Below are positions 1 to 64,000 of a stretch of DNA of 64,000 bases, piece by piece (position 1 is the first letter of the stretch; the number at the start of each line of letters is the position of its first letter). Below the pieces are notes generated by a model. The model had not been told where the DNA came from. It did not search any database and saw nothing but the letters and a program-made list of their open reading frames with translations. The DNA is taken from assembly GCA_001709035.1 (NCBI GenBank), contig LVKA01000011.1:310001-374000 (forward strand), read 5' to 3'. Both the position numbers and the translations under genes were made by a program. Origin of the DNA: Candidatus Thiodiazotropha endoloripes. Its GTDB lineage: Bacteria; Pseudomonadota; Gammaproteobacteria; Chromatiales; Chromatiaceae.

Positions 1-1
1 C

Positions 2-1564
2 AGGCTCCGTCTGCTGCATGGGAAGGCGGAGAGTGAGATACGGGAAGCGTTGAAACCATTCGGTTTTTTTAAGCCCAGCATCATCAGCAAACTGGCGCAG
101 CAGGAACAGAGGTTTCAAGTGACTTATACCGTCGAGTCAGGCCCGGCGGTGAAAATAGACGAGGTTGATTTCCGGGTTTCCGGTGAAGGCAGTAAGGATC
201 CTCGGGTGAGCAAGGTTTTTCCTCTGAAAACCGGCGATGTGCTGGATCAAAGTCTTTATGACAGGGCTAAGCAGTCTTTACTGTCCGATACCATCGAGCA
301 GGGCTATCTGGACGCAAAATATCTGCAACACAGAATTGTGGTGGATACGGCAAGTGATACGGCTAGCATAAATCTACATCTGGATACCGGTATGCGGTTA
401 CGTTTCGGTGAGGTTCGATTCAATCAGGATGTCATGGATGCTGACTTCCTGGGCCGCTATGTGCCTTTCAATACAGGTGACCCGTTCAGTCAGGAGGCGC
501 TGCTCAATCTGCAGGGGCAATTGACCGACAGCGAATATTTCAAACGAGTCGAAGTGATCAGTCGTCGGGATCAGGTGGAGGGGGATCGGGTGCCGGTGGA
601 TATCAATCTCAAGCCCAACAAAAAGAACCGCTACCGGATCGGTCTGGGCTACTCCACTGACACCGGGCCGAGGTTGACCCTGGACTGGAAGAACCGCCGC
701 ATAGGCCGCCGGGGCCACAGAATGCGTACCGAGTTTCAGATATCGGAGCCGATCAGCAGTCTAAGCACTGAGTATGTCATCCCCCTTGAGCGGCCCACCG
801 AAGACTATCTGCGTCTGGGTGCTTCCTATGAGCATTTCAACTCCGACACCAATCAGGGGGACCGGGCGTTAATTAATCTCACCCACTCAGTGAGCCTGGA
901 TCGAGGCTGGCGACGCAGCCTGGGGCTGGAGTATACCCGTGAGGACTTTAAAGTCGGCAATCGGGAGGGTAAATCAAGACTGTTGGTACCGAGTGTGGAT
1001 TGGCTACGCATCAAGAGTGACGGGAAACAGCGGATTAAAAGGGGCAAACGTCTGAATTTTCGTATCGAGGGTGCTTCAGATGCCGTGATGTCGTCTACCA
1101 GCTATTTCCAACTCTATGCCAGTGGCAAGGATATCCGTGCTCTGGGTGATGGGGCGTGGCGCCTGCTGAGTCGGGTGGAGTTGGGGGCAACCTGGGCGCC
1201 AGACTTCTCGGATGAGTTACCACCAAGCAAGCGCTTCTTTGCCGGTGGTGATAACACGGTGCGGGGGTTTGGGTATCAGGATCTGGGGCCTGAAGATAGC
1301 GAAGGCGATGTGATCGGCGGGCGCTATCTTGCTGTGGGCAGTCTTGAGATCGATCGCCACATCAGCGGTAAATGGAGTGGTGCTCTGTTTGTCGATGCGG
1401 GTAACGCCTATGATCAGGATTATGATTCGGAAACGGCTTATGGGGTTGGTTTGGGTGTGCGCTGGCAATCTCCGGTTGGGCCGGTTCGTTTCGATGTTGC
1501 TTCCGGCCGGGTTGAGGACGAGCAGCACTGGCGTCTGCATGTTGTGGTAGGGCCTGAATTGTGA
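2..1564 (+). CDS. tamA: TamA, outer-membrane translocation/assembly barrel (5' partial)
   Basis: TamA is the BamA-superfamily outer-membrane subunit of the translocation and assembly module and works with inner-membrane-anchored TamB. The reading frame is open to the left edge of the window, so the start and signal peptide lie outside; a TTG at 50 is not the true start. The visible 520 residues begin in the POTRA region (RLLHGKAESEIREAL, then two further POTRA-like units up to about residue 210) and continue into a C-terminal beta-barrel. The barrel carries the superfamily hallmark RFFAGGDNTVRGFGYQ near residue 405, whose VRGF tip lies in loop 6. The last four bases GTGA overlap the start of tamB, so the two are translationally coupled. 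Family assignment is strong; only the N-terminus is missing. Confidence 0.93.
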   Translation, partial: RLRLLHGKAESEIREALKPFGFFKPSIISKLAQQEQRFQVTYTVESGPAVKIDEVDFRVSGEGSKDPRVSKVFPLKTGDVLDQSLYDRAKQSLLSDTIEQGYLDAKYLQHRIVVDTASDTASINLHLDTGMRLRFGEVRFNQDVMDADFLGRYVPFNTGDPFSQEALLNLQGQLTDSEYFKRVEVISRRDQVEGDRVPVDINLKPNKKNRYRIGLGYSTDTGPRLTLDWKNRRIGRRGHRMRTEFQISEPISSLSTEYVIPLERPTEDYLRLGASYEHFNSDTNQGDRALINLTHSVSLDRGWRRSLGLEYTREDFKVGNREGKSRLLVPSVDWLRIKSDGKQRIKRGKRLNFRIEGASDAVMSSTSYFQLYASGKDIRALGDGAWRLLSRVELGATWAPDFSDELPPSKRFFAGGDNTVRGFGYQDLGPEDSEGDVIGGRYLAVGSLEIDRHISGKWSGALFVDAGNAYDQDYDSETAYGVGLGVRWQSPVGPVRFDVASGRVEDEQHWRLHVVVGPEL

Positions 1565-4500
1565 CCCTCTTTAGAGCGATTGCCTTGTTGATCGGTGGCC
1601 TGCTGCTGCTCTGCCTGTCACTGATTCTCTACATTGGCATGAGTCAGGATGGCGCCAGGCGCCTGATTGACCAGGCCCAACCCTATCTGCCTGGAAAACT
1701 GAGTGTCGAGTCCATCGAGGGGCGACTCGCCGGACCCTTGTTGATCGAAGGGTTGTGCTATCAGCAGCAGGATGGGCTGAAGTTCTGTAACGAGATTTTC
1801 AAGTTCGATTGGCGCCCATGGTCACTGTTGAAAGGGCGCCTTGAGATCACAGAACTGCTGTTCAGCGATTCGGCCCTCAGCCTTCCTCAAGGTGAATCCT
1901 CTGATCAGGGCAGTACCCCCTATCAGGGTGTGATGCTACCCCTGGAGATCACAATTGAGCGCTTTTCCAGTAGTCGCTTCCAGCTCACAACCAGCTCGGA
2001 TGGTGAGCCCCTGGTAGTTGATCACCTAAAGTTCAGGGCGACTACCGAAGATCAACATCTGTTGATCAGTGATCTTGATTTCAAGGGGTTCTCGGCTGAG
2101 CTGCTGGTTGATGGCCAGGTCGGGCTTGATCGAAGCCTGCCCCTGTCGCTAACGCTGGAGTGGCGCTACAGCCTGCCTGAAGGCGCTGTGATCGCTGGAG
2201 CTGGTGAGATCAATGGCGATGCGGAAAGTCTCCAGCTGCAACAAAAACTGCAACCACCGATTGCCAGTAATCTTCATATCGATCTGCATGATCTGTTCGG
2301 TGACATCAACTGGCAGGCCGTGCTGGCTGTTGATCAGATCGATCTGGCTGAATTCGTTGCCGATTTTCCTGCCACGCTGGGTGGCAGGGTCGATGCTCAG
2401 GGGGATCTGCAACAGCTGTCGCTGAACGGGGATATCCAACTTGATGAACCTGGGCTCGGTAAGCTGTCCAGTGAGCTGTCAGCCAGCTACCAGGGTAACA
2501 GAGTTGAAATAGCCAAACTGAAGCTGACCAATCCCAATGACCTGCAGCTTGATGCCCGGGGCCACTATCGGCTTGACGATGGCGTGCTGGCCGCAAGCCT
2601 ACACTGGCAACAGCTGACCTGGCCACTGACTGGTGAGGCGGTGAGTGTGGCCAGCGAGCAGGGAGAGCTCGAACTCAAAGGCAGCCTCGATCGGTATGTC
2701 TACGAGTTGAATATGGCCTTCGATCTGCCTGATCTACCAGCAGCTGAGATCCATGCGGATGGCCACGGCACTCTGCAAGCCATCACGCTGGCGCAGATGA
2801 GCTTGCGTCAGGAGGATGGCCTGATCAATGGTAAAGGCTCTTTCGACTGGTCAGATGTACTGAATTGGCGGATGGAACTTGTCGCTGAGGATTTCAATCC
2901 GGGCATTTTGCATCCGGCATTTCCGGGGAAGCTGGGCTTTCGCCTGAGTAGTCAGGGCAAGCTGCACAATCAGCAGCCTCAGGGAGTGCTGCAGCTCGAT
3001 GCTCTCAAGGGCCGTTTGCGTGACTACCCGGTGCTGGGTGAAGGGGAGATAACCTTTGCTCAGAAGCAGGCGATCATCAAGGATTTAAATCTGCAGAGTG
3101 GTCCGAATCAGATCACGGCATCCGGTAGTGTCGGTGATCAACTGGGGCTTGACTGGTCGATGGCCGCCCCGGATCTGGGAGGATTCTGGCCAGGTCTTTC
3201 CGGTGAACTGAATGGTCAGGGGAAGTTGCAGGGTACTCTCCAGTCGCCACAAATATCGGCCCAGCTGTCCGGGCAGGACATCGCTTATCAGAGTTATGCC
3301 CTGCAGCGGCTTGCCGGGGAGTTGGTCTTCGGCATGGGGCAATCCCAACCAGTCAAACTTCAGCTTGATACCAGTGGACTTGCTCTGGCTGGCAGAGAGT
3401 GGGATGCCTTGACGGTTGATCTTGACGGCCAGGTTGAGACGCATCAGTTGAAGGTGGCTCTGAGCGGGCAGGAGGCGCCACAGCTGGCACTGATGATCGA
3501 TGCCGGTCTGGATTCTGCAGGACGCTGGAAGGGGCGATTGCAGCAGCTCCGTACGAAGTCAAAGGAGCTTGGCGAATGGCAGCTCGAACAGGCAGCGGAT
3601 TTCCAACTCGGGGAGAGGGAGCAGTATCTGGAACCTTTTTGTCTGGTTGCTGGTGAGAGTCGGCTGTGTGGTGAGTTTGCAAAACACCCGAGTGCGGATT
3701 GGCAATCTCAACTGCAACTTGAAAAATTCAATCTGCAAAGGCTGGAGGCCTGGGCCCCTGGCGGTACGAAACTGAAGGGATTGTTAGGGTTTGAAGCGGA
3801 ACTTAATGCCAACAACGCCGGTGAGATTGAGGGCCGGGTCGATCTGAAACTGGCCCAGGCAGGACTTGGTTTCGATTATCAGGATCAGCTGCACGAGGTC
3901 GATTTCTCCGGCAGTCGTTTAACGGCCAGGCTCGATGCCAAAGGCGGAGCGGCTGAGCTGGAGATGCCTTTAAAGGAGCTTGGCGGAATCAATGGTAAGC
4001 TCAGATTGCCTGGGTTGAAGTTGCCGGAGTTTGATCTGCAGAAGCAGCCCATTTCCGGTCAGTTGAAAGGTGGTATCGAGAATCTGGCCATGGTCTCCAG
4101 CCTGTTGCCACAGCTGCAGAACAGTCGTGGTAACTTTGACATCAATTTCGATATTCAAGGGGTGGTTGCTGAACCCAGACTGCAGGGTGAGGCAAGGCTT
4201 AGCGGTGGGGCTGTGGATGTCGCTGAACTGGGAACTGAGCTGAGGGATCTTGAGCTGCTGATCGAGGCGGTTGAATGGGATCGGCTGAAAGTGACCGGTA
4301 AGGTCAACTCAGGGGATGGACAGCTGGCGATCAATGGCACCACCAGGTTGAGTGTGGCTGATGGCTTCCCCTCCGAATATAAAATAACCGGCAAATCCTG
4401 GCGGGCGGTGGATATCCCGGAAGCCGAAGTGCTGATCTCACCCGAACTACAATTCAAGCATCAGGCCGACGGTACGGAAGTGCGGGGTTTGATCAAGGTG

Positions 4501-5301
4501 CCTTATGCCCGGTTGCGTCCGCGGGAGTTACCCAAAGGTGCGGTTTCGGTCAGTTCGGATATGGTGCTGAAACAGTCTGAACAAGCGGATGAACCGGTTC
4601 AGCGAGAGGCCCCATTTCGTGCTGAAGTGAGACTCGCTTTGGGTAAGCGGGTCAGTTTTGATGGATTTGGCCTGAGGGGCAACTTCAAAGGTGATCTTTT
4701 GATCATCGATGAACCAGGTCGCCCGGTGATCGGCCGTGGGCGTCTCGGTATTGAGGAGGGTGTATACAAGGCCTATGGACAGGACCTGAAAATAGAGCGG
4801 GGCTATGCCCTGTTTGCCGATAGCCCGGTGGATAATCCGGGGATCAATGTGCGGGCGGTGCGGGAAGTGGATGATGTGGTTGCCGGATTGCGGGTCAGCG
4901 GTACCCTGAAGAGTCCCAAGCTCGATCTGTTCTCCACGCCGGTGATGTCTGAGAGTGATGTGTTGAGTTACATATTGACCGGCAGGCCCCCGGGTGAATC
5001 CTCCGGTCAGGTAGGCCTGGCTGCGGCATTGAAAGCGAGTGGCGCCAGCGATCTCGCCTCTGAATTGGGGCGGCGCTTCGGGTTGGAGGAGTTCAGGTTA
5101 GACACCGGCAGCAGCCTGGAGGAGGCCTCCTTCGTTGCCGGTACCTACCTTTCGCCCAGGCTCTATGTGCAGTACATCAACGAGCTTTCCAGTGCGGAGA
5201 GCAAGTTGCGAATGCGTTATGACCTGACCGATCGCTGGCAGTTGGAAGCTGAGACAGGCCGTACCCAGGCGGGTGATTTTTTCTACACTTTTGAAAAATA
5301 A
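1561..5301 (+). CDS. tamB: TamB, inner-membrane-anchored translocation/assembly module protein
   Basis: TamB is a very long periplasm-spanning protein of the AsmA-like bridge superfamily. It partners TamA and is thought to move phospholipid or help insert outer-membrane proteins. The 1246 residues match the E. coli length closely. A signal-anchor segment (about residues 4-27, rich in Leu) is followed by about 1000 residues of repetitive beta-strand sequence. The conserved TamB C-terminal domain (DUF490) ends the protein, with the typical stretch SPKLDLFSTPVMSESDVLSY then ILTGRPPGE near residue 1125. The start is GTG at 1561, overlapping the tamA stop codon. The pair forms an operon. Confidence 0.93.
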   Translation: MTLFRAIALLIGGLLLLCLSLILYIGMSQDGARRLIDQAQPYLPGKLSVESIEGRLAGPLLIEGLCYQQQDGLKFCNEIFKFDWRPWSLLKGRLEITELLFSDSALSLPQGESSDQGSTPYQGVMLPLEITIERFSSSRFQLTTSSDGEPLVVDHLKFRATTEDQHLLISDLDFKGFSAELLVDGQVGLDRSLPLSLTLEWRYSLPEGAVIAGAGEINGDAESLQLQQKLQPPIASNLHIDLHDLFGDINWQAVLAVDQIDLAEFVADFPATLGGRVDAQGDLQQLSLNGDIQLDEPGLGKLSSELSASYQGNRVEIAKLKLTNPNDLQLDARGHYRLDDGVLAASLHWQQLTWPLTGEAVSVASEQGELELKGSLDRYVYELNMAFDLPDLPAAEIHADGHGTLQAITLAQMSLRQEDGLINGKGSFDWSDVLNWRMELVAEDFNPGILHPAFPGKLGFRLSSQGKLHNQQPQGVLQLDALKGRLRDYPVLGEGEITFAQKQAIIKDLNLQSGPNQITASGSVGDQLGLDWSMAAPDLGGFWPGLSGELNGQGKLQGTLQSPQISAQLSGQDIAYQSYALQRLAGELVFGMGQSQPVKLQLDTSGLALAGREWDALTVDLDGQVETHQLKVALSGQEAPQLALMIDAGLDSAGRWKGRLQQLRTKSKELGEWQLEQAADFQLGEREQYLEPFCLVAGESRLCGEFAKHPSADWQSQLQLEKFNLQRLEAWAPGGTKLKGLLGFEAELNANNAGEIEGRVDLKLAQAGLGFDYQDQLHEVDFSGSRLTARLDAKGGAAELEMPLKELGGINGKLRLPGLKLPEFDLQKQPISGQLKGGIENLAMVSSLLPQLQNSRGNFDINFDIQGVVAEPRLQGEARLSGGAVDVAELGTELRDLELLIEAVEWDRLKVTGKVNSGDGQLAINGTTRLSVADGFPSEYKITGKSWRAVDIPEAEVLISPELQFKHQADGTEVRGLIKVPYARLRPRELPKGAVSVSSDMVLKQSEQADEPVQREAPFRAEVRLALGKRVSFDGFGLRGNFKGDLLIIDEPGRPVIGRGRLGIEEGVYKAYGQDLKIERGYALFADSPVDNPGINVRAVREVDDVVAGLRVSGTLKSPKLDLFSTPVMSESDVLSYILTGRPPGESSGQVGLAAALKASGASDLASELGRRFGLEEFRLDTGSSLEEASFVAGTYLSPRLYVQYINELSSAESKLRMRYDLTDRWQLEAETGRTQAGDFFYTFEK

Positions 5302-5321
5302 TTCCTATAATATCAATGCGT

Positions 5322-5344
5322 TAGTTTTTAGTGCCGAAACTAAG
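5322..5344. terminator. Weak hairpin after tamB
   Basis: TTAGTTT and AAACTAA form a 7-bp stem with a 9-nt loop about 20 bases after the tamB stop codon. No T-run follows, so it may only protect the 3' end or be chance. The rest of 5302-5511 is AT-rich and shows no gene. Confidence 0.3.
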
Positions 5345-5511
5345 AATTGCCCCGATCCTGCGCGTTGTAATTTTTTTACACTGCTGCGATATGGCACCCT
5401 GCTGAGTCGCCTCAAAAATTATTCTCCCCATAATTTATTGAACGTTATTTGAATAAATGGCGGTCATTTGACCTGCATCAGTCTTTGCCTATTGTTTTTC
5501 CACGGTATTTT

Positions 5512-5534
5512 TTGTCCAATATTAAGTTGGACAA
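5512..5534. promoter_or_regulatory. Operator-like inverted repeat in front of the MerR/B12 regulator
   Basis: TTGTCCAA, a 7-base spacer, then TTGGACAA form a perfect 8+8 inverted repeat just upstream of the MerR-type regulator start (5554). A related half-site, TTGGGACAA, follows at 5540-5548. The 5' arm TTGTCC is itself close to a -35 hexamer, so a bound dimer or tetramer would block or remodel a promoter there. MerR/CarH-type regulators often bind such repeats in their own promoters; that this is the self-operator is inference. Confidence 0.6.
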
Positions 5535-5553
5535 AGATTTTGGGACAATGGGT

Positions 5554-6462
5554 ATGTCTAAATCAAAAATCTACAGTATCGGACTGATATCGAGCCTGAC
5601 CGGTGTTAAGGAGGCGACTTTGCGCAAATGGGAGAGTCGCTATGGCTATCCTGACCCTGAGCGGTCGAATAGTGGTCGTCGCTACTATTCTCAGCGCCAT
5701 CTAAGCAACCTGATTTCAATTAAAGAGCAGGTGGATACTGGCATTCCGATTCGTAAGGCGATTACCAATCTGAAAAATAACATTCTGCCTGTTCAGCTGT
5801 TAGCTGATGGGAATTTGGCTGGTGTAAAAGCTTATGGAGTCGCCCTGGAAGCGCTTAAGGCCCACGATCTGGAGCTTTGCAAAAGTGAATTGAGAAAATT
5901 GCTCAACAAAGGGGATTTGATCGAATGTGTTGAGCAGGTATTGGCGCCAATGATGGTGGAAGTTGGGGAGCGCTGGTATCGGGGAGAGATCAGTCCCTAT
6001 CAAGAGCATTGTATTTCGAGCCTGCTTGAGTTGGCGCTGATTGAAGCCTCACTGAAAAAGCGGGTGACTCAGAGAGGTAAAAACATCCTCCTTACCACGC
6101 CCTATGGTGAGTTACATACCCTGGGTCTTAGCTTATTGGAGATTGTTCTTGCCTCCATTGGTGGTCGTTGTCTCAACATAGGTGGTGGGTTGTCGTTCCA
6201 GGAGGTTTGTAAAGCCGTCCATGCCTATTCAATAGAGATCGTATGCATCAGTGTCAGTCTCTACTGCAAACCCAGAATCACTCACCAATATTTGACAGAG
6301 CTCAGGGATTCATTGCCAGACCAGGTGGCGCTTTGGGTTGGAGGTCAGGGTATTAATCTGATGAAGACCCTACCGACTGGAGTTCGATACTGCGCAACGG
6401 TTAGTGAAGCAGCAGATCTTTACACATCTCTACCTAATTACTTAAGACCCAGTGACAAGTGA
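5554..6462 (+). CDS. MerR-family regulator with cobalamin-binding domain (CarH/LitR/MlrA-like)
   Basis: A 302-residue regulator. Residues about 4-70 form a MerR winged helix (IGLISSLTGVKEATLRKWES, then RYGYPDPERSNSGRRYY). Residues about 90-175 form a helical B12 cap with W-x9-EH (WYRGEISPYQEH). The C-terminal Rossmann-like cobalamin domain carries the ExHxxG motif (GELHTLG), whose His is the lower axial cobalt ligand in CarH. These are the residues that let CarH/LitR regulators bind adenosylcobalamin and respond to light, so a photoreceptor or B12-sensing role is likely but not proven. The frame extends upstream to a TTG at 5449, but ATG 5554 is preferred: it starts at the MerR domain, has GGGA upstream and lies after the operator-like repeat. 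It heads an operon with the CheB-CheR fusion. Confidence 0.8.
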   Translation: MSKSKIYSIGLISSLTGVKEATLRKWESRYGYPDPERSNSGRRYYSQRHLSNLISIKEQVDTGIPIRKAITNLKNNILPVQLLADGNLAGVKAYGVALEALKAHDLELCKSELRKLLNKGDLIECVEQVLAPMMVEVGERWYRGEISPYQEHCISSLLELALIEASLKKRVTQRGKNILLTTPYGELHTLGLSLLEIVLASIGGRCLNIGGGLSFQEVCKAVHAYSIEIVCISVSLYCKPRITHQYLTELRDSLPDQVALWVGGQGINLMKTLPTGVRYCATVSEAADLYTSLPNYLRPSDK

Positions 6463-6469
6463 AAAACAT

Positions 6470-9376
6470 ATGAATGATATTGACAACAATATAGAGCCTG
6501 CAACGAAAAAGTTTAACGGCTTTGTTGTTGGTATCGGTGCGTCGGCAGGTGGTTTGGAGGCTTTGGAGAGATTCTTTACCCACTGTCCAAGTGATAGCGG
6601 TGCAGCATTTGTAGTTGTACAGCATCTATCTCCAGATCATAAAAGCATGATGATAGATCTGTTGGGCAGATATACATCGATGAAAGTGGTGATGGTAAAG
6701 CATGATATGCAACTTGAGGCAGATAAGGTTTTTCTAATACCGGCAGGAAAATTAATGCGGTTGGAAAAGGACCGATTTAAACTTGAGCCTAAGGCGGCCC
6801 ATGTACTGACATTGCCTATTGATATCTTTTTTACTTCCCTTTCTGAGTCATTCAGTTCACGAGTAATAGGCGTCGTGCTATCCGGTACAGGTTCTGATGG
6901 CTCAAGGGGTGCGATAGCGATTAACGCTTCCGGTGGTTTCTTGATGGCGCAAGAGACGAACAGTGCAAAATTTGATGGTATGCCTGCCAGTATTATCGGT
7001 ACGGGATTGGTGGATGCGATTATGCGTGCCGAGGATCTACCTGAACGTTTGATGTCTCACATCAGAAATATGCCTCCAGGACCATTGTTGTCTGGGCCAG
7101 TAGAGGAGGATGTGTCGATTTCGGATGACGATGCCTATGAAGGCATACTGCAAATTTTGCTGCAGACAGTAGGTATCGACTTCCATGATTATAAAATAGC
7201 GACCATTCTCCGTCGGATAGAGCGTAGAATGCAGGTTAGGCATCTTAGTAAGATCGATCGATATTACAGTTTACTCAAGGAAGAGCGCCAGGAAGTTTTT
7301 ACTTTGAAAAGGGAGCTGTTGATTCCGGTTACAAACTTTTTCAGAGATCCGGAAACATTCAAGGTACTTGAAAGCAGGGTTATAGAAAGAATTGTAGAGA
7401 ATGCTTCTACAGGTTCGAGTATTAGAGTCTGGATATCGGGCGTTTCTACAGGTGAAGAAGCCTATTCAATCGCTATGTTATTTCTGGAGGCGTTTGAAAA
7501 ATTTAGGCGCTGGCCAAACTTAAAGATCTTTGCTACGGATGTGAGTCAGGAAAGCATTGATACTGCTGCTTCAGGTAACTATTCTGAAGCGACCGGAACT
7601 GAAATCACTTCGGAGCGACTTGAAAGGTTTTTTACCCAAACTGGTCACTCTTATAACGTTAAGCCAGAACTTAGACAAACCATAGTATTTGCTAAGCACA
7701 ATCTGTTATCTGATCCGCCGTTTACACAGATGGATTTAGTGACCTGTAGAAATACCTTGATCTATTTTACCCAAGAGGCACAAAACAAAGCACTTCAACG
7801 ATTACAATTTGCGATAAAACCCGAAGGTTACATGTTGCTTGGTTCAAGTGAGTCGGTAGCCAGTGCGGATATTGGTCTGTTGGCAATAGATACAAAACAT
7901 AAGCTTTATCAAAAATCAGCTAATCCTCCTCCTATGCGATTCGATTCTCTAAGCGAACCGTTTAAGCGATATGTTGCAAGGTCTAACAAAAAGGATGCGG
8001 TGAGTTCGTCAAGTGCAATCTCAAATAGCAGTATTATTGATACGGCAGTTAAGGGGTTGGTACGGGAATATGTACCACCCACAATGCTTGTGAATAGTCA
8101 GAATGAAGTTGTACACCTGTTTGGTGATGTAACTCCATTTATGCAGGCCAAGGAGGGTGTTGCAAGCCTTGAATTAAATCGCTTGTTGCCGGAAACCGTA
8201 GTACCGGTAGCATCGGCTTTGATTTTCAAAGCGGCAAAGGAAAAAGAGAAGATCGCATCTGATGCAATACGTGTTTCAACGGGGGAAAAAGAGAAAACGA
8301 TTAGAATTCTGGTCTCTCCGATTGTAAGGGATGGTCTGGAAACGCTGTTGTTGCTCAGTTTTATTGAAAAGCGCGTAGGTGATAGTGAAGTTAAGCCAAA
8401 ATCTATCGATATTGATGCAGAAACTGTTGAAAGAATCGAGGTATTGGAGAGTGAGTTAGCGGCTACTCGTGAAAGTCTGCAGGCGACTATCGAAGAACTT
8501 GAAACATCAAATGAAGAGTTGCAAGCGACAAATGAGGAGTTGATGGCTTCTAATGAGGAGTTACAAAGTTCCAATGAGGAGTTGCAGTCTGTCAACGAAG
8601 AGTTGAATACGGTAAATGCAGAGTATCAGGAAAAAGTCCAGATACTGAACAGGGTAAATGCTGATTTGGACAGTATGACTAAAGCGGTCGGGGTGCCGAC
8701 AGTTTTTGTTGATCAACACTTGAATCTGACAAGGTACAGTCCAGATGCGGTTGGGATCTTTAAGGTCAGGGAGACTGATCTTGGGCGCCCTCTTGACGAA
8801 ATCAACAACATCCTGATTTACAGTGGGCTGATGGAAGACTTTAAAAGGACTATGGCAACAGGCCGTTTGATACAGAAGGAGGTAATGACAAGTAATAAAA
8901 CAACCTATCTGGTTAGATTGTTACCTTATCATATTTCAAACGATGGCCAGGGTGCGGTGGCAACGTTTATCGATGTTACCGCATATCGAGATCGAGAAAG
9001 GTTGCAGGCAATAATCGATGCCCTACCTGAGCATATTGCAGTACTCAGTCATGATGGCACGATTATGTTGGTCAACAAGGCCTGGGTAAGATTTGCTAAA
9101 GCCAATGGTGATACCAATTTGGAAACCACAGGGGTGGGTGTTAACTATCTGGAAACCTGTTATGGGTCAAATGCTCCTGCCGGTAGTGATGCGAGAAAAG
9201 TGTATGGCGGTGTGAAGCAAGTGCTGGAGGGTACAAAAGAAGTATTTAGTTTTGAATATCCTTGTCATTCGCCAAATGAAAAGAGATGGTTCGTGATGAA
9301 TGTTGCGCCTGTTTCTGCAGAAGATTATGGCTGTGTTGTGAGTCATGTCAATATCACCATTTGGTATGAAGAGTAA
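6470..9376 (+). CDS. CheB-CheR fusion with coiled coil and PAS domains
   Basis: About 968 residues. The order is CheB methylesterase (about 10-200; catalytic Ser in GASAGG, His in [10 protein letters not shown], Asp in [10 protein letters not shown]), then CheR methyltransferase (about 225-485; NFFRDPETF and the SAM-binding [16 protein letters not shown]). A long Glu-rich coiled coil follows (about 655-730, repeats of SNEELQ type), then two PAS-like domains at the C-terminus. Such fusions are common in signalling proteins that are not part of a classical chemotaxis array; there is no CheB receiver domain. ATG 6470 was chosen. A GTG at 6452, overlapping the regulator stop, is in frame and possible. 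The gene lies 24 bases before the GGDEF-EAL gene, suggesting co-transcription under the MerR/B12 regulator. Confidence 0.85.
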
Positions 9377-9399
9377 TTCTGCGCAGTTGAATTAAAGCC

Positions 9400-11817
9400 A
9401 TGCAATATAAAAGCCTTTTCGATAATCAACCCGATGCGGCGCTTGTTGTCGATAAATTTAATGTAATCAAGTTGGCCAACAAAAAAGCGTCTGCTCTATT
9501 TGGCTTTAGAAGTCCTGAGATGATGGAGGGTCATTTTTTATTAAGACTTTTTAGTGTAAATGAGACGGTGCGAGTTAAAAAAACACTAGTTGGGCTGAAA
9601 AGAGATGCTCCAGTCTGCGTGGAGGATGTGAGTTATAAAGATGAACTGGGTGTGATGCATCATCTTGATCTCCATTTGACTGCAACTTTTGATACGATTC
9701 TGTCATCAGACCTAGTGCTTGTTACAGTGCAGATACATAAATTTGATATGGAGGATGGTGTCAATAAAAATAGCTTGCTGGCAATTTTGAATAATCTTGA
9801 CGCTTCGGTTGTTACTTACAACAGAGATGGGATTTGTACTTTTGCCAATAATTATTTTTTAAAAGTAAATAATAAACATTACGAAGATGTTGTTGGTAGA
9901 CGCAGAGAGTCCTGGATGCCATATGATATGGCAGTCAAGGAGGAGGCTAAATCAGCCAAAGTTCTGATCTCGGGCTTATCTTCCAGTGATGAGGTGGAGC
10001 TCTCAACAAACAGGGATCATGATTCTCGATATGTCATATCGCGTTTTCCAATTATAGGTAAAAACAGTTCTGTTCCTTCAGGAACTGGTGAGTTGATTGC
10101 GGACGTAACGCGTCAAAGGGTACAGGAGGAGCAGTTGACGTTGGCATTGAATGCCTTTCGTCTGAGTCGAGATGCTATTGTTATGACAAATGATCAGAAT
10201 AAGATCATTTCTGTAAACGATGCCTTTGTACGCATTACCGGATATACAGAGTCAGAGGCTCTGGGTAATGATCCAAGCCTACTTGCTTCGCATCGACACG
10301 ATCATCATTTCTACAAACGAATGTGGGACAGTATTAACCAAAACAACCACTGGGAAGGTGAGATCTGGAATCGTAGGAAATCTGGTGAAATATATCCTGA
10401 GTGGCTCAGTATCAGTAAAATTGTCGATGAAATTAACGATAATATCCACTATATTGCTGTCTTTACCGATATAACACAAAAGAAACAGACAGAAGACGAA
10501 ATAGAGAATCTTGCCTTTTATGATGTGCTGACTGGGCTGGCCAATCGCTATCTACTTGCGGATCGGGTGACTAAGGCCGTCCAAGCCGATATGAGGAGTG
10601 GTGCAACTTCAGCGCTGGTATATTTTGATCTAGACCACTTTAAAAAGGTCAACGACACAATGGGCCACTCTGTTGGTGATAAGTTGCTGCAGGAAGTGGC
10701 TATCCGAATGAAACGCTTGATCAGGGAAAAGGACACATTAAGTCGCTTGGGTGGAGATGAGTTTGTACTGTTCATGCCAGACATTGACCCAAATGATATA
10801 GAAGCAAGATTACATGCTTTGGTTTCACAGTTGAATCAACCGTATAAGATTCTCGACACTGAAGTAACTATCTCTGCTTCGTTCGGCGTTGCCATAAGTC
10901 CAGACGATGGAGGTGCTTATGAAAGCCTTCTGCGGCATGCCGATATGGCAATGTACAAAGCAAAAGAGGATGGAAGGAATTCAGTCTGTTTTTTTAATCG
11001 CAGGTTGGAATTGAAGGCGATTAAAAAAATAAAAATCGATAATGAGCTGAGATATGCCATCGATGCTCAGGAATTAAGTTTGGTTTTTCAGCCACAATTG
11101 ATGCTGAGCAAGGAGAGCGTGGTCGGTTGCGAATGTTTGTTGCGCTGGAAATCCCGCGTATTGGGTGAAGTCAGTCCAGCAGAGTTTATACCGGTAGCAG
11201 AGAAGTCCGGCTTGATCAATAGTATCGGGAAATGGGTTTTGCAGCAGGCCGTTTCAAAAACAAAAGAACTTTTACAGATCAACCCTGAGATTAAGATGGC
11301 GGTCAATATATCTGCTTCTCAATTGCGCTCAAATGATTTTCTCTCTTCACTGCTGGAGATTTGTAATGATTATGAGGTGCCAGCATGCAACATTGAGTTG
11401 GAGGTGACGGAGTCGATGTTAATGGAAAAGGCTGATAGTACAATGAAGCTGTTGAAAAGTTTGGCCAATCACGGGTTTCATATGGCCATAGACGACTTTG
11501 GCACCGGTTACTCTTCATTAGCCTACCTAAACTGGATGCCTGTTTCTGCAATTAAAATCGACCGCGAGTTTGTCCAGGATATCCATCACAATAAGAAGCA
11601 CAGGAAGGTCTGTGTTTCGATAATCAGATTGGCCAGAAGTCTTGATATCAAAACAGTGGCTGAAGGTGTTGAAAGTCACGAACAACTCAAAATATTGCAA
11701 CAGGAGGGGTGCGATATGATTCAGGGTTTCCACTACTCCAAGCCCTTGAGCGGAAGTCAGATGTTGCTATTTTGCAGGGAGTCTGCCGGATTGGAACTAA
11801 AAGAGAGAGGGATGTGA
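9400..11817 (+). CDS. PAS-PAS-PAS-GGDEF-EAL cyclic-di-GMP enzyme
   Basis: An 805-residue cytoplasmic protein with no membrane segment. Three PAS-like domains (about 1-120, 125-235, 245-365) precede a GGDEF domain (about 365-535) with intact RLGGDEF at 449-455. An RxxD inhibitory site (REKD) lies five residues before it. The EAL domain (about 545-795) reads ECL instead of EAL but keeps the metal and catalytic residues: E in ECL, N in VNIS, E in EVTES, DD in IDDFGTG, K in IKID and E in AEGVE. Both synthesis and breakdown of cyclic-di-GMP are therefore possible, with the PAS domains choosing the output. It is the third gene of the MerR/B12-CheBR operon. Confidence 0.87.
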   Translation: MQYKSLFDNQPDAALVVDKFNVIKLANKKASALFGFRSPEMMEGHFLLRLFSVNETVRVKKTLVGLKRDAPVCVEDVSYKDELGVMHHLDLHLTATFDTILSSDLVLVTVQIHKFDMEDGVNKNSLLAILNNLDASVVTYNRDGICTFANNYFLKVNNKHYEDVVGRRRESWMPYDMAVKEEAKSAKVLISGLSSSDEVELSTNRDHDSRYVISRFPIIGKNSSVPSGTGELIADVTRQRVQEEQLTLALNAFRLSRDAIVMTNDQNKIISVNDAFVRITGYTESEALGNDPSLLASHRHDHHFYKRMWDSINQNNHWEGEIWNRRKSGEIYPEWLSISKIVDEINDNIHYIAVFTDITQKKQTEDEIENLAFYDVLTGLANRYLLADRVTKAVQADMRSGATSALVYFDLDHFKKVNDTMGHSVGDKLLQEVAIRMKRLIREKDTLSRLGGDEFVLFMPDIDPNDIEARLHALVSQLNQPYKILDTEVTISASFGVAISPDDGGAYESLLRHADMAMYKAKEDGRNSVCFFNRRLELKAIKKIKIDNELRYAIDAQELSLVFQPQLMLSKESVVGCECLLRWKSRVLGEVSPAEFIPVAEKSGLINSIGKWVLQQAVSKTKELLQINPEIKMAVNISASQLRSNDFLSSLLEICNDYEVPACNIELEVTESMLMEKADSTMKLLKSLANHGFHMAIDDFGTGYSSLAYLNWMPVSAIKIDREFVQDIHHNKKHRKVCVSIIRLARSLDIKTVAEGVESHEQLKILQQEGCDMIQGFHYSKPLSGSQMLLFCRESAGLELKERGM

Positions 11818-11993
11818 CTGGAAGGCCGGTTGAGGTGGGTGTTGACAGATAGCAGGCATGAGTTCCCCCTTGTGGGTGTCTGCCTGCTCTATCCGGTTCC
11901 AGAAACCCAGGGGTGCCCCTGAGTTCGCAATCTCTTATTAGATGTCACCAGCCTATCTGACCCGGTAGAGGGGCGATGATGAGCTGGGTTCAG
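11818..11993. other. Hairpin-rich stretch between convergent genes
   Basis: Several helices can be drawn. CTGGAA..CCGG at 11818 pairs with CCGGTTCCAG ending at 11902 and encloses ATAGCAGGCA pairing with TGCCTGCTCTAT. CAGGGG-TG-CCCCTG lies at 11908-11921. CTGACCC pairs with GGGTTCAG at 11957-11993. The first begins directly after the stop codon of the GGDEF-EAL gene. It may be a structured 3' end serving both converging transcripts, or a small RNA. No known riboswitch class was recognised. Confidence 0.4.
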
Positions 11994-12016
11994 TGTTGGA
12001 TTTATGGCCCTTTGCC

Positions 12017-12217
12017 TCAATTACAGCTTCGAACGGCGTCGAAATCATCCGCAATCAACAGGTTGGTCAATAAAAAGGCCTTAGCTTTGGTCTTTTTCTG
12101 ACGCTGCATCTTCTCTTTCTGGATGGGGCATTCATGGGGCTGCCAATCACATGCGGTTCCGCTGACTACCAGGTGAGGGCACTCCTGGCAGATTTTAGAT
12201 TTGTAGAGTCCAGTCAT
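12017..12217 (-). CDS. Small Cys-rich hypothetical protein
   Basis: A 66-residue ORF with CQECPH near residue 10, two further Cys (C23, C30) and a Lys/Arg/Gln-rich stretch (QKEKMQRQKKTKAKA). Four Cys in the first half suggest a small metal-binding or zinc-ribbon-like fold. The ribosome-binding site is weak. It converges on the GGDEF-EAL gene with the hairpin-rich stretch between them, as expected for a real gene, but the family was not recognised. Confidence 0.4.
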   Translation of the reverse strand: MTGLYKSKICQECPHLVVSGTACDWQPHECPIQKEKMQRQKKTKAKAFLLTNLLIADDFDAVRSCN

Positions 12218-12813
12218 ATCGGCGATCTCTGTAGTGTTGCGTACTTACAACTTAAAAATTAGCATAATAACAATAAATTACAACTTAATATTCAGGTTAT
12301 TTGACGTAAATGCGACACAGGTTAACAAATTCAGCCTAATGCAACAGTTCAGTGCCTCAGGCTTCCCTTCATGCAATTGAGTTTAAAGGTGGTTAATCAG
12401 TACTGAGTAGCAACCTTTAGGGCTCAATAGAATAATCGGCAAATTGCGATTATTGTTTACTTTTGTGACAAATAAAATCGGACTTTTTTAAATTGATTGC
12501 TGTTAAAAATTGCACATTTTGGTCGAAATAGATTGAAAGTGTGTACGATGTCACATTTTTTGGTCTGATCTGATTTGAATAGAAGAACCTTTATGGGGTT
12601 TAGAAAAAATAAATGTAGCGGTAGACCGACACTGTGGCATTTTTTTAAATTGGTCGATTTGATCAATCCCCGCTGGCAGATCGATCCGGCCAGTGCTGAT
12701 TCTACAAATTGAGCTGTCCTGTGCGCAGCTGTGTAGTAAGGTGTGTCTATACAACTGCCATCCAAGGAATCCATTGATTGTTAATCTACTACACTAGGCT
12801 CTAAGCTACTGTT
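12218..12813. other. AT-rich intergenic region upstream of gspA
   Basis: About 600 bases without a convincing gene. The region is clearly AT-richer than its surroundings. It contains imperfect direct repeats (TTTTTTAAATTG around 12484 and 12643; CACATTTT..GGTC around 12513 and 12552) that could be binding sites. The promoter for gspA and for the minus-strand small ORF should lie here. Confidence 0.4.
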
Positions 12814-14676
12814 ATGTTTCAGGATTATTTTGGAATTGCTGAAGATCCATTCGCTATTACCCCGGATCCTAAATACCTCTTTCTGAGTGAACGCCACCGT
12901 AACGGCTTTGCTCATCTGCTGTATGGTGTAACTCAGGGGGGTGGGTTTGTTCAGCTGACCGGCGAAGTGGGTACCGGCAAGACGCTGCTGTGCAGAAAAC
13001 TGCTGGCCCAATTGCCAAGGGCTGTGGATGTGGCGTTTGTCTTCAATCCCCGTTTGAGTCCTCTGGAGCTGGTAGCCACCATCTGTGACGAACTGAGAGT
13101 GCTCTATCCACTGGGTTGCAGCAGCATCAAGGAGATCGTCGACTTCCTGAATGCCTATCTGCTGGAGAGTCATGCCCAGGGCCGACGTACGGTTGTGATC
13201 ATCGATGAGGCCCAGAATCTGAGTTTTGAATCCCTGGAGCAGATCAGGTTGCTGACCAATCTGGAGACCTCATCCGAAAAATTGTTACAGATCATACTGG
13301 TTGGTCAGCCTGAATTAAGAGGCCTGCTGAATCGTCCGGAGTTGAGGCAGCTTGCTCAGCGGGTAACGGCACGCTATCACCTGACACCCCTATCACGTAG
13401 TGAAACCAGAGCCTACATACTGCATCGATTGAAAGTGGCCGGTTTGGAACGACCGCTGTTCACTGAAGGAGCGATTCGACGGGTTTATAAGCTGAGTGGG
13501 GGGATCCCCCGCCTGATCAATATCCTCTGCAGTCGTGGAATGTTGGCCGCATACGGTAAGCGCAAGGGTCAGGTCAGCCGCAATATGTTATCCCAGGTAG
13601 CCAGAGAATTACGTGGCGAGGAGGGGTTGACCTCCCGCTTCCCCTCATGGGGTTGGATGATGGCTGGGGTCAGCGCAACCCTGCTGGTGCTTGCACTGCT
13701 GCCTCAGGTGGATCTGTTTCAATTGTTTGCCGAATCCAGACATGAGCCTCAGATGGTTGAGCAGCAGCAGTCGCAACAGCCTGAACAATTGCAACACTCC
13801 GGAGAGCCCCGGCCGTCTCAAGAGCCGCAACAGGTTCAGCAGCCCCAGCAGATTAGTGAGGTTAAAAATCAGCCTGCAGCTGGAGCGCTTGTCGAGCAAG
13901 CTGTAGCAGCTGAGCCTGATCGTTCAGCGCTAACGGTGCCCGATGTGTTAAGTCCTGAAGCCCTCAAAGCCGCTGATCAAGCTGCTAACTCGGTTGCCAT
14001 GGCTGAGCAGGACAATATCAAGGTGCAACAACATGCTGAGCAAACCGATGCTGAATCGAGTGGGCTGAGTGGACTAATCGGTAATGAGAACAGTGCATTT
14101 TCCACCCTTTTCAGTTACTGGCAGGAGGTCTATCCCAGCAGCGGAAAGCAGCGCTCCTCCTGTGACAAGGCTGAGGACGTGGGGCTGAGCTGTCTGTTTG
14201 GCCGGGGCTCCTGGAAAACCCTGGAGTACTATAATCGGCCTGCCATTCTGGAGCTGATGATGGCACAGGGAAAGCGCTACCATGTTGTGCTGACCGGTAT
14301 GAGGGATCAGTCGGTGACACTGGATATGAATGGCCGAAAGTTCTCATTCGACTACGCTGAAATGGACAGGTTATGGACGGGCAGTTACATCATCCTGTGG
14401 CGTCCGCCGTCGTTAGCCAAGGCCAGTCTGCAATTAGGCCAATCGGGGAGTGATGTGAGTTGGTTAATCTCAATGCTGGATAAGATTGAGGGCATAGAGA
14501 GTGATTACAATATGACGAATCCCAGGTTTGATCGGCGACTGCACCAGCGGGTGGTACGGTTTCAACGGCAAAATGGGTTGTCGGACGATGGTATTGTCGG
14601 TAAGCAGACTTTGATTCAGCTAAAGGGTATGGTGACCGACCGGACTAGACCTGCCTTGCTGAAGTCTGGAGGCTGA
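12814..14676 (+). CDS. gspA: GspA/ExeA-type AAA ATPase with peptidoglycan-binding domain
   Basis: GspA (ExeA) is an inner-membrane ATPase that, with GspB, helps place the type II secretin through the peptidoglycan. Of 620 residues, about 1-265 form the AAA domain with Walker A GEVGTGKT (50-57) and Walker B VVIIDEAQ near residue 130. A membrane segment (about 274-294) is followed by a Gln/Pro-rich periplasmic linker. A C39-peptidase-like region comes next (about 425-535), where the catalytic Cys is not obvious, and a peptidoglycan-binding fold (about 545-612; FQRQNGLSDDGIVGKQTL) ends the protein. It lies one base before gspB. No other type II secretion genes are in the window, so the secreton must lie elsewhere. 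An MSHA-type ATPase is the main alternative, but the gspB partner argues against it. Confidence 0.85.
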   Translation: MFQDYFGIAEDPFAITPDPKYLFLSERHRNGFAHLLYGVTQGGGFVQLTGEVGTGKTLLCRKLLAQLPRAVDVAFVFNPRLSPLELVATICDELRVLYPLGCSSIKEIVDFLNAYLLESHAQGRRTVVIIDEAQNLSFESLEQIRLLTNLETSSEKLLQIILVGQPELRGLLNRPELRQLAQRVTARYHLTPLSRSETRAYILHRLKVAGLERPLFTEGAIRRVYKLSGGIPRLINILCSRGMLAAYGKRKGQVSRNMLSQVARELRGEEGLTSRFPSWGWMMAGVSATLLVLALLPQVDLFQLFAESRHEPQMVEQQQSQQPEQLQHSGEPRPSQEPQQVQQPQQISEVKNQPAAGALVEQAVAAEPDRSALTVPDVLSPEALKAADQAANSVAMAEQDNIKVQQHAEQTDAESSGLSGLIGNENSAFSTLFSYWQEVYPSSGKQRSSCDKAEDVGLSCLFGRGSWKTLEYYNRPAILELMMAQGKRYHVVLTGMRDQSVTLDMNGRKFSFDYAEMDRLWTGSYIILWRPPSLAKASLQLGQSGSDVSWLISMLDKIEGIESDYNMTNPRFDRRLHQRVVRFQRQNGLSDDGIVGKQTLIQLKGMVTDRTRPALLKSGG

Positions 14677-14677
14677 G

Positions 14678-15553
14678 ATGTCATCGATTCTCGATGCATT
14701 GGAAAGAGCCTCCCAAAACAGATCCTCAAGTGAGCAGGAGCTGATTCCGAAAGGTTATGAGGAGAGTCCAAGACCGCGTGGTTGGTTGATCTGGGTCGCC
14801 GCTCTGGTGATTCTCCTGATCTGCGGGATATTGGGATTTCTGTTCTACAAATCTCAGTCAGAAGCGGTGACTTCCGAAACACGGCAGGCTGAGTCATTGC
14901 CGACACCCGAATCAGCCAGCCAGGTCGTGCCGGAAGTGACCAGCCCTACGGTCGTCAAGCCGGAAAAACCGCACAAGCCAGATCTTGAGTCCCAGTTGTT
15001 GAACCGTGGTATGCCAAGTGAGCGCTCACTGATGTCCGAAGCGAAGCTGAGTCGACCGGCCGAACCAACGCAACGGCTGAGACATAACGTTAAAAACGCC
15101 ATTGTAGCTGAGCAAACTCCTGTATCCAGGGAGAATCAGATACCACCTCCTTTGGCGAAGCTGGAGCCCTCTCCGGCTCAGCGTCCGGAGAAGCTCAAAA
15201 AACCTCCCATAGTAGTTGAGCCGGTGATCCCTCCGGTTAAATCCGTTCCTCATCCGATAGAATCTGAGCAGGCTGCGGTTGTCGTTGTTGCTGAGGAAAC
15301 AGTGGATGACACCATCCCACTGGTTTGGGAGTTGCCTCAGGGGCTGCGTGATGAGCTGCAACAACTGAAGATCAGTATCCATGTCTACCATAAAGAGCCA
15401 GAGCGTCGCTTTGTACTGATCAACATGCGCCGCTATGGGGAAGGGGATAAGTTGAGAGGCACCGACTATCTGTTGAAGCAGATCGAACGTGAGGGCGTGG
15501 TGGTCGATTACGGCGATGGTCTGGTGCGGCTGTTGCGAGAGCGTCACTACTAA
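14678..15553 (+). CDS. gspB: GspB/ExeB-type secretion assembly protein
   Basis: A 291-residue bitopic inner-membrane protein. The N-terminus MSSILDALERA is the typical GspB start. A membrane helix (about 32-54, WLIWVAALVILLICGILGFL) is followed by a long Pro/Glu-rich linker and a conserved C-terminal domain of about 75 residues (KISIHVYHKEPERRFVLINM, then YGEGD). GspB forms a complex with GspA. It starts one base after the gspA stop, so the two are co-translated. Confidence 0.85.
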   Translation: MSSILDALERASQNRSSSEQELIPKGYEESPRPRGWLIWVAALVILLICGILGFLFYKSQSEAVTSETRQAESLPTPESASQVVPEVTSPTVVKPEKPHKPDLESQLLNRGMPSERSLMSEAKLSRPAEPTQRLRHNVKNAIVAEQTPVSRENQIPPPLAKLEPSPAQRPEKLKKPPIVVEPVIPPVKSVPHPIESEQAAVVVVAEETVDDTIPLVWELPQGLRDELQQLKISIHVYHKEPERRFVLINMRRYGEGDKLRGTDYLLKQIEREGVVVDYGDGLVRLLRERHY

Positions 15554-15559
15554 ACCACC

Positions 15560-15585
15560 AAACTGATCCAATCGGTTTATTTGTT
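15560..15585 (+). terminator. Weak terminator after gspB
   Basis: AAACTGAT, a 3-base loop, then ATCGGTTT (one G-T pair) followed by ATTTGTT, seven bases after the gspB stop. It is a small stem with a modest T-rich tail. Confidence 0.4.
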
Positions 15586-15680
15586 AAGTCGCTTCTGATC
15601 GACTATTTGACTCTGTTTTGTCATCTGTTCGTCACAGAAATCCGTTTCAATCGGTTGATGGGCGCCATGCTGTTTCTGTC

Positions 15681-15701
15681 GGGGCCTGTCAACACGATCC
15701 A
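15681..15701 (-). repeat. Family B repeat end, diverged
   Basis: GGGGCCTGTCAACACGATCC is a diverged reverse-oriented copy of the family B end (consensus GGGCCTGTTAACACGAATCC). It lies in the 265-bp gap before the HAD gene, which otherwise shows no gene. Confidence 0.6.
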
Positions 15702-15818
15702 GAAGGCTCGGCACTGCCAATTGAATCTGTGTTGGCAGACTCAAACACTCCAGGTTCCCTATTTGTCGAGTGATCCGCTTGTCCAAACTCCCGGCGGTCT
15801 GAACCATGAGGGGCCTCT

Positions 15819-16514
15819 ATGTACTGTAATGATAGACTTGTCATCATGGACGCTGACGGTACGACGATTGATGCTTTCGATGCCATTACAGAGACATTCG
15901 AGGCGCACGACATGTCGATCGGCGAGTTTGTCCGCTTCCAGAAACGGCGGAATATTTTCAAGTATCTTGGCGGTATCAAAGAGCTGCCGAAGAACCTGCG
16001 AAAGCAACTCAATACGGAAAAGCGTGTTGCCGTATTGGATACTCTGACCCAGGTATACCGGCAGTCAGCCCGTCTGTATGAAGGCATGGACGAACTGCTT
16101 AACCAGCTCATCGATCATGCGGGGATCCGGGTGGGTGTTGTTACCCGCAATATCACACTGGAACCTGAAGTAACCCTGCAACAGCTCTATCGAAGAAATG
16201 GGGTGAATGTCAGCGGTCTCGATTTTGTTGTGCATCTTCCGCAAAAGGAGCAAAAGCTCAATGCCTTCAAGGCGGTCAGGGAGAGTTTTAAGATCAATCC
16301 GGCCAGGGCCTATGCCTGTGGCGATGAAAAGCGGGACTATGTTGCCGCCATCGGGACCGGAATGCATCCATTCATGGTCTCCTATGGGTTTGAGAGTTAT
16401 GAACGTCTGACAGATAAGATCGGGGTGCCCGCTGAGTTGATATCCCGCCAGCCGTTGGATCTGAAACGGCGTATACTGCATGCTCTGGATCTGTTGCAGG
16501 CTCATCAGAGTTAA
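15819..16514 (+). CDS. HAD-superfamily phosphatase
   Basis: A 231-residue haloacid-dehalogenase-type hydrolase. Motif I is VIMDADGTTID near residue 10, with both nucleophile and acid/base Asp. A helical cap follows at about 20-85. Motif II is VVTRN near 110, motif III Lys is in QKEQKLNAF near 145, and motif IV is ACGDEKRDYVAA near 170. All catalytic residues are present, so a Mg-dependent phosphatase acting on a small phosphoester is expected; the substrate cannot be read from sequence. GAGGGG about 9 bases upstream supports the ATG. The patatin-like gene follows in the same direction after 55 bases. Confidence 0.75.
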   Translation: MYCNDRLVIMDADGTTIDAFDAITETFEAHDMSIGEFVRFQKRRNIFKYLGGIKELPKNLRKQLNTEKRVAVLDTLTQVYRQSARLYEGMDELLNQLIDHAGIRVGVVTRNITLEPEVTLQQLYRRNGVNVSGLDFVVHLPQKEQKLNAFKAVRESFKINPARAYACGDEKRDYVAAIGTGMHPFMVSYGFESYERLTDKIGVPAELISRQPLDLKRRILHALDLLQAHQS

Positions 16515-16569
16515 AAACGACAAGTGATCTGCAGAGTCCGGTTGTCATTGATCATGAGGGAAGGGCAAC

Positions 16570-17526
16570 ATGATGGAAAGCGACGCTAAACAAGTAAAGA
16601 TCGGTTTGGCTCTGGGCAGTGGCGCGGCCCGTGGCTGGTCCCATATCGGTATTATCAAAGGATTGGCTGAACTGGGTATAGAGCCTGAAATTGTCTGTGG
16701 CAGTTCGATTGGTGCGTTGGTGGGGGCAGCCTATGCTGCGGACAAGCTTGATCTGCTGGAGGCCTGGACCCGCTCTCTGACCTGGAAAGAGATTATTCGT
16801 TTTCTTGATCCCAGCCTGAATGGTGGTGGTTTCATCCAGGGAGAGAAACTGACCGAGTTTGTAACAGAGTATGTCGATGCGGTGGATTTTGAACAGTTGC
16901 CCCGCCAGCTTGGGATTGTGGCGACTGAGCTTGAAAGCGGACGTGAGGTCTGGTTTCGCAATGGTTCGGTGATGGATGCTGTGCGGGCATCCATCAGTCT
17001 ACCCGGATTGTTCACCCCGGTTTTCCTAGATGGACGCTGGCTGGTGGACGGGGGATTGGCCAATCCGGTACCCATCTCCCTGTGTCGGGCAATGGGGGCG
17101 GATATTGTGATTGCAGTCAATCTCAATGGCGACATTTTGGGTAAGCATCTAAAGCGCGATTCACACAACAGCAAAAAGCAGTCTGAGCCAGTGGAGGGGG
17201 GAGATCTGCTGAATCGGATCAAGACCCAACTGAAAAGTACTCTGGAGAGTAGCAAGCGGGACCTGGTCGGGCGGTTGTTCGGAACGGAGCGGGAAACACC
17301 TGGGCTCTATGATGTGGTGGCCAGTTCAATCAACATCATGCAGGATCGAATTACCCGCAGCCGGATGGCTGGGGACCCGCCGGATGTGATTTTAGCGCCT
17401 CGTATGTCAAAGCTCGGACTAATGGAGTTTGATGAGGCAGAAATGGGCATTAACGAGGGGTTGCGGGAGGTAAAACGGATGCGGCCGGCTTTGGAGCAGC
17501 TGTTTCTTACCCCGACACCTCGATAG
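16570..17526 (+). CDS. Patatin-like phospholipase (RssA/NTE family)
   Basis: A 318-residue cytoplasmic or membrane-associated lipid acyl hydrolase. It has the oxyanion-hole glycine loop (LGSGAARGWSHIG, about 16-28), the nucleophile elbow GSSIG (about 45) and the catalytic Asp in DGGLANPVP (about 161). Together these form the Ser-Asp dyad of patatins. Size and motifs fit the bacterial RssA group. GAGGGA lies upstream of ATG 16570; a second ATG follows immediately. The true lipid substrate is unknown. Confidence 0.82.
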   Translation: MMESDAKQVKIGLALGSGAARGWSHIGIIKGLAELGIEPEIVCGSSIGALVGAAYAADKLDLLEAWTRSLTWKEIIRFLDPSLNGGGFIQGEKLTEFVTEYVDAVDFEQLPRQLGIVATELESGREVWFRNGSVMDAVRASISLPGLFTPVFLDGRWLVDGGLANPVPISLCRAMGADIVIAVNLNGDILGKHLKRDSHNSKKQSEPVEGGDLLNRIKTQLKSTLESSKRDLVGRLFGTERETPGLYDVVASSINIMQDRITRSRMAGDPPDVILAPRMSKLGLMEFDEAEMGINEGLREVKRMRPALEQLFLTPTPR

Positions 17527-17587
17527 GTATATTGAGGGTATTATTGAAGCCCCTATCCGTTGGATTTTAATAGCCAGGCTAAAGCGT

Positions 17588-17662
17588 GCCTGTCTGCAGA
17601 CCGTGTTATCAAAATTGGTTGTAGGGGTGCTACAACGGGGTCTTGATGCCTTGCTGGGCACA
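17588..17662. repeat. Family C palindromic repeat, copy 1
   Basis: An imperfect palindrome centred on TTGTAGGGGTGCTACAAC inside an outer stem (ATCAAAA ... TCTTGAT). It matches, with substitutions, a second copy at 40813-40890. It lies about 60 bases after the patatin-like gene. Confidence 0.65.
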
Positions 17663-17671
17663 GAAACAGGC

Positions 17672-17709
17672 CCGGTAGGATGTATTGGATTCGTCTTAAC
17701 AGGTCCTAG
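17672..17709 (+). repeat. Family B repeat end
   Basis: TATTGGATTCGTCTTAACAG followed by GTCCTAG, two changes from the consensus end. It directly follows the family C copy, so the two may form one composite repeat. Confidence 0.75.
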
Positions 17710-18142
17710 TGAGACACTGCTTGTTTACGCAATTTTCGGGTCGGTTTCCGCATCCGTGGACCATTTCAGAGTGGCCGGTGGCTGTCAGTAGCAGTATCCA
17801 CATTCGTGATTCTTGTATTCGAATCCGACATCGGCTTTCGTTTATCAGCTTCTCTGCTGGATGGTTAGTCGGCGGGCTGGCTTCGGCTCCGGGTGGCAGG
17901 TCGATCAGTGGGTGAACAGTGCAAATTCCGCCCATTTTTCTATCAGGGATGGATGATTATTCATTTGATTATTAAGGGATTATTTTGTTTTTAGGGGGTG
18001 GCTCGTGGGGAGGCGGCAGTATCGGATGCAAGGCGCTTGCTGATTTCAGGGCAGCCAGAGTTCGTACTTAATTGTAAAGTTTATAAATTTTCGCCGATAT
18101 ATTTTTTTGACGTCTTTTGGATTTGGCAGAGGGATAGGATTC
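17710..18142. other. Intergenic region upstream of the binding-protein gene
   Basis: About 430 bases with no convincing ORF. GC-rich at first, then AT-rich from about 17935. The AT-rich part before 18143 is the likely promoter region. Confidence 0.4.
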
Positions 18143-19117
18143 ATGTCGCCAGCACGTTTCAGATTAGAACTAAAAAATCAGATAACCTTAATTATATTAC
18201 TGTTTTTTCTTCCATTCGGTGCTTTCTCCAGCAGTAAGTGCCTCTATATCTCGTCCTATCATCAGGGTTATGCCTGGTCGGACGGGGTTGAACGTGGGCT
18301 GAGAAAAAGTATTGGGACCCAATGTGAATTGAAGCAGATCGACATGGACACCAAGCGCCATAAGGATGAGGCATACAAGCAGCAGGCTGCCAAGGATGCC
18401 CGGGATCTGATTCTATCCTGGAAGCCCGATGTGGTGATTACCGCCGATGACAATGCGGCGAAATATGTGATTCAGCCCTATTTCAAGGATCATGAGATTC
18501 CGTTTGTGTTTTGCGGTATCAACTGGAATGTGGATGCCTATGGATTCCCTTACAGCAATACCACGGGCATGGTGGAGGTCGCGCCAATCGATGTGCTGTT
18601 CAACAAGGCCAGAAGTATCCGCATCGGTGCGGAACGTGCGGTCTACCTGGGGGCTGATACCCTGACGGAGAAGAAGAATGCGGCGCGCTTCGAAGGCATG
18701 GCCGAGAATATCGGTCTGTTACTGGATCGCCGCCTGGTCTCAACCATGGCCGAGTGGCTGGCCGCGTACGAAGAGGCTCAGGAATACGATTTTGTGATCA
18801 TCGGCAGCAATTCAGGTATCAACGACTGGGATGAGACCGAGGTGGTCGATCGTCTGAAACGCACCACCCACAGTCTGAGCCTGACTACCCATAATTGGAT
18901 GATGCCCTATAGCGTACTTGGTTTTACCAAAATTCCTGAAGAGCATGGGGAGTGGGCAGCTAAGGCGGCACTTGCCATCTTAGACGGTGTCGCGCCAACA
19001 GATATACCGATCGTATCGAACAGAAAGTGGGAGATCTGGGTGAATCACTCGATTCTAATGGTGAGTGGTCTGAAGCTTCCCAATCCATTGGTGAGAAAGG
19101 CCAAGAAAATTCAATAA
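18143..19117 (+). CDS. Periplasmic ABC-type substrate-binding protein
   Basis: A 324-residue exported protein. The hydrophobic N-terminus (about 13-29, ITLIILLFFLPFGAFSS) is a signal peptide. The mature part resembles the ABC_sub_bind family (periplasmic binding fold; WKPDVVITADDNAAKYVIQP, then IPFVFCGINWN). ATG 18143 has a good ribosome-binding site (GAGGGATAGG); an upstream in-frame start at 18107 would bury the signal peptide. Its stop overlaps the start of the CHASE-GGDEF-EAL gene and no permease or ATPase is nearby. It is therefore more likely a sensory binding protein for that enzyme than part of a transporter. Confidence 0.75.
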   Translation: MSPARFRLELKNQITLIILLFFLPFGAFSSSKCLYISSYHQGYAWSDGVERGLRKSIGTQCELKQIDMDTKRHKDEAYKQQAAKDARDLILSWKPDVVITADDNAAKYVIQPYFKDHEIPFVFCGINWNVDAYGFPYSNTTGMVEVAPIDVLFNKARSIRIGAERAVYLGADTLTEKKNAARFEGMAENIGLLLDRRLVSTMAEWLAAYEEAQEYDFVIIGSNSGINDWDETEVVDRLKRTTHSLSLTTHNWMMPYSVLGFTKIPEEHGEWAAKAALAILDGVAPTDIPIVSNRKWEIWVNHSILMVSGLKLPNPLVRKAKKIQ

Positions 19118-21924
19118 TGATGGAATTCACGATCAGGGAAAAAGTATTCATCGGTCAGCGCAGGCTGATCGTGTGGGTATTGGTGGCTGTTTGTTCCCTG
19201 TTGTCGATTACATATTCCGTAACCCAGGAGATTTCTGCCGTTAAACGGGAGTTTGCCAATCAGGCTTGGCAGGTTCAGCGTGCGGTGATCCATCGGGTGG
19301 CCAATCTGGAGACAGTGCTGACGGCCTTGGTCGGTCAGCACCATGCCAGTGATATGCTGAGCAGTGCGGAGCAGACCCTGTTTTCCCAGGAACTGTTGAT
19401 AGCCTATCCGTTCATCCACTCGGTGATGCATGTCGAACGAGTCGCCACTCAGGATGTGGCAGCCTTTGAGCGTCGCATGAAGGTGGAGGGTTTTGTCGGT
19501 TTTAAACTGAAACGGCATGAGCTTTCTCATGAGGGTGACGGCGGTCAGTATCTGGGATTTCATCTGCCGGTCAGTTTTATCGAGCCGATGGAACCAAGAA
19601 CCGCAAGTCTTCTCGGTTATGATCTGGCCAATGAATCCGCTTTTACGACGTTGATAGAAAAGGCGATTCGGGACGGGGATACCATTGCGCTCGAGACACT
19701 GCAGAATCGCTATATCAATAAACCTCTCTACCTGATTCTGAAGCCGGTTTATCTGGGGCGTTACCCACCGGAAGCGGCCAGTGACCGCTGGGAGATGTTG
19801 AGCGGTTTCGCTGTTTTACGAATCGATTTTGAACAGTTCTTCTCAAGTCTGGAGCTGCCTGGTAAGGATTTAAGCTTAAAACTCTTTCGCGGTGCACCAG
19901 CTCTTGATGGTTCCCTGAACAAACTGCTGGCAGAGTTCGGTGCTGAAAATTGGGAACTGGGGCTGAGTCAACATCTGGTCAACTTTACCCAGCCACTGGA
20001 AGTGCACGGTTTGCAGTTCACCCTGTCTGTCAGTCGGGTTATCAGCCTGAATGCGATTCATGGATCGAGAGTATTCATTGAATGGCTGATCACCATGTTG
20101 GTGTTGGGCTTGATCATTGCGGTATATCGCAATCGTCGATATGCCCAACTGCAGGAAGAGGCGGCGGAAGAGGTATTGGCAATCGAGGGCGCCCGATTCA
20201 CCAACGTTATCGATACCGCCTTTGATGCGGTAATCACAGCGGATGGCAGTGGTCGAATCGTCAGTTGGAACCAGCAGGCGAGGGAGGTTTTCGGTTATGA
20301 CGAGCGATTTGTTCTGGGTTTGAGGCTTTTTCAACTCATCCTGCCACCCGAAGCCTTTGTGAAGATTGAGCATGAACTGAAGCCGATTTTTGAGAATCAG
20401 AGCAATCTCCCAAGCCGGCTCAGGCTTGAGACCGTCGGCCAGAGAAAAAATGGTCAGGAGTTTCCTTTGGAACTGGCGATATCCAGCTCTACCGCCGGTA
20501 ATCAGCCGATGCTCAGTATCTTTGCCCGGGACATCACTGAACGCAAACGCTGGGATGAGAAGATACGTTATCTGGCGTATTGTGATTCGCTGACCGATCT
20601 GCCCAACCGACAAGCCTTCAAGGAGCAGGTAAGCAAGGCAATCAATACAGCAAAGCGCCATGGTAGGATTGGGGCGGTGCTCTATCTTGATCTGGATGAG
20701 TTCAAGCGAATCAATGATACTCTCGGTCACGATATCGGCGATATGCTGTTGCAGAATATCACCAAGCGTCTGGTTGAGCAGGTACGGATATCCGATACGA
20801 TCAGTTTCTCCCATACCGGGCAGTTCTCGGGTAAAAATATCGCACGGCTGGGAGGCGATGAGTTTACAGTGCTACTGGATGAGATCGAGGAGCCTGAAGA
20901 CGCCGCCATCGTTGCCAAGCGTGTTCAGAGTGTGATTGCCAGCTCCTACAATCTTAACGGTCATGATGTCTATGTAACCCCGAGTATCGGCATCGCGATC
21001 TTTCCACGGGATGGACATGATGTGGAAGAGCTGCTGAAAAATGCCGATACCGCCATGTATCACGCCAAGGCAGTGGGTAAAAACAACTTTCAGTTTTATA
21101 CCGAACAGATGAATGCACTTGCGGCTACCCGGTTAAAGCTCGAGGGTAAGTTGCGTAAGGCGTTGGTCTCGAAAGAGATGGAGCTCTACTATCAGCCGCA
21201 GATCGATATGCGCACCGGTCAGCTGGTCTCTGCTGAAGCGTTACTGCGCTGGCATCAGCCTGAATTGGGTATGATTCCACCCGATGAGTTCATTCCCATC
21301 GCTGAAGAGACGGGTATGATCATTGAGCTTGGTGAATGGGTTCTGAATGAGGCTTGTCGTCAGAACAAAGCCTGGCAGGATGCAGGACACCAAAACATCA
21401 GAGTGGCGATCAATCTGAGCAGTATGCAGTTCATTCAGCGGGATCTCAGTCATATCGTCGATAATTCTCTGCGCAGCAGCGGTCTGGAACCGAAGTATCT
21501 TGAGTTCGAGATCACGGAAAGTATCCTGATGCGGAATGTGAACGAAACCATCGCCACACTGAACGAGTTCAAGATGATGGGTATCAATATCTCGGTGGAT
21601 GATTTTGGCACCGGCTACTCATCCTTGAGCTACTTGAAACGATTTCCACTCAATTCCCTGAAAATCGATCGTTCATTTATCCGCGATATCCCGGAGAATG
21701 CGGATGATGTGACGATTACCTCTGCGATTATCGCCATGGCGCATCAGCTCAATCTCGGAGTGGTCGCTGAAGGTGTTGAAACACAGAGGCAGCTCGATTT
21801 TCTGCATCAGCAGGGATGTGAAATGGCGCAGGGTTATTTCTTCAGTAAACCACTACCGGCTGGAGAGTTTGAAGCCATGTTGTGTGGTAATGACAACAAG
21901 GTCAGGGTGCTTCAACAGCGCTAA
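19117..21924 (+). CDS. CHASE-PAS-GGDEF-EAL membrane-bound cyclic-di-GMP enzyme
   Basis: About 935 residues. The first membrane helix (about 14-34) is followed by a periplasmic CHASE-like sensor (about 35-325), a second helix (about 326-346), then PAS (about 365-480), GGDEF (about 490-665) and EAL (about 675-925). RLGGDEF is intact near residue 578, but an insertion of about 15 residues precedes it and the RxxD inhibitory site is absent. The EAL domain has EALLRW, VAINLS, EITESIL, VDDFGTG, LKIDRSF and AEGVE, so the phosphodiesterase looks complete. ATG 19117 overlaps the TAA of the binding-protein gene (TAATG), so the two are made together. An upstream in-frame start at 19027 would run through the preceding gene and is less likely. 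Confidence 0.85.
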   Translation: MMEFTIREKVFIGQRRLIVWVLVAVCSLLSITYSVTQEISAVKREFANQAWQVQRAVIHRVANLETVLTALVGQHHASDMLSSAEQTLFSQELLIAYPFIHSVMHVERVATQDVAAFERRMKVEGFVGFKLKRHELSHEGDGGQYLGFHLPVSFIEPMEPRTASLLGYDLANESAFTTLIEKAIRDGDTIALETLQNRYINKPLYLILKPVYLGRYPPEAASDRWEMLSGFAVLRIDFEQFFSSLELPGKDLSLKLFRGAPALDGSLNKLLAEFGAENWELGLSQHLVNFTQPLEVHGLQFTLSVSRVISLNAIHGSRVFIEWLITMLVLGLIIAVYRNRRYAQLQEEAAEEVLAIEGARFTNVIDTAFDAVITADGSGRIVSWNQQAREVFGYDERFVLGLRLFQLILPPEAFVKIEHELKPIFENQSNLPSRLRLETVGQRKNGQEFPLELAISSSTAGNQPMLSIFARDITERKRWDEKIRYLAYCDSLTDLPNRQAFKEQVSKAINTAKRHGRIGAVLYLDLDEFKRINDTLGHDIGDMLLQNITKRLVEQVRISDTISFSHTGQFSGKNIARLGGDEFTVLLDEIEEPEDAAIVAKRVQSVIASSYNLNGHDVYVTPSIGIAIFPRDGHDVEELLKNADTAMYHAKAVGKNNFQFYTEQMNALAATRLKLEGKLRKALVSKEMELYYQPQIDMRTGQLVSAEALLRWHQPELGMIPPDEFIPIAEETGMIIELGEWVLNEACRQNKAWQDAGHQNIRVAINLSSMQFIQRDLSHIVDNSLRSSGLEPKYLEFEITESILMRNVNETIATLNEFKMMGINISVDDFGTGYSSLSYLKRFPLNSLKIDRSFIRDIPENADDVTITSAIIAMAHQLNLGVVAEGVETQRQLDFLHQQGCEMAQGYFFSKPLPAGEFEAMLCGNDNKVRVLQQR

Positions 21925-21929
21925 CCGAC

Positions 21930-21967
21930 ACAGTAGGGCGTTTTTGATTCGTGTTAACAGGCCCTAG
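21930..21967 (+). repeat. Family B repeat end directly after the EAL gene
   Basis: CAGTAGGGCG then TTGATTCGTGTTAACAGG and CCCTAG, starting about six bases after the stop codon at 21924. It matches the other family B ends almost base for base and lies between converging genes. Confidence 0.85.
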
Positions 21968-21999
21968 TTGAATAATCACGCCGAATTAAAACTGAGCGG

Positions 22000-24900
22000 C
22001 TACTTGTCGGTCGGATTATGGATATGGATGTCCCGCTGTGGAAATGGAATGCTGATCTCCGCCTGATTGAACTTTTGATTGATCGATTCATGCAACGCAG
22101 TGATGGTGGCCAAACGATTATCCATCGAGCCAAGATAGACCCGCAGCAGCAGATTGAGTGCGCTATCGCCGAATGCTTCGAATGTGGCTACCGGTTTAGG
22201 CTCGGTGAGCACGTTTTCATTCTCTTCAGCCGCTTCGATCATCAGTTTCATGGCCTGCTTTACGTCACTGCCATAAGCGATGCCCACAGTAATGATAATT
22301 CGGTTGATTTTGTCACTCAGGGTCCAATTGATTACCCGGCCGGTGATGAACTCTTTATTTGGAATCAACATCTCCTGCTTGTCATAGTTGGTTATGGTGG
22401 TGGCCCGGATGCGAATTTTAGAGACCACTCCGGTGGTATCATCCAGGGTCACAACATCACCTACCCGAATCGGTCTTTCAAACAATAATATGATACCGCT
22501 GACAAAGTTGGCGACGATCTCCTGTAGACCAAATCCCAATCCAACACCCAGTGCGGCGACCAGCCATTGAATACTCGACCATTGAAAGCCGATGGTGCTG
22601 AATGCGGTGATGAAGCCGATACCTGCAATCAGATATTGCAACAAAGTGGTCAGGGCATAACGGGCGCCGGTCTCCAAAGGTAGTCGCTGCAGTAGAGTGA
22701 TTTCGAGTATACCGGGCAGGTTCTTTGCTGCAAGGATAGTGAAAACCAGAATAATAATACCGATGAAGATGTCGTTCAGAGTCAGCGATCCCTCTGTGAC
22801 AATACCGTCCACAACCTGGGTGGCGGTAAACGGCAGTTGGATGGTGGTGAGGAAATCCAGAGCAGGTAGAAAGTCGGACCAGATCAGCCAGGTGCCCACC
22901 ACAGAGCCGAACAGATAACCGAAGCGAACCAGGCGTTTGGCTTGTTCGCTCAAAGTATCAAAATTGATCTCCGGAATCTCAGCGGTAATTACTGTGCTTT
23001 CATCTTCCAGTTGCTGTTGCTCCTGCTCTCTTTGTTGACGTAACTCTTCACGTCGTTGCAGAGCGTTCTCATAGCGCAGTCTTCGTTCTGCGATAAACAG
23101 ATAGCGCAGTAACAGCTCTTTGAGAATAAACAGGCCGACAAAGAACCAGAAGGTCAGTTCCAGCAGCTTCAACAGACGTATGGAGAGGTTTAAATAGCCA
23201 ATGCTGCCGGCAATGGCAATACCCAGTCCGATCAATAACAATAAGGGAAACCAGAGGAACTGGAGCTGTACCAGGATGGCGTTGGGGTTGATTCTTTGCC
23301 AGGTCTGAAACAGCAAGCCTTTCTTGTTTAACAGGCGATGGACAAAAAACAGTGTGATCACCATCAGAGCAATGATGGCTAGTCTTCCGATATTTTGTGT
23401 GTCGACAGAGAGGTAGTCACCTTCGCTCAGGGTAACGATGAAGCGTAGCGGAATGGCAACCGGTATCAGCCAACGCAACTCTTTAGTCAAGGCTGAGCAG
23501 ATCTGACTGTTCCAGCGCAGATGACGTATGCCGATGCCATCAGGAAGACACAGCTGATAGAGCAGTAGTGCCGCAGTCAGGGTGATACCCACAGTGACCA
23601 GTGAGGTAGCGACCACCAGACTGAAAGGTGTGGCTGTGGGCAGGGTTTTGAGCAGGATTCCCAGGCTGATCATGATGCCTGGCAAAATACCGATCTTGGC
23701 AAGCGTGAGGAGCAGGGCCCACAGGGTCAAACGAATCGAATCAGTGCGTATTTTGCGGGTCGATTTGGCAAGTAGGGGTAGCTGCAGAGTTACATTGCGT
23801 TGCTTCCAGACGATCACCATCAGAACGGCTAACAGGGACATCGACAGACCGGGGCGCTGTTTCGCTGCCTGGGTGACTTCGCTGCCGGTTTGAAGCCACT
23901 CCTGAGGGGATAGCAATCTGGTCAATCCGGTTTTGAGCTGATTGAGGTCGAGAAAATCGAACAGATCACCGCTTGAGATCCAGATCAGTTGATCGTTGAT
24001 ATAGTCAACATAACTCTCGGAAACCTCAAGCAGCTGCCGCTCGGCCTGGTCGAGTGAGGTCAGCTGGGTAATGTAACGACCATAGATTTTCTGCAGCTCA
24101 TTGAGTGCTTCCCGGCGTGCACCCAACAGGCTGAAGACCTGTTTGCGCAGTTTATCCGCATTCGCTTCCGACAGGCCTTCCGCCAATGGTTGAGTCACCT
24201 GTTCGACATGCTCGGTGAGGCTGCTTTGGGCCAGCAGCTGCTCTTCGATGGCGATCTGACGGTCCGTGGCGATATTGATCTCCTGTTTGCGTTCAGCCGA
24301 TGAGCGACTGTAGCTCTGCAGTGAGGGCAGAGCCTGACGTCGACGGGAGAGCATTTTTCCGATCGCCTGGCTGGCGCCCACCACATCGACCCGCTGTTTA
24401 CTGTGTTCGAAGTCGTCGCTGATCTGCTCCAGTTGGCGCTGGGTCGCCTGCAGTTTTTGCGAGACCCGCTTGTCCCAATAGACCAGCTCTTCCAATTCAG
24501 CACGGTTTTGCGCGTTTTTCTGGGCGATCGTTTTGATCGGCTCAGGCAGGCTTTTCAACTGCTGGTTGATCTGTTCCGCCTGCTGTCTCGCCTGTTTTGC
24601 CTGATCCTCCCTGATGGCGCTGGCCGCCTGGTTGAGCTGTTGCAGTGAGGTCTCCAGTTTGCCGATCTGGGCTGTCGTCGCATCCCGCTTTGCCTGAGCC
24701 AGGTTGGTCAACAGGTTCTGGTTGGCAAGGCGTAGCTTGAGCAGTTCGATTTGAGTCTCATGGAGCTGCTTGCGACTGTCCAACAACAGCTGTCTGGCTT
24801 GGTTCAGGTGTTTATTTTCACCCTCATCATAGTTTCCGCTCTCCGCGTCTATTTTGCTCAGTATGTCGCTGTGTTCCGATATTTCGCTATTGATCTGCTG

Positions 24901-25362
24901 ACTGCCTACCAGCAGATCGGAAAGGGTTGCAAGCTGCTCTTTATGTTGTTCTCTGGCCTGATTAAGGTCTAGGCTTTGCTGGCTTATCCTTTGCTCGATT
25001 TCAACCAGTTCGGACTGTTTGATAAAACTCAGCAGGCTCTCATCCTCAGTGTCAAAAGGGCCGATGCTGCTGCGTAGTTTTTTGATCTCTGCTGGTGCTT
25101 CCTCAATGGTTCGGCTGAGTTGTGAGATTTCCCCTTCAAGTTTATTTGTCTGGCGTAACCATTTTTCAGCCTGATCGATCAGCTCAACAACTCTCTGCTG
25201 GGTGGTTTTTTCCAGGCTCTCATCCTGCAGAGCTTCACTCTTGATTAGTTCAAGTTGTTCAGTTACCAACAGCCGTTTCGAGTCGGCCTGATCTTGTGCG
25301 GTCTGTGCAAAACAGGAGAGGCTGATTGTGATCAGTAGCAGAGTTAGGGTGAGTCTGTTCAC
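22000..25362 (-). CDS. mscK: MscK/KefA-type mechanosensitive channel
   Basis: A 1120-residue member of the large MscS family. The signal peptide (about 1-19) is followed by a roughly 470-residue periplasmic coiled-coil region rich in Gln/Glu/Leu. About eleven membrane helices follow from residue 500, and the C-terminal MscS pore and beta domain spans about 880-1110. The pore-domain signature is ALGVGLGFGLQEIVANFVSG followed by LFERPIRVGD. Length and order match MscK, which releases ions on hypo-osmotic shock. It starts 15 bases after the cyclase-FHA gene, so both probably share a transcript. Confidence 0.88.
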   Translation of the reverse strand: MNRLTLTLLLITISLSCFAQTAQDQADSKRLLVTEQLELIKSEALQDESLEKTTQQRVVELIDQAEKWLRQTNKLEGEISQLSRTIEEAPAEIKKLRSSIGPFDTEDESLLSFIKQSELVEIEQRISQQSLDLNQAREQHKEQLATLSDLLVGSQQINSEISEHSDILSKIDAESGNYDEGENKHLNQARQLLLDSRKQLHETQIELLKLRLANQNLLTNLAQAKRDATTAQIGKLETSLQQLNQAASAIREDQAKQARQQAEQINQQLKSLPEPIKTIAQKNAQNRAELEELVYWDKRVSQKLQATQRQLEQISDDFEHSKQRVDVVGASQAIGKMLSRRRQALPSLQSYSRSSAERKQEINIATDRQIAIEEQLLAQSSLTEHVEQVTQPLAEGLSEANADKLRKQVFSLLGARREALNELQKIYGRYITQLTSLDQAERQLLEVSESYVDYINDQLIWISSGDLFDFLDLNQLKTGLTRLLSPQEWLQTGSEVTQAAKQRPGLSMSLLAVLMVIVWKQRNVTLQLPLLAKSTRKIRTDSIRLTLWALLLTLAKIGILPGIMISLGILLKTLPTATPFSLVVATSLVTVGITLTAALLLYQLCLPDGIGIRHLRWNSQICSALTKELRWLIPVAIPLRFIVTLSEGDYLSVDTQNIGRLAIIALMVITLFFVHRLLNKKGLLFQTWQRINPNAILVQLQFLWFPLLLLIGLGIAIAGSIGYLNLSIRLLKLLELTFWFFVGLFILKELLLRYLFIAERRLRYENALQRREELRQQREQEQQQLEDESTVITAEIPEINFDTLSEQAKRLVRFGYLFGSVVGTWLIWSDFLPALDFLTTIQLPFTATQVVDGIVTEGSLTLNDIFIGIIILVFTILAAKNLPGILEITLLQRLPLETGARYALTTLLQYLIAGIGFITAFSTIGFQWSSIQWLVAALGVGLGFGLQEIVANFVSGIILLFERPIRVGDVVTLDDTTGVVSKIRIRATTITNYDKQEMLIPNKEFITGRVINWTLSDKINRIIITVGIAYGSDVKQAMKLMIEAAEENENVLTEPKPVATFEAFGDSALNLLLRVYLGSMDNRLATITALHESINQKFNQAEISIPFPQRDIHIHNPTDK

Positions 25363-25377
25363 GATCGAGGCTAGGAG

Positions 25378-26277
25378 TTACTTGCTTTCCTGGAAGCGGT
25401 AACTGATCAGATGCTTGTTATGCTCGGAAACCGGTTCGCCCAGGCCGATCTTGCCATGCCCGAGCAGGGGGATCGTTTCCCGTCGCAGATAGAGAGATTG
25501 TTGGTTCTGGGTGGTCAGGTAGGTGCCATTGGTGCTGATGTCTTTGAGTACATATTTGCCCCGGTAATACTCCAGAACAGCATGCGACCTGGAGGCGGAG
25601 CTGGCGTTCACCACCAACTCATTCTTTGGGTCCCTGCCTATCCCCACACTCCCCTGGGTGGGTGGCATTTTGTAGGTTTTATTGTTGTACTCGAGAATCA
25701 GCGTCCTGGTTGTCAGGCTCTGAGTGATTGGCGCGGTATGGATGAAAGTGACATCCTCTTTCTGCCATAGCAGGTCATAGATGATCATGCGTTCAACTTT
25801 GCCTTTGACTTTGACCTTGTCGAACTGCCGGGCCATCAGACGCAACTCATCGGGCAGGGCGTCTACAACCTGTTCTGTGGTGATGATCTGTTTGGCCTGG
25901 GCAATGGCGGCCATCCTGGCGGCCACATTGACCGAATCCCCATACATCCGCCCCGCTTCGAAGATGGCCGGCCCATAATGGAGACCGATGCGTGCGGCCA
26001 TCGGCATAGCGGACTGCTCGGCGTAGAGCTCTACCCGTTCATGAATGCGGCAGGCGGCGATAACGGCGCTGCTGGGGTTGTCATATCGACTCATTACCTC
26101 ATCACCGATGATCTCCACCACATGGCCACCGCATTCGGTGACGACCTGAGCAATCGCCTCTTCCAGTTCGGTGATCAGCTTCTTGGCAAGGGTGTCGCCA
26201 AGGCTCTCATACATGCGGGTACTCTCGACAATATCTGCAAATACGATGGCGTATGGTTGGGTATTGCTGGTCGACAT
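25378..26277 (-). CDS. Class III nucleotide cyclase with FHA domain
   Basis: A 299-residue soluble protein. The cyclase domain (about 8-175) has both metal Asp residues (FADIVEST and IIGDEVM) and the Asn/Arg transition-state pair (SVNVAARM), so catalysis is plausible. The nucleotide preference is not clear. A C-terminal FHA domain (about 195-290) has GIGRDPKNELVV, SRSHAVLEY and STNGTYL, the phosphothreonine-binding loops. The family couples cyclic-nucleotide production to Ser/Thr phosphorylation. It lies immediately upstream of mscK. Confidence 0.83.
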   Translation of the reverse strand: MSTSNTQPYAIVFADIVESTRMYESLGDTLAKKLITELEEAIAQVVTECGGHVVEIIGDEVMSRYDNPSSAVIAACRIHERVELYAEQSAMPMAARIGLHYGPAIFEAGRMYGDSVNVAARMAAIAQAKQIITTEQVVDALPDELRLMARQFDKVKVKGKVERMIIYDLLWQKEDVTFIHTAPITQSLTTRTLILEYNNKTYKMPPTQGSVGIGRDPKNELVVNASSASRSHAVLEYYRGKYVLKDISTNGTYLTTQNQQSLYLRRETIPLLGHGKIGLGEPVSEHNKHLISYRFQESK

Positions 26278-26413
26278 GTGCAGATGTTGTTTCCCTATCG
26301 GAACTTGATCACAGATGCTGAACGTTCAGGTGACAAACCGGTGCTGCGGAGTCTGTTTGGCGGTCTGCATCAACAGGAAATGAGTCAGCGGACCTGATCG
26401 AAGGATATGAAGA

Positions 26414-27247
26414 TCAAACCGGATTGTCCAGTGCTGAGTCGAGTCGGTCGAGCAGAATTTCGGCTAGGCCCGGATGTTGTCCCACCAGTGGTGCGATACG
26501 TATCTGAATGCCTGGATGAGATCCGGTTAGCTGCTGACAGATCGATTCGATATCACCACCAGCGCCGGCATGACGACCTGGAGAGAGGAAGAGCAGTGCA
26601 AGATCGATGGTGATATTCGGTCTGGTGCGGGCAATCTTCTCCAACTGCTCGCTTAACAGTTGGCCATTGAAATCATATTCATCGCCTCTTCGGCGCTCCA
26701 TCACCGCCTGCTGAAGTTCGATCTCGGGGGGGAGCTGTTGACGAAGATCCGCACAGACCCGCTTTCTCACCTCACTGACCTGGGGAAGCGGAGAGCCGTG
26801 GTCGACCAGTATCACCAGTTGGGGCGGCCTCCCCTGGTCTGTGATCTGCAGCTGTTGATGGAGGATGCTTGCCACTCTCGGCTCGCCCTGGGGTAGAGGG
26901 TAAAGCTCTTCAGCCAGTGTCAGAGTAAATGGACCGTACTCGGCTCTCAGTTTCTCAAGCTGTTGGGGGATAAAGGAGGTGAGCGCTCGACTCCGACCAA
27001 AAAAGAGCGGAACCAGGATAAATGCGGTTTCTCCCTGGTTGAGCTTTTCACGCAAAAAGGTCGGCAGTATCTCGGCTGCTTCACCATTCAATGACTCAGT
27101 GGGAATGTTGTCTGCATGCTGCAGTGAAACCGGAAAAACCTGGTGATTGGAGAGGTTGCTCAACTGATTGGCCAGGCGGCGCAGATTGATCACCGAGTCT
27201 GCTCGCTTTGAGCCGTTGTCAGCCAGAAGTATGGTTGGGGTTTTCAT
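26414..27247 (-). CDS. CbiX/SirB-like chelatase-family protein
   Basis: A 277-residue protein with two CbiX-type halves. The first has LLADNGSKRADS, where the usual catalytic His of AHGS is replaced by Asn. The second has ILVDHGSPLPQV, with the His kept, and LFLSPGRHAGAGGD. Sirohydrochlorin cobalto- or ferrochelatases of this type insert a metal into siroheme/B12 precursors. Since one His is lost, activity may rest on the second half only, or the protein may have another role. ATG 27247 is preferred over an in-frame start at 27268. It reads towards the cyclase-FHA gene with a 136-base gap and is divergent from oxyR. Confidence 0.7.
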   Translation of the reverse strand: MKTPTILLADNGSKRADSVINLRRLANQLSNLSNHQVFPVSLQHADNIPTESLNGEAAEILPTFLREKLNQGETAFILVPLFFGRSRALTSFIPQQLEKLRAEYGPFTLTLAEELYPLPQGEPRVASILHQQLQITDQGRPPQLVILVDHGSPLPQVSEVRKRVCADLRQQLPPEIELQQAVMERRRGDEYDFNGQLLSEQLEKIARTRPNITIDLALLFLSPGRHAGAGGDIESICQQLTGSHPGIQIRIAPLVGQHPGLAEILLDRLDSALDNPV

Positions 27248-27423
27248 AGCAATTCGGGGTATCACCAAGTCTCCCCATTATCCTGTTGGCGAACCAATTC
27301 GACAACAATTTGTGCGTTACTTAACCATAATTTATTGAAGTGAATTGCGATCTGTCATTGGTGGCATACGATTTGGCTGAGGTATGATTGATCTATCTTC
27401 CATTGCCGGTGTCAATTATCAGC

Positions 27424-28344
27424 ATGAACCTGCGTGACCTTAAATATCTTATTGCTGTGGCCGAAACGGAACATTTCGGTCATGCCGCTGCTCAGTGTTA
27501 TGTCAGTCAACCCACCCTCAGTGGCCAGATCAAAAAACTGGAAGAGGAGTTGGGTGTAACCATTTTTGAGCGTACCAACCGCTCTGTGTCGATCACCCCG
27601 TTTGGCGTGGAGATCGTCAAGCATGCCAAACTGATCCTGGAACAGGCGGATGTGATCAGACAGCTGGCCCAGGCGCAAAGGGACCCGATGGCCGGCGCCT
27701 TGAGAGTCGGTGCCATACCGACCGTCAGTCCCTATCTGGTGCCGTTGATTCTGATGCCGTTAAAGTCCCTCTATCCGCAGATGCGCCTGGTACTCTCCGA
27801 AGAGATCACCGATATGTTGACCCAGCGGTTGCTCGATCATCAGATCGATGTGGCAATTCTGGCCACGGCGGTGAAGGAGCCTGAACTGGAGGTGATGCCG
27901 CTTTTCGAAGAGCCCTTCTGGCTGGCTCACCCGCGGGATCACGCACTCTATGACAAGGAGGATATCAGTCGTCGTGATCTCAGTCGTCTCGATCTGCTGT
28001 TGCTGGCGGATGGTCACTGTCTCACCAATCAGGTGATGGATGTCTGCCGTATCAAGGAGGGTAAGATGGATGATGAGATGGCCGATCTACGTGCGGCCAG
28101 CCTGGAGACCCTGTTGCAGCTGGTCGGAGCTGGGTTTGGCTGTACCCTGGTGCCTGCCCTGGCGGTACGCGGTACCTGGACAACCGATTCCGGCATCATC
28201 GCTCGGAAGTTGTCACTCAAGGATGCCTATCGACGGGTCCAGTTTGTCTACCGTAAAACCTTTCCCCGCAAGCAGGCGTTGCATGCCCTGGCCGATGTGA
28301 TCCGTAAACAGCTGCCGAATACAGTCAAGGCGCTGAGCGATTAA
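27424..28344 (+). CDS. oxyR: OxyR, peroxide-sensing LysR-type activator
   Basis: A 306-residue LysR-family regulator. The N-terminal helix-turn-helix (about 1-60, HFGHAAAQCYVSQPTLSGQI) precedes the effector domain. The redox pair is visible as DGHCLTNQVMDVC, matching the spacing of C199 and C208 in E. coli OxyR, followed by the conserved ASLETL. Oxidation by hydrogen peroxide would form the activating disulfide. ATG 27424 gives the exact family N-terminus (MNLRDLKYL). A longer in-frame start at 27388 is unlikely. The following iron-enzyme gene may be a target. Confidence 0.9.
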   Translation: MNLRDLKYLIAVAETEHFGHAAAQCYVSQPTLSGQIKKLEEELGVTIFERTNRSVSITPFGVEIVKHAKLILEQADVIRQLAQAQRDPMAGALRVGAIPTVSPYLVPLILMPLKSLYPQMRLVLSEEITDMLTQRLLDHQIDVAILATAVKEPELEVMPLFEEPFWLAHPRDHALYDKEDISRRDLSRLDLLLLADGHCLTNQVMDVCRIKEGKMDDEMADLRAASLETLLQLVGAGFGCTLVPALAVRGTWTTDSGIIARKLSLKDAYRRVQFVYRKTFPRKQALHALADVIRKQLPNTVKALSD

Positions 28345-28421
28345 GCCAACTATTGAATTTGAGACAGCCGGTGGGTAGATCATCTACAATCCCACTCCAC
28401 ATCAGTAGAAGCGGTAGGACA

Positions 28422-29663
28422 ATGCACGAAGCGACGAAGCCAGCGACAGGAACCCTCTTTTCCGATCTGTTAAAGAATAGTGAGTCAGATGGGCCGGTTC
28501 TGTTACCCGGTGTGCACCCCTTGCCCAATCTGCTGTCACTCGATGCGGAACAGGTACTGGAAGCGTTTCGCCAGAGTCAGTTGGACGACTTTACCGCCAT
28601 CATCAGTGATCTCGATGCCTCGGAGAGTTCACTGCACCATATCTTTGAAACGCTGTTGGCGATCGCTGAGAAGGATCCTGAAAACCGGTTATCTTCACTG
28701 AGTATCTTTCAGCCTGGCGCCATGCAGGCCCTGTTTGTCGATCTGCATGATCACGTCATGTCCCACCCGGTCTGGCGTCACCCCTGCTTTGTGCGCATCT
28801 TCGAGGGTGATTTCAATCGGGATCAGCTCAGCTCCTTTGCCCTTAACTATTTCAATCAGGTGAAGAACACCCGTCAGTGCGTAGCGCTGGCCCAGGGGCG
28901 TTTTTCCGGTTTCATCGATCTGCCTTACGGCTGTCTGAACGAGCGGGTCTCCGAACTGGTGCAGATTACCCTGGCACAGCTGCTGGCGGATGAGTATGGG
29001 GTCGGCACTCACAGTATCGAGAGCTACCCGGATCTGGCCAGCCTGCTTGGTTCCACGACCCATATCGTGATGTACCGGAATCTGTTTGAGGGATTGGGAA
29101 TACCTTTTGAACAGCAGGATCTGCCGATGCTGCCGGAAGTGGCGGATAATGTCCTGACGCAGCGGCTGCTGGCCGGCCACCCCTCATTCAGTCTGCTGGA
29201 ATCCCTGGCCTCGGTCGGATTGGGCATGGAGTGGGGCGTGCCTGAATTTTTCAGTCTGCTGCTCGGCGGCATGATCCGCTGGGCCTGGCGTGAAAAGGTC
29301 GAGTTGACCCAGCACCATCTGATTGTCTTTATCGCCCATGTTCAGTACGACGTACTGCATGCGATCTCAGTCATGCTGGCAACCAGTCTGCTGGGGCATC
29401 AAGCAGGCTATGAGGAGCAGATCAAACAGGCAACCAATATGCTGATGTCGAGCCGCTACAACATGATGAGCGGCCTCTACCGGCACCTTTTCGATGAGCC
29501 CTGCGACAACATCGACCAGATCGGGCTGGCCTCCCGCTATCAGATAACGGACCGGCGAATCGAGCAGGCCCTGCTGGCGGCCCGCCAGGAGGTTGCTGAT
29601 GCCAGCGTCACCGATGCCCGGGTCTACAAATCGGATGACCAGGTACCCTTTGTCTTTGCTTGA
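28422..29663 (+). CDS. Haem-oxygenase-fold iron enzyme (iron-containing redox enzyme family)
   Basis: A 413-residue, mainly helical protein. The region from about 105 to 390 resembles the haem-oxygenase-like diiron oxidase/oxygenase group (PF14518 type). It has LLADEYGVGTHSIES near residue 190 and regularly spaced His/Glu/Asp (H-x-x-x at HLIVFIAHVQYD). These folds hold one or two iron atoms and catalyse oxygen-dependent oxidations. Residues 1-100 are an extra N-terminal helical part. AGGA lies close upstream of ATG 28422; a longer start at 28353 is in frame but lacks a site. It lies 77 bases after oxyR and 90 bases before the YbiB-like gene. The reaction is unknown. Confidence 0.6.
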   Translation: MHEATKPATGTLFSDLLKNSESDGPVLLPGVHPLPNLLSLDAEQVLEAFRQSQLDDFTAIISDLDASESSLHHIFETLLAIAEKDPENRLSSLSIFQPGAMQALFVDLHDHVMSHPVWRHPCFVRIFEGDFNRDQLSSFALNYFNQVKNTRQCVALAQGRFSGFIDLPYGCLNERVSELVQITLAQLLADEYGVGTHSIESYPDLASLLGSTTHIVMYRNLFEGLGIPFEQQDLPMLPEVADNVLTQRLLAGHPSFSLLESLASVGLGMEWGVPEFFSLLLGGMIRWAWREKVELTQHHLIVFIAHVQYDVLHAISVMLATSLLGHQAGYEEQIKQATNMLMSSRYNMMSGLYRHLFDEPCDNIDQIGLASRYQITDRRIEQALLAARQEVADASVTDARVYKSDDQVPFVFA

Positions 29664-29753
29664 TCCGGAATCGTGTTGAGCGACCGTAACACAACCTATC
29701 CATCAACCGGCCATTCTGATCGATAACGGATTGGATAAACACTGGAGTCGTCG

Positions 29754-30794
29754 ATGTATCAGTCCAATAGCCCCGCAGCAGAGCGGTTCCGTAAAACCCT
29801 GATTGCCACAGCGAAGGGTTCCAAAGGGGCCCGGGATATGAGTCGGGAGCAGGCCAAGGCGGCTTTGCGTTTCCTGCTCTCTGCCGAAGCCCATCCAGCC
29901 CAGGTTGGGGCCTTTCTCACCGCCATGCGCTTCAAAGGGGCCAGGGTTGAGGAGATGAAAGGCTTCCTGGATGCAATGGAGGAGAGCGCCACCCTGATCT
30001 CCCCCAGGGTCGAACGGCTGCTTAATTGTAATGGCCCCTATGACGGCCGCAAGAAAGCGCTGCATCTGAGTCTGGCAGCGGCCCTGTTGACCGTTGCCGC
30101 TGGAGTGCCGGTGGTGATGCACTCCAACAGCGGCCTGCCACCGAAGAACGGTGTTACCACTGCCGCTGTGCTTGAGGCGATGGGTATCCCGGCCTATCAG
30201 GAGCCGCAGCAGGTCACCATGAGCATCGAGGAGAAGGGTTTTGGCCATCTGCATGCCAGCCGTTACCTGCATGGTGTTGAGCGCCTTAAGCCGATTCGAC
30301 AGACCCTCTTCTACCGTTCCTTTCTGCATGCCTGTGAAGTGATGCTCAATCCGGCCGGTGCCGGCTACTCAATCATCGGTGCCGCTCACAAGAGCTTTTT
30401 GCAGCGCTTTGCCACTGCCGCAGGTGAGCGGGGACAACAACGGGTGATGGCGGTTCAGGGATTGGATGGTTGTGATGAACTACCCATGCAGCCGGTCGCT
30501 GTGGCCGACTACCATCAGGGCGAATTGAGAGAGTACACACTGGATCCGGCAGATTTCGGTTTGGCCAGCCAGGAACATCAGCCCTGTGCCGATCCGCAGA
30601 CTACGGCGAGATTGATTCTGTCGTTGTTTCATGGAGAGGCAAGCCCTGTGCTTAACCCGGTTATCTACAACAGTGGTGTGAGACTCACTCTGTGCGGCAA
30701 GGTTGAGCGGATTGCCGATGGAATTGAACTGGCCAGGCAGACCCTCACCTCAGGCAGGGCAGCCGAGACGGTGCAGAAATTACAAGGTTGCTGA
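29754..30794 (+). CDS. YbiB/TrpD2-like phosphoribosyltransferase-fold protein
   Basis: A 346-residue relative of anthranilate phosphoribosyltransferase (TrpD) of the YbiB/TrpD2 group. Residues about 1-75 form the small helical domain. The large domain holds MHSNSGLPPKNGVTTAAVLE near 120, where TrpD has its phosphoribosyl-pyrophosphate loop, and LNPAGAGYSIIGAAHKSF near 200. YbiB of E. coli binds nucleic acid and has no TrpD activity, so a tryptophan role is not inferred; no other trp genes are nearby. The gene lies downstream of oxyR and the iron enzyme in the same direction. Confidence 0.75.
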   Translation: MYQSNSPAAERFRKTLIATAKGSKGARDMSREQAKAALRFLLSAEAHPAQVGAFLTAMRFKGARVEEMKGFLDAMEESATLISPRVERLLNCNGPYDGRKKALHLSLAAALLTVAAGVPVVMHSNSGLPPKNGVTTAAVLEAMGIPAYQEPQQVTMSIEEKGFGHLHASRYLHGVERLKPIRQTLFYRSFLHACEVMLNPAGAGYSIIGAAHKSFLQRFATAAGERGQQRVMAVQGLDGCDELPMQPVAVADYHQGELREYTLDPADFGLASQEHQPCADPQTTARLILSLFHGEASPVLNPVIYNSGVRLTLCGKVERIADGIELARQTLTSGRAAETVQKLQGC

Positions 30795-30868
30795 TCGGCC
30801 GCAGATTGAAGCTTCAATAATCCGTGCCCCGCAAGAGCGGGGCACGGTGTGTTATGCGTCAATCGCGA

Positions 30869-32692
30869 CTATTCGGTAATGAGTTTGATTGTGGTCTTCT
30901 TTCGCGCGAACTGTATGGCTGGACCATTTCCGGAGACCTCATAGATCTCTTGCAGGGCTTCACCCCAGTGCTGGGGATTGGAGGTCATGGAGCCGGTGGT
31001 CGGTAGATCACGGGCGTGGCCGCCATTGCTGACCGTGGGTTCGGTGTCCTTGTGGGCGAGGAAATCCACATAGTGATTGCTGAAAGTTTTATACATCAGT
31101 TTCGCTTCCACCTTGATGTCCCCTTTGGCATTGGCGGGTACGCTAAAGCTGTACTCCCGCTCGGCCCAGTTCTGGCCATCCGCATACTCATCCTCCGGGA
31201 TGATGAAGGCACCCTGTGCCATATAGGCGGCCTTGTCGAAGCCTTGCGGTGGGATTCGGTTGTCTTTAACCACCTTGTTCAGCAAAGCGAAGTGGAACTC
31301 CTTCTCGTGTTCGCTGACCGTACCATTGTTATCATCATCGAGCAGATCCCCGAAACCTTCAGCCAGGGCTTTTATCTCGAAGATGTCATCCGGGTTGGCG
31401 ACCAGTACCTCACCGCTGGCCGGGTCAACTTTACCATCTTCCAGAATCACACCTTTCTTGGTCCAGATCTTGACGTGCAGCCACATCTGCCGGCCCTCAC
31501 CATAGCCGGTCGGGAGTTTGTGGCCGGTCTTATTGGTGATTTTGAACTTGACGCTGCCGGACTCCCCCGGACGAAGTCTTCTGGATTTATTGACCACACT
31601 TATTTTTGCCGTTTTACCATCCACAAAATCGAGATTGTCCAGCACACGGGCATCGAGTGCCGCCTGGCGTGAGGGTGAAACGTCATAGCCGAGGTCACTC
31701 CAGGTCTGATCGATGGGGCCCCAGAGGCGTTCAAGATGGGAGAGCATCCAGGTCTGCGCGCCGGCGAAACGCATCGGGCGGTGGCAGTCCTGGCATCGGC
31801 CATTGGCCTTGTTGGGGAAGGCGCTGTTATACCACTCGGTGTAGGTGCGCTCGATGGGGTGCGGCATATCGGCCGGTACCCCGTCTCCGTCCGGATCGGT
31901 CAGGGTCTTCAGAAACGGATTGGTCACTTCGTGGCAGGAGCCGCACAGGGCGCTCTCTCGCTGGAAGGGATCCATTACCCGCGGCTGATCACTCTCTGTA
32001 GCGCTGAAAGGCTCATGCTGGGTTACAAAGTACCCTCCGTTACCTGCGGCCTTGGCGCCGCTGGCATCCTTCTGGTTGTCGATCATGCGATGACAGAAAT
32101 CACAGGTGATACCATCCATGTGACCTTCCGAGTCCGTGCCGTGGAGTGGGTCGGGCGCTTGGGCGCTGGTTGGAGAGAATTGCTCAAAGCTTGCTCCCCA
32201 GAAGTCGCCTCGCAGATGGGGATTTTCGGCGGTTGCCGGTTCGGAGAAGCCTTCCAGCCAACCGGCGGGTGAGTGACAGCGCAAGCAGAAGTCACCGACA
32301 ACCGCCTGCTCATTCTCCGCTTTGTCCAGCAGTTCCAGGGCGGTTGAATACCCCAGATTGGTAAGTGGCGGAATTTCACCGCCCAGATTCACATGTTCCA
32401 GTAGATTGATGAAATCCCGGTTGGCTACATTGAGCGCCGCGTAGAAGGCCGGATCTCGGGCGGCCTGGGCCATAATGCCGCCCGCCCAGTCATTGTGTTC
32501 AACACCGGGAAAGCGGGCGGGATTTCTGAAACCGTCAACGATCGGATCGAGTATCTGTCCATCAAGATTGACCCCGGGTGCTGATCCTCTGGGTTGAGTT
32601 GAGTCTGTCTCGGTGATGCTGGTGGCTAATGACAGGGGGAGGTAGAGCATGAGTGCAGTGAAGACCACACTCAGAGAATGTCGGGTAATCAT
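30869..32692 (-). CDS. Exported tetraheme c-type cytochrome with EF-hand loop
   Basis: A 607-residue protein with a signal peptide (about 1-23). Four CxxCH haem sites are seen at C136, C197, C250 and C300 (CLRCH, CDFCH, CGSCH, CQDCH). No membrane anchor is visible, so it should be periplasmic or surface-exposed. Residues about 360-600 form a beta-rich C-terminal part (VKFKITNKTGHKLPTGYGEG). This part contains a near-perfect EF-hand calcium loop, DDDNNGTVSEHE at 452-463. A second Asp-rich loop (DPDGDG) lies at 266-271, between haem sites. An electron-transfer or redox-enzyme role is expected; the partner is unknown. It stands alone as a transcription unit facing minus. Confidence 0.78.
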   Translation of the reverse strand: MITRHSLSVVFTALMLYLPLSLATSITETDSTQPRGSAPGVNLDGQILDPIVDGFRNPARFPGVEHNDWAGGIMAQAARDPAFYAALNVANRDFINLLEHVNLGGEIPPLTNLGYSTALELLDKAENEQAVVGDFCLRCHSPAGWLEGFSEPATAENPHLRGDFWGASFEQFSPTSAQAPDPLHGTDSEGHMDGITCDFCHRMIDNQKDASGAKAAGNGGYFVTQHEPFSATESDQPRVMDPFQRESALCGSCHEVTNPFLKTLTDPDGDGVPADMPHPIERTYTEWYNSAFPNKANGRCQDCHRPMRFAGAQTWMLSHLERLWGPIDQTWSDLGYDVSPSRQAALDARVLDNLDFVDGKTAKISVVNKSRRLRPGESGSVKFKITNKTGHKLPTGYGEGRQMWLHVKIWTKKGVILEDGKVDPASGEVLVANPDDIFEIKALAEGFGDLLDDDNNGTVSEHEKEFHFALLNKVVKDNRIPPQGFDKAAYMAQGAFIIPEDEYADGQNWAEREYSFSVPANAKGDIKVEAKLMYKTFSNHYVDFLAHKDTEPTVSNGGHARDLPTTGSMTSNPQHWGEALQEIYEVSGNGPAIQFARKKTTIKLITE

Positions 32693-33015
32693 AACTAATC
32701 CTCAGTTAATAAGTTGCAGATCCAAAGCTCTCGATTACACAAACCCATACGAAGAGTGGTGAATTAAAGTATTTCTCAATGGTTCCAGACAGGAAGGTAG
32801 GACCACTACTACCCAGGCAGTGGGGATTCGATTGAATTGTTGATAGGGTAATCCCTTGCGTCAGATCGGTGAAAATAGTTTTGGATGTTGGACCGCTGAG
32901 CGGTCGTTTCACGAATTTCTGGGGATCGTCTTTTCTGGATTTGGTGGGATCTCGGCAAGGGTGCGACCAGGCAGGTGCGGCCTGGCCGCACCTGACAGGA
33001 TCAAAAACGGATCGA
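32693..33015. other. Intergenic region with hairpin
   Basis: No convincing gene. It should hold the promoter of the cytochrome gene, just above 32692. The hairpin described separately lies near its right end. Confidence 0.4.
32972..32994 (-). terminator. Strong hairpin after the serine hydrolase gene
   Basis: CAGGTGCGGC, a 3-base loop, then GCCGCACCTG form a perfect 10-bp GC-rich stem, 22 bases after the stop of the minus-strand serine hydrolase. No T-run follows, so it may act as a 3' end stabiliser or a non-canonical terminator. Confidence 0.45.
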
Positions 33016-34167
33016 CTAATCCTGCAGCTCCTCAAGCAGCTGATAGATCTTTAAAAGCAGTTCCTGGGCAACACTGTCATAGGGATCAAAGCTGCCATTG
33101 GCACAGAGTGTGATTACTGTATCCTTCTCCTGGAAATAGATCATTTCAGCCTGGTAACCGGGATCTTTGCCGCTGTGGCTGTAGATTACCTCGTCGCTAC
33201 CGGCGATAGGGGTGATTTTGATGCCCAATCCATAGTTGGACGCTGGTGTGCCGAGCATCGAGGGTTGCAGCATCTCAGTCCGCATGGCGTCGTCCAATAC
33301 AAGATCAGTGCGCAGGATGCCCAGAATGAACTTGGCCAGGTCATCCGCCGTGGTCTGAATGCCGCCGTCAGCCAGACCGAAATGGCTATACCAGGGGTAG
33401 ACATCGATGCTCTCCCCTTCGTCATCGACATAGCCGTGTACCAGGCCTGGGATACCTTCCGCCTCATGGCCCTGAAGGGTGTGTTCAAGTCCCAGGGGTT
33501 CTATGATCCGATTACGGATCTCACTCTGCAGAGTGGTGCCGGATGCACTCTCAATGATCAGCGCGGCCAGAATATAGTTTGAGTTGGAGTAGCTGTAGTT
33601 GCTGCCAGGCTCAAAGTGCAGTGGCTGATCGAGAAAAAAAGGTAGAGCATCCGCCTGCTGCCAGTGGCGTGTTGGGCCGGATAGATAGAAGAAATCGTTA
33701 TCCCAAGCCTCACTGTCGTTCTGGAAGTCGAACAAACCTGTGGTGTGGTTGAGCAGCATACGGATGGTCATCTGATCACTGGAAGGGATACGGTTGGTAA
33801 TCTCATCGGGTAACCAATCGGTGATCCTGTCATCGAGGCCGACCAATCCTTCAGACGCCATCTGTACCAAGGTGGCCGCAACAAAGGTTTTACCCACACT
33901 GGCCACATAGAAACGGTGTTCGGCGGTCGCCTCCTCCATGGTTTCCAGGTCACTCATCCCCGCACTGCCGGAGAAGTCGATGTTCCTGCCGGCGATACGC
34001 ACAGAGACCGCCGGCAATCCTTTGCTGACGGCCTCTTCAAGGGCGTCCTGGAACTGCTCGTTGGCTGTCGCGTCATCACTGTTGTTTGAGTTACAGCCGG
34101 TCAGCAGGCTCATACCGAACAGGGCAGAAGTAAGGATTACAGGCCAGTATTGTTTAAGACTTTTCAT
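33016..34167 (-). CDS. Serine hydrolase lipoprotein (beta-lactamase class C fold)
   Basis: A 383-residue lipoprotein. The lipobox LLTGC puts the lipidated Cys at about 25. The class C serine hydrolase motifs are present: SVGK (SxxK) near 90, YSN in the YSYSNSNY stretch near 195, and HSGKDPGY near 330 in the KTG position. These proteins include esterases, D-aminopeptidases and penicillin-binding-like enzymes; a beta-lactamase function is not implied. It lies 125 bases downstream of the AraC-type regulator in the same direction and may be its target. Confidence 0.8.
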   Translation of the reverse strand: MKSLKQYWPVILTSALFGMSLLTGCNSNNSDDATANEQFQDALEEAVSKGLPAVSVRIAGRNIDFSGSAGMSDLETMEEATAEHRFYVASVGKTFVAATLVQMASEGLVGLDDRITDWLPDEITNRIPSSDQMTIRMLLNHTTGLFDFQNDSEAWDNDFFYLSGPTRHWQQADALPFFLDQPLHFEPGSNYSYSNSNYILAALIIESASGTTLQSEIRNRIIEPLGLEHTLQGHEAEGIPGLVHGYVDDEGESIDVYPWYSHFGLADGGIQTTADDLAKFILGILRTDLVLDDAMRTEMLQPSMLGTPASNYGLGIKITPIAGSDEVIYSHSGKDPGYQAEMIYFQEKDTVITLCANGSFDPYDSVAQELLLKIYQLLEELQD

Positions 34168-34292
34168 TGGTTCTATTCCCGATGGATATCAATTGGTTTG
34201 CTTGGACAGCGTTTGCTGTTGCAGGGAATAGTGGCTTGAAACGGCGGGTTTATCGTCCGCGCGTGTAAGTCCGGACGAATTAAAATATCTTT

Positions 34293-35546
34293 TTAATCAG
34301 TGAGTTGCCTGGTTCCGGTTTGCTTGCCGGCGGATTTTCGATATTCGCTGGGAGTTTGTCCTGTGTGACGCTTGAAAGCGGTATAAAAGGCCGACTTGGA
34401 GTTGAACCCCGCATCCAGAGCGATACCCAGGATATTCATCTGAGCGGACTCGGCAGTAAGGTGGCGCTGGGCCTCTTCGACCCGGTAGCGGTTGATGAAA
34501 TCGAAGAAGTTGCACCCCGCCTGTTCATTGATCACCTGGGAGAGGTAGTTTGGCGAGATGCTGAGTTGCGTGGCCAGCTGTGGCAGGGTGAGTTTGCTGT
34601 CGAGGTACGTGCGCTGTTCATCCATGTGGTTTTGCAGTTCCTCAAAAAGCAGCTGGCTGGTCTCACTGTCCAGGGCTGAGCGTTGATACTTGGGTTGAGA
34701 TTGCGATGGGTCCGTATCGTTCAGGGTTGCACCAGTCTGGTTGGCTTGTGCATCCAGCGATTGCCTGTCAGTTTTGGGATCCGACCGATCTTGTTGAGTA
34801 AAAATCGCAGGTTGCCGCAATCCCAGGTAGCCCATGCTGTAGATCACCAGGACAATCATCAGAAAGTGGATACCGATGACCTCTTCGGGGAAAGCGAGCA
34901 GATCAGCCAGAAAGACATCGGCCAGATAGAAGAGATAGAGGGCCACCAGGGCCAGAAGCAGGTTCTTCAACCAGGCCAGGTTAATCCTTTCCAGGAAGGA
35001 GAACTGATCCTCAATCGATTTCTGATGTTGCAACAGCCGCTTGATGGAGAGCCCCAGATAGAGTGCCATCTGCAAGATTGAAAGTACGCCCACCAGTATC
35101 ATGGCAAGCCCGGCCCAGAGGATATCGCTATCCTGCTGCTCCCCCTGACTGTTGAGTAAACTCTGCAGTTGCTGCTGATCGAGCAGCAGCAGTGGTATCA
35201 GGATCGCAAACCCAAGAAGGAAAGGTAGGAAGTGTCGCCACTGCCGCAGAGTAAAGCGAAACCCCGATCTTGCAGTCAAAGCCGTGACGTAGAGATAGGT
35301 GAGTGGTCCAAAAAGAAAATCGATATTGGTATCGATGACCAACAACCTGGGGTAGTTGGCGATATACCCGGACTGATGGAGAAACGCCATCCACAGGTCG
35401 AGGGAGAAAGTCAGGGTCAACATCGCCAGCAGGCGGTGAGCCACAGGCAGGCCGCTTTTGGCATTGATCAGCGCCAGGGCGAGAAACATACCCTGTACGG
35501 CACCAAGCAGCATGATGGCTGAATAGAGGTCGATTTCAGGTTGCAT
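34293..35546 (-). CDS. Membrane-anchored AraC-family regulator
   Basis: A 417-residue protein with about seven N-terminal hydrophobic helices (residues 5-250) and a C-terminal AraC DNA-binding domain (about 305-405). The two helix-turn-helix units are visible (LPQLATQLSISPNYLSQVIN and ILGIALDAGFNSKSAFYTAF, ending KRHTGQTPSEYR). One-component membrane-bound regulators of this type sense signals in or across the inner membrane. It lies upstream of the serine hydrolase lipoprotein gene. A family B repeat sits just before its start. Confidence 0.82.
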   Translation of the reverse strand: MQPEIDLYSAIMLLGAVQGMFLALALINAKSGLPVAHRLLAMLTLTFSLDLWMAFLHQSGYIANYPRLLVIDTNIDFLFGPLTYLYVTALTARSGFRFTLRQWRHFLPFLLGFAILIPLLLLDQQQLQSLLNSQGEQQDSDILWAGLAMILVGVLSILQMALYLGLSIKRLLQHQKSIEDQFSFLERINLAWLKNLLLALVALYLFYLADVFLADLLAFPEEVIGIHFLMIVLVIYSMGYLGLRQPAIFTQQDRSDPKTDRQSLDAQANQTGATLNDTDPSQSQPKYQRSALDSETSQLLFEELQNHMDEQRTYLDSKLTLPQLATQLSISPNYLSQVINEQAGCNFFDFINRYRVEEAQRHLTAESAQMNILGIALDAGFNSKSAFYTAFKRHTGQTPSEYRKSAGKQTGTRQLTD

Positions 35547-35569
35547 GATGCTCAGAGGTGGCTGACCTT

Positions 35570-35590
35570 AGGCCCTAACACGAATCCAAT
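35570..35590 (-). repeat. Family B repeat end, shortened
   Basis: AGGCCCTAACACGAATCCAA, reverse-oriented; it lacks three bases of the usual TGTTAACA core. It sits between the AraC-type gene and the small membrane peptide gene. Confidence 0.7.
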
Positions 35591-35601
35591 GGAAGGCTAA
35601 A

Positions 35602-35694
35602 TTAGCAGCAAATCAGGTCGAAAATCCACACCAGTAACAGAATCAATACCGATAGGCCGGCAAGATTGGCCAACCACAGCCAGAATTTGTCCAT
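35602..35694 (-). CDS. 30-residue single-helix membrane peptide
   Basis: A very short ORF with a good ribosome-binding site (GGGAGAG, seven bases before the ATG). It encodes MDKFWLWLANLAGL, then a hydrophobic helix of about 20 residues ending FDLICC. The charged N-terminus, aromatic belt and terminal Cys pair look like a real small membrane protein. It lies divergent from apbE, with a family B repeat just downstream. The function is unknown; it could act on a larger membrane complex. Confidence 0.5.
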   Translation of the reverse strand: MDKFWLWLANLAGLSVLILLLVWIFDLICC

Positions 35695-35847
35695 AGGTTC
35701 TCTCCCTCGGTTTATCTGCAAAGAATTGTGGTGGCGAATGACTGGCCAGTCGTCTCTGCCTGTAAGTCTGGACAACCATCGTGAAGAGACGCCACTTGGG
35801 TTAAGGCGGTACACTAGCGCTGTTTGTCTACTATGGGATCTGATTGG

Positions 35848-36894
35848 ATGTTTTGGATAGTTCGAGTGCTGCTGCTGGCCGTGATGGTAATCCTTCCCGG
35901 CTGCGACAGAGGGCCGCAAGATCACCGCCAAACCCTGCTGGTGTTCGGCACCCTGCTGGATATCCAGGCCTATACCGATCAGCCGGAGCTGTTCAATGAG
36001 GCGGTCAGGGAGCTGGACAAGACCTTTCAAAAGATGCATCGGGAGTGGCATGCCTGGCAGGGAGAGGGGGAGCTGATCCGGCTGAATCGCGCACTGGCCG
36101 AAGGGGAGGCTCTGCAGGTATCGGCAGAGCTCGCCGCGTTGCTACATCAAGCCAGGCAATATGCGGTCGACAGTGAGCATCTGTTCAATCCGGCGATTGG
36201 CAAATTAATCGGCCTGTGGGGGTTTCACAGTGACCAGCCGCCAGGTGGGCCGCCGCCGCAGAAGGCGGATATCGAGGCCTTGTTGAACAGCAACCCAAAC
36301 ATGCAGGATGTCCGTTTTCAGGGGCATCAGGTCAGTAGCACGAATCCCATGGTCGCCATGGATCTGGGTGCATTTGCCAAAGGCTACGCCTTGAATCTGG
36401 CAATCGATGAGCTGAAACGAATGGGGATTGGCAACGCGATTGTCAATGCGGGTGGTGATCTCTGTGTCTCCGGGCGGCATGGTGAACGGCCCTGGGTCAT
36501 CGGCATTCGCCACCCGCTTGGAGAGGGGGTGATCGCCTCGGTTGGGGTGGCCGATGGTGAGTGTGTTCTGACCTCGGGAAACTATGAACGGTACCGGGAG
36601 TTTGAGGGAGTCCGCTACGCGCATATTATCGATCCACGCAGCGGCTATCCGGTGGCCCATGTGGCTTCCGCAACCGTAATCAGTAACCAGGGTGGGTTGG
36701 CCGATGCAGCGGCTACGGCACTGAGTGTGGCGGGTCCGGTCGATTGGCCGCGAATCGCAGCGAAGATGGGGTTAACACAAGTGATGCTGATTGATGATCA
36801 GGGGAAGGTCTACCTGACTCCACAGATGCAGTCGAGGATCAGTTTTCAGCAGCAGGTCGATGAGGTGGTGGTTACGGCTGAGACTTTCGATTGA
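35848..36894 (+). CDS. apbE: ApbE-type FAD:protein FMN transferase
   Basis: ApbE attaches FMN to Thr/Ser of periplasmic-facing proteins such as the Nqr/Rnf subunits. About 348 residues. The lipobox ILPGC gives lipidation at about residue 18. Conserved ApbE motifs include MDLGAFAKGYALNLAID, the glycine-rich VNAGGDLCVSG, TSGNYERYRE and HIIDPRSGYPV, followed by the ADAAATALSV region. These are the FAD- and Mg-binding residues. ATG 35848 was chosen for its signal peptide and the GGGATC upstream. In-frame TTG 35824 and ATG 35833 are alternatives. No nqr or rnf genes are in the window. Confidence 0.88.
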   Translation: MFWIVRVLLLAVMVILPGCDRGPQDHRQTLLVFGTLLDIQAYTDQPELFNEAVRELDKTFQKMHREWHAWQGEGELIRLNRALAEGEALQVSAELAALLHQARQYAVDSEHLFNPAIGKLIGLWGFHSDQPPGGPPPQKADIEALLNSNPNMQDVRFQGHQVSSTNPMVAMDLGAFAKGYALNLAIDELKRMGIGNAIVNAGGDLCVSGRHGERPWVIGIRHPLGEGVIASVGVADGECVLTSGNYERYREFEGVRYAHIIDPRSGYPVAHVASATVISNQGGLADAAATALSVAGPVDWPRIAAKMGLTQVMLIDDQGKVYLTPQMQSRISFQQQVDEVVVTAETFD

Positions 36895-36924
36895 TTCGTT
36901 TTCTAAGTCGGCAAATAAACGCAA

Positions 36925-36938
36925 ATTGGATTCGTGTT
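36925..36938 (+). repeat. Family B repeat fragment
   Basis: ATTGGATTCGTGTT, the 5' part of the family B end only, about 30 bases after apbE. Confidence 0.5.
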
Positions 36939-37031
36939 TGGGATTCTACCCATACAGCGGCATAGCCTGTCACTGCTGATCCGTTAACGCACAATTAGCC
37001 AAGGAGATGCATATAAGCCCCTCTCCCCCAG

Positions 37032-37056
37032 CCCCTCTCCCGCAAGGGGAGAGGGG
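37032..37056. repeat. Family D hairpin, copy 1
   Basis: CCCCTCTCCC, GCAA, GGGGAGAGGGG form a strong hairpin. An inverted near-identical copy lies at 46782-46806. The 430-base gap 36895-37324 otherwise shows only repeat pieces and no gene. Confidence 0.65.
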
Positions 37057-37090
37057 AGCTACTCTCTCTGTCTGTTCGGCATGCTGATGA

Positions 37091-37110
37091 TTAGTGTTAA
37101 CAGGCCCTAG
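37091..37110 (+). repeat. Family B repeat end
   Basis: TTAGTGTTAACAGGCCCTAG, the terminal 20 bases of family B, in the gap between apbE and bioA. Confidence 0.75.
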
Positions 37111-37324
37111 GAACCTCTTTTTGTGCTACAAAACTCGATAAGCGAGAGAAACCAACTGAAACTAACCCATTAGAATCATATCGATCAAAGTCTATGAGAC
37201 AGCAGTGATAGCCTCTGATTATTTGCGGCTATTGGCAGTGATTGGCGTCCATGCGCGGTTTGAAGAAACTGCTCCAGGCCAATCCGCATCAACACAACTA
37301 TTCGCGTGCATTAGCGGACTGTAA

Positions 37325-38614
37325 TCAAATAGGGCAACGCTCAACAACCTCAAACACCACGGAGGTGAGTCTATTCAAATCTTCATCTTCGATAACGAAG
37401 GGTGGCATCAGGTAGACCAGTTTGCCGAAGGGCCGGACCCAGACACCAGCGTCAACGAAGCATTGTTGAATATGTTTCATGTCCACCGGTTTTTTCAGTT
37501 CCACAACACCGATCGCACCGAGTACCCGCACCTCTTCCACCTGGGGCAGTTCCCGGCATGGGGCGAGTCCCTGTTGGAGCCGTTGTTCAATGTTTTTGAT
37601 CCGTTCCTGCCAGGGGGAGCTCAATAGCAGGTCGATACTGGTCAGCGCCACACGGCACGCCAGTGGGTTGGCCATGAAGGTTGGGCCATGCATAAACAAT
37701 CCCGGCTCTCCCCGGCTGATGGTCTGGCTGATCTCCTCAGTCGTAAGGGTGGCGGCCAGGCTCATATAACCACCGGTCAGAGATTTGCCGACACACATGA
37801 TGTCCGGTGTGACATCCGCATATTCACAGGCAAACAGTTTACCGGTACGACCAAATCCGGTAGCGATCTCGTCAAGGATCAGCAGCACACCATACTGATC
37901 GCATAACCGGCGTACCTCTTTAAGATACTCCACCGAGTAGAATCGCATACCACCCGTGCCTTGCACGATCGGTTCGAGCACCAGAGCGGCAATCTCATGA
38001 TGATGTTGCTCCAGCTTATCGGTCAATCCTTTTGCCCCATCCCCTTTGCAGGGGTGCCCGAAATAGCAGGTCGGTGCATCGGCAAAGTGCTGTTTTGGCA
38101 GGATTTCAGAAAACAGACTGTGCATCCCCGTTTCTGGATCACAGAGCGACATGGCGCCGAAGGTGTCGCCATGATACCCCTTGCGGATGGTCAGAAAGCG
38201 CTGTTTTTCCGGCTCTCCCTTGTCATGCCAGTACTGGATGGCCATTTTCATGGCGACCTCTACCGAGACGGAGCCTGAGTCGGAGAAAAAGACACTCTGC
38301 AGGGATTCCGGTGTGATTTCGATCAGTTTTCTGGCCAGATCCGTGGCGGGTTGGTGGGTCAGTCCACCGAACATGACATGGGCCAGCTGTTCGGCCTGCT
38401 CGGTAATCGCCTGATTCATCTGGGGATGGTTATAGCCGTGGATCGCACACCACCAGGAGGACATGCCATCGATTAGCTCTCTGCCATCAGCCAGTGTGAT
38501 ACGCACACCGTCTGCGGATACCACAGGATAGACCGGTAGATCGGCACCAATTGCACTGTACGGGTGCCAAACGTGCGCTTTATCAAAGGCTATCCAGTCT
38601 TCACTATTACTCAT
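37325..38614 (-). CDS. bioA: BioA, adenosylmethionine-8-amino-7-oxononanoate aminotransferase
   Basis: BioA transfers an amino group from S-adenosylmethionine to KAPA, giving DAPA in biotin synthesis. It is a PLP-dependent class III aminotransferase of 429 residues. Signature pieces are [10 protein letters not shown] near the N-terminus, [16 protein letters not shown], the metal/PLP Asp in [15 protein letters not shown], and the PLP Lys in [19 protein letters not shown] 38614 gives the usual N-terminus ([16 protein letters not shown]); a longer start at 38680 is unlikely. No other bio genes are in the window. Confidence 0.93.
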
Positions 38615-38721
38615 AAAGTAAGCTGTCTGTTGATTCGGGATGCAGAGATTAACAGATATCAGTCCTTCGGGATAATGCACCGGATGTGATCGGCAGCCGC
38701 TTTATCGAATTAAAATCCCAT

Positions 38722-38739
38722 TGTTACTGAACCGTAACA
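38722..38739. promoter_or_regulatory. Inverted repeat between bioA and the CDGSH gene
   Basis: TGTTAC, a 6-base spacer, then GTAACA form a perfect 6+6 inverted repeat about 108 bases upstream of bioA and 205 bases upstream of the CDGSH gene. It could be a regulator site; it does not clearly match the BirA consensus. Confidence 0.35.
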
Positions 38740-38817
38740 TCGGGCCGATGAGCCATTTTCTTTCGCTGTCCGATATGATAACTATGGAGATTCCCGAGGC
38801 CTGTCAGCGCGGACCCC

Positions 38818-38835
38818 ATTGGGTTCGTGTTAACA
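38818..38835 (+). repeat. Family B repeat fragment
   Basis: ATTGGGTTCGTGTTAACA, one change from consensus, lacking the GGCCCTAG tail. It lies upstream of the CDGSH gene. Confidence 0.55.
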
Positions 38836-38943
38836 AATCCTTACACTAAAACCGTTGATCCCCTAGGGATAAGGCCTGCAACCATCAGCTTGTGACAAGA
38901 TTCACTGGTTGTACGTCTCCGGTTAATAACAGAGGAGTAAACG

Positions 38944-39189
38944 ATGGATAAACCTGTAGTAGCGGCCAAACAGCCAATCGATGTGGATCTCGTGGCTGGC
39001 AAAGAGTATTGGTGGTGTGCCTGTGGACGGTCTGACAGTCAGCCGTTTTGTGACGGCTCGCATCGCGGTACCGGCATCGAGCCACTCGGTTTCAAAGCGG
39101 AGAAAAACGGTGAAGCCTGGCTCTGCCGCTGCAAACAGACCAAAACACCACCCTATTGCGACGGTAGCCACAAACAGGTGGAAGATTAG
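38944..39189 (+). CDS. Small CDGSH iron-sulfur protein with two CDGSH motifs
   Basis: An 81-residue protein with two CDGSH units: CACGRSDSQPFCDGSH (about 25-40) and CRCKQTKTPPYCDGSH (about 61-76). Each gives the three Cys and one His that bind a 2Fe-2S cluster (mitoNEET type), so two clusters per chain are expected. Such proteins are redox-active cluster or electron carriers. The ribosome-binding site GAGGAG lies seven bases upstream. It is a single-gene unit, divergent from bioA. A family A element lies about 90 bases downstream. Confidence 0.88.
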   Translation: MDKPVVAAKQPIDVDLVAGKEYWWCACGRSDSQPFCDGSHRGTGIEPLGFKAEKNGEAWLCRCKQTKTPPYCDGSHKQVED

Positions 39190-39280
39190 TTGCATGCTGA
39201 AGGATGGGCAAAGGAGATGCCCATAAGCAGAATGGGCTAAGGGCCGGGTGTCATGCCCGGTTTGGCCACAACCTCTCTCT

Positions 39281-39484
39281 AGTGTACCTCGTCATAGATT
39301 CTGTACCATTCAGAGCCACCCCAATACGCCAGATCAATGCGTGGCTCCCTACGGGCGAGCCGGCAAGGGGCCATCCGCGTCGTTATGCCTCTTGGAAAGG
39401 GCATGCCATTCCCGGCGAGGCATGCCTTACGGCTAGCCCCTTGCCGACTCGCTGAATGGTACAGAATCTATGACGAGGTACACT
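39281..39484. mobile_element. Family A inverted-repeat element (MITE-like), copy 1
   Basis: The ends are perfect 33-bp inverted repeats (39281-39313 and 39452-39484), beginning AGTGTACCTCGTCATAGATT. The 204-bp element holds an inner arm (GGCAAGGGGC pairing with GCCCCTTGCC) and encodes no protein. It is a shorter version of the copy at 44382-44646. Its right end supplies the last four codons and stop codon of the GGDEF gene on the minus strand (CTSS-TAG). This looks like a non-autonomous element moved by a transposase not present here. Confidence 0.85.
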
Positions 39485-40625
39485 CGGCCCCTTTTTTCTT
39501 ATCCAACGCACCTTTGTCCGAGTGCTTTTCCAATCCCTCCGGGATTTCATGTTCGATCCGGTTTCTGCCATTCGATTTGGCAATGTAGAGGGCCTGGTCG
39601 GCACAGGCCAAAAGGTGGTTGCCCAACTCTTTGTGGTGGCTCTTTCCCAGCATTGGCAGAGTTTCACTGACTCCGATGGAGACACTCAACTGCAGGTTCA
39701 CCCCCTGGTCCAGATAGACCGGATGTGAATTGACCTCAAGGCGAATCCGCTCGGCCAGCAGCAGTGCCTCCGACAGGTTGGTCTGAGGTAGCAGGATGGC
39801 GAACTCCTCACCACCGTAACGGGTGGCCACATCACTGGCGCGTAACTGGGAGCGGATACGTTTTGCCAACTCTCTCAACACCTGGTCCCCGGCCGGGTGA
39901 CCATAGTTGTCATTGATCCGTTTGAAATGGTCGGCATCGATAAACAGACAGCTCAGCGGCTGGCGATAACGGCTGGCCCGGGAGAGCTCCTCTTCCAGAC
40001 GGCGGTCCAGATAGCGGCGGTTGTGCAGTTCAGTGAGTGGGTCGGTAAGGCCGCTGATCAGAAGTCGTTCCCGGTTGGTGACGTTTTCCAGGCAGACACC
40101 ACAGATGGTAGCCAGGCGGGCGAGAAAGTCTGTCGCATGTTGTCGGGTAAACCGGTTCGCGTCCTGGCTGCCCAGATTGATGCTGCCCACCAGATGATTG
40201 CTGCAGATCAGAGGCAGGATAGCGATACTTTTAAGATTCCTCGGCTGATCGAACAGGTTGTTGTATTCCGGAGTGAGAAAGGGACCCAGCCAAGGGCTCT
40301 TCAGTCGAAGAAAGCGCTGATTGATAACTCCCAGGTCATCCACGAAGCGGACGTAGGGGAATGCATCGACGGGAATGCCGTTGTTACTCAGTAGGTGTCG
40401 AATCTCATGGTCAGGATCCAGCATCAGTAATTGAATATCGTCGACCTCAAACGAGGCGAGCAAGCCTTCGCTCATACCGCTCAATAGTTCGCCCAGGGAT
40501 TCGGCACTTAGCAGCTCAAGCTCCCGGGCATAGAAGCGCCCCAGGGTCTCCTGGTTCTCTACAGCCTTACGGGTCAGTTCTTTCAAACGTAGACGTAGGA
40601 TTCGGTTTTCTTCTTTCAGATCCAT
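39468..40625 (-). CDS. GAF-like/GGDEF diguanylate cyclase
   Basis: A 385-residue soluble protein. An N-terminal coil and a DUF484/GAF-like sensor (about 35-190; LKSIAILPLICSNHLVGSIN) are followed by a GGDEF domain (about 200-365) with RYGGEEF. An RxxD product-inhibition site (RASD) lies five residues before it. It has FIDADHFKRINDNYGH, so cyclic-di-GMP synthesis is expected. The C-terminal residues after about 381 come from a family A element, so the original C-terminus was probably different by a few residues. It lies convergent with the CDGSH gene. Confidence 0.85.
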   Translation of the reverse strand: MDLKEENRILRLRLKELTRKAVENQETLGRFYARELELLSAESLGELLSGMSEGLLASFEVDDIQLLMLDPDHEIRHLLSNNGIPVDAFPYVRFVDDLGVINQRFLRLKSPWLGPFLTPEYNNLFDQPRNLKSIAILPLICSNHLVGSINLGSQDANRFTRQHATDFLARLATICGVCLENVTNRERLLISGLTDPLTELHNRRYLDRRLEEELSRASRYRQPLSCLFIDADHFKRINDNYGHPAGDQVLRELAKRIRSQLRASDVATRYGGEEFAILLPQTNLSEALLLAERIRLEVNSHPVYLDQGVNLQLSVSIGVSETLPMLGKSHHKELGNHLLACADQALYIAKSNGRNRIEHEIPEGLEKHSDKGALDKKKGAECTSS

Positions 40626-40812
40626 TTATGTTACGCAATCGCCACCTGGGTGGAGTATCGGCCAGTCAGAGATGATCTTGAGGTCTATTAGCCCGGCGAC
40701 CCAATCGTTTACTTTCAGGGCCTCAAGCAGACCCTTGTCAGGAGCCACAACGCCGAGCAAGGGTCTGCTTGAAGTTCCTAACAATCTGAAATATAAAGAC
40801 AGGCCGCCATGA

Positions 40813-40890
40813 GCCTGTCTGCAAACTCCGTTATCAAAACTCGCTGTAGGCGTGCTACAGCGGCGTTTTGATGCCTCGCTGCAGGCAGGC
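40813..40890. repeat. Family C palindromic repeat, copy 2
   Basis: A palindrome with the inner stem CGCTGTAG / CTACAGCG and the outer stem ATCAAAAC / GTTTTGAT, flanked by GCCTG...CAGGC arms. It matches the copy at 17588-17662. It lies in the 320-base gap 40626-40946, which otherwise holds no gene. Confidence 0.7.
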
Positions 40891-40946
40891 TAAAGGCGGT
40901 TGAAAGTGAACGATTGGGTCGCCGGATTAACAATCATATGCGTTGT

Positions 40947-41981
40947 TCAGATGCCGCTGCCAACCCGCCAGAGTTGATAGTCGGGCTGATTGATGTAGCC
41001 GCGGCTGGTGATGTAACTGATCACATTGCGCAATCGGTAGAAACGCACCACAGAATCGACCCGGATGATCTCATTACCCTGTTCATCGAAGAACAGCAGG
41101 GAAGGGGTGTAGAAGAGTCCAAGCTGCTTGGCCCATTGGCTGGCGTTGGTCTTTTGTCCATCCGGGGTGATGATGGGCGTGTCGGATCGAATATCGAGCT
41201 GTACATTATCGAATGATCTGACCAGCTTGTTGATCGCCGGATCCCTCAGCGGTTGGCCATGCAGTACATCACAGGCATGGCAGTTACCCTGTTCGAAAAA
41301 CACCACCAGTGGACGTTGCCCCGGGAACCGGCTGCGGTCGAGATTGTGTGGCGGGGGGATGAAGAACGCCTCTTCGTTGAGGTCACCCGCTTCAAACGCC
41401 GTACTCGCCTCGCCTCTGGCCAGATAGTCAGGAAAGCTCTCGTTACGATAGTGTTGATCGGCAACATACTCCAGGGCCGCACGAAACTGATAGGGGGGGT
41501 AGTAGCCCCGCAGCCGTAGCACCTCATCCCCCTGTTGATTGAAAAAGATCAGTGATGGGGTGAAATTGGTCTTCTCGCGAACGGCAAAATCCCTTTGCGT
41601 GAGGGTCTCCCCACTTAAGGTGGTCAGCTCTTCACTGCTCCAGATGTCGATGGGAATGATATCGAAGTGGCGGCGGGTGTAGGTGGTGATGTCGCTGAGA
41701 CCGAAGTTGACCTCCAGCAGCATCTTGCAATAGGCACAGCGTTTTTGGCCAAAGTAGAGAACAATACCTTTTTTGTCATCCTCCATGGCCTCCTCAAGAT
41801 CCGCCGGCAGATCGAGAAAACTCTTCTTGAACCAATCCGGGTATTGCAACAGATCTTCTAAGGGGAAGTCGTCGAACGCATAGACATCATCTTCGGATTC
41901 GATGGCGAAGAGTTGATGGTATGGGATGAATAGCAGGTATACCCATAGGGTCAGCAATAGTATTCTGCGTCGCTTGGTCAT
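40947..41981 (-). CDS. Tandem thioredoxin-fold protein (SoxW-like)
   Basis: A 344-residue exported protein. The signal peptide or anchor (about 7-26) is followed by two thioredoxin-like domains (about 55-175 and 215-330). Each has an active CxxC (RCAYCK at C82/C85; NCHACD at C234/C237) and a cis-Pro loop (NFTPSLIFF, FYTPSLLFF). SoxW-type thioredoxins keep periplasmic sulfur-oxidation or cytochrome-maturation proteins reduced. A duplicated single-chain form is less usual. No sox genes are in the window, so the role remains inferred. Confidence 0.72.
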   Translation of the reverse strand: MTKRRRILLLTLWVYLLFIPYHQLFAIESEDDVYAFDDFPLEDLLQYPDWFKKSFLDLPADLEEAMEDDKKGIVLYFGQKRCAYCKMLLEVNFGLSDITTYTRRHFDIIPIDIWSSEELTTLSGETLTQRDFAVREKTNFTPSLIFFNQQGDEVLRLRGYYPPYQFRAALEYVADQHYRNESFPDYLARGEASTAFEAGDLNEEAFFIPPPHNLDRSRFPGQRPLVVFFEQGNCHACDVLHGQPLRDPAINKLVRSFDNVQLDIRSDTPIITPDGQKTNASQWAKQLGLFYTPSLLFFDEQGNEIIRVDSVVRFYRLRNVISYITSRGYINQPDYQLWRVGSGI

Positions 41982-42350
41982 AGATCTCGGCTCATGTTGG
42001 AGCCCGGAGCGTTTTTAATTCCATCGACACCAAAAATAACCGAAACCCATTAGGGTAATTGTGGTGTGATGGGACATCTTATTCGTGAGCACTGACGGAT
42101 TACCACCATCCCGGCGCCATTCCATACCCTGGATGCTCTTTATTGATATCTCTTCAGTCTAGCTGACTGAAAGGGAAATCTGAACAGGTATTGGTATTTG
42201 ATGTCTGAATTGGCTATCGTTCCGTGAGAGACGGGGTTGTCGTTGATGAGCATTGATTGGGCATCCCTCGCTGTCTCATTTTATAAGTTAGGGTAGTAGC
42301 CTTACTGCAGCCTGTCTGGCTCTGGAAGGTCGGTATGGAGAATATTAAAG
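41982..42350. other. Intergenic region with divergent promoters
   Basis: About 370 bases between two divergent genes; no ORF or repeat was recognised. It should hold both promoters. Confidence 0.4.
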
Positions 42351-42902
42351 ATGAAAAAAATTGCACTTTACGTGGCAACTTTGGCGCTCTTCGCATCCGT
42401 GTCTGCAAAGGCTGAGGGGGATCCGGCAGCTTACTGCAAGCAAGCGGCAAAACTCTACCAGGATAAAGATATAGCGGGTGCTGTGGAGGAGGCGAAATGG
42501 TGCCTGGAATCTCTGGAGCAGATTCAACAGTCGCAAAAGGGTGACCGTTTTGCCAAACAGGTGGCCGGTTGGCAGCGAGGTGAGGTTTCAAAGCAGAAAG
42601 CCATGGGCATGTCGATGATTGAGACCGAGTACAGTAAGGGAAATAAGTCCATTAAGGTGAGTTACAACAGCGGTGTCAGTGGCATGGGGGCGATGTTCAG
42701 CCAGATGGGACTGGCTGGCGGTGGTAAAAAGATCCGCCTGGGGCGCTATACCGGCCTGGTGCTGGACGAGGGTAGAAACAATGAGATCCTGATCAATTTG
42801 AAGATGACCCAGGGTATGGTCAATCTCTCCTCCGATACCGCCTCGATGGCTGAGCTGCAGGCCTTCGCCAAGGCCTTTCCGATCAAGGATATCGATCAGT
42901 AG
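42351..42902 (+). CDS. Exported protein of unknown function
   Basis: A 183-residue protein with a clean signal peptide (about 1-21, ending SAKA). The mature part starts with Cys-containing helices (YCKQAAKLYQDKDIAGAVEE, TPR-like). A Gly/Ser/Met-rich central part (SGVSGMGAMFSQMGLAGGGK) and a beta-like end follow. The family was not recognised. The ribosome-binding site GGAGAA is present. It converges on cysQ with a strong hairpin between them. Confidence 0.6.
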   Translation: MKKIALYVATLALFASVSAKAEGDPAAYCKQAAKLYQDKDIAGAVEEAKWCLESLEQIQQSQKGDRFAKQVAGWQRGEVSKQKAMGMSMIETEYSKGNKSIKVSYNSGVSGMGAMFSQMGLAGGGKKIRLGRYTGLVLDEGRNNEILINLKMTQGMVNLSSDTASMAELQAFAKAFPIKDIDQ

Positions 42903-42924
42903 AACGCACTCTGTTCGTCAATTT

Positions 42925-42952
42925 ACGGGTTCCCGGGTTTGTGGGAACCCGT
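42925..42952. terminator. Bidirectional hairpin between the exported protein gene and cysQ
   Basis: ACGGGTTCCC, an 8-base loop, then GGGAACCCGT form a perfect 10-bp stem between two converging stop codons. There is no clear T-run on either side, but position and strength suggest a shared terminator. Confidence 0.55.
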
Positions 42953-42975
42953 CTGAATACATGATCCCTCGACGC

Positions 42976-43770
42976 TCAGCCCAGGTATCCAGTCCATTCA
43001 ATGCTGGTATCGCCGAACACCAGAAAATGTGGATTGAGCAGCGAATCCTTGGTGTTGTAGCGGAGTGTCTCACCCTGCAAAGTGGTGACCTCTCCACCTG
43101 CGGCTTCCACTACGGCCTGTGCCGCCCCGGTATCCCACTCTGAGGTTGGGCCCAAACGGGGGTAGATGTCGGCCATGCCTTCGGCGACCAGGCAGAGCTT
43201 GAGTGAGCTGCCCATGCTGACCAGCTCATGTTCGCCCAGATTATCGAGAAAGCGTTGTAGGGAGTCCCCGGCGTGGGAACGGCTACCGGCCACCCGAGCC
43301 GGTTTCTGACAGTTGGCTGTCACGCTGATCCTCTGCGGTGGCTGGTTACCGATCTGTTTGCTGGCACTCTGTCCGGGAATTCCGTAATAGAGGGTCTTGA
43401 TGACTGGGGCGTAGACCGCACCGAAGCTGGGCCTGTGACCGTCGATCAGAGCAATATTGACGGTGAACTCCCCGTTTCTTTTGACAAATTCACGGGTACC
43501 GTCCAGGGGGTCGATCAGCCAATAGCGTTGCCAGCTGCTTCTGGTGGCGAAGGGGACTTTGGCGGACTCTTCAGAGAGTACCGGGATCTCCGGAGTGAGT
43601 CGCTCCAGGGTCGACACGATCAGCTGGTGAGCGGCCAGATCAGCCGCGGTGAGGGGTGAGTTGTCCTGCTTGGTCTCGATTTCGAATTCGGTATCGTAGA
43701 TTTCCAGGATGGCCTCTCCGGCTTCACGGATCAGGTTCAACAGTTGATCGATCGGTATGGGGAGTGTCAT
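42976..43770 (-). CDS. cysQ: CysQ, 3'(2'),5'-bisphosphate nucleotidase
   Basis: CysQ removes the 3'-phosphate of PAP, a by-product of sulfate assimilation, to give AMP. The 264 residues show the inositol-monophosphatase fold motifs. These are the metal-site Glu in VLSEES, the signature LIDPLDGTREFVKRNGEF (motif WLIDPLDGT type), and SEWDTGAAQAVVEAAGG near the end. ATG 43770 overlaps the nudE stop (ATGA), so the two genes are translationally coupled; an ORF extension to 43794 would overlap nudE and is not needed. nudE lies upstream. Confidence 0.92.
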   Translation of the reverse strand: MTLPIPIDQLLNLIREAGEAILEIYDTEFEIETKQDNSPLTAADLAAHQLIVSTLERLTPEIPVLSEESAKVPFATRSSWQRYWLIDPLDGTREFVKRNGEFTVNIALIDGHRPSFGAVYAPVIKTLYYGIPGQSASKQIGNQPPQRISVTANCQKPARVAGSRSHAGDSLQRFLDNLGEHELVSMGSSLKLCLVAEGMADIYPRLGPTSEWDTGAAQAVVEAAGGEVTTLQGETLRYNTKDSLLNPHFLVFGDTSIEWTGYLG

Positions 43771-44303
43771 GTCAATACGTTCCTTGCCAGGCAAAGCGCT
43801 GCTATCGAGCGCGCCTCCGTAAAATCGGGTTGTGCGATTAGATTGTCCCAGTCGGAGAGTTTCCAGGGGACTACCTCGATGGGTTCAGGTTCATCCCCAA
43901 CCAGTTGCTGGGGATAGAGATCCCGGGCGAGGATAGCATAGGTGTGGTGCTGGATGTAGGCTGGTGCAATGGTGAAGGTCTTGAGTATTTCAAGCTCTCT
44001 TGCGGCATAGCCCACCTCCTCCTGCATCTCCCGATTGGCGGCCTGCAGGGGATCCTCGCCTGGCTCCATGCGACCCTTGGGTAGCGCCAGTTGATAGTCC
44101 TGGCTGCCGGCGGAATATTCACGGATCAACAGCACAGTCTCATCATCCAGCATGGGAATCACCAGAACCGAGCCTGTTTTACCGCCAAGCAGGCGTTCAT
44201 AGACCCGTTTTTCTCCATTGCTGAACTCCAGGCCCAGCTGCTCGACACGAAACAGCCGGGTTTCCGCGATCAATTGCTGTGAAACAATCTTGGGTTTTGT
44301 CAC
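43767..44303 (-). CDS. nudE: NudE, ADP-compound NUDIX hydrolase
   Basis: NudE cleaves ADP-ribose, NADH and Ap3A-type compounds. The 178 residues match E. coli NudE in length. The start region RLFRVEQLGLEFSNGEKRVY and the NUDIX box GRMEPGEDPLQAANREMQEE (full GX5EX7REUXEEXGU) are present. DLYPQQLVGDEPEPIEVVPW is a NudE signature. The start is taken as GTG 44303 by homology. The open frame continues upstream for 94 more codons into a family A element and would give a false N-terminus. The gene is upstream of and overlaps cysQ, and is divergent from yrfG, an arrangement also seen in E. coli for nudE/yrfG. Confidence 0.88.
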   Translation of the reverse strand: MTKPKIVSQQLIAETRLFRVEQLGLEFSNGEKRVYERLLGGKTGSVLVIPMLDDETVLLIREYSAGSQDYQLALPKGRMEPGEDPLQAANREMQEEVGYAARELEILKTFTIAPAYIQHHTYAILARDLYPQQLVGDEPEPIEVVPWKLSDWDNLIAQPDFTEARSIAALCLARNVLT

Positions 44304-44381
44304 TACATCATCCGGTATGGGATCGATACGGCCTGCACCGGTCAGGGGCGGCCACTTAAGTTGGAATTTCGCAGGTACACT

Positions 44382-44646
44382 AGTGTACCTCATCATAGAT
44401 TCTGTACCATTCAGAGCCACCCCAATACGCCAGATCAAGGCGTGGCTTGCGGTGAATGGCGCGCCCTTTGCAAGAGCCATAACGCAGAGCTGGCGTATTG
44501 GGGTGGCTCCCTGCGGGCGAGCCGGCAAGGGGCCATCCGCGGCGTTATGCCGCTTGGAAAGGGCATGCCATTCCCGGCGAGGCATGCCTTGCGGCTAGCC
44601 CCTTGCCGACTCGCTGAATGGTACAGAATCTATGACGAGGTACACT
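44382..44646. mobile_element. Family A inverted-repeat element (MITE-like), copy 2 (longer form)
   Basis: 33-bp inverted ends at 44382-44414 and 44614-44646, with one mismatch. TA lies on both sides of the GTGTAC..GTACAC core, as for Tc1/mariner/IS630-type targets. It is about 60 bases longer than copy 1. The extra part creates a perfect 20-bp inner inverted repeat (GAGCCACCCCAATACGCCAG and its complement), and GGCAAGGGGC/GCCCCTTGCC forms another arm. The DNA or RNA could fold into a three-armed structure. The left end abuts another GTACAC end, giving the 18-bp palindrome AGGTACACTAGTGTACCT (44373-44390). It lies between the divergent nudE and yrfG starts. Confidence 0.87.
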
Positions 44647-44762
44647 AGGTTAAAGGGTTGAGTCTATGGCATCAACAGCATAATGCGGATATAGGGCCCC
44701 GTGCGTTGAGTTGGGCGGCATGAGACAATAGTCACCAGGATTAATAGATTCGAGCGGTTTTT

Positions 44763-45431
44763 ATGATTCCCTGGAATGATATCGATTGTGTATTACTGGA
44801 TATGGACGGCACCCTGCTGGATCTCCATTTCGACAACCACTTCTGGCTGGAGTATGTGCCCTCCCGTTATGCGGAGGCCAAGGGTATCCCGCTGGCTGAG
44901 GCGACGGAGGAGTTACTCGGGCGCTACAAAAGCGTCGAAGGCACCCTCGACTGGTATTGCGTGGATCACTGGAGCCGGGAGCTGGAGCTGGACATTGTGC
45001 TGCTCAAGGAGGAGGTGGATCATCTGATCTCCGTCCATCCCCATGTGATCGACTTTCTCGATCAGCTGATGTGTGCCGGTAAGGAGCGGGTGCTGGTAAC
45101 CAATGCCCATCAGAAGACCCTGGCCTTGAAGATGGAGAAGACACGCTTGGCCGGTTTTTTCAATCAGGTCATCTCATCACATCAGCTGGGACTGCCAAAA
45201 GAGCATCCGGAGTTTTGGAATCGTCTGCAGAATCTGCACCCTTTCGATCCCCAACGTACCCTGTTTGTCGATGACAGTCCGGCGGTGCTCAAATCGGCCC
45301 AGGCGTATGGCCTGAAGTGGATCCTGGCAATTCTCAAACCGGACTCGAAACAGCCGCTGCGAGCGGGTGGTGATTTTCCGGCAATCGAGGATTTCTCAGA
45401 GATTACCCAGGGGTTGCGCTGTCTGATCTAG
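44763..45431 (+). CDS. yrfG: YrfG-type GMP/IMP nucleotidase (HAD family)
   Basis: A 222-residue HAD phosphatase. Motif I is VLLDMDGTLLDLHFDN, motif II VLVTNAHQKT, motif III Lys lies in GLPKEHPEFW, and motif IV is TLFVDDSPAVLKSA. The N-terminal DIDCVLLDMDGTLLDLHFD and WYCVDHWSRELELD patterns match the E. coli GMP/IMP 5'-nucleotidase YrfG. The divergent nudE neighbour supports this. The TAG stop (45429-45431) lies at the left end of a family B repeat. Confidence 0.85.
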   Translation: MIPWNDIDCVLLDMDGTLLDLHFDNHFWLEYVPSRYAEAKGIPLAEATEELLGRYKSVEGTLDWYCVDHWSRELELDIVLLKEEVDHLISVHPHVIDFLDQLMCAGKERVLVTNAHQKTLALKMEKTRLAGFFNQVISSHQLGLPKEHPEFWNRLQNLHPFDPQRTLFVDDSPAVLKSAQAYGLKWILAILKPDSKQPLRAGGDFPAIEDFSEITQGLRCLI

Positions 45432-45580
45432 GGCCTGTTGTGCCTGAAGGGCTGGGTCTGTTTTTGCGCCCAATGGCGTTATCATTCGCTTATGTAGCCG
45501 GGTTACACCGCGCTCATTCTGTTTTGCTGGACATAAAAACAGTCCCAGCAGGGCGTATTGGATTCGTGTTAACAGGCCCT
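45429..45580. repeat. Family B element, most complete copy
   Basis: The left end TAGGGCCTGTT (45429-45439) is inverted relative to the right end AACAGGCCCT (45571-45580). The right part (GGGCGTATTGGATTCGTGTT, then AACAGGCCCT) is the segment found repeatedly in the window. About 150 bp, with no ORF. The internal part matches 57766-57877 with many substitutions. It contains the yrfG stop codon. Confidence 0.8.
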
Positions 45581-45607
45581 GGTCTAGATTCCTGCAATGG
45601 TTGACGA

Positions 45608-46474
45608 TTATAGGTCACTGCACTCGCTGTCGCGCTGCGCGGCCTCCCAGGCCAGCAGCGCCAGTTTTCTCGAATCCCCCCAATGATAGATGCCGGTCTC
45701 TCCATCAGAGCGAATTACCCGATGACAGGGGATCAGAAAAGCGATGCGATTCTCAGCAAGCGCGCTGCCGGCAGCCCGATGGGCCTTGGGTGATCCGGCC
45801 AGCTGTGCCATGGTGGTGTAGGAGATGAGCTGGGAAGTGCCGATGTTGAGCAGTGCCTCCCACACCTTGATCTGAAAATTACTGCCCTTCATCAGCAGAT
45901 GAAAGCGGGCTGATTCGGGCTTGCGACTGAAGATCCTGTTGATCAAATGGCCTGCCTCAAGGTCGTTTTGCTGCAATTCCGCCTTCGGCCAGGTCTGCTG
46001 CAGACCATGACTCAATTCAGCGTGGTCCAGGTCGTGAAAGCTCAAACCGACGATGCCCCTTTCCGTCCAGGCAATCATAGCGATACCGAAAGGTGACTGA
46101 GCCAATCCATAGTTGATGCACAAGCCCTGACCCTGTTGTTTGATTTCGCCTGGACTCATGGCCTCACAGGTGACCATCAGGTCGTGCAGCCTGCCAGGCC
46201 CAGACAGCCCGCTCTGCAGGCTTGTGCTGAGTAGGTCATTCGAGGTTAAAAGCGAGTTGCGAGCATACTCTTTGGTCAGATATTGCAGAAACCGTTTCGG
46301 CGATATGCCCGCCCACTCACTGAACACCCTCTGCAGGTGGTATTCGCTCAGATTAACCGCCGACGCGATTTCGCCAAGACTGGGCTGACGGCGAAGATTG
46401 CCGCGGATGTACTCAATCGCCTGAGCGATGACAGTGTAGTGATTTCGATCTACCGGCCGCTTGTTTGTGGTCAT
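45608..46474 (-). CDS. Ada-like AraC-methylguanine-DNA methyltransferase fusion
   Basis: A 288-residue protein. The AraC-type helix-turn-helix lies at about 10-95 (SLGEIASAVNLSEYHLQRVF). The Ada/Ogt methyltransferase domain spans about 110-280 and has the active Cys in IPCHRVIRSDG. It would repair O6-methylguanine and related lesions by taking the methyl group onto that Cys. The N-terminal Ada zinc domain for methyl-phosphotriesters is missing, so it is the short COG2169-type form. ATG 46474 is preferred to an in-frame start at 46534. Confidence 0.87.
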   Translation of the reverse strand: MTTNKRPVDRNHYTVIAQAIEYIRGNLRRQPSLGEIASAVNLSEYHLQRVFSEWAGISPKRFLQYLTKEYARNSLLTSNDLLSTSLQSGLSGPGRLHDLMVTCEAMSPGEIKQQGQGLCINYGLAQSPFGIAMIAWTERGIVGLSFHDLDHAELSHGLQQTWPKAELQQNDLEAGHLINRIFSRKPESARFHLLMKGSNFQIKVWEALLNIGTSQLISYTTMAQLAGSPKAHRAAGSALAENRIAFLIPCHRVIRSDGETGIYHWGDSRKLALLAWEAAQRDSECSDL

Positions 46475-46587
46475 GGCACCCTGTTCTATGCGTTCAATAT
46501 CCTCAGTCTGCCCATCAAAGCGGCTCCTGACCACCCGATTCTTGCGGATTTCAGCCTATCTGCAGAGTTTCTGCCAGCTTAATAACT

Positions 46588-47019
46588 TAGGGCCTGTTAA
46601 CACGAATCCAACAGTCCCAGCCCCACTGCTGTTCCATAAACTCCGTGCTTTATAGTGTAAACTGCCTAATCGTTTATTGGTTTTCATTGCTGATTAAGAA
46701 TCGAGACATTAAAGGCACAGGTCAGTAGATGCCTGAGGCCACTGTTATCGTCCGAATGTCAAAAAGGCAGGGAGTTTAACTCCCCTCTCCCCTTGCGGGA
46801 GAGGGGCTTTAGATCTGCTGCTGGGAAGATCGAAAGTTTGTGGGACAGTCGTGGACCCAGCTTCCCTCTTTTTGTATCAAAACGGAAGGTTGCACCTGCA
46901 AAAGCGCCACTCGGCGTTGCTCGACACTCATTTGGAACAACCAAACTACGCTCCTCGCGCCTTGATTGGCGTTTTTTCAGGTACAACAGGGCATATTGGA
47001 TTAGTGTAAACGGCCCTAG
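46588..47019. repeat. Repeat-rich gap with inverted family B ends and a family D hairpin
   Basis: Left family B end at 46588-46611 (TTAGGGCCTGTTAACACGAA) and right end at 46995-47019 (ATTGGATTAGTGTAAACGGC) face each other as inverted ends around about 430 bp. Inside lies family D copy 2 (CCCCTCTCCC ... GGGAGAGGGG, 46782-46806). No gene was recognised inside. The right end stops one base short of the ion-channel stop codon. It may be one composite element or two separate insertions. Confidence 0.65.
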
Positions 47020-47020
47020 G

Positions 47021-47872
47021 TCAGGGCTTATCCGTGGTGGCTCTATCCCTGGTCAGTTGCTCCAGCATGTTTTCCATCTTGATCAGTCGCTGCTCCATCT
47101 CGGCGGTCCGACTGTCGATTCGGTGTACCTCGCCTGCCTCACCCTCACCGCTCTCCCGGGAAAACTCCTCATGCTCCCGCTGCAGGGTTTCCAGTACGAT
47201 TCCGATCATCATATTGAGAAAAACAAACGCCACGATGAAGATGAATGAGAGATAGAAGAACCAGCTGAGCGGAAAGATATCCATGGTCTCGTACATCACA
47301 TCGGTCCAGTCCTCGAAGGTGGCGATACGGAACAGGGTCAGCATGGCAATGGTGATGTTACCCCACAGCTCCGGGTTGATCTGATGGAAGAACATGCTGC
47401 CGATGGCGGCGTAGATGTAGAAGATGATGAACATCAGTAGCGACACATAGCCCATGCGGGGAATGGCGGTGACGAAGGCATTCAGCAGTACCCGCAATTC
47501 GGGGATGATCGATACCAGTCGCAGTACTCTAAAGATCCGCAGCAGGCGACCCAGCAGGGCGGCTTCGCTGTCATCGACCGGGATCAGACTCGCGGTGACG
47601 ATGAGAAAGTCGAAGACATTCCAGGCCTTGCTGAAGAATCGTTTCAGACTGTGCTCGGCAATCATGCGGATGATGATCTCGACCAGGAAAAAGATGGTGA
47701 TGCCGATGTCGAGCAGGCGCAGTACCTGGGCGGCAGAGGCGGGGATCGGGTAGGTTTTGGCGCCGATCATCAGTGCCGATATCACGATCACCAGGATAAC
47801 GAAGGTTTCGAAGATCTTGTTTTCGCGAAGTTGGATGAACTGTTGTTGCAGTTGTGCAGCTGTCGGGGGCAT
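47021..47872 (-). CDS. Single-domain voltage-gated cation channel (BacNav-type)
   Basis: A 283-residue channel with six membrane helices. The voltage-sensor helix S4 carries four Arg spaced by three (RLLRIFRVLRLV, then ELR). The pore loop has the filter TLFRIATFEDWTDVM, and S6 ends in MMIGIVLETL. A C-terminal coiled coil (about 255-283, AEMEQRLIKMENMLEQL) should make the tetramer. The filter has Glu-Asp plus a further Asp, more acidic than NaChBac (LESW) and nearer to calcium-selective filters, so the ion is not certain. ATG 47872 is chosen; a TTG at 47932 is in frame. No partner gene is seen. Confidence 0.82.
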   Translation of the reverse strand: MPPTAAQLQQQFIQLRENKIFETFVILVIVISALMIGAKTYPIPASAAQVLRLLDIGITIFFLVEIIIRMIAEHSLKRFFSKAWNVFDFLIVTASLIPVDDSEAALLGRLLRIFRVLRLVSIIPELRVLLNAFVTAIPRMGYVSLLMFIIFYIYAAIGSMFFHQINPELWGNITIAMLTLFRIATFEDWTDVMYETMDIFPLSWFFYLSFIFIVAFVFLNMMIGIVLETLQREHEEFSRESGEGEAGEVHRIDSRTAEMEQRLIKMENMLEQLTRDRATTDKP

Positions 47873-48038
47873 AGTGGGTTGAATCCGGTATTGGCTGATA
47901 CTCAAAAGGCCGCCGATTATATCGGAAAACAACCCTTATTGCGGTTTTTGGTCAACGCTATGGATCGGGAAATTGCGGCTTAGTTCCGGGAAGTGGGGCC
48001 GCTGCAACAGATTGCCTGTGAGATCGGCGTCTAAGGCC

Positions 48039-48401
48039 TTAATTGCCCCAGGTTTTAAAGCGTTTTTTGCAGTAGGTGAGTAGTTCAGCGTAGTTGCGGA
48101 AATAGAGTTCGAAGCCATCCTCCGCAGGGGCATCGAATTCACACCAGTCGTTGTCGTAGTCCCGGCAGATCTGCGGCCGCTGATCGTAGATGCCACAGCC
48201 CCCACCAGGCTGTAGGTGTTCACAACTTCCACCGATCAGTAGAAACCAGCCGTCGTCGTCCTTGTAGATTTCCACCCCGGCATGGGAGACCTGCCAGAGC
48301 AGATGTTCAAAATCGCTCTTCGAGCGGGGAGCGACCCCGAGGGCTTCCGTGGTGTAAGTGCAGCACTTGGAGTTGGTGCAGCGATCGCACTTGTTGTCCA
48401 T
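48039..48401 (-). CDS. YkgJ-family cysteine-cluster protein
   Basis: A 120-residue protein with the Cys pattern of the YkgJ/Fe-S or zinc cluster family. CDRCTNSKCC (about 5-14), CEHLQPGGGCGIYDQRPQIC (about 60-79), then CEF near 87 and a Cys near 111. About nine Cys in all. The function of the family is not settled; metal binding is likely. It starts 17 bases after rhlB on the same strand and probably shares its transcript. Confidence 0.8.
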   Translation of the reverse strand: MDNKCDRCTNSKCCTYTTEALGVAPRSKSDFEHLLWQVSHAGVEIYKDDDGWFLLIGGSCEHLQPGGGCGIYDQRPQICRDYDNDWCEFDAPAEDGFELYFRNYAELLTYCKKRFKTWGN

Positions 48402-48431
48402 GGTTATTCGCTGTTGGGTTATTCGCTGTTG
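48402..48431. repeat. 15-bp perfect tandem duplication at the rhlB end
   Basis: GGTTATTCGCTGTTG occurs twice in a row. One copy encodes the last codons and stop of rhlB (minus strand, NSE-stop); the other fills the short gap before ykgJ. It looks like a recent slippage duplication. Confidence 0.8.
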
Positions 48432-49768
48432 CTCTGGGGTGGCTTGGGGCCGGACCGGCGCCGTCTGCGCTTACCTTCTCCCTTGGGTTTGTGCGCTTTA
48501 TGGTGATGACCCTTGCCATGGCTCTTCTGGCCCTCTTTGGGATGATGCCTCTGGCGAGCCCCCTTCTCCGGGTAGACCCGGCTCTTCGGATCCACCTCGG
48601 CCAACAGGTCGGTAGCCACGGTCTGGGTTGGGATGGAGTGGCCTACATAGGTTTCGATGTCCGGCAGAGAGAAGGCATAGGTCTCACAGGCAAAGCTGAT
48701 TGCCTCGCCGCTGGCCCCGGCACGGGCGGTTCTGCCAATGCGGTGTACGTAGTCTTCCGCATCCTCGGGAAGATCGAAATTGACCACATGGGTGACATCG
48801 GGAATATGCAGGCCACGGGCCGCCACATCGGTGGCCACCAGGGCGGGCAGCTCACCGTTCTGAAACTTCTTCAGAAGGCTGAGGCGCTTTGTCTGCGGTA
48901 CGTCGCCGGAGAGCACCGCTGTATCGATGCCGTTCCCCTGCAGGAATCCCCAAACCTTGTCGGCCACCCGTTTGGTGTTGACGAAGACAATGGTACGGGT
49001 GTCCTCCATTTGCTTGAGCAGGCCGATCAGCAGCGGGATCTTCTCCTCGTTGGCCGTCATGTAGCAGGTTTCGGTGATCTTCTCCGCGGTCACCTGCTCC
49101 GGTTCCACCTCAACGCTGTGCGGATTGTTCATGTGTTCGTAGGCCAGCTCGCGCACCCGATAGGATAGGGTGGCGGAGAACAGCATGCCCAACCTGTCCT
49201 GTGGTGATGGACAGCGTCGCAACATAAAGCGGATGTCCTTGATAAAGCCGAGATCAAACATGCGGTCGGCTTCGTCCAGCACGATCACCTGAATCTCTTT
49301 CAGGTCGTAGACCCGCTGTTTGAGATAGTCAATCAGTCGCCCTGGGGTGCCGATCAGGATATCCACACCCTGTTCGATCTGCTTGCGCTGCTTTTCATAG
49401 CCGGTGCCGCCGTAGACGGCTGCGGTTGTCAGCTCAGTGTGCTGGGTCAATGCCTGGGCATCGTTGTAGATCTGTACCGCCAGCTCTCTGGTCGGCGCCA
49501 GAATCAGGGTGCGGGGTTGATTGACCCGACGCTGCTCCGATGGTGGGTTGCGTAACAGGTGGTCGATGGCAGCGATCAGAAAGGCTGCGGTTTTACCGGT
49601 ACCGGTCTGTGCCTGTCCGGCCAGATCCTTTCCGGTCAGCGCAATCGGCAGGGTTTCCGCCTGAATCGGAGTGCAGTATTCGAAGCCGGCCTCCTGGATA
49701 CCCAGCAGAACCTGGGGATCGAGATCAAAGTCGGCAAAACGGGTCTCAGTCAGATGTTTATTGCTCAT
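48419..49768 (-). CDS. rhlB: RhlB-type DEAD-box RNA helicase
   Basis: RhlB unwinds RNA in the degradosome together with RNase E and PNPase. The 449 residues hold all DEAD-box motifs: the Q-motif ([13 protein letters not shown]), [26 protein letters not shown] and [10 protein letters not shown]. The N-terminus [14 protein letters not shown] matches RhlB. A Lys/Arg/His-rich basic tail (about 400-449) follows, as in RNA-binding tails. The frame extends upstream to 50158 across rlmH, but homology places the start at ATG 49768. Confidence 0.9.
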
Positions 49769-49906
49769 GGGGCGGAAGCATACAGGATAATAGGTATAAC
49801 TACGATCCTGCATGGAATCAGCACCTTGACTCATTGTTATCAGGCCTTGATCGCGCGGATGTAAAATTTGCCCATCGACGGACACAATCCCGTACAATCC
49901 CCCTGC

Positions 49907-50380
49907 ATGAATATCCATCTTGTTTCTGTCGGAAACCGCATGCCTGACTGGGTGGTCGAAGGCTATCAGACCTATGCCCGGCGGCTGAATGGGGACTGCT
50001 ATCTCCATCTGCTCGAGATCGCTCCCGGACAGCGGGGTAAAAAGGCCGATATCAAGCGAATCCTGAAGGATGAGGGTGAAAAGATGCTGAAAGCGATACC
50101 CAAAGGGTGTCGGGTTGTGGCCCTGGATGTACAGGGACGGGCCTGGAGTACGGAGCAACTCTCCAGCAAGTTGCAGTCCTGGATGGGCGATGGCCGGGAT
50201 CTGGCGCTGCTGGTGGGTGGGCCGGAAGGGCTCTCGGCGGAGTGTCTGAACCAGGCGGAAGGGCGTTGGTCCCTGTCCCCATTAACCCTGCCCCATCCGC
50301 TGGTCAGGGTGGTGGTGGCTGAACAGCTGTATCGGGCCTGGAGTCTGATGCACAACCACCCCTATCATCGTGCCGGATAG
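49907..50380 (+). CDS. rlmH: RlmH, 23S rRNA pseudouridine-1915 N3-methyltransferase
   Basis: RlmH methylates pseudouridine 1915 in helix 69 of 23S rRNA, using S-adenosylmethionine in a SPOUT-type knot. The 157 residues match the family length (about 155). It has [20 protein letters not shown] at the start, [10 protein letters not shown], and the C-terminal [18 protein letters not shown] with the SAM-binding residues. ATG 49907 is chosen over 49868. The stop overlaps the GTG option of maf. The usual rsfS-nadD neighbours are absent; it is divergent from rhlB. Confidence 0.93.
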
Positions 50381-50384
50381 CGGT

Positions 50385-51005
50385 ATGGGTGACCGGCCCA
50401 ACCTCTACCTGGCGTCAAGATCCCCAAGGCGTCGCGAGCTGCTGCAACAGATCGGGGTGCGCTTCGAATTGCTCGATATTGAGGTCGATGAGGGGCAGTT
50501 GCCTGAGGAGCAGCCAACAGATTATGTGCGGCGGGTGGCTGAGGAGAAGGCTGTGGCCGGATTCAGGCAACTTAGTGAAGCCGCTCGATTACCGGTTTTG
50601 GCTGCCGATACCAGTGTGGTTGTGAACGGCCATATCCTGGGGAAACCGGAAAACCGGGATCATGCTCTGTGGATGCTTGGGCAGCTCTCCGACACCACCC
50701 ATGAGGTGTTCAGTGCGGTGACCCTGTGTCGATCGGTTCCACAGACCAGTGTCTCGGTAAGCCGGGTAACCATTCGTAAACTCAGTCAAGCCGAGATGCT
50801 CGGTTATTGGCAAACGGGAGAGCCGCTGGATAAGGCAGGAAGTTATGCAATTCAAGGGCTTGGCGCACAATTTATTGCGCGGCTGGAGGGCAGTTATTCC
50901 GCCGTGATGGGTTTGCCGTTGTTTGAAACCGCACAATTACTGCAATCGGGCGGGATCGAATTTGGTGCTGGGAAGACTAATTTGATAGGCCCAGGTAGTA
51001 TTTAG
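50385..51005 (+). CDS. maf: Maf-family nucleotide pyrophosphatase (YhdE-type)
   Basis: Maf proteins hydrolyse dTTP/UTP and modified nucleotides to the monophosphate. About 206 residues. LASRSPRRRELL with the substrate-binding SRSPRR, LAADTSVVVNGHILGKP (Asp and Lys) and YAIQGLGAQFIARLEGSYSA, then VMGLPL, match the YhdE subgroup. ATG 50385 is chosen. A GTG at 50370, overlapping rlmH, is in frame. rlmH and rng are the neighbours on the same strand. Confidence 0.88.
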   Translation: MGDRPNLYLASRSPRRRELLQQIGVRFELLDIEVDEGQLPEEQPTDYVRRVAEEKAVAGFRQLSEAARLPVLAADTSVVVNGHILGKPENRDHALWMLGQLSDTTHEVFSAVTLCRSVPQTSVSVSRVTIRKLSQAEMLGYWQTGEPLDKAGSYAIQGLGAQFIARLEGSYSAVMGLPLFETAQLLQSGGIEFGAGKTNLIGPGSI

Positions 51006-51324
51006 GCCGCACAGGGCGCACCAGGCTCGAATTGGTTCAGATAAAGGGGTTGTTCCCCTTTGCAGATCGCCGGTGTGCCGGGGTTGAGGAGAAATTGCTA
51101 AGTTGTGGGCTTAAACCCAGATTCCACATGAGACAGATAACATCTGTCGTAAGGTAATGATGTGTTGCATGAATTAATGTATTTAGGCTCACTCATCGGA
51201 TGAGCCCACTAACACAACATGGACTCTAGGTTAATAAAATGCCCGATTGTCCGATGAAAGAGATTCGGAGGCAGCGCATTTGTCTACAGGGATTAGCAAT
51301 AACGAGAACAACGAAGTAGTTGAT
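51006..51324 (+). promoter_or_regulatory. Long leader and promoter region of rng with hairpins
   Basis: About 320 bases upstream of the rng start. It contains AAAGGGG-TTGTT-CCCCTTT (51043-51061) and GGCTCA...TGAGCC (51186-51206, with an overlapping CATC/GATG stem). A TTG (51247) in the rng frame would add 26 residues, but they are not like RNase G. The region could be an RNase-sensitive leader for self-control, which is known for RNase E; for RNase G this is inference. Confidence 0.4.
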
Positions 51325-52779
51325 ATGAGTGAAGAAATTCTAATTAATGTAACTCCTCCGGAAACCCGTGTGGCGGTCATTGAGAACGGTGCTGTGCAGG
51401 AGATCATCATCGAGCGTTCCGGAAAACGGGGGCTGGTTGGCAATATCTACAAAGGCAAGGTCTGTCGGGTTCTGCCCGGTATGCAGGCGGCGTTTGTCGA
51501 CGTGGGGCTTGAACGGGCGGCATTCCTGCACGTCTCTGATATCGGAGACTCAACCGACAAGCCGAAGACCGACAATATCCATGAGCTGTTGCGCGAAGGC
51601 GAACTGGTGATTGTTCAGGTGCTGAAGGATCCGATCGGTACCAAAGGCGCCAGGCTGACCACCAACATCTCCATTCCATCCAGGCACCTGGTGTTCATGC
51701 CTTCCCTGGGCAATATGGGAATTTCACAGAGAATCGAGGCAGAGGATGAGCGTCAACGACTCCGTGAATTGCTCAATCAGGTCGCGGAAACAGGCGAAAT
51801 CTCAGGTGGTTATATCGCAAGAACGGCCGCTGAGGGGGTGGATGAGTCGTCGCTGAAATCCGATATGCGGTTTCTCGCCCGGCTGTGGAGCTCGATCCAG
51901 GAGAGAAGCAAACTGGCAAAAAGCATTGAGCTGATCCATGAGGACCTCTCCTTGCCCCTGAGATCGTTGCGGGATCTGGTCGGTCCCGATGTGGAGAAGG
52001 TGCGCATCGACTCCAAGGAGACCCACCAGAAATCGATCAGTTTTGCGCAAAAGTTCATTCCAGACATCAAACACCGCATCGAATACTACCCGGGTGAGCG
52101 TCCCCTGTTCGATCTGTATGGGGTGGAGGATGAGATCCAGAAAGCCCTGGAGCGTAAAGTTCAGCTCAAATCCGGCGGCCATCTGGTGATCGATCAGACT
52201 GAGGCGATGACCACCATCGATGTCAATACCGGTGCTTTTGTCGGCCACAGGAATCTGGAAGAGACCATCTTCAAGACCAACCTGGAGGCCGCCCAGGCGA
52301 TCTGCCGGCAACTGAGAATTCGTAATCTTGGCGGCATCATTATCATCGACTTCATCGACATGCTCGATCCGGAACATCGGCGACAGGTTTTACGCGCGCT
52401 GGAGAAGTGTCTTGCCCATGATCATGCGCGCACCCACATCACCGAGGTCTCCTCTCTGGGGCTGGTGGAGATGACCCGCAAGCGCATTCGGGAGTCCCTG
52501 GAGCATGTTCTCTGTGAACCCTGCAGCTGTTGTGGCGGGCGCGGCTCGATGAAGACGGCAGAGACCACCTGCTATGAGATCTTTCGTGAAATCCTGCGGG
52601 AATCCAGGCAGTTTGATGTGGAATCCCTGCTGGTATTGGCCTCCCAGGAGGTGATCGACCGACTACTCGACGAAGAGTCCATCCATCTGGCCGAACTGGA
52701 GCAGTTTGTCGGCCATCCGATCAAGCTGCAGGCTGAGCAGCTATACAGTCAGGAACACTATGATGTGGTGTTGGTCTGA
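51325..52779 (+). CDS. rng: Ribonuclease G
   Basis: RNase G cuts single-stranded AU-rich RNA and matures 16S rRNA 5' ends. 484 residues. The S1 domain (about 35-125, GNIYKGKVCRVLPGMQAAFV) is followed by the 5'-sensor and RNase H-like parts. The DNase I-like catalytic region has TTIDVNTGAFVGHRN and IIIIDFIDM (metal Asp). A Zn-link CEPCSCCGGRG holds dimers together. The C-terminal scaffold arm of RNase E is absent, which is why it is G not E. ATG 51325 fits the family N-terminus; earlier TTG 51247 is possible. Confidence 0.93.
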   Translation: MSEEILINVTPPETRVAVIENGAVQEIIIERSGKRGLVGNIYKGKVCRVLPGMQAAFVDVGLERAAFLHVSDIGDSTDKPKTDNIHELLREGELVIVQVLKDPIGTKGARLTTNISIPSRHLVFMPSLGNMGISQRIEAEDERQRLRELLNQVAETGEISGGYIARTAAEGVDESSLKSDMRFLARLWSSIQERSKLAKSIELIHEDLSLPLRSLRDLVGPDVEKVRIDSKETHQKSISFAQKFIPDIKHRIEYYPGERPLFDLYGVEDEIQKALERKVQLKSGGHLVIDQTEAMTTIDVNTGAFVGHRNLEETIFKTNLEAAQAICRQLRIRNLGGIIIIDFIDMLDPEHRRQVLRALEKCLAHDHARTHITEVSSLGLVEMTRKRIRESLEHVLCEPCSCCGGRGSMKTAETTCYEIFREILRESRQFDVESLLVLASQEVIDRLLDEESIHLAELEQFVGHPIKLQAEQLYSQEHYDVVLV

Positions 52780-52800
52780 CCACCGCTGAATCCTGTTTTC

Positions 52801-55800
52801 ATGCTCGCCGCCGCAAAATATTTTCACACGAAGTTCTGGCAGACCATCGCCTGGCTGGTGATCCTGTTGGCGGTGGGATTGACCCTTGCGCGATTCCTGT
52901 TGCCGGGAGTCGATCTGGAACCCTACCGTCAGGAGATCGAACGGGTACTCGAAAACAAGGCTGAAATGCCACTCCGTATTGGCGCCATACAGGCGCAACT
53001 CAAAGGCGCCCATCTGGTACTCAAATTTGCGGATGTCAGTGCACTGGACAAGCAGACCGAAGAACCGCTGCTGTATGCTCCCGAAGTCTACGTCAGAGTC
53101 CAGTTGCTGAAGAGCCTGCTGGCCGGTCAGTTGCAGCTGGGCGGTGGCAAAGTGGTCGGCACCAAGCTGAAGATGGAGCGGTTTGCCGACGGTTCGTTCT
53201 CACTACAGGGTATGGAAAGAGCCGGGGAATCATCCGATACCGCGGCGGTGTTGGGAATCTTTCTGGAGCAGAACCGGTTACGCATGGTCGATACGGAGAT
53301 TCTCATCAAGAGCGCACTGCAGGGGCGCCCTCCGCTAAGACTCAGTGGGCTGGAAGTGGATCTGTTGAATAACGGTCTGCGCCATCAGCTCGCACTCTCT
53401 GGGCGGATTGGTCATCGGGGAGAGGAGAAGATCGAACTGATTGCAGCTCTTCGTCAGAGATCGGCAGATTCCATGGCGATGAGTGGTGAGTTCTATCTGA
53501 AGTGCGAGGATCTGCAGTTAGGTGGCCGTCTTGGGGAGTGGCTGCCGGGTGGATACCAGGTGGAGCAGGGGCGGGCCAACCTGGAGTTATGGGGTGATGT
53601 GGCGGATGGGGTGGTACAGACTGTCAGTGGGCAGTCAGAGCTTCATGATCTGCATCTAACCGGTCGACAAAAGGATAAATCATTCTCGTTTCAGAATCTT
53701 GTAACCTCGCTTGACTGGTCGAGGATCGAGGCGGGTTGGATGTTGGCGTTGGAGCAGTTCTCGCTGACTCAGAAAGGGCGGGAGTGGCCCGAAGGTGGTC
53801 TTGAAGTCACCTGGTGGAAATCGGCTGAGCAGGGTGCCGGATTCGAGCTGCGAGCCGACTATCTCTCCCTCGATACGGCCCACGATCTGATTTCGATTGT
53901 CGAGCTGCCGGCCAGGGATCTGCAGAATGCTCTGCTGGGACTGAATCCCCGGGGTGACCTGACGGGGCTCGATTTCTATCTGCAGCAGTTGCCCGGGCAG
54001 GAGATGACCTGGCAGCTGCAGGGTGAGGTTGAAAAGTTCATCTCAAATTCCTGGGAGAGTATTCCGGGTACGGCCGGTTTGAAGATGTCATTCGATGGTA
54101 ACCAGTCGGGCGGCTGGTTGAAGATCGACAGCGACAATCTCACCATCGACTACCCGCAACTGTTTCGCAGGCCGCTGCAGGCTGACCGGGTAAAGGGTGA
54201 TTTCCTGTGGAATTTTGATCTGCAGAGCGGTTTGCACATGCAGACCGATCATCTTGAGATGAGCAATCCGGATATGGAGACCCTGTCGCGCATCGAGCTG
54301 CAGATTCCAATCAGCGGCAAGGATCTGTTCGCCGATATTCAAACCGATTTCTGGGATGCGGACGGCTCTCGTAAAAGTGAATATCTGCCGGTTACCGTGA
54401 TGCCCGAAGGTTTGGTGGAGTGGCTGGACAAATCGATGGTCAGCGGGCATGTGAAATCGGGCAGCTTCCTGCTCTATGGTCCGGTGAGTGATTTTCCCTT
54501 CAAAGCCCACGAAGGTCGGTTCGAGGTCTGGTTCGGGGTTGAGGATCTACTGCTCGACTATATGTCCGAGTGGCCGGTTCTCTCGGAAGCGGTGGCGGAA
54601 GTTCACTTCATCAATAACGGTTTGAAAGCCAGGCTTGAGGAGGGGGTGATGCTCAACAGCCGGCTGCGGGATGTCTCTGTTGAGATCGATGAGCTGCGCA
54701 ATCCAACCCCGGTGAAGATCAAAGGGGAGGCGATGGGACCATTCAAAGACATCATGGCAATCCTGGGTGATACCCCGCTTAAAGAGGATTTTCAGCCATT
54801 TGTCGAAGCCGTGTCGGTTGGCGGTAGAACCCGCACGATCGTGGATCTGGAGATTCCACTGGAAGAGGGTCGGGGTGAGTTGTCGGTTGAAGGAGCGATC
54901 GATTTTCAGCGCGCGGCACTGCGGGTCAAGCAGGCGGATGTCGACTTGAAGTCGATCACCGGTGAGGTGAAGTTCGACAGCTCCGGTGTCAGCGGGAAAA
55001 AGTTGCAGGCGCAGTTTCTCAATGAACCGGTGCAATTCGATATCGCCCCCTATCGGCATCAGGGCAGGGACTGGACCCGCATCAATGCAAACAGCGTTTT
55101 GGATCTGGCCAAGCTACATGAGAAGTTTCCTGATTGGTATCTGCAATATTTTAAAGGCCGGGGCAGCGCTGATCTGGAGTTCAGTATTGCCCATCAGCCG
55201 AGTCGGGTGCCGGTGAGAATGAGCCTGACATCTGAGCTGGTCGGTGTGGAAGTCGATCTGCCTGCACCCTTGATCAAGGCTCCAGAGGAACCCCGGGAAC
55301 TCAAGTTGGGAGTGGACTTTCTGAGTGATTCCAGTACTGAACTGAGAGTGAGTTACGCTGACGATACCCATGGTCTGCTACGTCTCTACGATGATCAGGA
55401 GAAGCCCTGGGTAGCCGCGATCGGCTTTCAGCGGGAGCCTCTCAGCCTGGATGGCGTTGAAGGATTTCACCTCAGTGGACAGCTCGATCGGCTCAACGCC
55501 GACCAATGGATCGCCTGGGTCAATCAGCAGGCCAATCAATCTGACACGCCAATGCCGCGTATTGAAATGAACCTGCGGGTCGATGAACTCACCGCGCTGG
55601 GTACCGCCTGTCCCCAGACCCAGTTTACCTATAAGAACTTTGCCAATGGCTACCGGGTCAATCTGACCTCGGACACGGTACAGGGCACCATGCAGGTGCC
55701 GAGCGATCTGCAGAATCAGCCGATCCTTGGGCGATTCGATTTCATCAAATTGGATCTTGATGAGTTGGCCTCGGCGATTACCGGTGAGCAGCCGGAGACA

Positions 55801-56682
55801 GATCCGCAAAACGATTTGGACCCCAGAGATGTGCCGGCAATCAACTTTTCCGTAGACAAGCTTTTTATCAATGATCGGCCGATCGGCAAGGGAAACCTCA
55901 CCTGGAGCAAGGAAAACAACGGAATCACGATCAACAACCTGACCCTGATCGGACATACCATCGATCTGTCGGGGCAGGGCTATTGGCGTGTCTCACCGAA
56001 GGGCCATAACACCGGCCTGAATCTGCAAATGAAGACCCCCAGTCTGGGTGATCTGCAACATCACCTGGGTTTGACCACCGGTATTGAAAAGGCGCCTACC
56101 GAAGTCAAAGCTGAGCTCTACTGGCCCACTTCGCCGCTGGAGATGGGGGCTGAGAATCTGTATGGCAGTATCTGGCTGGATGTGGGTAAGGGTGCGGTCG
56201 ATAATGTGGATCCGGGGGTGGGGCGTCTGATCGGCCTGTTCAGTCTGAACGCACTCGGTAAACGACTGGCTCTCGACTTCTCCGATCTCTTCTCCAAGGG
56301 CATGGCGTTTGACAGTATCCAGGGTAACTTTGTGCTGAATGATGGCGATGCCTACACCACGGATCTGGCATTGCGCAGTACCGCCGCGATGGTCGACATA
56401 CGGGGACGCACAGGGTTGAGCAGCAGAACCTATGATCAGCAGGTTGTGGTGACACCGAATGTGAGCGCCACCCTGCCACTGGTCGGTGCACTGGCGATAA
56501 ACCCCACAGTGGGTGTGGCGCTGGCGGTAACCCAGCAACTGTTCGGTAAACACTTTGATCGGATCGCCATGCGCACCTATGAGGTGACCGGCAGTTGGGA
56601 TAATCCCACCTTCAATCAGCTTTCACTGCAGGTCGATGACGAGGAGCGTGATACGCATATGCCGGAAATGCCAGGTGATTAG
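52801..56682 (+). CDS. yhdP: YhdP, AsmA-like lipid-transport bridge protein
   Basis: A 1293-residue inner-membrane-anchored protein, like E. coli YhdP in length. A single N-terminal helix (about 15-36) is followed by a long beta-rich periplasmic part of the AsmA/DUF3971 type. The conserved end reads ALAINPTVGVALAVTQQLFG, then YEVTGSWDNP. It carries phospholipid between the inner and outer membranes together with TamB and YdbH. It lies 21 bases after rng, so both are probably co-transcribed. The tamB gene is at the other end of the window. Confidence 0.9.
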   Translation: MLAAAKYFHTKFWQTIAWLVILLAVGLTLARFLLPGVDLEPYRQEIERVLENKAEMPLRIGAIQAQLKGAHLVLKFADVSALDKQTEEPLLYAPEVYVRVQLLKSLLAGQLQLGGGKVVGTKLKMERFADGSFSLQGMERAGESSDTAAVLGIFLEQNRLRMVDTEILIKSALQGRPPLRLSGLEVDLLNNGLRHQLALSGRIGHRGEEKIELIAALRQRSADSMAMSGEFYLKCEDLQLGGRLGEWLPGGYQVEQGRANLELWGDVADGVVQTVSGQSELHDLHLTGRQKDKSFSFQNLVTSLDWSRIEAGWMLALEQFSLTQKGREWPEGGLEVTWWKSAEQGAGFELRADYLSLDTAHDLISIVELPARDLQNALLGLNPRGDLTGLDFYLQQLPGQEMTWQLQGEVEKFISNSWESIPGTAGLKMSFDGNQSGGWLKIDSDNLTIDYPQLFRRPLQADRVKGDFLWNFDLQSGLHMQTDHLEMSNPDMETLSRIELQIPISGKDLFADIQTDFWDADGSRKSEYLPVTVMPEGLVEWLDKSMVSGHVKSGSFLLYGPVSDFPFKAHEGRFEVWFGVEDLLLDYMSEWPVLSEAVAEVHFINNGLKARLEEGVMLNSRLRDVSVEIDELRNPTPVKIKGEAMGPFKDIMAILGDTPLKEDFQPFVEAVSVGGRTRTIVDLEIPLEEGRGELSVEGAIDFQRAALRVKQADVDLKSITGEVKFDSSGVSGKKLQAQFLNEPVQFDIAPYRHQGRDWTRINANSVLDLAKLHEKFPDWYLQYFKGRGSADLEFSIAHQPSRVPVRMSLTSELVGVEVDLPAPLIKAPEEPRELKLGVDFLSDSSTELRVSYADDTHGLLRLYDDQEKPWVAAIGFQREPLSLDGVEGFHLSGQLDRLNADQWIAWVNQQANQSDTPMPRIEMNLRVDELTALGTACPQTQFTYKNFANGYRVNLTSDTVQGTMQVPSDLQNQPILGRFDFIKLDLDELASAITGEQPETDPQNDLDPRDVPAINFSVDKLFINDRPIGKGNLTWSKENNGITINNLTLIGHTIDLSGQGYWRVSPKGHNTGLNLQMKTPSLGDLQHHLGLTTGIEKAPTEVKAELYWPTSPLEMGAENLYGSIWLDVGKGAVDNVDPGVGRLIGLFSLNALGKRLALDFSDLFSKGMAFDSIQGNFVLNDGDAYTTDLALRSTAAMVDIRGRTGLSSRTYDQQVVVTPNVSATLPLVGALAINPTVGVALAVTQQLFGKHFDRIAMRTYEVTGSWDNPTFNQLSLQVDDEERDTHMPEMPGD

Positions 56683-56886
56683 GCTTCAGAGGTGCCGGTG
56701 CTTGCCCAGTGTGTTGGCTTGTCCCGGGTAGCAGTTGGATATTGCATAGTGCTATGCTGCTGGTTCTGGCAGGATTTTCGGTGAGCAAATCTGTCGCCGG
56801 GATCCGATGAAATAACAAACGACCGGTCTGGATTATTTGCTTGAATGGTCCGACATTGGCTGAGTTTAAACAGATTAGATTGAATT

Positions 56887-57711
56887 ATGAGTGGTAAGAA
56901 AAATCAAGTTGCTGCCATCCAGATGGCGTCAAGTCCCCATGTCAGCGCCAATCTTCTGGAGGCGGAACGGCTGATTGGCGAGGCAAGTGAAAACGGTGCG
57001 GGCCTGGTTGTTTTGCCTGAGAATTTTGCCTTCAAGGGGGAGCATGACCGGGATATGCTGACCCTCTGCGAAGAGTCGGAAGATGGACCGTTGCAGGGTT
57101 TTCTCAGCCAGATGGCAAAGCGCTATGGTGTCTGGTTGGTAGGGGGGACAATCCCCTTACGCGCCAGTCAGGGCGGTAAAGTCCGGGCTACCTGTCTGGT
57201 GATGGATGACCAGGGTCGTCGGGTCGCTCGCTACGATAAAATCCATCTGTTTGATGTCCATCTGGTTGAAACCGATGAGCGCTATGTGGAGTCCAGCACC
57301 ATCGAACCCGGTGACCAGCCGGTGGTTTTGGAAACGCCATTTGGCAAGCTGGGAATTGCGGTTTGCTACGATCTGCGTTTTCCTGAGCTGTTTCGCAAAC
57401 TGCTGGATCAGGGCGCGGAACTGTTTGCCGTACCCTCCTCATTCACCGCGATGACCGGAAAGGCTCACTGGAAAACCCTGGTTAGAGCGCGGGCGATCGA
57501 AAATCTTGCGTTTGTGATTGCGGCCGCACAAGGGGGATACCACATCAGTGGTCGTGAGACCCATGGCCACAGTATGATTGTCGATCCCTGGGGAACAGTA
57601 CTCAGCCAGGTGCCAAGAGGTACCGGCTATGTGAGTGTCGAACTTGATACGGAATACCAGAAGACCATCAGGCGCACCTTTCCGACGATCGATCACAGGC
57701 AGCTCTATTAA
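56887..57711 (+). CDS. Nitrilase-family amidase (Nit1-like)
   Basis: A 274-residue carbon-nitrogen hydrolase. The catalytic triad is visible: Glu in VVLPENFAFKG (about 42), Lys in RYDKIHLFDV (about 116) and Cys in IAVCYDLRFPELFR (about 158). The group includes deaminated glutathione amidase (Nit1/YbeM type), the best functional guess. The place between yhdP and tldD is the usual one in gammaproteobacteria. It lies about 200 bases after yhdP, with no gene or clear signal in that gap. Confidence 0.83.
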   Translation: MSGKKNQVAAIQMASSPHVSANLLEAERLIGEASENGAGLVVLPENFAFKGEHDRDMLTLCEESEDGPLQGFLSQMAKRYGVWLVGGTIPLRASQGGKVRATCLVMDDQGRRVARYDKIHLFDVHLVETDERYVESSTIEPGDQPVVLETPFGKLGIAVCYDLRFPELFRKLLDQGAELFAVPSSFTAMTGKAHWKTLVRARAIENLAFVIAAAQGGYHISGRETHGHSMIVDPWGTVLSQVPRGTGYVSVELDTEYQKTIRRTFPTIDHRQLY

Positions 57712-57720
57712 GCATTGGAT

Positions 57721-57877
57721 CAGTGTTAACAGGCCCCAATAAACTGCGGGGGTCTGTGGCTATTTTATTGCTCAGCTGCGATATCATTCGTTTCTGTAGA
57801 GCGACACCTCGCTCACTCCGCCTTGCGGGACAAGAAAGAGTCCCGGCAGGGCTGATTGGAATCTTGTTAACAGGCCT
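57721..57877. repeat. Family B pieces flanking a 150-bp gap
   Basis: A left piece CAGTGTTAACAGGCCCC (57721-57737) and a right piece ATTGGAATCTTGTTAACAGG, then CCT (57855-57877), lie in the same orientation. The middle part (GCGATATCATTCGTTTCTGT and on) aligns with the inner part of the 45429-45580 element with substitutions. The left piece begins nine bases after the nit stop codon. Confidence 0.7.
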
Positions 57878-57904
57878 AAAAACAGCCGACTGGCTGGAAA
57901 CAAC

Positions 57905-59347
57905 ATGTCAGATCTGATTCAAATAGCACAACAAAATATTCTCGCCCCGGTGGGGCTTGGTGAAAGTGACCTGGACAGAATGCTGGGTGAATTGACCGGG
58001 CAGGGAGTGGATGCCGCGGATCTCTATTTTCAATCCAGCCGGCTTGAATCCTGGGTTTTGGAGGATGGCATCATCAAGGAGGGGGCGCACAATATCGAAC
58101 AGGGTGCCGGTATTCGGGTGATCAGTGGTGAGAAGACCGGCTTTGCCTACTCGGATGAGCTGCAGTTACCCACCCTGCAGGAGGCGGCCCGAGCCGCTCG
58201 CGCGATAACCCGAAGTGGTGGCAGTCAGCGTGTGCAGATCGCCGGAACCCCGATCGCCAAACAGCTCTATGCGCCACTGAATCCGCTACCCAGCCTGAAC
58301 GAAGCAGAGAAGGTCGAGCTGCTGCAGGCTTTGGATCGGGAGGCGCGCAAACAGGATCCAAGAGTCAAGCAGGTGATCGTCAGTCTGGTCGCGGCGCAGG
58401 ACATCATCCTGGTGGCAGCCATTGACGGTACCCTGAGTGCGGATGTCAGGCCGCTGGTCCGCATGAATGTACATGTCATCGCTGAGCACAATGGACGTCG
58501 GGAGCAAGGTAGTAGTGGTGGAGGTGCGCGGGAGAGTCTTGGTTATTTCATCCAGGAGTCCCGTGGTCTCGAATATGCCAGAGAGGCGGTGCGGCAGGCG
58601 TTAGTCAACCTCGATGCGGTCGATGCACCCGCGGGAACCATGCCGGTTGTACTGGGCCCGGGCTGGCCTGGTGTACTGCTGCATGAAGCGGTCGGTCATG
58701 GCCTGGAGGGGGATTTCAACCGCAAAGGCACCTCAGCCTTCAGTGGGCGTATCGGTGAGCAGGTCGCTTCCAGTTGCTGCACCGTTGTCGATGACGGCAC
58801 GTTGCCCGGGCGTCGGGGTTCCCTGAATATCGATGATGAAGGCACACCGAGTCAGAATACCGTGTTGATCGAAAACGGCATTCTGAAGGGCTATATGCAG
58901 GATAAGCACAATGCCCGACTGATGAATACCGCCTCAACCGGCAATGGGCGACGTGAATCCTATGCTCATCTGCCGATGCCACGCATGACCAATACCTACA
59001 TGCTGGCAGGCGAACACAATCCTGAGGAGATCATCGCTTCTGTGGAACGGGGCTTGTATGCGGTTAATTTTGGTGGTGGCCAGGTGGACATCACCTCTGG
59101 AAAGTTTGTCTTCTCCGCCAGTGAGGCCTACCTGATCGAGAACGGCAAGGTGACACGTCCGGTGAAGGGGGCGACCCTGATCGGCAACGGTCCGGAAGCG
59201 ATGAGTCGGATCAGCATGGTCGGGGATGACCTGAAGCTGGACAAGGGGGTCGGGGTATGCGGTAAAGAGGGGCAGAGCGTACCCGTGGGTGTCGGTCAGC
59301 CGACTTTGAAGTTAGATGAGTTGACCGTCGGAGGAACCGAGCAGTGA
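57905..59347 (+). CDS. tldD: TldD, metalloprotease subunit
   Basis: TldD and PmbA (TldE) form a heterodimeric metalloprotease that acts on unfolded or modified peptides, such as microcin B17 and CcdA. 480 residues. The zinc motif is [14 protein letters not shown] (HExxxH, about 260). The glycine-rich [20 protein letters not shown] near the end is conserved. ATG 57905 is clear. The stop overlaps the pmbA GTG start (GTGA), so the two subunits are made together. Confidence 0.93.
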
Positions 59348-60678
59348 GCGATATGAAATCCAGGCAGCTTGATCTACAACAGTCGGTGGAAGAGCTGCTG
59401 CAAGAGGCTACGCGACAGGGCGCCAGTGCCGCTGAAGCCGCAGTCAGCAGTGATGCGGGCCTTTCGGTAACGGTTCGTCTCGGCGAGACAGAGACCATCG
59501 AACACACCCGGGACAACGGTTTGGGCGTGACTGTCTATTTTGGTCATCGCAAAGGTTCTGCCAGTACATCGGATCTGTCACCTCAGGCGATCAAGGAGAC
59601 GGTGGAGGCAGCCTGCAACTTTGCCCGCTATACCTCGGAAGATGATTGTGCCGGCTTGGCTGACTCGTCATTGATGGCTACCGAGTTGCCCGATCTCGAT
59701 CTCTATCATCCCTGGGATCAGAGTGTGGAGGAGGCGATCGAGCTGGCGATTCGCTGTGAGACAGCGGCCCGGGAGACCGATGCTCGGATCTTCAATTCGG
59801 AGGGAGCCACTCTGAACTCGCACAATGGACTGCAGGTCTACGGCAACACCCATGGATTCATTGGCGGTTATCCCTCCTCACGCCACAGCCTGAGTTGTGC
59901 GGTACTGGGCAAGCAGGGGGAGAGTATGCAGAGGGATTACTGGTATACCCTGGCGCGCAAGGGTGGGCAGTTGGAGAGTGCTGAGTCAGTGGGTGAGATG
60001 GCCGCCAAAAGAACCGTGGCCCGCCTCAATGGCCGCCGGATCAAGACCCAACAGGCGCCCGTGCTGTTCCAGGCCGACGTGGCGGTGGGTCTGCTGCGCA
60101 GTTTTGTCGGTGCGATCCGCGGCTCTTCCCTCTACCGCAAGGCCAGCTTTCTGCTCGACCAATTGGAAAAACCGGTTTTTCCCGCCTTCATCAATATTCA
60201 TGAAGATCCACTGTTGCCTGGAGGGCTGGCCAGTTCAGCCTACGACAGTGAAGGTGTGGCGACCAGTCGCAAGGATTTCATCCGGGACGGGGTGCTATCC
60301 AGTTATGTACTGGACAGCTACGCCGCTCGAAAGCTCGGTATGCAGACCACCGGTAACGGGGGTGGGGTGAGAAACCTGCGCATCAGCAGCGGTGATCAGG
60401 ACAGAGAGGGGCTGCTGAAGAGCATGCAACGAGGACTGCTGGTGACTGAACTGATGGGGCAGGGAGTCAACATGGTTACCGGTGACTACTCCCGCGGTGT
60501 TACCGGTTTCTGGATTGAAAACGGTGAGATCCAGTTTCCGGTGGAGGAGATCACCATCGCCGGCAATATGAAAGAGATGTTCCTCGGCCTGCAGGAAGTG
60601 GGCAGTGATATCGAGACCCGCAGCAGCGTACAGACCGGCTCCTGGCTCATCGACAACATGATGATCGCAGGCGAGTAG
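59344..60678 (+). CDS. pmbA: PmbA/TldE, inactive partner subunit of TldD
   Basis: PmbA (TldE) of about 444 residues pairs with TldD and lacks its HExxxH zinc motif, as expected. The family signature [20 protein letters not shown] and the end [18 protein letters not shown] are visible. GTG 59344 overlaps the tldD stop; ATG 59353 is an alternative. It converges on pdxA with only 30 bases between the stop codons and no clear terminator hairpin. Confidence 0.9.
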
Positions 60679-60710
60679 ATATTCGCAGACTGAATTCCTG
60701 AGTAAAGACG

Positions 60711-61709
60711 CTAGCGATTGGCTTGTTGGCGACTCCGGGCCATGGTGTCAGCAACCTTCACCGCATAGACCAGGCTGCCCAGGTCTGCCTGGTCGGTACC
60801 TGCCAGAGGCAGGGCAGTACCGTGATCCACCGAGGTTCGGACAATCGGCAGTCCAAGGGTGATATTCACAGCCTGGCCAAAGCCCAAGTGTTTGAGAACC
60901 GGCAGACCCTGATCGTGAAACATTGCCAGCACCGCATCGGCCTGTTGCAGATGGACCGGAGTGAACAGGGTATCGGCGGGCATCGGGCCGATCAGCTGCA
61001 TACCCTGGCTGTTGAGTTCTGCCAGAACCGGCTCGATGATCTCGATCTCTTCGCGGCCCAGATGGCCCTGCTCACCGGCATGCGGATTGAGACCGCAGAC
61101 CATGATACGGGGCTGTTTCAAACCGAAGCAGCTCTGTAGATCGTTATGCAGGATCGTGGCGACCTTGCGCAAGCGATCCTTGGTGATCGCATCACTGACC
61201 TCCCGCAAGGGGAGATGAGTAGTTGCCAGGGCCACGCGGAGTTCCGGTGTTGCCAGCATCATCACCGGATGGGCATTGTCACACAGGCCTGAGAGATATT
61301 CGGTATGGCCGGTAAACGATAGGCCGGCATCGTTGATCACGCCTTTGTGAACCGGTCCGGTCACCATGCCGTTGAAGCGGCCTTCAAGACAGCCTTCGGT
61401 AGCCAGTTTCAGGGTCTCGACCACGTAGGGTGCATTCGCCGGGTTGAGTTTGCCGCAGCTGACTTCGTTGTCTAAGGCCACCGGCAGATAGCGTAGATGG
61501 CCTGGCGGCAACGGGGTGGGCGGCCGACTGGCATCAAAGGGGTGCATTTCCAGCGGAATGCCCAGACGTTCAGCTCTTTGCTGCAAAAGCACTGGATCCG
61601 CAACAACAACGATTTCAGTTTCCGGGTAGGGCCGCTGGGCCAGCATTACGCAGATATCAGGGCCGATCCCGGCTGGTTCTCCCGGGGTAAGTGCAAGACG
61701 TGTTCTCAA
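60711..61709 (-). CDS. pdxA: PdxA, 4-hydroxythreonine-4-phosphate dehydrogenase
   Basis: PdxA oxidises 4-phosphohydroxy-threonine with NAD in the vitamin B6 pathway. 332 residues. The metal-binding His residues lie in [22 protein letters not shown] and [21 protein letters not shown] is the typical N-terminus. The ATG overlaps the surA stop (ATGA). The order lptD-surA-pdxA is as in E. coli; rsmA/apaG do not follow. Confidence 0.94.
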
Positions 61710-63016
61710 GGGGGACTCAACTCTTCCAATAGTACTTCAACATAAGCTTCGTCACGCAGGCGACGCAGCCACAACTCTATCGCTTCTTCCGATTTCTGTT
61801 TCTGAATTTCCTGCCGTGCCTTGTTCTTCAGCACCTCTTCGGTGCTGTCGTGCTGACGGCGTTCCAGAGGCTGTACGATATGCCAACCAAACTGGGTTTT
61901 AAAGGGCTGGCTGATCTCATCGATCGCCATCGCATTCATCTGTTCCTCGAACTGGGGCACCAGATCTCCCGGGCTGGTCCAGCCCAGGTCGCCGCCCTTG
62001 ATGGCGGAAGCCTTGTCGTCAGAGTGTGATCTGGCGAGGGTCTCAAAGCCATCCCCATCGATGATGCGTGCCCGCAGGGTTTCCAAGCGCTGGCGAGCTT
62101 CGTCATCGGAGACGATCTCATTGGTGTTGATCAGAATATGACGGGCATGTGTCTGGTTGATGATCATTTTCTGGCCACCTTTCACTTCGGCCAGTTTGAC
62201 GATATGGAAGCCAGAGGCATTGCGGATTGGGGTACTGATAGTGTCCGCCTCCATCTCATCGACCACACTGGTGAACAGGCTGGGTATCCTTGAGGTCTCA
62301 ACCCAGCCCAGGTCCCCCCCCTCCAGGGCCTGGCGACCATCCGAGTGGCGTATCGCCAGTTCACTGAAATCACCACCCTCAAGCAGTTGCTGATGGATAT
62401 CGGCTGCCTGTTTTTTTGCTGCCTGTACATCCTGGGGGGAGGCCCCTTCCGGTGTTGCGATCAGTATGTGCAACAGCCGTACGGCGGTTCTCTGGCGGCT
62501 TGAGCCCATCTCCCGGGCAAGAAAATTCTTGATATCCTGTTCGGTGATGACGATCCGGTTGATCACCTCTTTCTGTTTCAGGCGGTTTATCAGGATATCT
62601 TCCCGCAACTGTTCCCGGAACAGGGGGAAACTGATGCCGTCCATTTCCAGAGTTTCGCGAAGTTGCAGCAGGGTGATGTTGTTGGTTTCGGCAATATTGG
62701 CGATTGCCTTGGTGACGGTGGCGTCATCCACACTCAATCCCAGTTGGCTGGCAGCCTGCAGTTGCAATCGTTTGGCGATCATGCGTTCCAGGATCTGCTC
62801 CTGGATGATCTTCATCGGCGGCAGGTTGTTCCGCTTTTGCGACATCTGGGCCAGCATTTCCCGGGTTTTATTGTCGAGTTCGCTTTTCGCAATGATGTCG
62901 TCGTTGACAATCGCCACGATGTAATCGAGCTCTTTCACCGCCGCCGATGAAATGGTGCTGGAGAACAGCAGGCCGAGCAGCAGAAGCATTGAGATGGATG
63001 AGGATCGCTCAGACAT
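61706..63016 (-). CDS. surA: SurA, periplasmic chaperone and peptidyl-prolyl isomerase
   Basis: SurA brings unfolded outer-membrane proteins to the BAM complex. The 436 residues include a signal peptide (about 1-25), an N-terminal chaperone domain (about 28-165) and two parvulin (PPIC) domains (about 180-280 and 290-385). Each parvulin domain has GGDLGWV or GGDLGWT and a conserved His ([14 protein letters not shown]). The C-terminal helix completes the chaperone module. It starts two bases after the lptD stop and overlaps pdxA, so the three genes form an operon. Confidence 0.93.
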
Positions 63017-63018
63017 GA

Positions 63019-63999
63019 CTATCGCTCAGGCTGGTAACCATAGATGGACTCCTCCAGTTCCCGGTCAGCCTGCTGACCCAGTGAACCGAGACCCCGCAAC
63101 TCAAGTTGCAGCATAAATCGCGACTCCTCTTCTTCATCTTTATCCTCATTGGCCACATAGCGCTGGTAAAAGGTTCTGAGTTTCCAGCAGCAGCGGCCAC
63201 CATACTCGAAACCTACTATTCTATTCATATTCCTATCATAAAGGTATGAGTGCTTCCATTTTCCGAACACACTGAGTTGCTGGCCAAAGGGCCAGTAGAC
63301 CGAAACATCCAGATCCTCGATCGAATTCCGCTTGAAATTGTAATCGACATTGAACAGCTGATGGGCTGCCGTACGGTAGCGCAGGGTGAAGCGGCCCTTG
63401 TCGATATTATCCTCTTCCAGGTGCGGGTTTCTGCGCAGGCTCAGGCTGGTCTGCCAGGCTGAACCGAAGCGGGCTGCCAATTCTGCCACAATCGCTGACG
63501 ATGGGTCTTCCTCTGTTGAACCGGTCAGCTGAACCTCCCGGTCTTCGGCATAGTAGATCTGACCGATACTGGCGCGTAATCGTTCCAGACCGTTATCGGC
63601 CTGGAACCAGCGGGTGGTCAGACCGAAGGCGAGCTGGTTGGCATCACCGAACCGGTCACTGCCGGTAAACCGGTTCTGTTTGAACAGATTGGAGAATTTC
63701 AGGTCCAGGTCGGCGGTGTCGAAATCCGGGATGTCCGATTGATCATCATGTTCGGCATACAGATAGTAGAGCCTGGGTTCCAACGTCTGGTAGGCATTGC
63801 GGCCGAACCAGGAGGTCTCGCGTTCGAACACCAGCCCGCTGTCGAGACTGAAGGCCGGTACAAAATAGTCCGGTTTGCTCTCTTCAGCGGGATCGTCAAG
63901 CTGCAGATCGTACGCAGCGTAGTTGAGGCTCAGGTTGGGTGTCAGATGGCCCCAGCTGCGGCGCATGGGCAGACTGATGCTGGGGCGTAGAATCAGTCG
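63019..63999 (-). CDS. lptD: LptD, LPS-assembly outer-membrane protein (5' partial)
   Basis: LptD is the outer-membrane barrel that, with LptE, inserts lipopolysaccharide into the outer leaflet. Only the C-terminal 326 residues lie in the window. The frame is open to the right edge, where it reads RLILRPSISLPMRRSWGHLT, a typical LptD stretch; the ATG at 63966 is internal. Barrel strands such as TLEPRLYYLYAEHDDQSDIP and FDTADLDLKFSNLF match the family. The order lptD-surA-pdxA supports the call. Confidence 0.92.
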   Translation of the reverse strand, partial: RLILRPSISLPMRRSWGHLTPNLSLNYAAYDLQLDDPAEESKPDYFVPAFSLDSGLVFERETSWFGRNAYQTLEPRLYYLYAEHDDQSDIPDFDTADLDLKFSNLFKQNRFTGSDRFGDANQLAFGLTTRWFQADNGLERLRASIGQIYYAEDREVQLTGSTEEDPSSAIVAELAARFGSAWQTSLSLRRNPHLEEDNIDKGRFTLRYRTAAHQLFNVDYNFKRNSIEDLDVSVYWPFGQQLSVFGKWKHSYLYDRNMNRIVGFEYGGRCCWKLRTFYQRYVANEDKDEEEESRFMLQLELRGLGSLGQQADRELEESIYGYQPER

Positions 64000-64000
64000 T

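Follow-up and report, generated by a model that had tools for sequence, protein, structure and literature searches.

The DNA analysed here, a window of 64,000 nucleotides from the 4.87-Mb genome of Candidatus Thiodiazotropha, carries three genes on the + strand that encode a MerR-B12 regulator, a CheB-CheR (CheBR) fusion and a PAS-GGDEF-EAL enzyme. This arrangement is confirmed. The CarH-like regulator (302 amino acids, 5554–6462; Pfam MerR_1 and B12-binding_2), which has CarH as its best PDB relative by both sequence and fold, is followed after 7 nucleotides by the fusion (968 amino acids, ATG start, 6470–9376), and this in turn after 23 nucleotides by the PAS-GGDEF-EAL enzyme (805 amino acids, ATG start, 9400–11817). 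The spacing given in the original prediction is borne out by these open reading frames, as is the claimed lack of Che neighbours: no che genes were found among the 22 other window proteins scanned. An Rfam scan of the window at gathering scores returned nothing.

The fusion—delineated by Pfam, a 50-sequence alignment and an AF2 model of mean pLDDT 78.0—has the order CheB, CheR, PAS-like, coil, PAS, PAS. It comprises a CheB methylesterase domain (residues 20–194, 6527–7051; PF01339, E 6e-52), CheR methyltransferase domains (residues 222–466, 7133–7867; PF03705 and PF01739), PAS_10 (residues 733–837, 8666–8980; PF13596), and a C-terminal PAS_4 (residues 850–952, 9017–9325; PF08448). No receiver domain was detected by Pfam at E 0.001, as had been predicted. 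Residues S25, H52 and D143 of CheB and R292, E330, D357 and N428 of CheR, which we take to be the active-site residues of these enzymes, are invariant in 50 of 50 aligned sequences (alignment A3). Of 249 genomes sampled from the phylum, 58 contain a match to the fusion query. Intact GGDEF, I-site RxxD and EAL motifs (REKDTLSRLGGDEF, ECLLRW, DDFG, AEGVE) within the GGDEF (residues 372–527, 10513–10980; PF00990) and EAL (residues 548–782, 11041–11745; PF00563) domains of the third protein predict a bifunctional enzyme.

The CarH-like regulator and its candidate operator

In the regulator, the MerR helix-turn-helix (PF13411) and the B12-binding four-helix domain (PF02607) score above cut-off in Pfam, and the B12-binding Rossmann model (PF02310) gives no match at E 0.001. 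A Rossmann B12 domain in a CarH fold is nevertheless predicted from the AF2 model (mean pLDDT 84.4, pTM 0.66): Foldseek ranks full-length TtCarH first (E 3e-18, whole-chain TM about 0.5), and the predicted Rossmann domain alone reaches a TMt of up to 0.83. With class I CarH/LitR proteins, exemplified by Thermus TtCarH (PDB 5C8D/E/F), the regulator shares the MerR head, the four-helix and predicted Rossmann B12 domains, Wx9EH, and the axial histidine. The Wx9EH and ExHxxG residues on which the original prediction was based are present in the translation as GERWYRGEISPYQEH and GELHTLG. W141, E151, H152 and the lower axial H188 are kept in 5 of 5 orthologs, and all four in 37 of 44 aligned homologs. 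Several differences from class I proteins exist. In TtCarH, His132 forms the bis-His light state; the regulator lacks an equivalent, Tyr142 occupying the aligned position. The gene precedes signalling genes, and no photolyase/CMAS gene occurs among the 22 window proteins scanned. The class I light signature, given in PMC11796333 as GxxW, EH, GxxH and GxxxP, is present in three of its four elements, GxxxS replacing GxxxP in all five orthologs. The score against the NCBIfam CarH model NF052513 (104.9 bits) lies below the 400-bit cut-off. Regulators found outside the genus are at most 36% identical; all four signature elements are present in three CheBR-linked relatives (L103, L104 and L119). The genome encodes a BtuR-type adenosyltransferase (E 1e-65), and the genome search gave no match to a PduO-type enzyme.

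The regulator is preceded by a candidate operator, TTTGTCCAA-N7-TTGGACAAA (5511–5535), for which the chance expectation in the window is 0.01 at up to three mismatches. The repeat had been described as a perfect 8+8; it is indeed perfect, but its arms measure 9+9. Its 8+8 core is kept in all five orthologs while much of the surrounding flank has diverged. Conservation across species is also why ATG 5554 is preferred over ATG 5548 as the start of the regulator. Upstream of the operator, a promoter-like stretch (TTGACC-16-TATTGT, 5468–5495, + strand) is conserved by eye in five orthologous upstream regions; the promoter consensus scan as such performs at chance level (15 matches against 13.7 expected). 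Related palindromes precede the regulator genes of Giesbergeria locus L119 (chance expectation 0.02) and uncultured proteobacterium locus L104. No second copy with fewer than three mismatches exists in the 4.87-Mb genome, and a wide regulon defined by the palindrome was rejected, as genome matches equal those of a reversed-pattern control (3 and 3 per strand).

The tandem-heptad coil of the fusion

A single long helix in the AF2 model (residues 655–739, 8432–8686, + strand) links the CheR part of the fusion to the PAS domains. From residue 675 it carries tandem heptads NEEL(Q)(S/A/T)(S/T), whose register, with Asn at a, the Glu pair at b/c and Leu at d, resembles that of the methylation site of chemoreceptors. 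Using the heptad pattern [EQ][EQ]xx[AST][AST]x, four tandem EE heptads are counted in the window fusion. Among 92 CheB-CheR fusions, 87 carry at least two, 65 at least three and 54 at least four; three carry one site, among them L210, which is cut within the coil by the locus end. The two others, L190 and L195, possess whole CheB and CheR domains without site or coil. The array also occurs in 64 of 69 fusions of the subset retrieved with a coil-less query. By comparison, at least two tandem heptads are found in 2 of 9010 other segments, one being a confirmed chemoreceptor.

The central Glu pairs are as invariant as the active-site residues. Mean entropy is 0.09 bit at heptad c and 0.99 bit at core d; with the alignment thinned to 27 rows, the two values are 0.09 and 0.87. 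At E676, Glu/Gln is the main exchange (46 E and 3 Q in the alignment of 50). In chemoreceptors, methylation takes place at heptad c (PMC6829392). Like methyl-accepting chemotaxis proteins, the coil combines the b/c Glu pair with small residues at f/g, and the short consensus EExxA[ST], with its second Glu at c, occurs twice in it; [EQ]ExxA[ST] is present at least once in 62 of 92 fusions. In contrast to those proteins, the fusion lacks an MCP-signal domain, has Gln at e, and carries the modification enzymes in cis. The strict 10-residue consensus [ASTG]2-x2-[EQ]2-x2-[ASTG]2 is absent from the window coil and found in 5 of 92 fusions, mostly because position e is occupied by Gln and not by a small residue. 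The host's own chemoreceptors, used as a positive control, yielded at least two tandem sites in 0 of 14 readable proteins (of 15 with MCP-signal matches). A non-exhaustive literature search found no stated substrate, coil included, for CheB-CheR fusions.

Recurrence of the gene order and a second locus

Of the 22 genomes of the genus, 5 have orthologous trios. Outside it, Giesbergeria anulus (L119) and the uncultured proteobacterium (L104) show the same gene order; a looser form, MerR with CheBR, occurs in a Geobacter MAG (L103). The linkage is thus conserved, though rare. A CheBR gene lies beside the regulator in 4 of the 80 nearest regulator loci. Conversely, a MerR-B12 gene is present in the fetched flank of 7 of 88 CheBR loci, all from this genus and two of them being the same place. 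In the regulator tree, the CheBR-linked label changes 4 times, compared with a mean of 8.8 after shuffling (a result helped by near-copies), and a single clade of CheBR-linked regulators is allowed by the AU test (p-AU 0.643), both on long branches. Association with c-di-GMP enzymes is broader: of the 18 CheBR loci from the genus, 17 have a GGDEF-EAL match in the fetched flank, and in 2 of 3 further orthologs of the class CheBR adjoins PAS-GGDEF-EAL without MerR.

A second, divergent locus of the same genome comprises a MerR-B12 gene facing a BLUF blue-light sensor, a CheB-CheR-PAS-GGDEF-EAL fusion, and a PAS-GGDEF-EAL gene. Over 117 amino acids, the PAS_4 of the window fusion shares 38% identity with a PAS in the GGDEF-EAL protein encoded there. 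The BLUF/MerR intergenic stretch of L059 contains no perfect inverted repeat of at least 7 nt with a gap of up to 21. Since BLUF lies beside MerR-B12 and CheBR is fused to GGDEF-EAL, light and c-di-GMP are favoured as the themes of these loci; recurrence and the second locus support putative control by light or B12 and a coupling of CheBR to c-di-GMP. The light/B12 control proposed originally is supported in part, by trio linkage, operator, B12 residues and BLUF locus, and falls short at GxxxP and His132.

Known systems resemble these loci in part. Class II LitR with a short LOV partner (PmlR2/PmSB-LOV; PMC9758184) resembles the second locus in pairing a LitR-type regulator with a neighbouring flavin blue-light sensor, and reportedly lacks one of two B12 domains; in contrast to that description, the three window genes include no Pfam-named flavin sensor, and the second locus has BLUF rather than LOV and keeps the B12-pocket residues. 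The photocobilin-diguanylate cyclase AbDPcob ties B12 photochemistry to c-di-GMP within one protein (PMC10979010), whereas in the window the tie would run through expression, controlled by a B12-type repressor. Other CheB-CheR-PAS fusions—annotated as CheR family methyltransferase or chemotaxis protein CheB—share domain order, active-site residues, EE coil and PAS_10; the window fusion differs from them in having both a MerR-B12 regulator and a separate GGDEF-EAL enzyme linked to it.

Proposed mechanism and alternatives

The model that we propose is a self-regulated signalling operon in which a self-methylating PAS sensor tunes c-di-GMP; as a whole, it is given a probability of roughly 0.47. 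Its basis is gene order, operator conservation, folds and motifs, recurrence, and the coil array. The CarH-like regulator would bind adenosylcobalamin, occupy the palindrome at 5511–5535 as an oligomer and, in darkness, repress the three-gene operon to which it belongs, until released by light or by loss of adenosylcobalamin. Such autorepression is likely; control of the operon by B12 or light, as judged from the sequence, is somewhat less so, though still favoured. Fused CheR would add, and CheB remove, methyl groups on the coil of the same chain or of the partner chain in the dimer, and coil methylation would tune the PAS signal in gain or memory with no chemoreceptor array involved. The tuned signal would then pass to the third protein and determine c-di-GMP output, a transfer from the second to the third gene product that we also lean towards accepting. 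The methylation step is more tentative: the resemblance of the tandem heptads to the chemoreceptor methylation site and the conservation of their Glu pairs suggest that CheBR may methylate its own coil, a proposal held at somewhat below even odds.

The coil might instead be a rigid dimeric signalling helix whose Glu residues serve helix packing or partner binding, CheB and CheR acting in trans on chemoreceptors. This explanation comes close to an even chance. It is consistent with the 15 MCP-signal matches in the genome, the absence of the tandem array from the host's readable chemoreceptors, the missed strict consensus with its Gln at e, and the intact CheB and CheR of the coil-less L190 and L195; a helix joining signalling domains also fits the known signalling-helix theme (PMC1592074). 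Against it speak the conservation of Glu at b/c, which exceeds that of core Leu at d, the Glu/Gln exchange at E676, and the absence of che genes from the 22 other window proteins scanned. In addition, 12 of 12 plasmid loci—hand-picked from the 60 matches listed for a PAS-only query—have CheR either within the matching gene or in the one that precedes it (part of CheR in L274). The target named in the original prediction, the third protein itself, is a possible one, and the tendency of CheBR to adjoin or be fused to GGDEF-EAL speaks for it. However, the third protein, which is among the 9010 other segments, lacks even two EE heptads in tandem, as opposed to four in the CheBR coil, so that the coil appears the better candidate and modification of the third protein improbable.

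Regarding the input, the regulator may sense cobalamin status, another corrinoid or the redox state rather than light, the operon then coupling B12 supply to c-di-GMP. Lucinid clam symbionts live mostly in the dark, which counts against release by light, and GxxxS for GxxxP, Tyr for His132 and the presence of BtuR, which fits the proposed model too, agree with a non-light input. On the other hand, W141, E151/H152 and H188 are kept, the CheBR-linked relatives retain the full light signature, and BLUF accompanies the second locus; a purely non-light input is the less probable option, if a serious one. That the three genes are accidental neighbours with separate promoters and functions, as chance-level promoter matches in the region would allow, is very improbable given an order that recurs in unrelated genomes and a conserved operator.

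Under the proposed model, a genus of marine symbionts would connect B12/light sensing with c-di-GMP through expression of this operon. Modification of the fusion's own coil could be tested with one purified protein. If the coil is the substrate, adaptation by methylation would reach beyond the chemoreceptors with which it has so far been associated, into c-di-GMP and kinase signalling. CheB-CheR-PAS fusions as a family may then be—a generalisation put forward still more cautiously than methylation of the coil itself—self-contained adaptation devices, in which coil Glu pairs would be methylated by CheR and demethylated or deamidated by CheB of the same polypeptide or dimer, and through which PAS sensors, histidine kinases and c-di-GMP enzymes not belonging to chemotaxis arrays would acquire a memory resembling that of chemoreceptors. 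In the window, such a device would be placed under a B12-type light switch.

The three-gene operon and its distribution

The original prediction of a B12-type MerR regulator followed by two signalling genes was borne out when the sequence was re-read. A CarH-like MerR-B12 gene with its B12-type residues (5554-6462), a CheB-CheR fusion lacking a receiver domain (CheBR, 968 aa; 6470-9376) and a PAS-GGDEF-EAL gene (9400-11817) lie on the forward strand, 7 and 23 nt apart as described. Conservation favours ATG 5554 as the regulator start, since in one ortholog (L033) the first ATG is replaced by TTG. The trio is preceded by tamA- and tamB-type genes (Omp85/POTRA; TamB) and followed by an ATPase gene (AAA-type, peptidoglycan-binding domain) and a T2SSB gene. 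Elsewhere, the window encodes a CHASE-PAS-GGDEF-EAL protein (19027-21921), a DUF484-GGDEF protein (39471-40625) and, as a further nucleotide-signalling gene on the reverse strand, a fusion of an adenylate/guanylate cyclase catalytic domain with an FHA domain (25381-26277).

The predicted linkage of the three genes holds in 5 of 22 genomes of Candidatus Thiodiazotropha, the genome under study included, with the regulator at ≥84% and CheBR at ≥92% identity in the same five. The ATPase and T2SSB genes come after the trio in all five and tamB precedes it in four, the locus of G011 (L032) being the exception. Beyond the genus, the best regulator match reaches 36% in 195 genomes drawn from the order and 33% in 369 drawn from the class; the former (L090, 466-2727) has a stand-alone receiver-domain gene on one side and a gene for a periplasmic binding protein on the other. 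When named genome contigs were scanned by alignment, at least 565 regulators were confirmed, of which 80 were kept. The fetched DNA of these 80 loci contains matches to FAD-oxidoreductase (61), CMAS (59), DUF1365 (58) and BLUF (1), the first three forming a cluster of the light-inducible type, partly as in PMC9758184. CheBR occurs in four of the 80: L102 (Candidatus Thiodiazotropha sp. 'RUGA', the best named match), L103 (a Geobacter MAG), L104 (an uncultured proteobacterium) and L119 (Giesbergeria anulus). The whole trio is present in L119, where 16 and 12 nt separate the ORFs as called mechanically; the L119 CheBR is 55% identical to the window protein over 964 aa and the GGDEF-EAL protein 36%. 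The same order is found in L104, where the contig end interrupts the set, and histidine kinases flank CheBR on either side in L103 instead of the trio arrangement.

In searches starting from CheBR, three genomes other than the one under study, among 369 drawn from the class, encode CheBR at 47-51% identity; PAS-GGDEF-EAL adjoins it in two, and a MerR-B12 gene is found in the fetched stretch of none. The genus and phylum searches together gave 88 CheBR loci. In seven of these the fetched flank includes a MerR-B12 gene: six are loci of the genus trio (L034 and L188 representing a single place) and the seventh is this genome's second locus. A GGDEF-EAL match flanks CheBR in 17 of 18 genus loci versus 7 of 70 from the phylum search, sets that are not like for like, as the DNA fetched around the first 30 phylum loci mostly stops inside the gene and some of the seven matches sit in the CheBR protein itself. 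This distribution suggests that CheBR and GGDEF-EAL form the older core and that MerR-B12 was added as a controller. A single clade of CheBR-linked regulators was neither rejected nor demonstrated in a tree test.

The candidate operator and the regulator family

The inverted repeat noted in front of the regulator is present, but it measures 9+9 with 7 nt between the arms (5511-5535) rather than 8+8. Its 8+8 core, TTGTCCAA-N7-TTGGACAA, is unchanged in 5/5 orthologs while much of the flank has diverged; the window and L033 retain the ninth pair as well. The pattern TTGTCYAN(8-10)TRGACAA occurs in 19 of 257 loci, all overlapping genus trio loci or L104. GTCCAN9TGGAC, taken from the window operator, occurs in 25 of the 257: genus loci, L119, where it precedes the regulator (expectation 0.02), and six others (L075, L116, L118, L162, L207, L235) that look like chance. 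The L104 palindrome has an inter-arm gap one base longer and was matched by 0 of 200 shuffles, an optimistic figure because the pattern was read off L104 itself; no palindrome of this kind is visible in L103. The absence from the genome of a second operator copy with fewer than three mismatches points to a putative autoregulator of a single operon. Further upstream, a conserved stretch at 5468-5481, TTGACCTGCATCAG (TTGATCTGCATCAG in one ortholog), resembles an FNR-type box, whose consensus is TTGAT-N4-ATCAA; oxygen control of the operon is possible.

Thermus CarH (TtCarH), the adenosylcobalamin photoreceptor, is the closest solved protein to the regulator by sequence and by predicted fold. The W, E, H and axial His are all kept in 37 of 44 aligned homologs (45 listed references without the truncated L013, the window protein replacing L004). 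A BtuR-type adenosyltransferase is present in the genome, and a genome search for the PduO type gave no match.

The second locus (L059; contig 19, 288000-307000, features at 7905-16883) contains a MerR-B12 gene and a BLUF blue-light gene in divergent orientation, then a 1413-aa CheB-CheR-PAS-GGDEF-EAL fusion and a PAS-GGDEF-EAL gene; a phage-type integrase adjoins the set. Its regulator has the W, EH, axial His and GxxxP, with Asp replacing Gly before the axial His; the fusion has an intact GGDEF and a degenerate EAL (DNFT, AKCVE). Being the sole open frame of >1,400 aa among the 18 CheBR places of the genus, this fusion may have been acquired. A second case of a CarH-like gene beside BLUF, again divergent, is found in a gammaproteobacterial MAG (L114, 6978-8607), whose MerR-B12 protein keeps the whole published light signature. 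In six genus genomes, this one included, another MerR-B12 homolog (L052-L054, L056-L058) adjoins a photolyase and a DUF1722/2-thiouracil desulfurase gene, neighbours assigned by Pfam in L082 (150-3516) and by similarity in the remaining loci. Having lost W, EH and axial His, it probably no longer binds B12 in the CarH fashion.

The coil of CheB-CheR fusions

The predicted model of CheBR places one long helix (aa 655-739) between the PAS-like fold and PAS_10, its heptads carrying Asn in position a, a Glu pair in b/c, Leu in d and small residues in f and g. In chemoreceptors, methylation typically falls on the second residue of an EE/EQ pair, heptad c (PMC6829392), within the consensus [ASTG]2-x2-[EQ]2-x2-[ASTG]2 (PMC6829392 and PMC6391922) or EExxA[ST] (PMC1079850). 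Among 92 unique fusions, two partial matches not counted, the longest tandem run of [EQ][EQ]xx[AST][AST]x heptads is 0 in 2, 1 in 3, 2 in 22, 3 in 11, 4 in 38, 5 in 14, 6 in 1 and 7 in 1; for the 69 retrieved with a coil-less query it is 0 in 2, 1 in 3, 2 in 21, 3 in 11, 4 in 21, 5 in 10 and 7 in 1. At 60% identity the fusions form 37 clusters, and the longest member has a run of at least 2 in 36. Of the remaining non-redundant segments, 9010 with 1.99 million residues in all, two have such a run of 2: a C-terminal piece with PAS_10 beside another CheBR (L216) and a chemoreceptor (L110; MCP-signal domain, 186 bits). With a PAS-only query, 12 plasmid loci were opened of 60 listed among 205 records; all 12, including two from Bacteroidota and one from Deinococcus, have an EE coil before PAS, and CheR (by Pfam or CheR motif) lies in the coil's own gene in 11, only in part in L274. 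In L275 (1311-4277) CheR sits in the preceding gene: a 611-aa CheB-CheR resembling L190/L195 comes first, and a gene of its own behind it carries the EE coil in frame with PAS_10 and an HWE histidine kinase, so that the coil can be separated from the enzyme.

A plain coiled coil would be expected to have exposed b/c positions more variable than its core, which is not the case here. In an alignment of 50 fusions, made up of the window protein and 49 of 60 listed references, mean entropy is 0.09 bits at c, 0.42 at b, 0.59 at a, 0.99 at d, 1.08 at f, 1.30 at e and 1.53 at g, and over the 27 rows below 60% identity 0.09, 0.16, 0.36, 0.87, 0.87, 1.35 and 1.63, respectively. E696, E697, E703, E704, E710 and E711 are present in 50/50, and E675, E676 and E682 vary slightly. 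Against methylation count the strict consensus, found in 5 of 92 fusions and absent from the window protein, and the tandem run, found in 0 of 14 readable MCPs of this genome. L190 and L195 have complete CheB and CheR domains and stop some 110 residues further on, with no site, coil or PAS, which slightly lowers the odds of methylation in cis and of the operon reading as a whole; of the one-site fusions, L210 is cut inside the coil and L200 and L203 are not. That CheBR methylates its own coil is a tentative proposal, somewhat less likely than not.

A reading of the operon

Among the matches listed in the open-licence literature, no published account was found of MerR-B12 with CheBR and GGDEF-EAL, nor of the coil as a CheBR substrate; further background sources were PMC11796333, PMC10979010, PMC1592074, PMC2577667 and PMC8396549. 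Pfam detects no output domain in the window CheBR, and in the second locus a related CheBR is joined to GGDEF-EAL in one protein, which supports the PAS-GGDEF-EAL protein as the putative output of CheBR. We place the probability of the operon reading as a whole at slightly below one half (about 0.47): a B12-type repressor would control the operon's PAS sensor and its c-di-GMP partner, the sensor, CheBR, would carry built-in methylation control, and the PAS-GGDEF-EAL protein would act as its output.
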